A stretch of DNA of 36,786 bases. It comes from an uncultured Gammaproteobacteria bacterium (GTDB lineage: Bacteria > Pseudomonadota > Gammaproteobacteria > GCA-001735895). Below, in pieces: positions 1-36,786 of this stretch. Under the pieces are notes generated by a model. That model saw only the letters and a list, made by a program, of their open reading frames with translations. It made no database searches and was not told the origin of the DNA. Numbering within the stretch: the stretch's first letter is position 1; each line of letters opens with the position of its first letter. The stretch covers positions 1 through 36,786 of the forward strand of contig CAMYON010000026.1 of the NCBI GenBank assembly GCA_947260025.1. The letters run 5' to 3'. The translations under genes and the position numbers were made by a program.

Positions 1-626
1 CTGGGGATGTCCGACGCGCCGTCGACAAAGTTCAGGTTGGACTGAACCTGCTCGGCTTTCATCAGGCCGTTGACCCAGACCGGCGTATAAAGGCCGCCGT
101 CGGTGGCGTATGCCTTCTCGGTCTTGACATGCACGATCTGGTTCGGCGGCGGCGGCGGCGTGTGGATACAGGCGCCGACATAGGGCACCAGCAGAAATTC
201 GCTGACCTTGTCGCCGTCGAATTCGAGCGGCAGCAGGTAACCCGGAATCCTCACGGGTTTGCCGTCCAGTTCCTCGTTGGCAAGGTAGGTCTTGGCGATG
301 CGCTCTTTTGCGACCTGGTCGCGCATTGCGATCAAGCCATCGACATCTACGCCATTGTCCTCGAGATCCTCGACACGTTCACGGTAGTTGGCAAGCGTTT
401 CTGCATCGACTTCCTGACCCGCCTCGATTCGGTCCCGAGTCCCCGCGACCAGGCTCAGTTCGAAGAGCGTGTCTTCGTCAAGTCTGGTAAACACGTCATC
501 GAACTCCGCCTCGGCCGGCACCAGGTCGTCCCAGGTGACCTCGCGCGGTTCGCCAGCGATGGCGCCGCCGCTGAAGAACAGGGCTATAGCCAGGGTTACA
601 GCGACGCAGTAAGCAGGTTTTATCAT
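1..626 (-). CDS. DUF3299 family exported protein (C-terminus cut by window edge)
   Basis: The minus frame is open from the ATG at 626 to the left edge, so the C-terminus is missing. Residues 1-25 form a signal peptide (hydrophobic run ending near GGAIAG), so the protein is probably exported to the periplasm. A charged helical region follows, and then the family core with the segments RIPGYLLPLEF and VPYVGACIHTPPPPPNQIVHV (split as seen around residues 125-160), a pattern I recognise as DUF3299. The function of the family is unknown; it is often found beside LolD/FtsX-like ABC exporter genes. A second ATG at 650 overlaps the stop (TGA 649-647) of an upstream open frame in an ATGA arrangement. 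I prefer 626 because the signal peptide starts there and a GAGAA precedes it, but 650 is possible. Confidence 0.75.
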   Translation of the reverse strand, partial: MIKPAYCVAVTLAIALFFSGGAIAGEPREVTWDDLVPAEAEFDDVFTRLDEDTLFELSLVAGTRDRIEAGQEVDAETLANYRERVEDLEDNGVDVDGLIAMRDQVAKERIAKTYLANEELDGKPVRIPGYLLPLEFDGDKVSEFLLVPYVGACIHTPPPPPNQIVHVKTEKAYATDGGLYTPVWVNGLMKAEQVQSNLNFVDGASDIP

Positions 627-646
627 TTCCGTTTTCTCGTGTGATT

Positions 647-844
647 TCATGCACGTATGGCCATACAGATCCGTAGGCCGCCAATCAGACCGACGAGACA
701 ACCGATCAGTGTAATCGATAATACGCTATAGACCAGGTTCGGGATCGACAGGTTCAACTCAAAACACCGAGGCAATATCTTGTTGTAGCTACCCGCCACA
801 GATTCGACATGCCATCCAGACCACAGGTATCGGCAAAGTTTACC
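647..844 (-). pseudogene. Possible remnant of an FtsX-like permease C-terminus
   Basis: The minus frame ending at TGA 649-647 is open for at least 65 codons and ends with one convincing transmembrane helix (core LVYSVLSITLIGCLVGLIGGL minus its last residue, then RICMAIRA). The pattern is reminiscent of the last helix of FtsX/MacB permeases, which precede DUF3299 genes in many genomes. Its stop overlaps the alternative DUF3299 start by ATGA, as in a coupled operon. There is no start codon or permease body upstream: the region runs straight into an unrelated gene (stop at 874). I infer a decayed or truncated gene; a chance open frame is the alternative. Confidence 0.3.
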
Positions 845-873
845 CCGACAGCCTCGGCACGGCCACTCAAGGT

Positions 874-1476
874 TTACTGCAGACTCTCGCTCTCTTCCAG
901 CTTGATTCCCAGGGCCAGCAACTGACTGGCGATTGCCGGATCCCGCGAGGTCAACCAGCGCTGGTATAGCGCCAGCACCCCTTCCGTGGTCATGCGCTGA
1001 GTGCGCGAGCAGGCGTTCGCCACCATTTCCAGCATACGAGTAAAGGTCTGGGCCATTTCGGCAAAGATGTGGCGGTTGGAGCTGGCATTGTCGGCAAGAT
1101 AATCATAGGCACTGCCGCCCATGCCGATGAAATAGTCCGGCTGGAGCCCGTGGCGGGCAAATCTTTCCGGGAACAGGGCCCCGAGAAAAAGCGCCATGTC
1201 CCCCAGCTGCTGCAGCATCAGGCAACGCTCCCGATCGTTACTCGCCTCGACAGCGTCGCTGTAAAGCAAGGCCAGTGGCCTGATTGTCATGCGCTCGTCC
1301 TGGTAGGTAAACAACTGCTCGCTGCGGCCCAGGCGTTCGAGCAGGCTGCCCAGGTACCAACAGGTATCTTCATGGGGTGGCGGCCGAAAACGCCTGGCGT
1401 AGCGTTTCAGGCGCTTGCTGAAATAGCAGGAAAGAGATGTTTCCGTGATGGGCAGTTGCTGCGATTCAAAACGCAT
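874..1476 (-). CDS. Conserved hypothetical protein
   Basis: A soluble, alpha-helical protein of about 200 residues with no signal peptide, membrane segment or known motif that I recognise. It is rich in Arg, Leu and aromatic residues and contains the segments RRFRPPPHEDTCWYLGSLLER and LFPERFARHGL...YFIGMGGSAYDYLA, which look like a conserved gammaproteobacterial family, but I cannot name it. The ATG at 1476 is preceded by a strong GGAGG with a 5-base gap. A start at 1500 with AAGAAGG upstream is also possible and would add eight residues. It appears to be a single gene. Confidence 0.65.
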   Translation of the reverse strand: MRFESQQLPITETSLSCYFSKRLKRYARRFRPPPHEDTCWYLGSLLERLGRSEQLFTYQDERMTIRPLALLYSDAVEASNDRERCLMLQQLGDMALFLGALFPERFARHGLQPDYFIGMGGSAYDYLADNASSNRHIFAEMAQTFTRMLEMVANACSRTQRMTTEGVLALYQRWLTSRDPAIASQLLALGIKLEESESLQ

Positions 1477-1781
1477 GGGCACCTCCGCACTTCGTACCAT
1501 TGGCCTTCTTTCATTTGTTAAACAAGAAGCCTTTTAACTATAGACCAGAATTTTCCGGTTTATCAACGGTAATTGCGGCGGGGTTTTACCCTCCTTATCG
1601 GCAACTGTAAATCAGCCGGGCTTCAGAAAGTGGACCGATTCACGGTTCGAGGCGATGACGTGAAATCGATAAAAAGTAAATAAATCAGGGGCGGAACAAG
1701 TGGTGCAAAGACGAAAATACGGGGAAACGTGAGAGTTCGAGCGTGATGTACGCGGGCATTTAACCAGCGGAGTTCGCTGCC

Positions 1782-2459
1782 CTAGTCGAGCCTGGCCGCC
1801 TGCAGGTCTTTGACCTGGTCGCGCAGCGGGCCCGGGGTAAAAGCGATTGCGGCGGCATCGTTCTGCACCGCCTGGGCGCAAACAGCGAGACTGCGCATCG
1901 ATTCCGGGACATAACGCAGTGCCAGGCCCGACTTCGACACCGCGGTAAAACAGATTTTCTCGGTGATCAGCGCTTCGGGTATGCTCGCGATGATGCGACT
2001 GTCGACCTTGTTAACCATGCGTTCCAGAAAACCGTCATTCCAGAAAATCGCCCAGGCCCGAAAAAAAATATCCGCGTAATGGCGCCTGGTCCGGGACGGG
2101 TCGAGTTCGAGTAGTTTCAACGCTTCCCTCGACAGGCGGCCTTCCAGGTAATCAGGTTTATGCCGATTACGGATTAACTGCCATTGGCGCCTGGACTCGC
2201 CGATCGAGTAGATGTTTTCAGCAAGGTCGAAGATATCGCGGGTAACCGCGTAACCTGGCAGTTTGTCAAGCTCATCGAGCCCGCTTGCGACGATTATTTG
2301 CGCCACCTGTACCAGTGAAACATCACCCTTGCTGCACAAGGTCGACAAATCGTAAGCGACCCCGGTTTTGACATACTCGGCCAGCAGGCTCGCGTCCAGC
2401 ACCGAGGGTGGCAGGCTTCTGACTTCCGTGGCCAGGTCTCTGGCATTGCTATCGATCAT
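1782..2459 (-). CDS. DUF4116-like repeat protein
   Basis: A 225-residue soluble protein of unknown role. Near residues 165-200 it shows the pattern CFTAVSKSGLALRYVPESMR followed by CAQAVQNDAAAIAFTPGPLR. This is the two-fold helical repeat I associate with DUF4116, in which residues the machine predicts as x-AV-x-x-x-G-x-AL-x-x-VPE-x-R recur. The N-terminal 150 residues are helical with no recognised domain. There is no signal peptide. About 280 bases separate it from the start of the next minus-strand gene, so it is probably transcribed alone. Confidence 0.6.
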   Translation of the reverse strand: MIDSNARDLATEVRSLPPSVLDASLLAEYVKTGVAYDLSTLCSKGDVSLVQVAQIIVASGLDELDKLPGYAVTRDIFDLAENIYSIGESRRQWQLIRNRHKPDYLEGRLSREALKLLELDPSRTRRHYADIFFRAWAIFWNDGFLERMVNKVDSRIIASIPEALITEKICFTAVSKSGLALRYVPESMRSLAVCAQAVQNDAAAIAFTPGPLRDQVKDLQAARLD

Positions 2460-2608
2460 TTCCCGTTTCTTTATCTAAGCCGCAGAGCGACTGCAAAACC
2501 CGATCTTAGCAGACCGGTATTGTCGAAATGATAAAAGCAGGCGCGCGGAATCCGGGAATCAGGATCGGCAACGATTCAGAGTGGACTCTTGACTTATTAC
2601 TGCCGCTT

Positions 2609-3112
2609 CTATTCGAAGTGGTAGGTGTAGCCGATGCTGGCTGCATTGAGTTCGTAATCCGAGCCGTCCAGATATTGGGTATACTCGATGTTGAAACTGC
2701 CAAGATCGAGTCCGATACCATAGGCGACATCGTCCTTATCGTCGATGATTGAGTCACCGTTGAACCTTGCTTTCAGATCAGCCTCGCTATAGCCGAGCAG
2801 GCCATAAATCGACATGGTAGAACTTAACTCAAAATGGTAAAGCGCAAACAGGCCGGCTATGCGATCGATTGAGTATTTAACGCCCATGACCCTGTCATCA
2901 TCGATCCCGTCGCCTATCCGCAAGTCGATCGCCAGGGCGGGAGTCACATAGATACCCAACCGCAACAGGCCATAGGTGTTGTCGATATCGTCAAGTTCAT
3001 CGACCTCGACATCTGCCTGTCCAAACTGGACTCCAAGGTAGGTATCGCCCGTTTCATAAGCGTAGGCGTTCGACGTAAGCAGTAATAAAAGCACGAGGGT
3101 AAGTTTTTTCAT
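2609..3112 (-). CDS. Outer-membrane beta-barrel protein
   Basis: A small porin-like protein of 167 residues. Residues 1-19 are a typical Sec signal peptide (MKKLTLVLLLLLTSNAYA). The mature part alternates polar and hydrophobic residues in about eight strands, with acidic turn loops (VDELDDIDN, GDGIDDDR, DSIIDDKDD) and an aromatic-rich final strand (IGYTYHF), as in the OmpA-like/Opacity 8-stranded barrel group. The function is structural or unknown. AAGAGG sits five bases before the ATG. It is divergent from the hydrolase gene on the other strand. The very acidic loops could bind cations, but that is speculation. Confidence 0.75.
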   Translation of the reverse strand: MKKLTLVLLLLLTSNAYAYETGDTYLGVQFGQADVEVDELDDIDNTYGLLRLGIYVTPALAIDLRIGDGIDDDRVMGVKYSIDRIAGLFALYHFELSSTMSIYGLLGYSEADLKARFNGDSIIDDKDDVAYGIGLDLGSFNIEYTQYLDGSDYELNAASIGYTYHFE

Positions 3113-3395
3113 GCGAGCCTCTTATTCGTCTTCTTGTTTCCAAAATTTTGGTTGCTACACCGAACTATAGTTTGTCATAAAAATTTGTTGCGGAGAAATA
3201 ATGCTGACAGTTACCTTAATTCCCCAACGTGGCAAGGTCAAACAAGATAACGAGGCCTGGGCATTCGTTCGATAGCTTGCTCACCAAAACGCCGCTACGG
3301 GCAAGCTTTGGTATCACTCAATCACTTTAAACAGGCCCGTGTATTCGGCGAATTTTATCGGTACACTGAAACGTTTTCCCATAGCCAGAATTGCC

Positions 3396-4211
3396 ATGCC
3401 TTTCATCAGCGTACGCGATATTCAGGTTTACTATGAAATCTCGGGCAAAGGCCCCCGCTTACTCTACATTTCCGGCACCGGTGCCGACCTGCGTAACAAG
3501 CCTAATGTTTTCGACTCACCACTGGCGGATCACTTTGAAATTCTCGCCTTCGATCAACGCGGTCTCGGACAAACCGAGCGACCGGATATCCGCTATACCA
3601 TGGAAGACTATGCCAACGATGCCGTCGGATTACTTAAAGCGCTCGACTGGGGCCGTTGCCACGTGGTGGGTATTTCGTTTGGCGGCATGGTGGCGCAGGA
3701 ACTGGCCCTGCGTCATGCCGATTGCATCGATCGCCTGGTGCTTTGCTGCACCAGCAGCGGTGGTGCCGGAGGGCATTCCTACCCTTTCCATGAAATGCCC
3801 GATTTGCCCGAAGACGAAATGAATTCCGTATCGGTTGCGCTCGTCGATACCCGTTACGATGCCGAATGGCAGCAGCAAAACCCGGATCGCTACCAGGCGA
3901 TCCTGGCACGGAAAAACGCCCGCAATGCCGGCGTCGGCGAACCTGGCCGGGAAACCGGTGCCAGGCGTCAACTCGAGGCACGTATCGACCACGACACCTA
4001 TAATCGTTTGCCCCGGATTAAACTACCGGTTTTTATCGCCGGCGGAGCTTACGACGGGGTAGCACCGCCCCCAAACCTCGAGGCTATCAATCGGCAAATC
4101 GAGCATTCGAAACTGGAGTTCTTCCAGGGAGGGCACGAGTTTTACGAGCAAGACCCACTGGCTTTTCAACGTATCGCCGAATTTCTGCAGGGCAAGCTCG
4201 ATGACCGATGA
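3396..4211 (+). CDS. Alpha/beta-fold hydrolase
   Basis: A cytoplasmic alpha/beta hydrolase of 271 residues. The catalytic triad is visible: the nucleophile elbow GISFGG (Ser 94), an acid in GGAYDG (Asp 220) and a His in GGHEFYEQD (His 247). The oxyanion/cap features are typical of 3-oxoadipate enol-lactonase or non-haem haloperoxidase-like enzymes, but the substrate cannot be read from the sequence. An in-frame GTG at 3339 would add 19 residues without resemblance to the family, so I start at MPFISVRDIQ, where the first beta strand begins. The gene converges on the YbaK-type gene with a 32-base gap. Confidence 0.85.
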   Translation: MPFISVRDIQVYYEISGKGPRLLYISGTGADLRNKPNVFDSPLADHFEILAFDQRGLGQTERPDIRYTMEDYANDAVGLLKALDWGRCHVVGISFGGMVAQELALRHADCIDRLVLCCTSSGGAGGHSYPFHEMPDLPEDEMNSVSVALVDTRYDAEWQQQNPDRYQAILARKNARNAGVGEPGRETGARRQLEARIDHDTYNRLPRIKLPVFIAGGAYDGVAPPPNLEAINRQIEHSKLEFFQGGHEFYEQDPLAFQRIAEFLQGKLDDR

Positions 4212-4243
4212 ACAGGAGCGGCAGCCTCGGGGAACAGCGCCGT

Positions 4244-4720
4244 TCAGATGTGGTGACTGAACTCGCCGCGTTCGGCCGGCGCCATCAGCTCGTGGAACTG
4301 CACGCCGCTCATCCGCACCAGGGTCTCGTGATCACCCGCCTCGAAGAATACTTCGTCCAGTTTGCCGAGGCTGGAGGTCGGGTCCCATATTGTTTTTACC
4401 CCGTAGGCCATACCGATGGGCGGCACCGCTCCCGGTTCACAGTCACTAAAGACCTCCTCCAGGGCGGCCTCGTCCGCCATCAATATGTCCTTGCGCAGCA
4501 GCTTGTGCAGGGACTCGAGCTCGACGTGATAGTCAGCGGGTAAAACCACCAGCAGGTAGCCGTCGTAATCCCGCACCAGCACTCCCTTGGCCAGGGCATC
4601 GCCATGGACATGGGCCATTTCGGCCGTCTCCATGCTGTATTCACTGTGCGGATGAGTCACCGTCTTGTACTTGATGTCCCGCTGCTTAAGATACTTTTTC
4701 AGTTTCGATGCTATTGCCAT
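4244..4720 (-). CDS. YbaK/EbsC-type aminoacyl-tRNA deacylase
   Basis: A 158-residue protein of the YbaK/ProX prolyl-tRNA editing domain family, which hydrolyses mischarged aminoacyl-tRNAs in the cytoplasm. Typical features are the HPHSEYSMETAEMAHV segment at the N-terminus, the AKGVLVRDYDGYLLVVLPADYHVE strand pair (quoted in part: KGVLV...LLVVLPADY) with the conserved Lys, and the later GAVPPIG loop that shapes the active site. It is the full length of the free-standing family. A strong AGGGGG lies before the ATG. Which mischarged tRNA it clears is not evident. Confidence 0.85.
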   Translation of the reverse strand: MAIASKLKKYLKQRDIKYKTVTHPHSEYSMETAEMAHVHGDALAKGVLVRDYDGYLLVVLPADYHVELESLHKLLRKDILMADEAALEEVFSDCEPGAVPPIGMAYGVKTIWDPTSSLGKLDEVFFEAGDHETLVRMSGVQFHELMAPAERGEFSHHI

Positions 4721-4882
4721 GATATCCCCCTGAGTACGTCCACCCTTTCGCAGCGAGTTTAGTTGGCTGAATGCTGCGGGGCAAGCCCATACTCATCCCG
4801 CGGCCTTCTGGTCGTTAGTATCTGCACTATCCGGATTGACTGAATCTGGTTAAGGGAAAATCGCTCCTTGTCTTCCTTTTCT

Positions 4883-5827
4883 CTAATTTGATTCTTCTTC
4901 CTGCCGGGCTTCCTCGATCAACCATTCCCTAAACGCTGCGGTATTCGGGTGGTCGGTCACCTCTTCGAGTGTGATCAGGTAATAAGCGTATTCGAGCGGC
5001 AGCCCGATATCGAACGGGATAACCAGCCGCCCGGCAGCGATATCCTCCGAGGCCAACGCATTGATACTCAACACAACGCCCTGCCCTTCGACCGCCGCGG
5101 TCAGGGCCAGGTTCACGTGGTTGAAATGCACGCCATGGGTGGAGTCGACATTGTCGACCGCCGCGGCCTTGAGCCAGGTCGCCCAGTCGGGTCGACCCTC
5201 GTAGCGGGTATCGTCGTGCAGCAGGGTATGAAAGCGCAGATCCTCGGGAGACCTCAAGGGATGTTTGCCTTTGAGCAGGCGGGGGCTACATAACGGGATT
5301 GCATTAACCGAAAACAGTTTGTCTACGCGACAACCCGGGTAATCTCCCTTGCCGAAACGTATGGCTATATCGACATTGTCCCTTTTAAAATTTTCGGCGG
5401 GAATAGTCTTCTTCGATGTATTCGAATCGATCAGGTTGCGACTGGCCGTAATATTCAAATCGATGCCTGGGCAGGCCTCGTAAAAACGATGCAGGCGCGG
5501 GATCAGCCACTTGGCGGCGAACGAAGGCGCCATCCAGACGGTTAGCGTCGCGTCTTCGTTGGCACCCCGAATTCGATGCACCGAATCGACCAGTTTTTCG
5601 AATCCTTCGGTTAGCATCGGCAGGCCGACCTTCGCTTCCTCGGTTAGCGACAGGCCACGGCTATGCCGGTTGAACAACTTGATCCCCAGCTGATGCTCGA
5701 GCGTTTTGATCTGCTGGCTGACGGCGGCCGGCGTGATAAAAAGCTCTTCCGCCGCACGCTTGAAACTCAGGTGCCGGGCAGCGCTTTCGAACACGCGCAA
5801 GGCGCTAAATGGCAGGTTCTCAATCAT
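4883..5827 (-). CDS. LysR-family regulator, GcvA-like
   Basis: A 314-residue LysR-type transcription factor. Residues 4-63 hold the winged helix-turn-helix, with LSFKRAAEELFITPAAVSQQ as the DNA-recognition segment, followed by the linker helix and a periplasmic-binding-protein-like effector domain. The N-terminal LPFSALRVFESAARHLSF signature is that of the GcvA subgroup, whose members control glycine cleavage and many other operons. The target here is unknown; it is divergent from a small hypothetical gene at 5982, and the 150-base gap between them probably holds the control sites. The four GcvT-fold-related genes elsewhere in the window are not adjacent to it. Confidence 0.9.
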   Translation of the reverse strand: MIENLPFSALRVFESAARHLSFKRAAEELFITPAAVSQQIKTLEHQLGIKLFNRHSRGLSLTEEAKVGLPMLTEGFEKLVDSVHRIRGANEDATLTVWMAPSFAAKWLIPRLHRFYEACPGIDLNITASRNLIDSNTSKKTIPAENFKRDNVDIAIRFGKGDYPGCRVDKLFSVNAIPLCSPRLLKGKHPLRSPEDLRFHTLLHDDTRYEGRPDWATWLKAAAVDNVDSTHGVHFNHVNLALTAAVEGQGVVLSINALASEDIAAGRLVIPFDIGLPLEYAYYLITLEEVTDHPNTAAFREWLIEEARQEEESN

Positions 5828-5981
5828 CCGGATTTCAAGTTAGCTTTGCTTACCTGGTGGTTAACAATTACTCGTTTGTGAAGAGTCGTGGTTCTTTCTA
5901 GTATCAGGATCAAACGGCGCATCGGGAAACAGTTCGGGCGAGCTGCGATAACGTCGCCGACAAGCTTAAAGGATAAATTTC

Positions 5982-6275
5982 ATGATTACTATCAGCAATA
6001 TAGCAAGGGCGCTACAGCGGTTTTTTGAAGCCACGGCAAAAGCACGGGTAAACTCGGTCCTGCTGGGCATGGGACGCGAAAAGGTTGAAGAACTGGGCTA
6101 TTCCTACGAGGCTTTGCGTGCCGGCCCGAGTGCCTGGCCATGGCGTAAAACGACCCAGGATAGTGCAGTGACAAGTGAAATCGGAATGCAGCGGCGCGAA
6201 CCTGGCGATTCTAGTGAAGTACCCCGCAGGAACCAGCCAGGCGCCAGCCAGGAAATCGAGCGGAATGCCGCGTAA
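5982..6275 (+). CDS. Small protein, DUF1127-like
   Basis: A 97-residue basic protein. The N-terminal 50 residues end in EKVEELGYSYEALRAGPSAWPWR, whose two halves (EELGYSYEALRAG and AWPWR) resemble small DUF1127-like proteins that bind RNA or act in stress regulation in other proteobacteria; here the resemblance is weak. The C-terminal half is polar and low in complexity. AAGGA precedes the ATG by eight bases. It is the first of three co-directional genes ending with a GNAT acetyltransferase, but gaps of about 110 and 100 bases leave operon membership open. Confidence 0.55.
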   Translation: MITISNIARALQRFFEATAKARVNSVLLGMGREKVEELGYSYEALRAGPSAWPWRKTTQDSAVTSEIGMQRREPGDSSEVPRRNQPGASQEIERNAA

Positions 6276-6385
6276 ACCGGCCGGAGTTTCATCACAAGTT
6301 GATTATACGAGGCTAACGTGGCGCATTCTTGCAACCACTGCCTGACTTACGGTTATTCAAATTTTATCCAGGGAAAGCAGCAGAC

Positions 6386-6613
6386 ATGAACACCCAATTT
6401 GATCCAGATACGAACGCCAATGCGAAGTACGAAACCGGTCGCGGGGTTTGCACAGATCCGGTGCGACCGCCATCCATGTCAGCGCGTCTCGTCCGGCTGG
6501 GAGCGTGGATGGCCGCGCGCATGAAAGCCCACGAAGACAGGGTTGCGTCGCTTCGGGTCTACAGGGAGCACCGCCTGGATGGACGGGTTAGCGGTGGGCG
6601 CACGGACGCGTGA
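6386..6613 (+). CDS. Small hypothetical protein
   Basis: A 75-residue protein rich in Arg and Ala that I do not recognise. The central part (MSARLVRLGAWMAARMKAHE) looks like one amphipathic helix and the C-terminus is strongly basic. The open frame extends upstream to a TTG at 6329, but the ATG at 6386 is the more natural start, with GGGAAAG upstream. It lies between the DUF1127-like gene and the GNAT gene on the same strand. It could be a regulator or a non-functional open frame. Confidence 0.4.
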   Translation: MNTQFDPDTNANAKYETGRGVCTDPVRPPSMSARLVRLGAWMAARMKAHEDRVASLRVYREHRLDGRVSGGRTDA

Positions 6614-6706
6614 GCGTGCCTCACAATGGTGCCGAAATGACTTCGATTTGGCTTTTATGGGTAATGATCGAATAATCTCATCGCAAATGATCGTCTGGTT
6701 TCCGTG

Positions 6707-7237
6707 ATGCCTCTTACATGCGCTTCATTCTCAGCCCGGGATCTTCTGCCGGACGGCAGGATGGTCTACCTGCGCGCAATCCATCCCGACGATCGAAAAT
6801 CCCTGCGCGAGGAACTGTTCCTCAAACTGAGTCCGGAATCGTTGCGCAACCGGTTCTTCGGCATGAAGCTGGACCTCACCCCGAGCGAGCTAAACTACTT
6901 TACCGATGTCGATTTCTCACATCATGTGGCTTTTGTGGCCGAGGTGGAATGCGATTCCCATCGGCGCCTCGTCGGGGTTGGCCGATTCGTGCGCGGCAAT
7001 GGCAATTCCGACCATGCGGAAATAGCGATTACCGTGATCGACGAGTTCCAGGGCATGGGCATCGGCAGCCTGTTGCTGCGCCAACTGATTAACTGCGCCC
7101 GAAAGCTAGGCGTGGTGCAACTCGAGGGCTCGATGTTTGCAAAGAACACGCGCATGGCAAAATTGTTGCGTAGAACGCGAATACCCTATCGTTCCAGTCA
7201 CGAGAGCGGCATGGTGTCCATGTCGCTGGACCTGTGA
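6707..7237 (+). CDS. GNAT-family N-acetyltransferase
   Basis: A 176-residue single-domain GNAT enzyme, which transfers acetyl from acetyl-CoA to an amine. The N-terminal RDLLPDGRMVYLRAIHPDD leads into beta strand 1, and motif A is clear: EIAITVIDEFQGMGIGSLLL, with the QGMGIG pyrophosphate-binding loop. The layout resembles the acetyltransferase domain fused to Pat-type protein acetyltransferases, but here it stands alone. The acceptor is unknown. A GTG directly before the ATG (6704) is an alternative start. Confidence 0.8.
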   Translation: MPLTCASFSARDLLPDGRMVYLRAIHPDDRKSLREELFLKLSPESLRNRFFGMKLDLTPSELNYFTDVDFSHHVAFVAEVECDSHRRLVGVGRFVRGNGNSDHAEIAITVIDEFQGMGIGSLLLRQLINCARKLGVVQLEGSMFAKNTRMAKLLRRTRIPYRSSHESGMVSMSLDL

Positions 7238-7281
7238 GGGCATAGCTTATTAAATAGGCAGGCAGTAACGTCACACTTTAC

Positions 7282-8112
7282 TCAGGACTCGTCGAGTGCA
7301 AACCGTTCGCGCAGGAAACGGGCAATGCCCTCCTCGTCGTGATGACCGATGACCGCCGTCGCGGCCGATTTGATTACCTCGTTGGCATTGGCCGGTGCAT
7401 ACCCCTCGTCGGCAGCCTCGAACATACTGAGATCGTTGTCGCTGTCACCAAAACAGATAACGCGCTCGAGGCCGAGTAACTCCTTCAGCGTCTGGATGGC
7501 GCCGCCCTTGCTGGCGTCGCTATGGTGAATATCCAGCCAGTACCAGTCGGCGCCCTCCCAGGAGAGGCCGGAATAGGCGACAAGGTGCGCTTCATCCTCG
7601 ACGTGCCGCACGACCGCCTGGATGGCAGCGCTCGCCCCGATCGAGTTGACATGCGTGACGGCGGCATCGGACGGCAATTCGTCCAACCCGCGCATGCTGA
7701 CTTTATCTTCGATACCGAGGACCTGAACGAGCTTGCGATCGGCGTCTGTTTGCAACGCGGGGTGATAAACGGTGCTGTTGTGGTCTTCGTCCAGGGTGAA
7801 GACGAAAGGCGTCACGCCCTGCTGGATGCAGGCCCGGACGACGTGTTCGAGCTCGGGCGCCGTGAGCGTCGTGCTGCTCGAATAACGCCGCTGGTCAGGA
7901 TGCCAGATCAAGACGCCGTTCTTGTAAGCCTGCGGCAGCTCGAACTGGTGGCCTTCCAGGACGGTCCGCGCCCCGTGCAGCGTACGGCCCGTCGCAATGG
8001 TGTAGGCAATATCGCGTTTTGACAACAACTTCAGCGTCTCGCTGGTGTAATCCGAAATCGTCGAATTACGGTTGAGCAGCGTTCCATCGAGGTCGAAAAC
8101 AATGAGTTCCAT
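7282..8112 (-). CDS. HAD-superfamily phosphatase, Cof type (class IIB)
   Basis: A 276-residue cytoplasmic phosphatase of the Cof/YbiV group, acting on sugar or nucleotide phosphates in general. All HAD motifs are present: FDLDGTLLNR (nucleophile Asp 8, acid Asp 10), the motif II Thr in ATGRT, Lys in DASKGGA and GDSDNDLSMF with the metal-binding aspartates. The class IIB cap lies between residues about 85 and 195. It is full length for the family. Two hundred bases upstream separate it from the DmdA-like gene, which points the same way, so it may be read through from there. Confidence 0.88.
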   Translation of the reverse strand: MELIVFDLDGTLLNRNSTISDYTSETLKLLSKRDIAYTIATGRTLHGARTVLEGHQFELPQAYKNGVLIWHPDQRRYSSSTTLTAPELEHVVRACIQQGVTPFVFTLDEDHNSTVYHPALQTDADRKLVQVLGIEDKVSMRGLDELPSDAAVTHVNSIGASAAIQAVVRHVEDEAHLVAYSGLSWEGADWYWLDIHHSDASKGGAIQTLKELLGLERVICFGDSDNDLSMFEAADEGYAPANANEVIKSAATAVIGHHDEEGIARFLRERFALDES

Positions 8113-8309
8113 CGGTACCAGGTCGTGTTTGAATATTGGGCGCTAGTTTCGCCGCTGAGCCGGGCAGATGCAAACCTGGTAAATCCCTGTAATCGAATTT
8201 TGACTAAAATAGTCACCCTGATCATGAACACTTAGGGCCCTTCTAACCAAAACCTTTTTACACCCGGTCTTATGAATAGAACGACCAGACCGGTTATCGA
8301 GAGCGTGGA

Positions 8310-9482
8310 TTAGCTTTTCGGCAGGTTTTTCCTCGGGTCGTAGAAAGGCTTCGGCACGACCTTCGCGGGACGACTTTCGGAGGGCATCTCGATTTCGACG
8401 CGGGTATCGATCGAACTGTGCTCTATTTGCACCATGGCCAGCGCGATGTTGGACTCGAGGCGCGGTGAGTAAACGGCAGAGGTAATTTTGCCCACTCGCT
8501 TCCCGGCCAGCATAACCGGCCAGAACTCGGTGTTCGGGCCCGGCAACGGATCACCGTCGATCTCCAATCCCACCTGCAGGCGGCTGACGCCTTTCTGCGC
8601 GATTCCTTTCAACGCCGACTTGCCGACGAAATCGGCCTCCATTTCCAGGTCGATCAGCCGATCCAGCCCCAGTTCGAAGGGATTGGTATCGATGTCCATG
8701 TCGCTGTGATAGGAAAGCATGCCGGCCTCGATCCTGCGAATTGATGAAGTGTGCCCCGGGGCCAGCTCAAACGGCTTGCCGGCAGCCATGATCAGTTCCC
8801 ACAGTTCATCGCCGCGGGTTCCATCGCGCAGGTATATTTCGTAGCCCAGCTCGCTTGACCAGCCCGTGCGGGAGACGATTAACGGGATCCCGTCGAGTTC
8901 ATACTCGTCCAGCCAGTAGTAGCGTAACTCACTGATCTTCTCCCCAAACAGGGCCTGCATGATCTTTCCCGAATTCGGCCCCTGCAGCTGCAATGGCGAA
9001 ACATCGGGCTCGCGAATCTCGACGTCCATGCCGCAGTTAACGGCGACGCCCTGCGCCCATAGCAGAATGTCGCTATCGGCCAGCGACAGCCAGAAATGGT
9101 TTTCGCCCAGCCGCAGCATAATCGGGTCGTTCAGTATGCCGCCAGCGGCGTTGGTGATCAGCACGTACTTACACTGGCCCACCGCGCATTGCAACAGGTT
9201 GCGCGGTGTCAGCAACTGGGTAAAACGCGCGGCATCCGGTCCGGTGATTTCAACCTGGCGCTCGACGGAGACATCGCTCAGGGTGGCCGTATTGACGAGG
9301 TTCCAGAAATTCGCCACCGGGTCACCGAAATCCCGCGGTATATACATGTGGTTGTACACCGAAAAACCGGCGGCGCCCCAGCGCACCGTGGCATCGAAGA
9401 AAGGAGATTTACGTATCTGCGTGCCGAAGCCGAATCGGCTGTCGGCTGCTTTAGTGTCCGGATCAGGGTTGGTCATCATCAC
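8310..9482 (-). CDS. DmdA-like / GcvT-fold tetrahydrofolate-dependent methyltransferase
   Basis: A 390-residue protein of the GcvT/DmdA fold, cytoplasmic. It aligns over its whole length with DMSP demethylase DmdA: SVYNHMYIP, DVSVERQVEITGPDAARFTQ, GQCKYV, LNDPIMLRL, SLADSDILLWAQG, EPDVSPLQLQGPNS and, C-terminally, KRVGKITSAVYSPRLESNIALAM. DmdA moves a methyl from DMSP to tetrahydrofolate. Genuine DmdA has GWSKQGGFE where this protein has GWSSELGYE, the usual wording in GcvT and non-DMSP relatives, so the substrate is uncertain. It is a separate branch from the two GcvT-fold proteins at 17868 and 26996. The GTG at 9482 and ATGs at 9479 and 9476 are nearby alternatives. Confidence 0.75.
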   Translation of the reverse strand: MMMTNPDPDTKAADSRFGFGTQIRKSPFFDATVRWGAAGFSVYNHMYIPRDFGDPVANFWNLVNTATLSDVSVERQVEITGPDAARFTQLLTPRNLLQCAVGQCKYVLITNAAGGILNDPIMLRLGENHFWLSLADSDILLWAQGVAVNCGMDVEIREPDVSPLQLQGPNSGKIMQALFGEKISELRYYWLDEYELDGIPLIVSRTGWSSELGYEIYLRDGTRGDELWELIMAAGKPFELAPGHTSSIRRIEAGMLSYHSDMDIDTNPFELGLDRLIDLEMEADFVGKSALKGIAQKGVSRLQVGLEIDGDPLPGPNTEFWPVMLAGKRVGKITSAVYSPRLESNIALAMVQIEHSSIDTRVEIEMPSESRPAKVVPKPFYDPRKNLPKS

Positions 9483-9688
9483 TCAAATCAATTGTGGTTG
9501 CGCCTGCCTATGGCAGGCAATGAATTCATCGCCATGCGATCTCTCGATCGACCGCATATCGAAAGCGGTCGCTATTGTGTAGCTGTTCTCATTAACTTAC
9601 AGGCGACATGACGACAGGAAAATATACCTGAACGACTGATTGCCGACGGCGCGACTCGACGCATTGACATTCGATCGATTACGCAGCA

Positions 9689-9832
9689 CTACCCTGCTCG
9701 ACCGGCTGACGCGCAACGACGCGAGCAGTACTTGACCCGCTCCCAGTTATTGCGCCAGCGTTTTCGCCAGGCAAACGGACGACGACAAACCGGGCAGGTT
9801 TTCTGCGGGAGGTCAGGCTTTTTGTGCGCCAC
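9689..9832 (-). CDS. DUF2256 zinc-ribbon-like small protein
   Basis: A 47-residue protein below the size of most gene calls. It has two cysteine pairs, CPVC at residues 13-16 and CSRRC at 36-40, enclosing FAWRKRWRNNWERVKY, which is the DUF2256 signature; its start MAHKKPDLPQKTC is also typical. The cysteines suggest a small metal-binding module of unknown function. DUF2256 genes are known to accompany cryptochrome/photolyase genes, and this one overlaps the end of the photolyase-like gene by 20 bases on the same strand, so it is probably translationally coupled. The start is GTG at 9832. Confidence 0.85.
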   Translation of the reverse strand: MAHKKPDLPQKTCPVCRRPFAWRKRWRNNWERVKYCSRRCASAGRAG

Positions 9833-11300
9833 GTCGCGAACGACCTCTATCGGGGCGCACGTGCAGCGCCAGGATGCGCGCGGATTCCTGCTTTACCTGT
9901 GGCCGCCTGCGCCATGACCACAACTGTTCCCGCGCCTGCTTCGACGCCACCTTGATATCGACCACCGGATCCGGGTAATCGAGGTCGTACATTTGCCTTT
10001 CCAGATCGGTCAGCTCCCAGGGCGTATGGATTACCTGCGTGGGCAAGGCCGCCAGCTCGGGACACCAGCGACGGATGAAATTGCCGTCGGGGTCCTGGTC
10101 CATCGACTGTTTCACGGGGTTGTAGATCCGAATCGTATTGGTGCCGGTGACACCCGCCTGCATTTGTACCTGCGGGTAATGGATTCCCGGCTCGAAGTCG
10201 AGAAATACTCGTGCCAGGTGAGGGGCCGCCCTTTGCCAGTCGATTCTTAACTGGTGACAGACAAAACTGACCAGCATCGCGCGCATGCGGAAATTGATAT
10301 AGCCAGTGGCATCGAGACAGCGCATGCAGGCATCGACCAACGGGTATCCGGTGGTACCGTTCTGCCATCTTTGCAAATCGGTTTCGCTGGCAACCTCCGT
10401 GCGATAAGGAAAATCGCGGTAACCGCAATTGACCGGGCGAAACTCCATCTCCGCCTCGCTTTCGAATTTCTGAATAAAATGGCAACGCCAGTGCAGCCGT
10501 GAAGATAACGCGGAGAGAGGGCGACGCCATCCGGGCCTGTTCCAGTGCGCGAGCAGCCGCTGGTAAACCAGGCGCAGGCTGACATTGCCCCAGGCCAGAT
10601 AAGGCGAGAGCCGTGAACAACTGTGGCGACTTTCCTCGGGGCGCGAAATACCCTGGTGATAAGACTGGCCCCGCTCGATATAAAAATCGTCGATCACTTC
10701 GAGCGCCGCGGTCTCGCCACCGAGCTGCATTAACGGGCTCGACTCACGCCAATCGGCAGGGACATCGAACAGCTCCGCAACATCGAGTTCGGCGTATCGA
10801 TTGCCGGCGAGATCGGCCGACTCGATCGGCGCGCGCATGATCCGGTTCCAGTGGCGGTCCCAATCATCCCGGCTTTTATTGCCCCGAATCACTGCGCCGG
10901 CAGGGAACTCGACCCAGTTGACTCGATTCGAACCGCACCAACGCCTGACCTGCCGATCGCGTTCAAAAGTTTTGGCAAGGCCCGTCTCCTCGTGGCTGAG
11001 CAGGGTATCGATCGTATATCGTCGGCAAATGCTCTCGAGGCATTCGATGGCTTCCCCGGCAACGACCTGTATGCGGGCACCATGGGGTTCCAACTGCCGG
11101 TTTAAATCTTCGATCGACTGCCAGACGAAGCGCCAATGACGCATCGAGTAATGACGGTCTTCGACCAGCGTTGGCTCGAACACGTATAGCATCAAAATCG
11201 GCAGCGGTCGCCGGCAAGCCTCGGCCAGCGGCGCATGGTCGAGCAGGCGCAGGTCACGCTTGAACCAGACGACATTGACGGCGGGTAAACTTGATTTCAC
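9813..11300 (-). CDS. Cryptochrome/deoxyribodipyrimidine photolyase family protein
   Basis: A 495-residue flavoprotein of the photolyase/cryptochrome family, which uses light to repair pyrimidine dimers or to signal. The N-terminal photolyase Rossmann domain starts VNVVWFKRDLRLLDHAPL. The FAD-binding helical domain includes SRLSPYLAWGNVS, TGYPLVDACMRCLDATGYINF and NTIRIYNPVKQSMDQDPDG. The open frame extends back to 11363 inside the Cry-DASH gene; I start at the GTG at 11300, two bases after the Cry-DASH stop, where the fold begins. It forms a unit with Cry-DASH upstream and DUF2256 downstream. Whether it repairs DNA or acts as a sensor is not decided by sequence alone. Confidence 0.85.
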   Translation of the reverse strand: MKSSLPAVNVVWFKRDLRLLDHAPLAEACRRPLPILMLYVFEPTLVEDRHYSMRHWRFVWQSIEDLNRQLEPHGARIQVVAGEAIECLESICRRYTIDTLLSHEETGLAKTFERDRQVRRWCGSNRVNWVEFPAGAVIRGNKSRDDWDRHWNRIMRAPIESADLAGNRYAELDVAELFDVPADWRESSPLMQLGGETAALEVIDDFYIERGQSYHQGISRPEESRHSCSRLSPYLAWGNVSLRLVYQRLLAHWNRPGWRRPLSALSSRLHWRCHFIQKFESEAEMEFRPVNCGYRDFPYRTEVASETDLQRWQNGTTGYPLVDACMRCLDATGYINFRMRAMLVSFVCHQLRIDWQRAAPHLARVFLDFEPGIHYPQVQMQAGVTGTNTIRIYNPVKQSMDQDPDGNFIRRWCPELAALPTQVIHTPWELTDLERQMYDLDYPDPVVDIKVASKQAREQLWSWRRRPQVKQESARILALHVRPDRGRSRRGAQKA

Positions 11301-11302
11301 GG

Positions 11303-12616
11303 TCAATCGCCAGTGGCCAAAACGGCCTCGTAAGAAACGTCCTTTCGACCCGGATCGAGCCATTTGGCGACGAACCTGCCATCGGCATCGAATTGCCGGG
11401 CCTGCTTTTCGATACTGAAATGCCGACCGCCGCGGGGATCCGCGCCGACGCCGGCTATATACTGCCAGTTGCCCCAGTTAGAGGCGACGTCATAGTCGAG
11501 CAACTGTTGCTCGAAGTAACCCGCCCCGCAGCGCCAGTCGAGACCCAACTCGTTGACCAGCGCACTGGCGACGATCTGTCTTGCCCGGTTGGACAGGTAG
11601 CCGGTCAGGTTCAGCTGTTGCATACAGGCATTCACCAGGGGCCAGCGCGTCTCGCCCCTGCACCAGCGCTCGAAACGCCCGGCGTCAAAATCATAATCCG
11701 GATTGTCGCCGGTTATTCCTCCCGGCATAAACAGCTTTTTAGCATGCTGCCGCGCATACCACTGGAAGTACTCGCGCCAGAGCAACTCGAAATACAGCCA
11801 GTAAGTGGAATCGTTGGCTCCGTGGCTCGCTTCGTACTGCTTGAGGCGCTGATAAAGACGCCTGACCGATAGACAACCGGTGGCCAGCCAGGGCGACATC
11901 TTGCTCGAGTTGGGCCAGCCATCAAGCTCGTTACGAGTTTGCTTGTAACTCGAAGGCGACCGGCCATCAAAGTAGCTATCGAGATGCGCTGCCGCCGCAT
12001 CCTCACCCCCGACGAACTGCACGGCCGCAGCCGCTGCAATCCCTGCTTCGGGCGAATTTGCATCCACTGCAATAACCGGGGGCGGCAGTCGGCCTCTCTC
12101 GACGGTAGAAATCACGGGGATGCGCTCGGTCTGCCTTCTGAATTTGCTGAATGTCTCCGGCAGATCGCCGATGCGCATTATCTGCTCTTGCGTGAACAGC
12201 GTGTAGCCATCGATCTCGACAAAATCGACCGCCGGATTATCCCGCCGAAGCCATTCCCATTGCCGGTTCTCGAGGACGCCAAAATGCCGGCTGCGCACGA
12301 CCCGCTGAATCCGGTGCTCGCCAAGGAGTCGCTGCAGATTCATCACTGGCGCCCCCGATACCTGCAATAGTGACTGACCCAGCGGTCTCAGATCGCGTGA
12401 CAGCTGCGCCAGGCTCTGGGCGATGAATCGCTGACGCATCCGGCCCTGGCGCGGTGTGCCGAACGAATCGACTGCTTGTCTCGACGCATCGTGGCAGTAA
12501 ACACACAGCAATTCACTGGCGCCTGCCGCGGCGTATTCGAGCGCAGGATTATCGTCGAGCCGTAAATCCTGGTCGAGCCAGTAGAGCGTTCGCAGATTTT
12601 TACTTTGCCGTTCCAT
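11303..12616 (-). CDS. Cry-DASH cryptochrome
   Basis: A 437-residue DASH-type cryptochrome/photolyase, a blue-light flavoprotein that repairs cyclobutane dimers, mainly in single-stranded or looped DNA. The N-terminal alpha/beta domain opens with LYWLDQDLRLDDNPAL. The C-terminal FAD domain carries WLYFELLWREYFQWYARQ, WPLVNACMQQLNLTGYLSNR and the DASH hallmark DVASNWGNWQYIAGVGADPR, the latter family-specific. The length is normal. ATG at 12616 follows a TTG. It is the first gene of the leftward photolyase/DUF2256 unit. The 330-base region upstream holds the promoter. Confidence 0.9.
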   Translation of the reverse strand: MERQSKNLRTLYWLDQDLRLDDNPALEYAAAGASELLCVYCHDASRQAVDSFGTPRQGRMRQRFIAQSLAQLSRDLRPLGQSLLQVSGAPVMNLQRLLGEHRIQRVVRSRHFGVLENRQWEWLRRDNPAVDFVEIDGYTLFTQEQIMRIGDLPETFSKFRRQTERIPVISTVERGRLPPPVIAVDANSPEAGIAAAAAVQFVGGEDAAAAHLDSYFDGRSPSSYKQTRNELDGWPNSSKMSPWLATGCLSVRRLYQRLKQYEASHGANDSTYWLYFELLWREYFQWYARQHAKKLFMPGGITGDNPDYDFDAGRFERWCRGETRWPLVNACMQQLNLTGYLSNRARQIVASALVNELGLDWRCGAGYFEQQLLDYDVASNWGNWQYIAGVGADPRGGRHFSIEKQARQFDADGRFVAKWLDPGRKDVSYEAVLATGD

Positions 12617-12946
12617 CAAACATGTTTCTCAGTCCGAAATTTCGGGGGATATGCCGGGTGTAGACAAGCCCCCGCCTCAATCAAATACTTTCTGCGCGCC
12701 TGGCAAGAGATGGGGCAATATCCAGGCCAACTTTTCGCATCATTGGCTTTCACTATGGCTTTATACGAATCGAATCCCGTCCTGGTTTTGGTGATCGAAG
12801 CTTAAATGACCGTGTATGGCTTGAACTCGAGGTGCAGAGATCATCAATATGAACCAATTTCGGGTATGCACCGTAGCTACGACTACAACTACTGCTTTAA
12901 CGATTCAGCGTCTGGCACGACTAATGCCGGACCAACGGAGTTTCCC
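12617..12946. other. Intergenic region between Cry-DASH and epimerase genes
   Basis: About 330 bases between divergent genes. It holds no open frame I can support; the open frame running back from the epimerase start to 12806 has no coding character. It presumably contains both promoters, but I see no clear -35/-10 pair or inverted repeat. Confidence 0.5.
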
Positions 12947-13924
12947 ATGGCAAACAACAAGCAATACGACGATCGACCCCAGCGCGTCGGCCTCTTTGGA
13001 GGCACCGGATTCGTCGGTGGCTACCTGGTCGATGCTTTGCTCGAGAACGATATGCATCCCGTGCTTCTGGTGCGAGAAGGTAGCGAGTCCAGGGTTCAAC
13101 AATGCGAACGCTGCACTATCGTCAACGGAGACATCGACGACGCCGACGCTGTCAAACAGGTGGTAGACGGCAGCGATGCGATCATTTACAACATCGGCAT
13201 CCTGCGCGAGTTCCCGAATCGTGGCATCACGTTCGAAAAGCTGCACGACGAGGCCGCCCGGCGGGTGATGGATGCAGCCACGGCGGCCGGGGTGCGGCGT
13301 TTCCTGTTGATGAGCGCTAACGGCGTCAAGCCGGACGGCACCGGGTATCAACGTACCAAGTATCGCGCCGAGACATACCTGAAAGACCTGGGCCTGGACT
13401 GGACCATATTTCGACCCTCGGTCTTGTTCGGTGACCCGCGCGGGCGCATGGAGTTCGCAACTCAGCTGAGCGCCGAGATCATCGACTCGCCCCTGCCCGC
13501 ACCGCTTTTCCACCCCGGCCTGCTGCCGCTGCACGCCGGCCAGTTCGACATGTCACCGGTACACGTGAATGACGTCGCCTCGGCGTTCGTCAAAGCGCTG
13601 CAGAATCCGCGAACGATCGGGCAAACCCTGCACCTGGGTGGCCCCGAAACCATTACCTGGCGAGAAATCCTATCCCGCCTGGCCGCTGCCAGAGGGCGCA
13701 AAAAGCTGATGCTGCCGGCTCCTGCGCTGGGAGTCATGGCCGCCGCGGCACTGCTTGATCGCTTCGAGGCCTTCCCGATTACCCGCGACCAGGTTCGCAT
13801 GTTGCTGGAAGGAAACGCCTGTGCGCCTGACGACCTGGCGCAACTTGGCATAGACCCGCGATGCTTCTCTACCCAGGCCTTGCATTACCTGAACGAGATC
13901 CCTCGCGATATCGTCACGGCGTAA
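12947..13924 (+). CDS. NAD(P)-binding epimerase, complex I NDUFA9-like
   Basis: A 325-residue short-chain dehydrogenase/NmrA-like protein related to the mitochondrial complex I subunit NDUFA9. The nucleotide-binding loop is GLFGGTGFVGGYL (residues 15-27). Next come VREGSESRV, a GDIDDADAV segment, a YxxxK-like QRTKYRAE and the FRPSVLFGDPRG segment that is typical of this subfamily. The catalytic pair of true epimerases is not obvious, so a structural or quinone-related role is possible. GGAG lies seven bases before the ATG, which decides the start over the 47-residue upstream extension. A DUF427 gene follows after 21 bases and is probably in the same operon. Confidence 0.85.
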   Translation: MANNKQYDDRPQRVGLFGGTGFVGGYLVDALLENDMHPVLLVREGSESRVQQCERCTIVNGDIDDADAVKQVVDGSDAIIYNIGILREFPNRGITFEKLHDEAARRVMDAATAAGVRRFLLMSANGVKPDGTGYQRTKYRAETYLKDLGLDWTIFRPSVLFGDPRGRMEFATQLSAEIIDSPLPAPLFHPGLLPLHAGQFDMSPVHVNDVASAFVKALQNPRTIGQTLHLGGPETITWREILSRLAAARGRKKLMLPAPALGVMAAAALLDRFEAFPITRDQVRMLLEGNACAPDDLAQLGIDPRCFSTQALHYLNEIPRDIVTA

Positions 13925-13945
13925 ACCGATAGCGCGTGTACCGCA

Positions 13946-14443
13946 ATGACCCCGTTTGAAAAAGAAGAGCCCAAACCCGGTCAGGAGTCCGTCTGGGACT
14001 ACCCGAGACCACCGGCACTGCGCCGCTGCGACAGTCGCGTTCGCATCGTGCTGCAAGGAGAAATACTCGCCGACACCACCGGGGCACTATGCGTGCTCGA
14101 GACCAGCCATCCGCCGACTTATTACCTGCCACCCGACGACATCGATATGCAATACCTGCGCGAAGTATCGGGAAGCAGTTTTTGCGAATGGAAAGGTATG
14201 GCCAGCTACTACGACCTCCTCTGCAAGGGAAAAACCTTTCAGCGTGCCGCCTGGACTTATCGTCACCCCGAATCCGCCTACCTCGAACTGAGGGACCATG
14301 TTGCTTTCTATGCACACGTCATGGACGCCTGTTACGTCGGTGAAGAAAAGGTGTTGCCGCAGCCAGGTAACTTTTACGGCGGCTGGGTTACCTCCGATGT
14401 GGTCGGTCCTTTCAAGGGATCACCCGGAACAGCGGGATGGTAA
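13946..14443 (+). CDS. DUF427 protein
   Basis: A 165-residue soluble protein of the DUF427 family. Signatures are SVWDYPRPPAL near the N-terminus, SHPPTYYLPPDDI, and the conserved SFCEWKGMASYYDL, with a closing YGGWVTSDVVGPFKG. The family fold is a beta-tent; its biochemical role is not established. Twenty-one bases separate it from the epimerase stop and the ATG follows GTACCGCA without a strong ribosome site, so coupling to the epimerase gene is likely. Confidence 0.88.
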   Translation: MTPFEKEEPKPGQESVWDYPRPPALRRCDSRVRIVLQGEILADTTGALCVLETSHPPTYYLPPDDIDMQYLREVSGSSFCEWKGMASYYDLLCKGKTFQRAAWTYRHPESAYLELRDHVAFYAHVMDACYVGEEKVLPQPGNFYGGWVTSDVVGPFKGSPGTAGW

Positions 14444-14857
14444 TCACGCCAGGACCGCCGACTCTTTCATATTTCACCGAGATGCCAGGACTCTACCCGT
14501 TCGTTCAAGCCCAATCGTGCGCAGATGCAGCCGCGCCTGGACGGTTACTCGCAAACGCAATCGACCCGAGCTGACTCAGAACCGGCCACGGCCGCTCGAA
14601 ACTGCTCATTACTTTCGAACAGTAGCCTTCGATTGCGCCTTCTCAATCGGCGCCACATCGTTGTGCATACTCGCGCTGTCGGGTTCGGTCTATAGCCAAC
14701 TCCACTGCGACCGAATCGCAGCTATGCTGGCGCTCATGCAACAGGTCGAACTGGCCTATGCCGCCGTCGATCCGACCATATCGAGATGGAATACAACCAG
14801 CTTGATTGTCGGTCAGTGAGCCGTTTAATGCGGAGGCCCTCTAACCAGGCAACAATG
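14444..14857. other. Intergenic region without recognised gene
   Basis: About 410 bases between the convergent DUF427 gene and the mini-protein cluster. A plus-strand open frame runs through it (to 14819) out of the DUF427 gene, but it starts inside that gene in another frame and shows no protein-like composition. I see no RNA gene or clear terminator. Confidence 0.4.
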
Positions 14858-14995
14858 CTATCGCTTCGGAATACCCTGGGTGTCTCTGTGCTTATCAGCC
14901 GAGCTTTTTCGGAATTCCAGTATTGTGAGTACCAGGCCCACGATCATGAGCGTGAAGACAGCGACAGCGAAATAGATCAGGTTCTCTGGATTCAT
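14858..14995 (-). CDS. Single-span mini membrane protein
   Basis: A 45-residue protein with one transmembrane helix (core LIYFAVAVFTLMIVGLVLTIL) and a charged C-terminal tail. Its ATG overlaps the TGA of the upstream 61-residue gene (ATGA), a sign of translational coupling. The function is unknown; it may be a small subunit or stabiliser of a membrane complex. It is too short for most gene calls. Confidence 0.55.
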   Translation of the reverse strand: MNPENLIYFAVAVFTLMIVGLVLTILEFRKSSADKHRDTQGIPKR

Positions 14996-15177
14996 TGCTC
15001 TTTGCTCCTACCAGCCAGCGCTGCCAGCTTGAAATAAATGCCGAAAGCGAGAATTGAAGGCACCCAAATCGCGGTAAAGAGGCCTTGAGTCTCGAATCCG
15101 TTGAAATAAGATAAACCCGAGACAACGAACGAAATCGCGACTGCGAGCAAAATGAATAGATCTGATACTTTAAACAT
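14992..15177 (-). CDS. Two-span mini membrane protein
   Basis: A 61-residue protein with two transmembrane helices (LFILLAVAISFVVSGLSYF and LFTAIWVPSILAFGIYFKL) joined by the short loop NGFETQG. A strong AGGAGA lies eight bases before the ATG at 15177. An in-frame extension to 15261 has no support. The IWVPSILAFGI motif looks like a small conserved gammaproteobacterial family, but I know no function. It is coupled to the 45-residue gene downstream. Confidence 0.65.
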   Translation of the reverse strand: MFKVSDLFILLAVAISFVVSGLSYFNGFETQGLFTAIWVPSILAFGIYFKLAALAGRSKEQ

Positions 15178-15241
15178 GTTGTTTCTCCTGTTTACTTTTT
15201 CATGCTTGACCAGGCAGGCGTGATCACGAAATCGAACAACG

Positions 15242-15457
15242 CTAGAAGTCCTCGAAACCAACAGCCGCTATCAACAAACCGCCTATCACAATCCCGGTTG
15301 GTAGCTTGAGGCCATCGATTCCAAACACATCGATAATGGAAGGTATCCCTGGTATGAAACCGAGTGGAACCCACATAACAAGTGGAAGCACCATGGTCAG
15401 TCCTAGCAGCCTGAAGATCCTCTTCAATGAAGCCACATTCTTGTGTTTAATATTCAA
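15242..15457 (-). CDS. Small membrane protein
   Basis: A 71-residue, mostly hydrophobic protein with a basic N-terminus (MNIKHKNVASLKRIFR) and two predicted membrane segments (LLGLTMVLPLVMWVPLGFI and TGIVIGGLLIAAVGF). The start is a TTG at 15457 with GAGAA upstream, so the start is uncertain; the GTG at residue 8 is an alternative. It precedes the two other mini membrane genes by 64 bases on the same strand. Function unknown. Confidence 0.45.
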   Translation of the reverse strand: MNIKHKNVASLKRIFRLLGLTMVLPLVMWVPLGFIPGIPSIIDVFGIDGLKLPTGIVIGGLLIAAVGFEDF

Positions 15458-15874
15458 ACATTTCTCGGTTCTAATTCAGCGAACGCACTCGGCGACAAGG
15501 GCTCGATTAAATCGGCTTGGCGTCCGTAGCACGGGGCCGAACACTGCCAACTGTGGTTATCCTCTACCAGAGGTCAGGTGTTTATACGGGGCTGAGGTCT
15601 GTTTGGATTTATAGCTGCCGATGGCCGAGCAGTTTCTCGGCACTTTAAACGTAAGGTTTGGTAGCGTGAAAACGTGCGCTGTCGTGCAGAAGAGCGTACC
15701 TCGACCCGGGCATTGTTTCCTTGCTCGAGCGAGTCCGCGAGTTCACCGCCAGTTGCTGAGCCGGCGAATAACCGGATTGTTGATCTGCGGCAATCGGGTT
15801 GACAGCCATGGATATGAAATGCGATGTTGTCTTAGTCGATCTCATCCAACCTACTGAAAGCTCAAGGGCACACC
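15458..15874. other. Intergenic region with an imperfect inverted repeat
   Basis: About 415 bases between divergent genes. No supported gene. Near 15772-15800 an imperfect hairpin can be drawn (CCGGATTG with CAATCGGG, 7 of 8 paired), of unknown meaning. Promoters for the lipoprotein gene and the mini-protein cluster are presumably here. Confidence 0.35.
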
Positions 15875-16333
15875 ATGTTGATAACAAAAGCCAAAATCAT
15901 TCTGTTTATCGCCGTCGTATCCAGCCTGGCAGCCTGTGGATCACCGCTGGAGTATCAACTACTAGGTCCCGACCCACAGGTCCTGATAAACGGCGGTGCC
16001 ACGCGAATCGGCGGAGAACAAACGCGAGCCCATGTTTCCGGCAACACCGAGGTCTGGAAAGAAGGCAACGTCTACTACAAGCCTGACGGAGAACTTGAGC
16101 TGCGCTGGCACAAGGTCAGGTCCAGGGGAACCTGGGAAGTTGCCGCTAACGGGGTCGTCTGCTGGAACGTGCCGGACTGGAAGACCCTCGATGTTCCGGA
16201 CGCGACCAGCGTGCAAACCGCGAGATCGGCAAGGAGCTGTCATTATTACCTGGATGACCATGGCAAAATTACCACGGTCCAGGGAAAGTATGTCGTCGGT
16301 GTTCACGAGATCAGGCAAGGGGAAAAACTTTGA
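15875..16333 (+). CDS. Lipoprotein, DUF995-like
   Basis: A 152-residue lipoprotein. The signal peptide ends in the lipobox SLAAC with Cys 21 as the lipidation site, so the mature protein is membrane anchored. The C-terminal half has GTWEVAANGVVCWNVPDW and a later SCHYYLDDHGKI, two cysteines that could form a disulphide, and the general look of the DUF995 family. The function is unknown. AAGGGC precedes the ATG. Confidence 0.6.
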   Translation: MLITKAKIILFIAVVSSLAACGSPLEYQLLGPDPQVLINGGATRIGGEQTRAHVSGNTEVWKEGNVYYKPDGELELRWHKVRSRGTWEVAANGVVCWNVPDWKTLDVPDATSVQTARSARSCHYYLDDHGKITTVQGKYVVGVHEIRQGEKL

Positions 16334-16375
16334 CCTAAACTGCGAGTCGACCAGATTCGTAATTGTTACGCGGGG

Positions 16376-16744
16376 CTACTCGGGTACTGACCAACTACTA
16401 AGATATCCGTCATTAAATTTAACAATGCCCCCATCTTTGTAATACCAGGTGGCATTTCTCGCACCATCGACCTTTTGCGGATAACCAAGTATTTTTTGCA
16501 CGCGCCTGGGACCCATGCCAGTGGCCAGATTTCTCCAATTAGCCACAGATTTCCGACCCTGATCTGTCTTTACAAGCTCTTTATCATCTTTTTTGTCTTT
16601 AAGCATCGATTCCAGTATCGATAGTCGCTGCTTTGTCTCCTGAAGTTCCCTTTCCAATTGTTCGATACGATCACTATCGTGTGCATACGAACTAAAAGTG
16701 GCTAGCAACAATAAAATTACGGCAAACGCTAATCTTGAGGCCAT
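16376..16744 (-). CDS. Periplasmic coiled-coil protein with BamE/SmpA-like domain
   Basis: A 122-residue exported protein. Signal peptide at 1-22 (ends FSSYAH), then a heptad coiled coil from about 25 to 55 (RIEQLERELQETKQRLSILE), then a domain with WRNLATGMGPRRVQKILGYP and ATWYYKDGGIVKFNDG. The latter is the L-x-x-GM-x-x-x-x-V-x-x-x-LG-x-P pattern of SmpA/OmlA/BamE folds. It is not the essential BamE itself because of the coiled-coil N-terminus and the lack of a lipobox. AAGGA lies before the ATG at 16744. Confidence 0.6.
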   Translation of the reverse strand: MASRLAFAVILLLLATFSSYAHDSDRIEQLERELQETKQRLSILESMLKDKKDDKELVKTDQGRKSVANWRNLATGMGPRRVQKILGYPQKVDGARNATWYYKDGGIVKFNDGYLSSWSVPE

Positions 16745-16988
16745 AACGCTTTTCCTTTTAAAGATAACAGTAAGATTAAAAAGTATTCGACTCGTCATCA
16801 TATTATCAGATCAATGACTAACTTCCGCTTCTGATCGTTCTCCGGTCCTGGTGTGGCAAATATGAGTGCCCGCTTTTTGGGAAGTTCGATGCTACACCTG
16901 GAAACACTGTCGTCCGACCTCAACCTTCTTGCCGCAAGCAGGCGCTCGCGCCACGGAACGGCCTGGCCTGGACTGCGGCGTTACAGGC

Positions 16989-17846
16989 CTACTGCGCTAT
17001 TCGGTCGGCGATGGCGACGATACGATACATGTCGCGCAACACCGGCTTTTCGATCAGCTTGCCGTCGATCACCACCAGGCCGGTATCGGCCTCTTCGAAG
17101 GTTTTGATAATGCGCCGCGCGCGGGCAATCTCGTCCGCGTCAGGCGTGAAGACTTCGTTGAGCGCGGCAATTTGTTTCGGGTGGATCGAACCCTTGCCGG
17201 AAAATCCGAGCGCCCGGGCCTGCCTGGCGGCCACCACCATACCCTCGTCGTCTTCGAGGTCGAGATAAGGCACGTCGATCACGTCGAGCCCGGCTGAAGC
17301 GGCGGCATGCACCACGCGCGAGCGCGCATAGAGCAGCGGCTCCCAGGCATTTTCGCAGCGCAGTTCGGCGGCCATGTCGACGCCGCCAAAAAACATCGCG
17401 TCGATACGTGAACTGCAGTGTGCGATCTCGTAGGCCGCTTCGAGTCCGGCATTGGTTTCGATGATGATATGCAGGCGCGTGTCGTGTCCGCGCTCGGTCA
17501 GCAGGTTGTCGAGCATGACAACTTCGTCGGGCGTGCGTACCTTGGGCATCATCAACGCGGGCGGGGGCGTATCGGTGGCCAGAATTGCCTGCACATCCTC
17601 GACACCGAATTGCTCGCGCATGCAGTTGATGCGCAGGATGCGCTCGACACCGTCGTCCGCTTGCGGTTGTTCGAACAGTGCTAGCGCATGCTTGCGGGCC
17701 TGGGCCTTGTCTTTCGGCGCGATACCGTCTTCGAGCTCGACGCATACGATGTCGGTGCCTGAAACCAAAGCCTTCGGAAACATTTCCGGCTTCAGTCCCG
17801 GGGTGAAGATAAAACTGCGGCGTGGCCGTATCGTTGAATTGCTCAT
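16989..17846 (-). CDS. CitE-like HpcH/HpaI family lyase
   Basis: A 285-residue TIM-barrel protein of the CitE/malyl-CoA lyase group, which cleaves or forms C-C bonds in beta-hydroxyacyl-CoA type substrates with Mg. Visible features are SFIFTPGLKPEMFPKALVSG, the strand VCVELEDGIAPKDK, the metal site IIETNAGLEAAYEI (Glu) with FFGGVDMAAEL (Asp), and GKGSIHPKQI near the C-terminus. It is last in the leftward operon, 21 bases after the GcvT-fold gene. It could act on a C2-C4 acyl-CoA left after demethylation of the imported compound, but the substrate is inferred only from context. Confidence 0.85.
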   Translation of the reverse strand: MSNSTIRPRRSFIFTPGLKPEMFPKALVSGTDIVCVELEDGIAPKDKAQARKHALALFEQPQADDGVERILRINCMREQFGVEDVQAILATDTPPPALMMPKVRTPDEVVMLDNLLTERGHDTRLHIIIETNAGLEAAYEIAHCSSRIDAMFFGGVDMAAELRCENAWEPLLYARSRVVHAAASAGLDVIDVPYLDLEDDEGMVVAARQARALGFSGKGSIHPKQIAALNEVFTPDADEIARARRIIKTFEEADTGLVVIDGKLIEKPVLRDMYRIVAIADRIAQ

Positions 17847-17867
17847 GGTATCTTTTTCGCTATCGGC

Positions 17868-19082
17868 TCAAAAAACGGATTCCATCTTCTCGGACTGCTC
17901 ACCGGCCGGCACGGGGATGTCCGGAATCGATCTGTCGAGACCTCTGACAATCTTTTTCTCCCGGTCGAAAAACGGCAGTTCGACGACCTCGCAGGAATAG
18001 ACCTTACCATCCGGTAACCTGACCTCGAGACTGCGGCCGCTCCATTCACCGGGTTCATTAAACACCACGTAACCGACACCGCAGCCGAGCGTTGGCGAAT
18101 CGACGCCCGCCGTCATTTGTCCCACCGTTTTGTCTTCGTCTATTACCGCGCTGCCACGACCCGGGATCGCATCCGCACATTTTATGCCATAGAGGCGCGA
18201 GCGCCGGTCCGCATCCACCAGCGCGTCGCGGCCGATAAAATCCGTTTTGTCCATGTCGATAAACGGCTCGAGGCCGGCGGCAAAAGGTGTCATCGACATA
18301 TCCATATCGGTCATGTTACCGAGGATACCGGCCTCGATGCGCCGGATCGTCAACGAGCGTGTGCTGGAAAATTCCATGCCGTGAGGTTCGCCCGAGGCTA
18401 CGAGGTGATCCCACAACGCGAGATGGTCGGTTGCCTCACCCCGGCAGTAGATCTCAAACCCGAGCTCGTTGGTGAACCCGGTGCGCGAGACGTAAAGCTC
18501 CTGCCCGCCGAGGTCGAAAAAGCCGGCGTGGAAGTACTTCATGCTTTCATCGATAGCGCCGTCCGAGGCGGCTTTCATGATATCGAACGAAGCCGGCCCC
18601 TGGATCTGTATTACGCGCGAGTGCGGATCCGATATCTCGATGTCGAAGCCTCCGCTATGCGCAACAAGCCAGGTTTCCATCGCGCCGTCCGCCTGCACGT
18701 ACCAGTAGCGATCGTGCGCCAGCTTGAACAGCACGCCATCCATGAAGACGCCGCCCTGCGGGGTGCAGGCGATGCAGTAGCGTCCGCGCCCCTGTTGCAG
18801 AGTAGAGATAGTTCGCGCAAACACTTTCTCGAGAAAAGGCACCACATCCGGCCCGGAAATCTCCACCGGTTTTTCCGGCACGTCGTAAATCAGCGCCTTG
18901 CGTCGCAAGGTCCAGTACTTCTGCAGGGGGTCTTCACCATTGTAGATGGTAAAGAAACGACCCGCGTAAATACCGCGAATCATTTCCGGGTTGTCGTAAC
19001 GTTCGAGATAAGGCGATGGGTCGAAGGCTCTCGAACTGATGCGTACGGTATCGTTGATGTCTAGATTTTCCTGGATGTTCAT
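17868..19082 (-). CDS. GcvT-fold aminomethyltransferase/demethylase-like protein A
   Basis: A 404-residue cytoplasmic protein of the GcvT/DmdA/dimethylglycine-dehydrogenase C-domain fold. Members move a methyl or methylene group to tetrahydrofolate. Segments seen are YWTLRRKALIYDVPEKPVEI (family core), GRYCIACTPQGGVFMDGVL, DPHSRVIQIQGPAS, YVSRTGFTNELGFEIY and RRIEAGILGN. It lacks the partner features of a glycine-cleavage T protein (no gcvH or gcvP nearby). It is a paralogue of the protein at 26996, sharing these blocks throughout. An extension to 19118 is possible; I start at MNIQENLDIND. It lies between the molybdoenzyme and CitE-like genes, so a demethylation role on the transported compound is plausible. 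Confidence 0.8.
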   Translation of the reverse strand: MNIQENLDINDTVRISSRAFDPSPYLERYDNPEMIRGIYAGRFFTIYNGEDPLQKYWTLRRKALIYDVPEKPVEISGPDVVPFLEKVFARTISTLQQGRGRYCIACTPQGGVFMDGVLFKLAHDRYWYVQADGAMETWLVAHSGGFDIEISDPHSRVIQIQGPASFDIMKAASDGAIDESMKYFHAGFFDLGGQELYVSRTGFTNELGFEIYCRGEATDHLALWDHLVASGEPHGMEFSSTRSLTIRRIEAGILGNMTDMDMSMTPFAAGLEPFIDMDKTDFIGRDALVDADRRSRLYGIKCADAIPGRGSAVIDEDKTVGQMTAGVDSPTLGCGVGYVVFNEPGEWSGRSLEVRLPDGKVYSCEVVELPFFDREKKIVRGLDRSIPDIPVPAGEQSEKMESVF

Positions 19083-19124
19083 ACAATCGGTTCTCGATAA
19101 AGTTGATGATGGAATCAAGCAGAT

Positions 19125-21452
19125 CTAGGAAGACTGCTTGTCCGACAGGATTATGGGAGGGTCGAAGGCCGTAACCCGCGGCAGTGGCGCATGGTAGCGC
19201 TCGATTTCGACCAGGCAGGTATGCGCGATCGGCCCCTGCGCGAGCTGCGAGGTACCGACATCAGGTGTCAGTACGTTTGGATTTCCGTGCTTGCACAAGC
19301 TGCCGGCGCGCCCGGGGTCTTCGGGGTCGTACCAGGCGCCGGTGCTCATTTGCACGACGCCCGGCATTACCTGGTCATCGATGACGACACCACCGAGACA
19401 GGCTCCCCGCTGGTTAAAAACGCGCACAACGTCACCGTTATCGAGGTTCCTGGCCTCGGCGTCGCGCGGATGCAGCATGATCGGTTCACGCTGGTTTATC
19501 TTGGCCGCACGGCAGTGGCTGCCGTGATCGAGCTGCGAATGGAGCTTGGTTTTCGGCTGGTTCGAAATTAAATGTAACGGGTAGTCGGCGGTATCGCCAC
19601 CAAGCCATTCGAGCGGCTCCATCCAGGTGGCATGACCGGGGCAATCGTCATAGTTAAAACCTGCCACGACTTCGGAGTAAATTTCAATTTTCCCCGACGG
19701 AGTCGGCAGCGGATTCGCCGCTGGATCGTCGCGAAAGGCTTCCAGCATCACGACCGGTTCGGCCGGTGGATCGGGCTTAAACCAGCCGGATTCCCTGAAT
19801 TCGGCGTAGGTTGGCATATCGATGCCTTTATCCCTGGAACGCTCGAGCGTCGCCTGGTAAATCGACTCGATCCATTGTCGTTCGTTACGACTCTCGGTGA
19901 ACACCGCCTCGAGGCCCATTTCGCGCGCAATACCGGCAAAAATATCGTAGTCGTTGCGGCTCGAGCCAACCGGTTCTATCGCCTGTTGCATATCGATCAC
20001 GTAGGGATCGCGTGGCGATATGGCGATGTCATTGCGCTCGAGTGTCGTGGTGCAGGGCAGCACAATATCGGAGTGTTTGGCCATGCTGTTCCAGCACCAG
20101 TCATTGACGATGATGGTGTCCGGTTTGCGCCAGGCCTCGAGCATCTTGTTCAGGTCCTGGTGATGGTGAAACGGGTTGCCACCCGCCCAGTAGACAAGGT
20201 GTATGTCAGGATACTGGTGGCTGCTGCCGTTGAATTCGAACGACGCGCCGGGGTGCAGCAGCATGTCGCTGATTCGAGCCACCGGTATGAACTTCGTAAT
20301 CTCGTTCTTGCCCTGGGGTAGCGACGCCCCGGGTATCTTGGTGTTGTGACCGCCGATGCCGTTGGTGGTCGAGTAGCCGAAAGTAATGCCGCCGCCCGGC
20401 AGTCCGATCTGACCCAGCATTGCCGCCACGGTAATCGCGGCCCAAAAAGTATGTTCGCCGTGATGCTGCCGGGTCAGGGACCAGCTGACCGAGATCATGG
20501 TTCGGTTTGCTGCCATACGGCGCGCAAGTTCGCGAATTCGATCCGCCGGCACGGCACAAATCGCGGACGCCCAGTCGGCGTTTTTGGCGACGCCGTCATC
20601 GACACCGTGCAGATATTTCAGAAACTCGTCCATGCCAACGGTGTATCGATCGAGAAAGCCCGTATTCGCCAGTTGCTCGTCAACCAGCGTTTTGGCAATC
20701 GCAATCAACATCGCCGTGTCGGTGCCCGGTCGGTTTGCCAGCCACTCGGCATTTAGCGAATCGTCGACATCCACCCGAATCGGGCCGACGTTGACAAACT
20801 CGATTCCGGCGTCACGGGCCTCGATCATACGCTCCCGCTGCACATGGCGACCGGTACCGCCGGCGTTTATCTGCCCGTTACTCCACGGCATACCGCCAAA
20901 AGCGACCACTAACTGGCCCTGATCTATGACCGAGCGCCAACTGGTGGTTTGCAGTAACAATTGCCAGAAGTCTCCCAGCACGTGCGGCACCATCGCTTCC
21001 GCGGCCGCAAAACTGTAGGTGCCGATGGAGCGGGTATAACCGCCGATGCATTTCAGGAATCGATGCAGCTGGCTTTGCGCATGATGAAAGCGACCGGCAC
21101 TGGACCAGCCGTAAGAACCGCCGAAAATGGCTTCGTTGCCAAACTGATTTTTTACCCGCGACAGTTCCCCGGCAACCAGCTTTTCAGCCTGTTCCCAGGT
21201 CACTTCGACAAACGGGTCGGCACCGCGCAAATGATTGCCGCTGCCGGGGCCCGATTCGAGCCAGCTTTTGCGGATCATGGGTGACTTTATTCTCGACGGC
21301 GCGTCGAGCACGTCGACGATCCCGGAGCCGATGGGCGACACATCGTTGTCCTCTTCGAAACCGTGCAACGCCCTGACGACACCGTTTTCAGTCTCGACCC
21401 GGTAGGTACCCCAGTGACTGGCGGTCAAGGGCAGATCGGTACCCCGCGGCAT
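19125..21452 (-). CDS. DMSO/biotin-sulfoxide-reductase-type molybdopterin oxidoreductase
   Basis: A 775-residue bis-MGD molybdoenzyme of the BisC/TorA/DorA subgroup, which reduces S- or N-oxides. There is no twin-arginine signal and no N-terminal iron-sulphur motif, so it is a cytoplasmic BisC-like form. The Mo ligand is in GGSYGWSSAGRFHH; Ser 118 aligns with the ligand Ser of Rhodobacter DMSO reductase. Others are PGGGITFGYSTTNGIGGHNT, WAGGNPFHHHQDLN and LPCTTTLERNDIA. It sits four bases from the ABC permease gene and 42 bases from GcvT-like A. Its presence in a betaine-type uptake operon suggests an oxide or sulfoxide (e.g. of a sulfonium or amine) as the substrate; this is inference. Confidence 0.85.
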   Translation of the reverse strand: MPRGTDLPLTASHWGTYRVETENGVVRALHGFEEDNDVSPIGSGIVDVLDAPSRIKSPMIRKSWLESGPGSGNHLRGADPFVEVTWEQAEKLVAGELSRVKNQFGNEAIFGGSYGWSSAGRFHHAQSQLHRFLKCIGGYTRSIGTYSFAAAEAMVPHVLGDFWQLLLQTTSWRSVIDQGQLVVAFGGMPWSNGQINAGGTGRHVQRERMIEARDAGIEFVNVGPIRVDVDDSLNAEWLANRPGTDTAMLIAIAKTLVDEQLANTGFLDRYTVGMDEFLKYLHGVDDGVAKNADWASAICAVPADRIRELARRMAANRTMISVSWSLTRQHHGEHTFWAAITVAAMLGQIGLPGGGITFGYSTTNGIGGHNTKIPGASLPQGKNEITKFIPVARISDMLLHPGASFEFNGSSHQYPDIHLVYWAGGNPFHHHQDLNKMLEAWRKPDTIIVNDWCWNSMAKHSDIVLPCTTTLERNDIAISPRDPYVIDMQQAIEPVGSSRNDYDIFAGIAREMGLEAVFTESRNERQWIESIYQATLERSRDKGIDMPTYAEFRESGWFKPDPPAEPVVMLEAFRDDPAANPLPTPSGKIEIYSEVVAGFNYDDCPGHATWMEPLEWLGGDTADYPLHLISNQPKTKLHSQLDHGSHCRAAKINQREPIMLHPRDAEARNLDNGDVVRVFNQRGACLGGVVIDDQVMPGVVQMSTGAWYDPEDPGRAGSLCKHGNPNVLTPDVGTSQLAQGPIAHTCLVEIERYHAPLPRVTAFDPPIILSDKQSS

Positions 21453-21456
21453 TTGC

Positions 21457-23532
21457 CTAAAACTCCGCGCTCAGCCCAAGCTCTTCCTGTCGCTTTTTAC
21501 TCCAGGCTTGCGTGAGTCGATCGGCGATGATGGCGATGATCGCCATGCCGATACCAGCGACCATGCCGACACCGAAGTCGCCATCGCCGAGACCGATGTA
21601 AACTTGCTGACCGAGCCCGTTGGTACCGACCAGCGCGGCAATCACGAGCATCGCGATACCGTACATAATGGTCTGGTTGAGCCCCAGCATCATGACCGGC
21701 AGCGCGAGCGGTAACTTAACCCGCCACAGCAACTGCCAGCGGGTGCAGCCAACGGCCGTTGCCGCCTCGATCACCGTGGCCGGTATATTTCTGAGCCCGT
21801 GCTCGGAATAGCGGATCGCCGGCACGATGGCGTAGGCCATGATCGCCAGCAGGGCCGTGAATTCACCGATTTTGAAGATCATGACGAACGGGATCAGGAT
21901 GACGAACAGCGGCATCGTCTGCAGCGTGTCGTTGATCGGGCGCAGGAAGGCTGAAACGCCGTCGAATTCGGAAGCCAGCACGCCGAGCGAGGCGCCGATG
22001 ACGAACGACAGCAACACGGCCAGTCCACAAAGGTAAATCGACAGCAGCGTTTGCGGCCAGACGCCCGCGATCACCAGGAATCCGAGGCCGGCAAGGGTTC
22101 CGATTGCGAGCCGCATTCCGCCGAGCTGCCAGCTGAGCAGGGTTGCCATCGCCAGCAGAGCCGGCCAGGGTAAGCGGGTCAGGCCGAAAAACAGCAGCGT
22201 GGCGCAGAAAGCGATCGCAATCGCCCGATTCAATCCGTGTCTGAAGGCAGCCCACAGCGCCAGCGCGACCGCAGCGACTGCATACAGCAGCTTCAACGCG
22301 CCGGTAAATTCAAAACCCCAGCTAAACGGGGTAATGGTCTGCTCGAGCCCCATCTTCACCGGCAGCATAGCGAAGAAGAAAGCCCAGGTTTTAATCAGGT
22401 TGATGGCCGCGGCATATTCGACGACGAGATAACTGACGCCATCATTCAAAATCTGCGCCGGATAAACCTGCCAGGCTTCCGGATAATTCGTCAGCAAAGG
22501 AATGACTTGCGCCAGCAGCGCGATGCCAAAACCCAGCGCCGCCACGCTAATCAAAAAGCGGTGCCTCGATAGGAAGCTCTGGTTGATTTTCGGTTCACCG
22601 GGTTCGGCGGTGGCCGCAGCGGCGGTAATCCGGTCCATCACCATCGCCATCAGCGCGATCACGATTCCGGCCAGCAGGCTCTCGCCGAACTGGGCCTTGC
22701 GCATGGTCGAGAGAACCTCCCAGCCGATGTCGGCGGTGCCGCCGATGATCGAGGCGATGATAACCATCGAAAAAGCCGCCATCGTGGTTTGATTGACGCC
22801 GAGCAGAATCTGGCGCAAGGCACTCGGTGTGCGCACGCGCCAAAACAGCTGGCGTGGCGTGGCGCCGGACATCATACCCGCCTCGATCACTTCCCCGGGG
22901 ACCTGTGCGAGGCCCAGCATCGTGTTGCGCACGGTTGGCGGAAACGCATAAAGCACGCTGGCAATCAGGCCGACCACCGGACCGAAACCAAACAGCAGCA
23001 GAATCGGCAGCAGGTAGGCGAAGGCCGGGACGGTTTGCAGCAGGTCCATGGTCGGCGAAATGATGCGCTCGGCCCGCTTCGAGTAGAAACCGAGTGTGCC
23101 GAGACCGAATCCGATCGCGACTGCCATTGGTACGGATATCACCACTAGCGCCAACGAATTCATCGATTCCGACCAGTAACCGATCACTACCATGTACAGA
23201 ATCGCGAGGAAGGTAAAAAGTGCCAGCCGCCAGCCGGAAACGACATAGCCGATATAGGTTAACAACGCCAGCGTGACCGACCAGGGCAACCAGTTGAGCA
23301 GGTCTCGAATGGCCGCCATCGGAACGTCGAGCGCCGCCGAGAAGGCGCGAAAAAACGGCCCGAAATTGTCGACACACCAATCCATGAAGACGTTCAGCCA
23401 GGGTGTGATCGGTATCACCCAGTCTTGCGGATAAGTAAACAACCAGGCGGCCGGCTCCCGCAACGCCAGAAATACCAGCGTCATCGCAATCAGACCGAGC
23501 CAGACCCAGTCGATGGTGCGTAGTCGAATCAA
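21457..23532 (-). CDS. ProW/OpuAB-type ABC transporter permease, tandem (two fused domains)
   Basis: A 691-residue inner-membrane protein holding two copies of the binding-protein-dependent permease domain in one chain. Each has the EAA-loop: copy one EAGMMSGATPRQLFWRVRTP (around 240-260), copy two EAATAVGCTRWQLLWRVKLP (around 590-610), both followed by a QTTMAAF/QTIMYGI segment. Most ProW proteins are about 280-350 residues, so this is a fusion that supplies both halves of the pore. It overlaps the ATPase gene by four bases. It should import quaternary amine or related osmolytes with the ATPase and binding protein. Confidence 0.88.
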   Translation of the reverse strand: MIRLRTIDWVWLGLIAMTLVFLALREPAAWLFTYPQDWVIPITPWLNVFMDWCVDNFGPFFRAFSAALDVPMAAIRDLLNWLPWSVTLALLTYIGYVVSGWRLALFTFLAILYMVVIGYWSESMNSLALVVISVPMAVAIGFGLGTLGFYSKRAERIISPTMDLLQTVPAFAYLLPILLLFGFGPVVGLIASVLYAFPPTVRNTMLGLAQVPGEVIEAGMMSGATPRQLFWRVRTPSALRQILLGVNQTTMAAFSMVIIASIIGGTADIGWEVLSTMRKAQFGESLLAGIVIALMAMVMDRITAAAATAEPGEPKINQSFLSRHRFLISVAALGFGIALLAQVIPLLTNYPEAWQVYPAQILNDGVSYLVVEYAAAINLIKTWAFFFAMLPVKMGLEQTITPFSWGFEFTGALKLLYAVAAVALALWAAFRHGLNRAIAIAFCATLLFFGLTRLPWPALLAMATLLSWQLGGMRLAIGTLAGLGFLVIAGVWPQTLLSIYLCGLAVLLSFVIGASLGVLASEFDGVSAFLRPINDTLQTMPLFVILIPFVMIFKIGEFTALLAIMAYAIVPAIRYSEHGLRNIPATVIEAATAVGCTRWQLLWRVKLPLALPVMMLGLNQTIMYGIAMLVIAALVGTNGLGQQVYIGLGDGDFGVGMVAGIGMAIIAIIADRLTQAWSKKRQEELGLSAEF

Positions 23533-24614
23533 TTCAAGACCTCTTCAACCGCGGCGGCATCCTCGCCATGGCCGTGATCCTCGTGCGCCAGCGCGGTGAT
23601 CACGCTGGTCGCGGTGACGACCCCGATCGGTACGCCATCCTGCGTCGCGACGATACCTTGCTTGTGCCTGGACAGCAGCGGAAGTAATTCCTCGACGCAG
23701 CAAGCGCTATCCCGTTCCGGCATCGTGGAGGTCGGACTCTGCTCCGGATCGAGCACATCGGTGGCTTTCAATACGCGCACCAGCGGCACGTCTTCGGTGA
23801 ACTCCGCGACGTAGTCGTCGGCCGGGTTGACGATTAACTCCGCCGGCGTGCCAACTTGCACTACCATGCCATCGCGCATGATCATCATCCGGTCCGCGAT
23901 CTTGAGCGCTTCGAGAAAATCATGGGTAATAAAAACGATCGATTTTTGCAGCGTTCTCTGTATACGCAGGAATTCATCCTGCATCTGTCGACGGATCAGT
24001 GGATCCAGCGCCGAAAACGGCTCGTCGAGAAACCAGAGCTCCGGCTCGACGGCGAGCGAGCGGGCAATGCCGACGCGTTGCTGCTGACCGCCCGAGAGCT
24101 GACGCGGATATGAGGTCTCGCGACCCTCGAGGCCGACGAGGTCGATGACGCGGCGAACCTTTTCGACCTGTTCGGCCATCGGCACACCCTGCAACGAGAG
24201 CGGAAAGGCGATATTGTCGAAAACGCTCAAATGCGGCATGAGGCCAAAATTCTGGAAAACCATGCCCATGTCATGCCGCCGAATGTCTATCAGCTCCTTG
24301 TCGGACTTTTTCAGCAGGTCTTCGCCATTGAGCAGGATCTCGCCGTGGGTCGGCTCGACCAGGCGCGACAGGCAGCGAACCACGGTCGACTTGCCGGAGC
24401 CGGACAGGCCCATTATGACGAAGATTTCGCCGACCTGCACATCGAAGCTGACGTCGACCGCTGCCGGTATTGCGCCATCGGCGCGCATGCGGGTGGAAAG
24501 CTCGGTCGCGTCGGCACTATCGACCTCGCCTTTGAAATAGGGGGACGCATCTGCGGCATAAACTTTCCAGACATGCCGGCAAGACAATTTGATGTCCGCC
24601 GCTACTTCATTCAT
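23529..24614 (-). CDS. ProV/OpuAA-type ABC transporter ATP-binding protein
   Basis: A 361-residue ATPase of the glycine betaine/proline uptake group. Walker A is GLSGSGKST at 69-77, signature LSGGQQQR at 173-180, Walker B LWFLDEP at 194-200, with the switch His in VFITHDFLEALK. An N-terminal extension before the ATPase core (residues 1-55) is typical of ProV. A C-terminal CBS-like region (IVATQDGVPIGVVTATSVI) occurs in osmoregulated OpuA. The gene overlaps the permease gene by four bases. A 135-base gap with a hairpin separates it from the binding-protein gene. Confidence 0.9.
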   Translation of the reverse strand: MNEVAADIKLSCRHVWKVYAADASPYFKGEVDSADATELSTRMRADGAIPAAVDVSFDVQVGEIFVIMGLSGSGKSTVVRCLSRLVEPTHGEILLNGEDLLKKSDKELIDIRRHDMGMVFQNFGLMPHLSVFDNIAFPLSLQGVPMAEQVEKVRRVIDLVGLEGRETSYPRQLSGGQQQRVGIARSLAVEPELWFLDEPFSALDPLIRRQMQDEFLRIQRTLQKSIVFITHDFLEALKIADRMMIMRDGMVVQVGTPAELIVNPADDYVAEFTEDVPLVRVLKATDVLDPEQSPTSTMPERDSACCVEELLPLLSRHKQGIVATQDGVPIGVVTATSVITALAHEDHGHGEDAAAVEEVLN

Positions 24615-24686
24615 TGCGCACTCCTGCTAATAGCCGGTTTTAATAGCCAATGCCGGCGAGACCAATCGGATACAGTGGCGTATTCA

Positions 24687-24707
24687 GGGCCGACATATTG
24701 CCGGCCC
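24687..24707 (-). promoter_or_regulatory. Hairpin between binding-protein and ATPase genes
   Basis: GGGCCG pairs with CGGCCC around a 9-base loop, in the gap between the binding-protein and ATPase genes. There is no U-tract, so it is not a classic terminator. Hairpins here can stabilise the upstream messenger so that binding protein is made in excess; this is the usual explanation in other ABC operons and is inference here. Confidence 0.35.
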
Positions 24708-24749
24708 CGACTCTGGATCTGGTCGATAAGGCCAGATTTAGTTACGAAG

Positions 24750-25691
24750 CTACTGCGCGGCCTTGGCCGCTTTTACCCAGGGGCTCCAGGTGGCTTCGTT
24801 GGCGGCAATCCATTCGGCGACGACTTCTTCGACCTTGCGGCCCTTGTTATCGATTTCGAGCATTAGTGCATTCTGAGTCGTATTGTCGATCGACATTACC
24901 TCGTAAAGCTTGGCGGCTCCGGGCCACTTCGAGGCGAAATCCTTGCTCTGGATCTTGTCGATCGAGGCTTGCTGGAAGCCGCAGGCCTTGCCCCGCTTCT
25001 GACCCGATTCCTCGACACATTCGCCCTGCGCCTTATCCCATTCGATCCAGTCGAAATCGTACTCGGCGAACAACCAGTGCGGTTGCCAGAACATCATCAG
25101 AATGGGTTGCTTGGATGCATAGGCACTCTTGACCTCGGCGATCATCGCACCTTCCGAGCCGCCGGCGACTGGTTGAAACGGTATGCCGATCTGGGCAACG
25201 ACATCCTTGGAACGGGTACCCCAGTCGGCCGGATAAGTGATCAAGCGTCCGTTCGGAAACGTGTCCGAGGCAGCGAATGCCTGCGCGCAATCGTAAAGCG
25301 CCTGGTAGCTGGGAAGGCCGGGACATTTTTCCTTCATGTAAGGCGGGAAGATCCAGCTTTCCCTGGGTTCCAGGCCAAGCGCACCTGTGACCACGATATC
25401 GCCTTTTGCCACCGCTTTCGGGTAAATGTCGCCGACGTTATTGGTCCAGGTTTCGGGCTGCACGTGCAAATCGCCCTGTGCTATCGCCGCGAACTGCGGG
25501 ACAGCCCCGGCGGTGATGTATTCGACATCGTAGCCGGCTTTCTTGAACAGCGAGCCGGTGATATGGGCCGAAATATGCTGGCCGGTCCATTCGTTGATCG
25601 GAATCTTGATTGCGTCGGCCGCCTGGGTGATAGCGGGCAAGCTGCTGGCAACCAGCAGGCTGCTGGCGACAACGAGGGATTTAAACTTCAT
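24750..25691 (-). CDS. OpuAC/ProX-type quaternary-amine substrate-binding protein
   Basis: A 313-residue periplasmic binding protein. Residues 1-24 are a Sec signal peptide (ends LPAITQA); the mature protein begins ADAIKIPINEWTGQH, the classic first strand of the OpuAC family, which binds betaine, proline betaine, choline or carnitine through aromatic boxes. Many Trp and Tyr residues (ESWIFPPYM, FWQPHWLFAEYDFDWIEW) fit this. Two Cys pairs could form disulphides. AGGAG precedes the ATG. It is the first gene of the six-gene leftward operon. The exact ligand is not decidable by eye. Confidence 0.88.
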   Translation of the reverse strand: MKFKSLVVASSLLVASSLPAITQAADAIKIPINEWTGQHISAHITGSLFKKAGYDVEYITAGAVPQFAAIAQGDLHVQPETWTNNVGDIYPKAVAKGDIVVTGALGLEPRESWIFPPYMKEKCPGLPSYQALYDCAQAFAASDTFPNGRLITYPADWGTRSKDVVAQIGIPFQPVAGGSEGAMIAEVKSAYASKQPILMMFWQPHWLFAEYDFDWIEWDKAQGECVEESGQKRGKACGFQQASIDKIQSKDFASKWPGAAKLYEVMSIDNTTQNALMLEIDNKGRKVEEVVAEWIAANEATWSPWVKAAKAAQ

Positions 25692-25767
25692 GGTATTGGC
25701 TCCTCTGGTTTTGTTATATGACCCGGATTGTGACAGAACCGCCCTATCGAGTTCAAATGATATTTAA

Positions 25768-25857
25768 AATCGTATACTATTCACGATTATCAGATTATAT
25801 TTCGAGTTCTTAAGTCGAAATATACATACAAAACAATAAGGATATAACGAATTTTGA
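25768..25857. promoter_or_regulatory. Divergent promoter/operator, copy 1
   Basis: The region between the transporter operon and the TetR gene. It holds a perfect inverted repeat (25797-25823): ATATTTCGA, nine bases, TCGAAATAT. A second pair, AATCGT with ACGATT around nine bases, lies at 25768-25788. A candidate -10 TATAAC (25843-25848) points right, and TATAAT (complement of 25794-25799) points left inside the repeat. A matching 90-base block lies at 29450-29539 without gaps (65 of 90 identical by hand count). It is the likely TetR operator. Confidence 0.6.
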
Positions 25858-26537
25858 GCACCCTCGCATCCGGAATCCGGTTGAAAGACGGTCGGCGACG
25901 TTACAACACTGGAACGCCCGACCTGTTGCTCGACGCCGCCGAGTATCTTTTCAGCCGCATGGATTACGAATCGACGACGCTCGCCGATATCGCCAAACAG
26001 GCCAATGCCAATGTCGGTCAAATCGTTTACCACTTCGGCACCAAGGAAGAGTTGCTGCGCGCCTGCATCCTGCGTCGTGCCGTAATCCTGTCGCAGCAAC
26101 GCATGAAGCTGCTCGAAAGTTACCAGCAACTGGTGGGCCGGCAGGGAATGCAGATCGAGCCCCTGATCCGGGCATACATGGACCCGTTCTTCGCACTGGT
26201 GTTGGGAGAGGACGATCAGGGACGAGACTACGCGCGCCTGCTGGCTCGCTTCGTATGGCGCGAAAACGCCACCGAAATCATCGCCGAGGGATTCAACGAA
26301 GCGGCGATGCTTTATATCGATAGTTTTCGCCAGGCGTTACCGGGGCTGGACGAGGACAGCGTCGCCCGGGGATTCCAGTTTATGCTGGGCACCATCTACA
26401 GTTCGGTGGCCGGCGACAAGCGCATCGAACTCCTGACCGACGGGGTCTCGAAGGCGCGCGATTACCAGGCTTACTACGATGTTCTGGTGCCGTTCGTCAC
26501 GGCCGGGTTTACCCGCATGGCCGAACACAAACCGTAA
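25854..26537 (+). CDS. TetR-family transcriptional regulator
   Basis: A 227-residue repressor-type regulator. The N-terminal HTH (residues 23-70) reads LLLDAAEYLFSRMDYESTTL then ADIAKQANANVGQIVYHFGTKEELL, and the C-terminal domain is a helical ligand-binding bundle with the YbiH/CecR-like look. It is divergent from the transporter operon, and the region between holds a clear inverted repeat, so it likely represses that operon and itself until a ligand (imported compound or derivative) appears. The start is a TTG at 25854 with AAGGA 11 bases upstream; a TTG at 25881 is an alternative, especially if the TATAAC at 25843 is the -10. Confidence 0.85.
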   Translation: MSTLASGIRLKDGRRRYNTGTPDLLLDAAEYLFSRMDYESTTLADIAKQANANVGQIVYHFGTKEELLRACILRRAVILSQQRMKLLESYQQLVGRQGMQIEPLIRAYMDPFFALVLGEDDQGRDYARLLARFVWRENATEIIAEGFNEAAMLYIDSFRQALPGLDEDSVARGFQFMLGTIYSSVAGDKRIELLTDGVSKARDYQAYYDVLVPFVTAGFTRMAEHKP

Positions 26538-26580
26538 GTCTGGCGCTTATCAGCCAGGGACATCCTGAAGGAGAATACCC

Positions 26581-26988
26581 ATGTCGATCCGAGGCAGTTG
26601 TTTATGCGGTAAAGTCAGCTACGAAGTCACCGGCCCTTATCCGACAGCCTGGCATTGCCATTGTTCGCAGTGCCGGCGGGCGCACGGCGCGCCCTGCGGT
26701 TCCTATCTCGGCGTCGAACCGGAAAATTTCAAATGGCTATCGGGTGAAGAGCTGGTCAAGTCTTACGCGCCGGAAGACGGTGGTTTTCTGTTTTGCAGCG
26801 AATGCGGGTCCAACGTCGCCGGTTCTTGGAAGGGTGAAATCTGCCAGGTGACGTTCGGCACGATGGAGGGCGACCCGGAAGCCCATCCGCGGGAACACAT
26901 TTTCGTCGGTTCCAAAGCATCCTGGATCGATATCGGCGATAACCTGCCGCAACACGACGAGTATCCCCCCGACTTCGATGCCAGCTGA
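26581..26988 (+). CDS. GFA/CENP-V-domain protein (formaldehyde-activating-like)
   Basis: A 135-residue zinc protein of the Gfa family, whose best-known member is described as accelerating formation of S-hydroxymethyl-glutathione from formaldehyde. Zinc-binding cysteines are visible: CLCGKVSYE (7, 9), HCHCSQC (26, 28, 31 region) and FCSECGS (72, 75 region). It lies between the TetR gene and a GcvT-fold gene; demethylation reactions release formaldehyde, so detoxification or capture is a reasonable role, but many GFA-domain proteins have other functions. A GGAG lies before the ATG. Confidence 0.85.
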   Translation: MSIRGSCLCGKVSYEVTGPYPTAWHCHCSQCRRAHGAPCGSYLGVEPENFKWLSGEELVKSYAPEDGGFLFCSECGSNVAGSWKGEICQVTFGTMEGDPEAHPREHIFVGSKASWIDIGDNLPQHDEYPPDFDAS

Positions 26989-26995
26989 CGAAGAT

Positions 26996-28126
26996 ATGAA
27001 CGATTCGAGTCGTCCCGGACGGACTGACACCGTGCGCATCGGGGCACGACGTTTCGAGCAATCGCCTTATTACGCGTGTTACGCGAACCCGGCCACGGTG
27101 CTCGGGGTTGCGGCCGAGCGTTTTTACCCGGCGGACATCGGCGAGGACAAGAATGAAATTTACCGGGCGCTACGCAGCGAGGCCGCGCTGTTCGACGTGC
27201 CGGAAAAGCCGTGGCAAATCGAAGGGCCGGACGCGGTGCCTTTCCTCGAGCGAATTTTTGCGCGCCGCGTCGGCACCCTGCCCGAAGGACGCGGCCGTTA
27301 TGCCATCGCCTGTACCGCCGAGGGCGGCACCTACATGGACGGCATCCTGTTCAGGCTCGGGGAAAACCGCTTCTGGTACGTGCAACCCGACGGCGCTTTC
27401 GAACAATGGCTGCTGGCGCATCGAACCGGGTTCGACGTGACTATTACCGATCCGCATTCCCGGGTGCTGCAGCTGCAGGGCCCGAACTCGATGCGGATAA
27501 TGGCGGACGCCACCGGCGGCGCGATCGACGACGGCATGAAATACTTCGCTGCGGGTTTTTTCGATATCGGGGGGCAACGCCTGTACGTCTCGCGTACCGG
27601 CTGGACCGGCGAGCTGGGTTACGAGATTTACTCCGACGGCGCGATCACCGACCACCCGCGGCTGTGGAACGACCTGTTCGAGGCCGGGGCCGCGCACGGC
27701 ATGGTCTTCGGCAGTCTCGCCGCGATGGGAGTTCGGCGGATCGAGGCGGGCATCCTCGACAACCTGTCGGACTTCGATCCGTCGATCACGCCTTTCGAGG
27801 CGGGCCTCGAGGCCTTCATCGACCTCGACAAGGAAGACGATTTTATCGGCCGCGATGCGCTGCGCAACGCGGACCGGCGAACGCGGCTGTACGGCATCAA
27901 GTGCCCGTCGATCACGCCGGTGAATGGCGCCAAAATTCTGGACGCCCAGGGGCCGGTCGGTCGCCTCACCGGGGCCGCCTGGTCTCCCGGTCTCGACTGC
28001 GGCATCGGTATCGTCCGCTTCGACGAACCCGGCGACTGGGCCGGCAGGACATTATCTATAAGTACGCCACAAGATCACCTCGTCGACTGCGAGGTTCTGA
28101 CGCTACCGTTCTACGACCGGGCCTAG
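26996..28126 (+). CDS. GcvT-fold aminomethyltransferase/demethylase-like protein B
   Basis: A 376-residue GcvT-fold protein, paralogous to the one at 17868. Shared blocks include FDVPEKPWQIEGPDAVPFLE, GRYAIACTAEGGTYMDGIL, DPHSRVLQLQGPNS, YVSRTGWTGELGYEIY and RRIEAGILDN. It should use tetrahydrofolate to accept a one-carbon group, but the donor is unknown. The ATG at 26996 (MNDSSRPGRTD) follows the GFA stop by seven bases; a start at 26978 would overlap it. The codon usage is more GC-rich than in the left of the window. It converges on the selenoprotein gene. Confidence 0.8.
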   Translation: MNDSSRPGRTDTVRIGARRFEQSPYYACYANPATVLGVAAERFYPADIGEDKNEIYRALRSEAALFDVPEKPWQIEGPDAVPFLERIFARRVGTLPEGRGRYAIACTAEGGTYMDGILFRLGENRFWYVQPDGAFEQWLLAHRTGFDVTITDPHSRVLQLQGPNSMRIMADATGGAIDDGMKYFAAGFFDIGGQRLYVSRTGWTGELGYEIYSDGAITDHPRLWNDLFEAGAAHGMVFGSLAAMGVRRIEAGILDNLSDFDPSITPFEAGLEAFIDLDKEDDFIGRDALRNADRRTRLYGIKCPSITPVNGAKILDAQGPVGRLTGAAWSPGLDCGIGIVRFDEPGDWAGRTLSISTPQDHLVDCEVLTLPFYDRA

Positions 28127-28138
28127 CCCCGTCGATAT

Positions 28139-28152
28139 CCGCGCCGGCGCGG
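28139..28152. repeat. GC-rich perfect palindrome between convergent genes
   Basis: CCGCGCCGGCGCGG is its own complement, in the 40-base gap between GcvT-fold B and the selenoprotein gene. There is no U-tract on either side, so a terminator role is only possible. Confidence 0.35.
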
Positions 28153-28166
28153 TCGCGGCGCCGGTG

Positions 28167-29402
28167 CTACCACCCCGACCCGGAACTTCCGGGCAGCGGG
28201 CCCTCGGACCAGAAGCGCGGCGTGATCAGCGACATGTCGACGACCTGGCGCAGCACCCGGTCCTCCGACTCGAGCGCCACCGCCTCGAGCCACAGCAGCA
28301 ACAGCCCGGCCTTCGACTCTTCCCAGAACCACTTGCCCAGCAGCTCGAAATCGTCGATGCCGTCGCGGTGCGTGCGCGTCTCCGTGTAGTAAGCCTGCAG
28401 GTCCTCGGCCACGAGCTTGAGCGCCGGGATCGGCGACAGTCCCTTGCGCGGGCTCCTGGGCCGCTCGCCTTTGACGAAGGCGGCGATGTACGGCGCCAGA
28501 CCCGCAATCTCGAGTTCGCTGGCCCCCACCGTGGTACGCCCGCGTGCCGCGACCGCCGCCTCGTAGGCCGGGCGCAATTCCTCGACCTCGGCCTGAACCT
28601 CGGCCAGTAATGCATCGACATCGCCGATATCGTCCGTCGAGTACACGAGCCCGGGCGGCAGCGCATAGCCCATGCGCCCGCCTTTAACCGGGATGACGTC
28701 GGGAAAATCCTCCAGCACCGGGCCGGACGGCGCGTCGAACAGCTCGAACGCCGCGCGAATGACCTTCAACTGGTATTCGGGATCGTTGGGTTTGCCCATC
28801 GGGCGCCCCATTGGGAAATTGAGCCACAGCGCGCGCGGCGGCTTGACCAACTCGATATGCTCGCGCACGAATCCGACCAGGACCGTCGCGAAACCCTCCG
28901 CCTCGAAGTAATGTGCCAGCCCGCTCACGGCGCGCGTGCAAAAAGGTCAGACGGGTATCAGGAATACCGTGTTGACGTTATCGGCTTTCATCCGCGCCGC
29001 AACCTCGAGGGCCGACTTTTCCATGTCATTCGGATCGGCGGCGCCCATGAAGGTGTAATGCTCGTCGGCCACCAAGCCGATCTCGCCGGCCTCTGCCATC
29101 TCTTCCAGCCGGTCGAGCGGGATGATCGCGTTCAAATCCTGCTGCCAGGCGGTGCGGTCGTATTCGACCGCGACGTGCGTCATCACCAGGTCGCGATCGT
29201 GCTTACCGATAACACGATGATTGCGCGCGAGCCACGAAAACGGCTTGTCGCCGCGCCTCGAGACGGCCGCCGACGAGACGATCGATATTCGACGCTGTTT
29301 CGCGGGCACGGGTTCGGACCAGCCGGTTCGGCCGACCTCGAACTCCTTGAGTTCTTCGATGAAACCGCGCCCCACGGCCGGCATCTCTACAATTCTTACC
29401 AT
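28167..29402 (-). CDS. GrdB/PrdB-family selenoprotein 1 (in-frame UGA as Sec)
   Basis: One 411-residue protein, seen by ordinary calling as two frames split at UGA 28949-28947. The frames join as LIPV-Sec-PFCTRAVSGL, Sec 152 with Cys 155 in a Sec-x-x-Cys redox motif. Residues 1-240 match the D-proline/glycine reductase selenoprotein B superfamily: IVSSAAVSRRGDKPF, THVAVEYD, QDLNAIIPLDRL, YTFMGAADP, then after Sec PPRALWLNFPMGRPMGKPND. The last 160 residues are an extension shared with selenoprotein 2 but not with PrdB. A strong AGGAG lies before the ATG at 29402. SelA, SelB and tRNA-Sec lie near. It is likely a cytoplasmic redox enzyme; the substrate is unknown. The pyruvoyl partner (GrdE/PrdA) is not in the window. 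Confidence 0.88.
28919..28935 (-). promoter_or_regulatory. SECIS-like hairpin of selenoprotein 1
   Basis: Bases 12 to 28 after the UGA fold by hand as G-C, C-G, a G·G mismatch, then three pairs C-G, G-C, C-G, closing a five-base loop CGUGA. The apical GU lies at bases 19-20 after UGA, about where it is in E. coli fdhF (GU at 20-21 by my count). The sequence is identical to that of selenoprotein 2 over 26 bases. Confidence 0.65.
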
Positions 29403-29449
29403 CGTTGTACTCCTCTCCTGAACGGTAAAACTGGCTTCCATAAACCAGT

Positions 29450-29539
29450 AATCGTTTACTCTGTACGGGTTTTTGAATATATTTCGATAGATTAAATCGA
29501 ATTATATAAATAAATTCGTAAAGATGTAACGAATTTTGA
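29450..29539. promoter_or_regulatory. Divergent promoter/operator, copy 2
   Basis: This region between selenoprotein 1 and the alcohol dehydrogenase matches the TetR-region block at 25768-25857 without gaps. The inverted repeat at 29479-29505 is ATATTTCGA, nine bases, TCGAATTAT (8 of 9 arm bases pair). A candidate right-facing -10 is TGTAAC (29525-29530); both copies end in the same 11-base string ACGAATTTTGA. A candidate left-facing -10 TATATT overlaps the left arm. It is probably bound by the same TetR protein. Confidence 0.6.
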
Positions 29540-29602
29540 TTGCCCAGGACATAACACCTGGACCGAAATCAACTGACCAACAGATAATACCGAACCACCT
29601 GA

Positions 29603-29635
29603 TTAGCTGCCAGACACCCTCGAGTGTCTGGCTAA
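29603..29635 (+). promoter_or_regulatory. Stable hairpin in the leader of the ADH-selAB transcript
   Basis: CCAGACAC (29610-29617) pairs with GTGTCTGG (29624-29631) around CCTCGA, with TTAG/CTAA extending the base of the stem. It lies between the proposed transcription start near 29536 and the dehydrogenase start. No U-tract follows, so it is not an obvious terminator; it could be a protein-binding site, a stability element or an operator at the DNA level. Confidence 0.45.
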
Positions 29636-29691
29636 CCTACAGCGATTCAGAGCGACCAGACCGGCGGATAGCGCCAAACAGGAGTGATGCC

Positions 29692-30888
29692 GTGAACACC
29701 ATTCAAAACTCGATCCCCGCAGCGGATGCGGATTTGCTCGCGCCCCAGGATTTCACCTTCCCGGTACCGATTGCCTACGGTCCCGGTCGCCTGGCTGAAA
29801 TCGGACAGCGCTGCGCCGATATGGGACTGTCCAACCCGTTGATCGTGACCGATCGCAGCAGCCGCGATCTGCCGTTCATCGCGCAGTTGCAGCAGTATCT
29901 GGCCGAGGCCGACCTGCGGTCCGGCCTGTTTTTCGAGATCTCGCCCAACCCGCGCGACGATGAAATCGGCGCCGGCCGCGCCATGTTCGTCGACGGCCAG
30001 CACGACGCGATTATCGCAATCGGCGGCGGCAGCGCGATGGATGGCGGCAAATCGATCTGCCTGACGGCAAACAACGATATCGATTTGTGGGCGTTCGAAT
30101 TCGAACAGCCGGTGCCGGAGATTGGCCGAAGCTTTCCGGCCCTCATCACCATCCCCACCACCGCCGGGACCGGCGCCGAAACCGAAAGCACCGCCATGGT
30201 CACCGACGTCGGGCAAGGCATGAAATTTTGCGTCTGGCATCCCGGTCTCAAACCTTCGCTGGCCCTGCTAGACCCCGAGTTGACCATCGGCCTGCCGGTC
30301 AACCTGACCGCCTGGACCGGCGCTGATGCGATGATCCATAACATCGAGGCCTACCTGGTACCTGGCTTTAACCCGCTATGCGACGGACTTGCGCTCGAAG
30401 GGCTTGCACTGGTATCCAAATGGCTGCCGATCGTGGTCCGCGAACCGCAAAACATGGCCGCCCGCGGCGGCATGCTAATGGGCTCCTGCCTCGGCGGCAT
30501 CGCGTTCCTGAAGGGGCTGGGCCTGGTGCACGCCATTTCGCATATGGTCGGCGCCGAGTACAACACCCACCACGGCCTGACCAATGCCATCATTCTGCCG
30601 GTGGTGATGCGTTACAACCTGCCCGGAATGGACGACAAGGTAAAGCGCATGGCCGATGCGATGGGATTGCGAGAGCATTCGACCGAGGCTTTCATTACCG
30701 AACTCGAACGCCTGCTGGACGATATTGAAATTCCGAGGTCGCTAAGCGAGATCGGCGTACCCGAGGACTGCGCGCAGCGCATCGCCGAGAAAGCGGTCAA
30801 GGACAGCGCCGCGGGCACCAACCCGCGCGAGGCCAGCGTGGAACAGATCAGGAAATTAACCGAGGCTGCGATCACCCAGGCGCGCTAA
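29692..30888 (+). CDS. Iron-containing alcohol dehydrogenase family protein
   Basis: A 398-residue NAD(P)-dependent type III alcohol dehydrogenase. Family features are the dinucleotide site IIAIGGGSAMDGGKSI, IPTTAGTGAETESTAMV, and the metal ligands: Asp in GADAMIHNIEAY, His in HAISHMVGAEYNTHHG with the second and third His there. GTG at 29692 is preceded by AGGAG; the open frame continues back to a TTG at 29536, but the extension has no family similarity. Its likely role is reduction or oxidation of an aldehyde or alcohol, perhaps formaldehyde/methanol-like or the carbon chain of the imported compound. It is first in a unit with selA and selB. Confidence 0.88.
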   Translation: MNTIQNSIPAADADLLAPQDFTFPVPIAYGPGRLAEIGQRCADMGLSNPLIVTDRSSRDLPFIAQLQQYLAEADLRSGLFFEISPNPRDDEIGAGRAMFVDGQHDAIIAIGGGSAMDGGKSICLTANNDIDLWAFEFEQPVPEIGRSFPALITIPTTAGTGAETESTAMVTDVGQGMKFCVWHPGLKPSLALLDPELTIGLPVNLTAWTGADAMIHNIEAYLVPGFNPLCDGLALEGLALVSKWLPIVVREPQNMAARGGMLMGSCLGGIAFLKGLGLVHAISHMVGAEYNTHHGLTNAIILPVVMRYNLPGMDDKVKRMADAMGLREHSTEAFITELERLLDDIEIPRSLSEIGVPEDCAQRIAEKAVKDSAAGTNPREASVEQIRKLTEAAITQAR

Positions 30889-30934
30889 TCCAGTGTAAAC
30901 TCGACTACGCCTGCTTCGGTCCGTGTGATTCGAC

Positions 30935-32329
30935 ATGCCTATTATCGATGCCCCCAACAAGTTGCCATCTGTCGACCGGCTCCTGAACGATCCGGAGACA
31001 GCCCCGCTGGTGCAAGACCATGGCGCGCCCCTCGTCACCCGCTGCGCGCGCAGCGTACTGGCTGCGGCACGTGAACAGGTGCTTGCCGGAGAATCGTTCG
31101 AATCACGCGATCTCGTCGTCAACCTGCGCGAGGAGGTCGCCCGGGCGCTGCGCCCCTCGTTGCGCCGGGTCATCAACCTGACGGGAACGGTGCTGCACAC
31201 CAACCTGGGACGCGCCGCGTTACCCGAATCGGCGATCGAGGCGATGGCCGAGATTGCTCGCGGCGCCAGCAATCTCGAGTTCGACCTCGGCGCAGGCAGG
31301 CGCGGTGATCGCCACCAGCATGCCGCAGCCCTGCTGCACGAATTGACCGGTGCTGAGTCTGCGCTAGTGGTCAACAACAACGCGGCCGCCGTGTTGCTGA
31401 CGCTCAACAGCCTGGCGTTACGCAAGGAAGTCCCGGTTTCGAGGGGCGAGCTGATCGAGATCGGCGGCGCCTTTCGCATGCCCGACATCATGGCGCGGGC
31501 GGGCTGCAAACTGGTCGAGGTCGGTACCACCAACCGCACGCACGCAAAAGATTTCGAGGCAGCGATCGGTCCAAAGACCGCGCTATTGATGAAGGTGCAC
31601 ACCAGCAACTACGAGATTCAGGGATTCACCAAACAGCTCGCCGAAGCGGAACTTGCCAGGATCGCGCATGCGCAGGATCTGCCACTGGTAACCGACCTCG
31701 GCAGCGGCAGCCTGATCGACCTGGAGGTCCACGGTTTGCCGCATGAACCCACCGTCCGCGAAATGCTCGACGCGGGCGCCGACCTGGTGACCTTCAGCGG
31801 CGATAAAATCCTCGGCGGGCCGCAGGCCGGGATCATCGCCGGCCGTCGCGACCTCATCGAAAAGATCAGGCGCAACCCGATAGCGCGCGCCCTGCGGCCC
31901 GACAAGATTACGCTAGCCGCACTCGAGGCGGTGCTGCGGCTGTACACCGATTCGGCGCGTCTCGCCGACAGGCTGCCGACCCTGCGCTGGTTGACCCGCG
32001 ACGCGACGGAGATCGAGCAGTTGGCAACGCGCCTGGCGCCGGTCGTGCAGCGCCATTGCGAAGGCTTCGAGGTAAGCGTCGAGCGCACCCGGGCCCAGGT
32101 GGGCAGCGGCGCATTGCCGATCGACAGCCTCGAGAGCGCGGCGTTAAAACTCACCCGATCCGAAGTACGCCGGCCCGGCAAGGCGCTGCAGGAACTTGCC
32201 AGGAGGTTCCGTCAACTACCGATACCCGTGATCGGGCGCGTCGCCGACGACGCGCTGTGGCTCGACCTGCGCTGTCTCGAAGACGAAGCGGAATTCGTCG
32301 ACAACCTGCGGGGATTGACGAGCGCATGA
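30935..32329 (+). CDS. selA: L-seryl-tRNA(Sec) selenium transferase
   Basis: A 464-residue PLP enzyme that converts Ser-tRNA(Sec) to Sec-tRNA(Sec) with selenophosphate. The family core is present: [19 protein letters not shown], the Asn/Thr contacts in [12 protein letters not shown], and the PLP-binding Lys 291 in [14 protein letters not shown]. The length is normal for bacterial SelA. It ends in ATGA overlapping the selB start, so the two are coupled. It lies 46 bases after the dehydrogenase. No selD (selenophosphate synthetase) is in the window, so it must be elsewhere. Confidence 0.95.
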
Positions 32330-34263
32330 TCGTCGCAACGGCTGGTCACGTGGATCACGGCAAGACCGAGCTGGTCAAGGCGCTGACGGGTACGGATACC
32401 GACCGCCTGCCCGAGGAGCAGGCACGCGGCCTGTCGATCGACCTGGGCTTCGCCTATCTAACCCTGCCCGATCAAACGTCCCTCGGGTTCGTCGACGTGC
32501 CGGGGCACGAGAAGTTCATCCGTAACATGCTGGCCGGTGTCGGCGGCATCGACCTGGGTTTACTGGTGGTGGCCGCTGACGATGGGGTCATGCCGCAGAC
32601 GCGCGAGCATTTTGCGATCCTCGATTTGCTCGGCATCGATCGCTGCGTGGTGGCAATCACCAAGATCGATCGGGTCGACGACGATCGCATCCTCGAAGTG
32701 CAAGACGAGGTAGAGACCCTGCTCGCTATCGCGGGGCGCAAAGACACGCCCGTGTATCCCGTCTGTGCACCGGAAAACCTTGGGCTCGATACGCTTAAAA
32801 CCGCGCTGCAGGAGCAGGCGCATCGAGCGAACAACCACGATATCGGTGGCTGTTTCCGCATGTCGATCGACCGGGCATTCACGCTCAAGGGGGTTGGCCT
32901 GGTCGTAACCGGAATGGTGTTCGCCGGCGCGGCCGCTATCGACGACAACCTGCTGTTGTCGTCCGACGGGACGCCGGTACGGGTACGCGGGATTCGGGCG
33001 CACGATGACACGAGCGATCGTGCACGGGCGGGCGAGCGCTGCGCAATCAACATCGTCGGGCGCGGTGTCAGCGAAAACTCGGTGAGCCGGGGCGACTGGT
33101 TGATGCACTCGAACCTGCATGCGCCGACGCGCAGAATCGACGTCGATTTACGCGTGCTCGACGCCGAATCGAAAGCATTGAAACACTGGACGCCGACACA
33201 CCTGCATATCGGCGCGGACCACCTCGCGGCACGCGTTGCGGTACTCTCCGGCGGCAGCATCGCCGCGGGAGACCGGGGACTGGCGCAGCTGGTTTTGGCG
33301 CGGGATGCCTTCGTTGTACACGGCGATCGTTTCGTACTGCGCGACCAGTCTGCGCAACGCACCATCGCCGGCGGTCATGTCGTCGACCCTTTCTCGCCGA
33401 GGCGCGGCCGTGCCCGACCGAACCGAATCGCCGCACTGCAGGCGATGAATCGCCGCGATCCACGTGACGCGCTCGAGGCGCTGGCCGAGCTGAGCGAGGC
33501 CGGAGTGCCGCTCACAGCTTTCGCTACCTCGTTTAATCTGCCGGCAACTCGAATCGATGCCATCGTCGAATCGCTTTCACTCGAGCGAATCGAACATCAC
33601 TCCGAGGGGTGGGTCTTCAGCGCAACCCGATGGCAGGGTTTGCTCGACCGTATCGAACAGACGGTCGGGGACTTTCACGACACCAGTCCCGAACTTGCCG
33701 GAGCGAGTCTCAGGGATATTCAGCTGGCACTGAAACCCCACCTCGAGACGCCCGTACTCGAAGCCGCGGTCGATGCATTGGCCAACGAAAATCGCCTCGG
33801 CCGAAGGGGTGCACGGTTACATTCGCCAGCGCACGAGATCCGGGTCTCCGAGCACGACCGGCAACTCTGGACACGGGCGGTCGACCTGCTGGCGCCGCAA
33901 TCGGGCAGCCCGCTGAGCCTGCACCAGGCGGCGGAAGCGCTGCAGGTCGAGCGGAAAGTTCTGGAAACTTCGCTGAAACACGCTATCCAGTCCGGAGAGA
34001 TGGTGCCGTTGGCAAAAAACCGCTACGCACCGACATCCTATGTCGCGAAACTGGGAGGCGCCGCCGAAACACTGGCCGGGAAAACTGCCGACGGTTACTT
34101 TACCGTGGCCGAGTATTGTGTACAGACCAAAACTGGGCGAAACTTCGCCATCGATTTACTGGAGTACTTCGATCGCCTGGGCTTTACCGAGCGCTCAGGC
34201 AACAACCGTCGCATCAGGCGTCCTGCCGCGACCGTCTTCGCGATCGACGATGCAGGCTCATGA
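32326..34263 (+). CDS. selB: Selenocysteine-specific elongation factor
   Basis: A 645-residue translation GTPase that carries Sec-tRNA(Sec) to the ribosome at SECIS-marked UGA. G motifs: G1 GHVDHGKT (7-14), G3 DVPGHEKF (57-64), G4 TKID (112-115). After the three beta-barrel domains come the C-terminal winged helices that bind SECIS RNA (around 470-645; e.g. [18 protein letters not shown] and [20 protein letters not shown]). The open frame begins at 32056 inside selA, but the true ATG at 32326 overlaps the selA stop (ATGA). The stop codon 34261-34263 is followed directly by the tRNA-Sec gene. Confidence 0.95.
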
Positions 34264-34359
34264 GGAAGAGGATCGCACCCCGGTGGGGCGCCCGGTCTTC
34301 AAATCCGGTGAGGGGCGTACCACGTCCCTGGTGGGTTCGACTCCCACGCTCTTCCGCCA
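34264..34359 (+). tRNA. selC: tRNA-Sec (UCA anticodon)
   Basis: A 96-base tRNA with the long acceptor, D and variable arms of bacterial tRNA-Sec. Acceptor GGAAGAG pairs with CTCTTCC, and an eighth pair (34271 and 34348) is a G·G mismatch by my alignment. The anticodon loop CTTCAAA (34297-34303) holds TCA. The T arm is GTGGG-TTCGACT-CCCAC. The discriminator G and CCA are encoded. It begins on the base after the selB stop, with no spacer. Confidence 0.93.
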
Positions 34360-34489
34360 TTTCACGGGTAGCGATTATTCACCGACCTGTTTGCCCGGCT
34401 CGGTTCGATCGGCTAGTATCGCCAAATGATTTTGAATCCGCAGGCATTGGAAAAAACCGATACCACAGCCCGCCTGCCAGGTCGCTGAC

Positions 34490-35680
34490 ATGGTGCGCCT
34501 CACTGGTATCCCCGAACCCGAGCGCAGCTACATCGCTGAGCTGGAATGTACTCCCTATGCGCACAAGCCATTTGCTCCGGCAGTCGACCCCGATCAGAGA
34601 CATGTCGCGATCGTCTCATCTGCCGGGCTGATTATTCGAGGCCAACGCCCAACGCTTGCGAACGATACGGGTTACCGGCCGATCCCTTCGGCGGTAGCGG
34701 ACAACGATATTCTCTGCAGCCATGTTTCCGTTAATTTCGATCGCAGCGGTTTCCAGCAGGACCTCAACGTGATGCTGCCGCGCGATCGATTAAAAGCACT
34801 TGAAACCGAGGGCAGCATCGGTAAAGCGGCCGATACCCACTACGCATTCATGGGTGCAACCCATCCAGATAAACTCGAAGACAAGGCGCGTGAAGTCGGC
34901 AGATCGATGCTGGCCCTGGGAGTAAATACCGTCGTCCTGGCGCCGGTGTGACCCAACTGCACGCGCGCCGTGAGCGGGCTGGCCCATTTCCTCGAAGACG
35001 AAGGTTTGTCGACCGTCGTTGTAGCCTTAGTGCGCGAGCACGCGGTGAAGATGCGACCACCGCGGGCACTGTGGGTGCCGTTTGAATTAGGCCGCCCGTT
35101 CGGGACACCCAACGATATCGAACTGCAACAGCGGGTTCTGAAAACGGCGTTGTCATTGCTGGACGAGCCTGGTCCTGAACCGCTATTACGAGATTATGCC
35201 GAAGAAGCCGATTATCGGGATGATGATGCGGGCTGGGTGTTTCCTGGGCTCGATACTGGGTCAGTAACCGCAGAATCCGAGTCTGCACTCCCCATTTGGC
35301 ACGAGGCTCGAAAGCGTTCCGGTCGAACTACCTTCGGTATCAGCGATTTATCACCTGCAGCGGCGATCGAATACATCAACCGTTACCATTCGACTGATCC
35401 GATGCCGAACCCGAAAGGGATGGCGCCGGTATCTCGCGCGCGATTTGCCATCGCCGATATCAAGGTGCTTTACTTTGAAACGGCACTGGCCGATGGTGGT
35501 CATCCGTCTTCTTACCAACTCAACGAATGGTTCTGGAACCAGACCCTTGCCGGCAAGATGATCCTCGATTTCCAGGATGCCGCACGTGTCGCCAATGATA
35601 AAAATCTACGCTTAATCGCGGGCTCCCTGGTTCCCGCGGAGCGGACTTACGAGTATCTGCAAAAGACCGGCGAGGAATAA
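34490..35680 (+). CDS. GrdB/PrdB-family selenoprotein 2 (in-frame UGA as Sec)
   Basis: A 396-residue protein split by UGA at 34949-34951 into two frames that join as LAPV-Sec-PNCTRAVSGL, Sec 154 with Cys 157. N-terminal blocks IVSSAGLIIRGQRP, SHVSVNFDRSGFQQDLNVML, YAFMGATHPDKL and, after Sec, PPRALWVPFELGRPFGTPND match selenoprotein 1 and the PrdB superfamily. The C-terminal 150 residues share YxET and WFW motifs (VLYFETAL, NEWFWNQTLAG) with the extension of selenoprotein 1. It follows tRNA-Sec by 130 bases. A weak AGG precedes the ATG. It could be a second subunit of a heteromer with selenoprotein 1 or a paralogue for another substrate. Confidence 0.88.
34963..34979 (+). promoter_or_regulatory. 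SECIS-like hairpin of selenoprotein 2
   Basis: The same hairpin as in selenoprotein 1, bases 12-28 after the UGA: G-C and C-G pairs, a G·G mismatch, then three G/C pairs and the loop CGUGA with the apical GU. It lies inside the codons for RAVSGL, so it is part of the coding sequence. Confidence 0.65.
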
Positions 35681-35693
35681 GATAAGTAATTCC

Positions 35694-35711
35694 TGGGGGA
35701 GAAAATCCCCA
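35694..35711 (+). terminator. Possible weak terminator between convergent genes
   Basis: TGGGGGA pairs with TCCCCA (one G bulged) around GAAAA, followed by TTGTT, between the selenoprotein 2 stop and the end of the DDAH-like gene on the other strand. The U-tract is short, so efficiency is doubtful. Confidence 0.45.
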
Positions 35712-35730
35712 TTGTTCCTGAAATCCTGCG

Positions 35731-36513
35731 TCAGAACCTCAGGGACAGACAGGACATCCCGCCATCCAGTTTGGCGCACTCGCTATTATTTATTTCGCGC
35801 ACCTCGTAACCTGCCTCGAGCAGATGATCACGAGTCCGGGGGAACCCGGCAGGCATCATGACAAACTGGTTGAAACGGATCGTGTTTGCTGCGGCTTCCT
35901 CGCCTTCGCAGGTGTGGATCACTCGATAATTCTCAAAGCAACCGGAAGCATCCAGGCGCCTGGTCGACAGAATGGTATCCGCATCCAGCAGCGAGCAATC
36001 TGTTTTGAAGTGCAGCACACCCTCGGGCGTCATTACCTCGCGCAGCGGGTAACCGAACTGACCGACTATTTCCGCCAGCTCCGCGACGCCAGCCTGATCG
36101 GTTCGGGCAGAACGACCCACCAGGATTTCGCGTGGCGTTGTGAGAATATCACCTCCCTCGATAAAGCCAGGCCCCTCGATTTCGAACACCTGGTCATAGA
36201 AATCGCGCAATACCGGGGCCATTTCGCCGACTTCCCCGAGACGAGACGGTGCGCCCGGGCGCATCAGGATGGCAACTTCAGGCAGGCAAAGCGCGACGTC
36301 TTCGACAAAGACGGAATCCGGGTAGGCCTCGACGGCAGGCAACTCGGTAACACTGGCACCGGCTTCTTTAAGCGTCGCGACATAGTGCGCGTGATCCCTG
36401 AGCATCTGGGCATGATCCGGGTTCCCCAGATCCTCAGCTCTCAAACCATTGACAATACTTTGAGCGGGCAGCCGCGTGATGGCCCGGCTAAACTCGTAAC
36501 AAGGTTCGCTCAA
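35731..36513 (-). CDS. Dimethylarginine dimethylaminohydrolase (DDAH)-like amidinohydrolase
   Basis: A 260-residue guanidino-hydrolase of the DDAH/arginine deiminase fold. DDAH converts dimethylarginine to citrulline and dimethylamine. Motifs are VFVEDVALCLPEVAIL, the substrate/catalytic block EGPGFIEGGDIL, the His in LHFKTDCSLLD and the nucleophile Cys in KLDGGMSCLSLRF near the C-terminus. It is full length for the short bacterial form. It is convergent with selenoprotein 2; whether it belongs to the same pathway (release of methylated amine) is unclear. Confidence 0.85.
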   Translation of the reverse strand: MSEPCYEFSRAITRLPAQSIVNGLRAEDLGNPDHAQMLRDHAHYVATLKEAGASVTELPAVEAYPDSVFVEDVALCLPEVAILMRPGAPSRLGEVGEMAPVLRDFYDQVFEIEGPGFIEGGDILTTPREILVGRSARTDQAGVAELAEIVGQFGYPLREVMTPEGVLHFKTDCSLLDADTILSTRRLDASGCFENYRVIHTCEGEEAAANTIRFNQFVMMPAGFPRTRDHLLEAGYEVREINNSECAKLDGGMSCLSLRF

Positions 36514-36556
36514 TACTGGATCTCCATTTCGGTCAGCTCAATTTTCACCACAATTC

Positions 36557-36658
36557 GGGGGACAGTATACCTATTTACTCGTACTCCAGGGACCGTCTAC
36601 AAACAGGTATACTGTCCCAGGAAAGCCGGAAACGTCTACAAATAGGTATACTGTCCCC
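36557..36658. repeat. REP/RAYT-style repeat cluster
   Basis: Three copies of a short element in about 100 bases. GGGGACAGTATACCTATTT (36557-36575) faces two copies in the opposite direction: AAACAGGTATACTGTCCC (36601-36618) and AAATAGGTATACTGTCCCC (36640-36658). The last two form a direct repeat with a 39-base step, each preceded by CGTCTAC. The layout resembles the intergenic repeats that REP-associated tyrosine transposases mobilise. No transposase is in the window. Confidence 0.65.
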
Positions 36659-36685
36659 GGCAAGCCCCCGGAAAGCCGAGAAAGT

Positions 36686-36786
36686 TTAGTCGCCCAATTG
36701 ATCGATCAGGGCGCGATGCAGATCCGTTTCAGTCAGGATGCCTACGATTTGACCATCGACGTCCAGAACCGGCAGGCCTCCGATTC
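36686..36786 (-). CDS. CBS-domain protein C-terminus (cut by window edge)
   Basis: The minus frame entering from the right edge and ending at TAA 36688-36686 gives GLPVLDVDGQIVGILTETDL and then HRALIDQLGD. This is the second half of a CBS domain (V-x-D-x-G-x-x-x-G-[IL]-x-T-x-x-D-L). CBS pairs bind adenine nucleotides and regulate enzymes, channels and transporters. The parent protein cannot be identified from 33 residues. Confidence 0.75.
   Translation of the reverse strand, partial: IGGLPVLDVDGQIVGILTETDLHRALIDQLGD

Follow-up and report, generated by a model that had tools for sequence, protein, structure and literature searches.

A PrdB-like gene with an in-frame UGA in an uncultured gammaproteobacterium: a predicted selenoprotein of a probable distinct, stand-alone subfamily

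In the 36,786-nucleotide stretch of an uncultured gammaproteobacterial genome analysed here (the window), two minus-strand open reading frames abut at a TGA codon, which raises the question of whether they are separate genes or the two halves of one selenoprotein gene, and, if so, what kind of selenoprotein this is. Translation of the region 28,167–29,402 (minus strand) by genetic code table 11 gives two ORFs; when the TGA at 28,947–28,949 is read as selenocysteine (Sec), the region is a single frame of 411 codons, having one TGA and ending with TAG. The encoded protein, P1 (P0001, Sec-containing PrdB-like protein 1, 411 residues), carries this TGA as codon 152, and Sec152 is part of a UxxC motif in the sequence FLIPVUPFCTRAVSGL. 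The first-pass annotation had proposed that the two frames are joined at UGA 28,949–28,947 without a shift, and this is what the 411-residue frame shows. The start at 29,402 gives a Met1 that is invariant in 14 homologous sequences and conserved in more than 90% of 48, and AGGAGAGGAG, just 5' of it, is in agreement with this start.

The TGA is found at the Sec site in all 94 rows of an alignment of P1, its paralogue P2 (see below) and relatives from several phyla, with one UPxC motif in each row and no Cys at the site; this count covers the best 80 of 189 relatives from named genomes together with P1, P2 and 12 same-genus rows, such that a Cys form is possible among the other 109. The 94 rows correspond to 92 distinct genes (L004 equals L023, and L005 contains L025); L073 is left out of alignment A3 and L080 out of alignment A4. 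Purifying selection acts on the part of the frame that follows the TGA: the pN/pS values there are 0.07–0.21 in all 11 pairs chosen for this comparison, with values of 0.02–0.37 upstream.

The codons following the TGA are constrained in the manner of a predicted SECIS element, which lies within the P1 coding sequence at 28,915–28,939 (minus strand; nucleotides 11–35 from the T of the TGA), and it is this constraint that provides the evidence, two folding registers being in competition. Codon +4 after the TGA is ACG in 91 of the 94 rows (gene-wide share 0.26), codon +5 is CGC in 92 (0.34) and codon +6 is GCC in 90 (0.33), while codon +8 is always NGC, though the residue varies between C, G and S, and codon +9 is always GNG, though the residue varies between G, V and A. 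The synonymous entropy is lowest at residues 157, 156 and 158 (0.06–0.10, with a median of 0.93 over 68 conserved columns). Of the 94 rows, 86 contain the 9-mer ACGCGCGCC without a mismatch, whereas no ungapped window in the rest of the gene exceeds 0.50; the 9-mer is also exact in 5 of the 7 AT-rich genes (G+C <0.42), for which codon use predicts 0.0009. The consensus pairs calculated with RNAalifold are 15-16/30-31 and 18-20/26-28, closing a loop of nucleotides 21–25; these five pairs are possible in 93–94 of the 94 rows and the outer pairs 11-12/34-35 in 88–90. When the sequences are folded singly, 47 adopt the consensus register, 39 the competing register and eight neither, with mean pair probabilities of 0.47 and 0.43 for the two registers. 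In the competing register nucleotides 15–17 pair with 21–23, extended to 14–17 with 21–24, and the pair 14-24 is broken in 22/94 rows. The consensus register accounts for the fixed G30 and for the free positions 25 and 29, whereas the competing register has no need of G30. There is almost no covariation in the stem because the stem hardly varies. The bulge and the G-U in the loop are features that we take to resemble those of the SECIS element of Escherichia coli fdhF.

Three genes for Sec insertion lie between P1 and P2, namely selA (L-seryl-tRNA(Sec) selenium transferase; 30,935–32,329, plus strand; TIGR00474, 591 bits, cut-off 268), selB (Sec-specific elongation factor; 32,329–34,263, plus strand, the start being our choice; TIGR00475, 415 bits, cut-off 242) and a tRNA-Sec gene with anticodon TCA (34,264–34,355, plus strand; RF01852, 72.7 bits, gathering threshold 47). 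The selD gene is outside the window in the same genome, as a SelD fusion (G000:C2:24774-25688), and SelD is found above the cut-off in 21 of the 23 carrier genomes, the exceptions being G025 and G410. Among 31 draft genomes of the same genus, the Sec gene and tRNA-Sec occur together in ten, the gene only in one (G023), the tRNA only in one (G026) and neither in 19 (Fisher p=2.6e-6). In this count the tRNA-Sec match of G006 (47.9 bits against a cut-off of 47, close to sub-cut-off matches of 46 bits) is taken as absent, and a distant match without a stop in G022 is excluded from the Sec genes; with G006 counted as present, the numbers are 10, 1, 2 and 18 (p=1.5e-5). The tRNA-Sec of G026 (C196:239-329) is clear (70.4 bits), and this genome has no match to the P1 family. 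Formate dehydrogenase was considered as another user of Sec; none of the three FdhA-like matches in the source genome has a TGA, nor do any among the matches listed in the 21 genomes searched.

The shared TGA, the synonymous constraint, the Sec machinery and the co-occurrence with tRNA-Sec together give strong support to the view of the first-pass annotation that a selenoprotein with a UxxC motif is hidden here by an in-frame UGA. Two other explanations of the TGA have to be considered. P1 could be a pseudogene in two fragments, or the TGA a real stop or a sequencing error, as the two ORFs of the table 11 reading would suggest; this is ruled out by the TGA being shared between the rows and by the purifying selection downstream of it, it is also at odds with the synonymous constraint and with the presence of the Sec machinery, and it is given next to no weight. 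UGA 152 could also be decoded as another residue, by Trp insertion or plain read-through, for which the open frame, and nothing more, can be cited; the alignment of the site with Cys in the short relatives and with Sec in PrdB, as well as the co-occurrence of tRNA-Sec with the gene, make such decoding exceedingly improbable. From the sequence data it is therefore almost certain that P1 is one intact, full-length selenoprotein gene with Sec inserted at UGA 152. In the proposed mechanism, SelB with Sec-tRNA would decode UGA 152, guided by the predicted RNA element within about 35 nucleotides downstream.

The second protein of this kind, P2 (P0002, Sec-containing PrdB-like protein 2; 34,490–35,680, plus strand), has 396 residues, with Sec154 in the sequence PVUPNC, and is 39% identical to P1. 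Its gene adjoins the tRNA-Sec gene and has the same SECIS codons as P1. P1 and P2 are the sole family matches in the 3.59-Mb draft genome.

What family do these proteins belong to? Joined P1 matches the PrdB model TIGR04483 with E=1.4e-22 over residues 33–220, at 80.4 bits against the 300 needed, and scores 33.3 bits against TIGR01918, the GrdB superfamily model (cut-off 65.45); the GrdH and GrdF models match with E about 1e-11. P2 scores 101.9 bits with TIGR04483 and 39.5 bits with TIGR01918, both below cut-off, and P1 and P2 are below the cut-off of every matching NCBIfam model. The Pfam GRDB family (PF07355) is matched by joined P1 above its gathering threshold (31.6 versus 22 bits), over residues 80–148 only. 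The first-pass annotation had seen a superfamily match on both sides of the UGA; this applies to the upstream half (TIGR04483 E=8.2e-14, PF07355 2.1e-8) but not to the downstream half alone, which gives E=0.041 with TIGR04483 and no Pfam match. It had also expected standard annotation to call two unrelated hypothetical proteins. This is likely for the downstream half only, as the upstream half alone passes Pfam GRDB (34.3 versus 22 bits); since P1 and P2 both stay below every NCBIfam cut-off, current annotation probably splits genes of this kind.

Residues 244–411 of P1 (about 170 residues; 28,170–28,673, minus strand) form a predicted C-terminal, all-helical domain without a convincing Pfam or PDB relative. 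The model of this domain is helical with a pLDDT of 89, and that of the whole protein has a pLDDT of 87.7. Residues Glu272, Arg289, Asp334, Glu341 and Trp358 are invariant in a 36-row alignment, and in 48 rows all of these are invariant except Arg289 (>90%). In a Pfam search of this domain no family matched more than four of the 36 members, the best single match being DUF1192 (E 0.0005, one member). A Foldseek search with the whole model and with the C-terminal domain gave no match at E<=0.001, and among the solved structures there is no PDB sequence relative of P1.

The relationship with PrdB and GrdB would also be explained if P1 were a true subunit of a D-proline, glycine, sarcosine or betaine reductase, as the homology to PrdB and to GrdH/GrdF and the Sec position, which is as in PrdB, could be taken to mean. 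PrdB acts together with PrdA. In the 94% complete draft genome G000, however, neither a GrdA partner nor a partner of the GrdE/PrdA type (PF09338) is found, and both are absent in 22 of the 23 carrier genomes. The exception is a Desulfobacterales, in which the two genes are together; in this genome (that of L068) a GrdA gene with one TGA lies beside the gene of a PF09338 protein on the opposite strand (G412:C1:3874310-3875645), and a long PrdB-like gene is also present. The missed NCBIfam cut-offs and the extra C-terminal domain likewise speak against a reductase subunit, which is considered very unlikely; a canonical proline, glycine or betaine reductase was rejected in view of the sub-cut-off scores and the absent partners. 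The label 'GrdB/PrdB-like' is hence upheld as a statement of remote homology and not as one of membership, the 411 residues of P1 also comparing poorly with the 238 positions of the PrdB model. Judged from its sequence, P1 falls outside the canonical GrdB and PrdB proteins, which corrects the earlier family label, and it very probably represents a distinct, stand-alone and so far Sec-only subfamily of the PrdB/GrdB superfamily. The conjunction of the two proposals, Sec insertion and a distinct stand-alone subfamily, is likewise put forward with high confidence.

In the phylogenetic tree the 92 long Sec forms are on one side of a branch with support 100/98; P1 is in a group of 44 (100/99), in which Gamma- and Alphaproteobacteria are mixed, and P2 in a separate group of 15 (97/92). 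The tree is midpoint rooted, L004 and L005 are left out as duplicates, and the D-proline reductase PrdB of Peptoclostridium acidaminophilum (L134) is a very long branch (3.6 changes per column), the place of which in the tree is unsure. On the other side of the supported branch are the proteins of about 300 residues annotated in Proteobacteria as 'glycine/sarcosine/betaine reductase selenoprotein B family protein' (for example Roseomonas, L135), which have a P1-like domain with NCPVCHQ aligned with the Sec site and which, compared with P1, are shorter and mostly have Cys. Among these short relatives (29 loci, including two pairs that are the same gene) the site was read in 23, with Cys in 21 and TGA in two (L106 and L107); it was not read in L121, L126, L128, L132, L133 and L134, the last of these having been read separately (TGA at residue 151). 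L106 and L107 are gammaproteobacterial, with the TGA in AMUPVCHQ, and are likely to be Sec versions of this mostly Cys-containing branch. A phylum sample has matches in 16 of 398 genomes, with the long form in the source genome only, and a class sample in 8 of 369, with long forms in this genus only; both samples miss carriers that are known from the scan of named genomes. A cultured carrier of the long gene is Roseovarius aestuarii KCTC 22174, where the gene is at L065:10001-11233 and is accompanied by a SelD fusion, selB, selA and tRNA-Sec.

When compared with the known systems, P1 shares 28.9% identity over residues 3–219 with PrdB of P. acidaminophilum, in which Sec151 is part of UGTC, also a UxxC motif; the PrdB family, with its 238 positions, is without the C-terminal domain of P1. 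The proteins of the GrdB type (GrdB, GrdF and GrdH; PF07355, TIGR01918) are homologous to P1 residues 80–148, up to the Sec, but they span about 435 positions and, by the alignment ranges, have their Sec region in the final quarter; the Sec of P1 is at position 152 of 411. According to a recent review, they have a UxxCxxC motif (PMC13188914). They form a complex with GrdA; P1 has UxxC only, and no GrdA. In marine data, 42 UxxC sequences named 'proline reductase PrdB' were reported from the Sargasso Sea in 2005 (PMC1088965) and 235 (pfam07355), plus 110 Cys homologues, from the GOS survey in 2008 (PMC2398784), where 'PrdB' ranks with the most abundant selenoprotein families of the ocean surveys; reviews of 2022 and 2026 place PrdB under TIGR04483 (PMC9312934, PMC13188914). 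The likeness of these marine proteins to P1 consists of the predicted Sec, the UxxC motif and the marine origin. They differ in the 110 Cys homologues of the 2008 set, as compared with 0/94 in the long branch, and the available parts of these accounts make no mention of a C-terminal domain, neighbours or missing partners, which are features of the P1 branch. Compared by description, the 2005 and 2008 sets probably include this branch, and many of their sequences may belong to it. The kind of protein is thus already known; on the long branch itself, its C-terminal domain, its SECIS element and its neighbours, the literature searches yielded nothing. A clostridial-type proline reductase would be an odd find in the ocean; P1 belongs to a Sec-only branch that has an extra domain, mostly lacks the partner subunits and is associated in one clade with choline/betaine and one-carbon genes.

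The neighbouring genes provide some indication of the function. Divergent from P1 is an iron-containing alcohol dehydrogenase gene (29,536–30,888, plus strand, the true start probably being further in), which adjoins P1 also in L059 and is otherwise seen only in L051, 10 kb away. Convergent with P1 is a gene for a GcvT-like protein (26,978–28,126, plus strand; below all NCBIfam cut-offs), and a GFA-domain protein is encoded at 26,581–26,988 (plus strand). Choline/betaine-type ABC transporter genes occupy 21,457–25,691 (minus strand), comprising a permease (21,457–23,532; above the choline permease cut-off), an ATPase (23,529–24,614; named from its sequence, without a family search) and a binding protein (24,750–25,691; below its cut-offs). 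Next to these, at 16,989–21,452 (minus strand), is a trio of genes for a BisC-family molybdoenzyme (19,125–21,452; TIGR00509, 941 bits, under the cut-off of 1018), a second GcvT-like protein (17,868–19,118; below all NCBIfam cut-offs) and a CitE/HpcH-like lyase (16,989–17,846; below the NCBIfam cut-offs, above that of Pfam). The names of these neighbours are at the level of homology, the permease alone of these window genes being above an NCBIfam cut-off.

Similar genes are found near P1 homologues elsewhere. In L043, L056 and L060, from oceanic Rhodobacteraceae, GcvT, BisC, CitE, P1 and SelD genes are in a run on one strand, with gaps of 2, −4 to 9, 122 and 155–222 nucleotides in this order, and genes for BetA-like (in L043 above an NCBIfam cut-off), BetI and ProX proteins are nearby; these three loci are near-identical in the tree and therefore represent about one lineage. 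L027 and L050 have ProX, ABC ATPase, BetI, BetA-like and GcvT-like genes in common. By tblastn, a GcvT-like gene is near in nine of the 43 P1-clade loci, BisC in eight and ProX in six, and none of these in the other 37 loci; many of the 80 loci are short, and the osmolyte-type neighbours occur in a minority. The recurrent neighbours in the 37 loci outside the P1 clade are short-chain dehydrogenase (6), CoA-transferase III (4) and enoyl-CoA hydratase (4). A divergent BisC gene starts 149 nucleotides from P1 in G003, on the contig to which L025 also belongs, and in G025 BisC, CitE and a P2-type gene are on one contig. Within the genus, BisC at no less than 68% identity is present in 7/11 genomes with the Sec gene versus 4/20 others, and CitE in 2/4 P1-type genomes versus 3/27 others.

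The choline/betaine transporter and the GcvT-, BisC- and CitE-like neighbours suggest that P1 functions in methylated-osmolyte catabolism. Its predicted architecture would be that of a PrdB-like α/β domain, with the Sec-x-x-Cys motif opening a helix, together with its own helical C-terminal domain. Sec152 could act as the nucleophile, its target being a methylated osmolyte, probably of the quaternary amine type and akin to choline or betaine. It would break a bond next to the onium group, and Cys155, together with a cellular thiol system, would then resolve the selenocysteine. Since quaternary amines form no Schiff base, this would account for the enzyme doing without a pyruvoyl subunit. Homarine catabolism was also considered and was dropped, the literature having given a single trimethylamine paper.

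It is also possible that P1 is a generic thiol-disulfide or peroxide-reducing selenoprotein, its UxxC motif serving redox housekeeping and the catabolic neighbours being coincidental. The UxxC motif is common among thiol redox selenoproteins, according to a table in the Sargasso Sea study (PMC1088965), a weak phmmer match across the motif is to a glutaredoxin-like protein (E=0.53), and the neighbours differ between lineages; on the other hand, the sequence relation is to PrdB and GrdB, and the tight GcvT-BisC-CitE-P1 run and the divergent BisC gene in G003 favour a metabolic step. Such a redox role is regarded as rather doubtful, and quaternary-amine or osmolyte chemistry, which is read from the neighbours in part of one clade, as a tentative assignment that is slightly better placed. 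The wider proposal of a new selenoenzyme class, namely a single-polypeptide PrdB-like enzyme with Sec in every lineage seen, which would cleave choline/betaine-type osmolytes in ocean bacteria without GrdA, a pyruvoyl subunit or acetyl phosphate, and which may be why the Sec machinery is kept and travels with it as a cassette, is speculative and on balance unlikely to hold in full.

The long gene often lies near sel genes: among the 80 loci the counts are 37 for selB, 33 for selA, 13 for SelD and seven for an NDH-SelD fusion, and tRNA-Sec is present in 27 of 39 loci chosen from the 80 (22/25 in the P1 clade and 5/14 outside). SelA of the window is 56–73% identical to that of most P1-clade loci having SelA, with 78 and 94% for the closest genomes and 43–45% for L048, L053, L062 and L063. 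The mixing of Alpha- and Gammaproteobacteria in the P1 group, these SelA identities and the shared sel genes suggest that the long Sec gene moved together with the sel genes as a cassette; some of the metagenome-assembled genomes may be misbinned.

Near the end of the window, a dimethylargininase-like gene (35,731–36,513, minus strand; below the curated cut-off) is convergent with P2. At about 36,565–36,660 (plus strand), aggtatactgtccc is seen by eye twice and once inverted, possibly a small repeat element.
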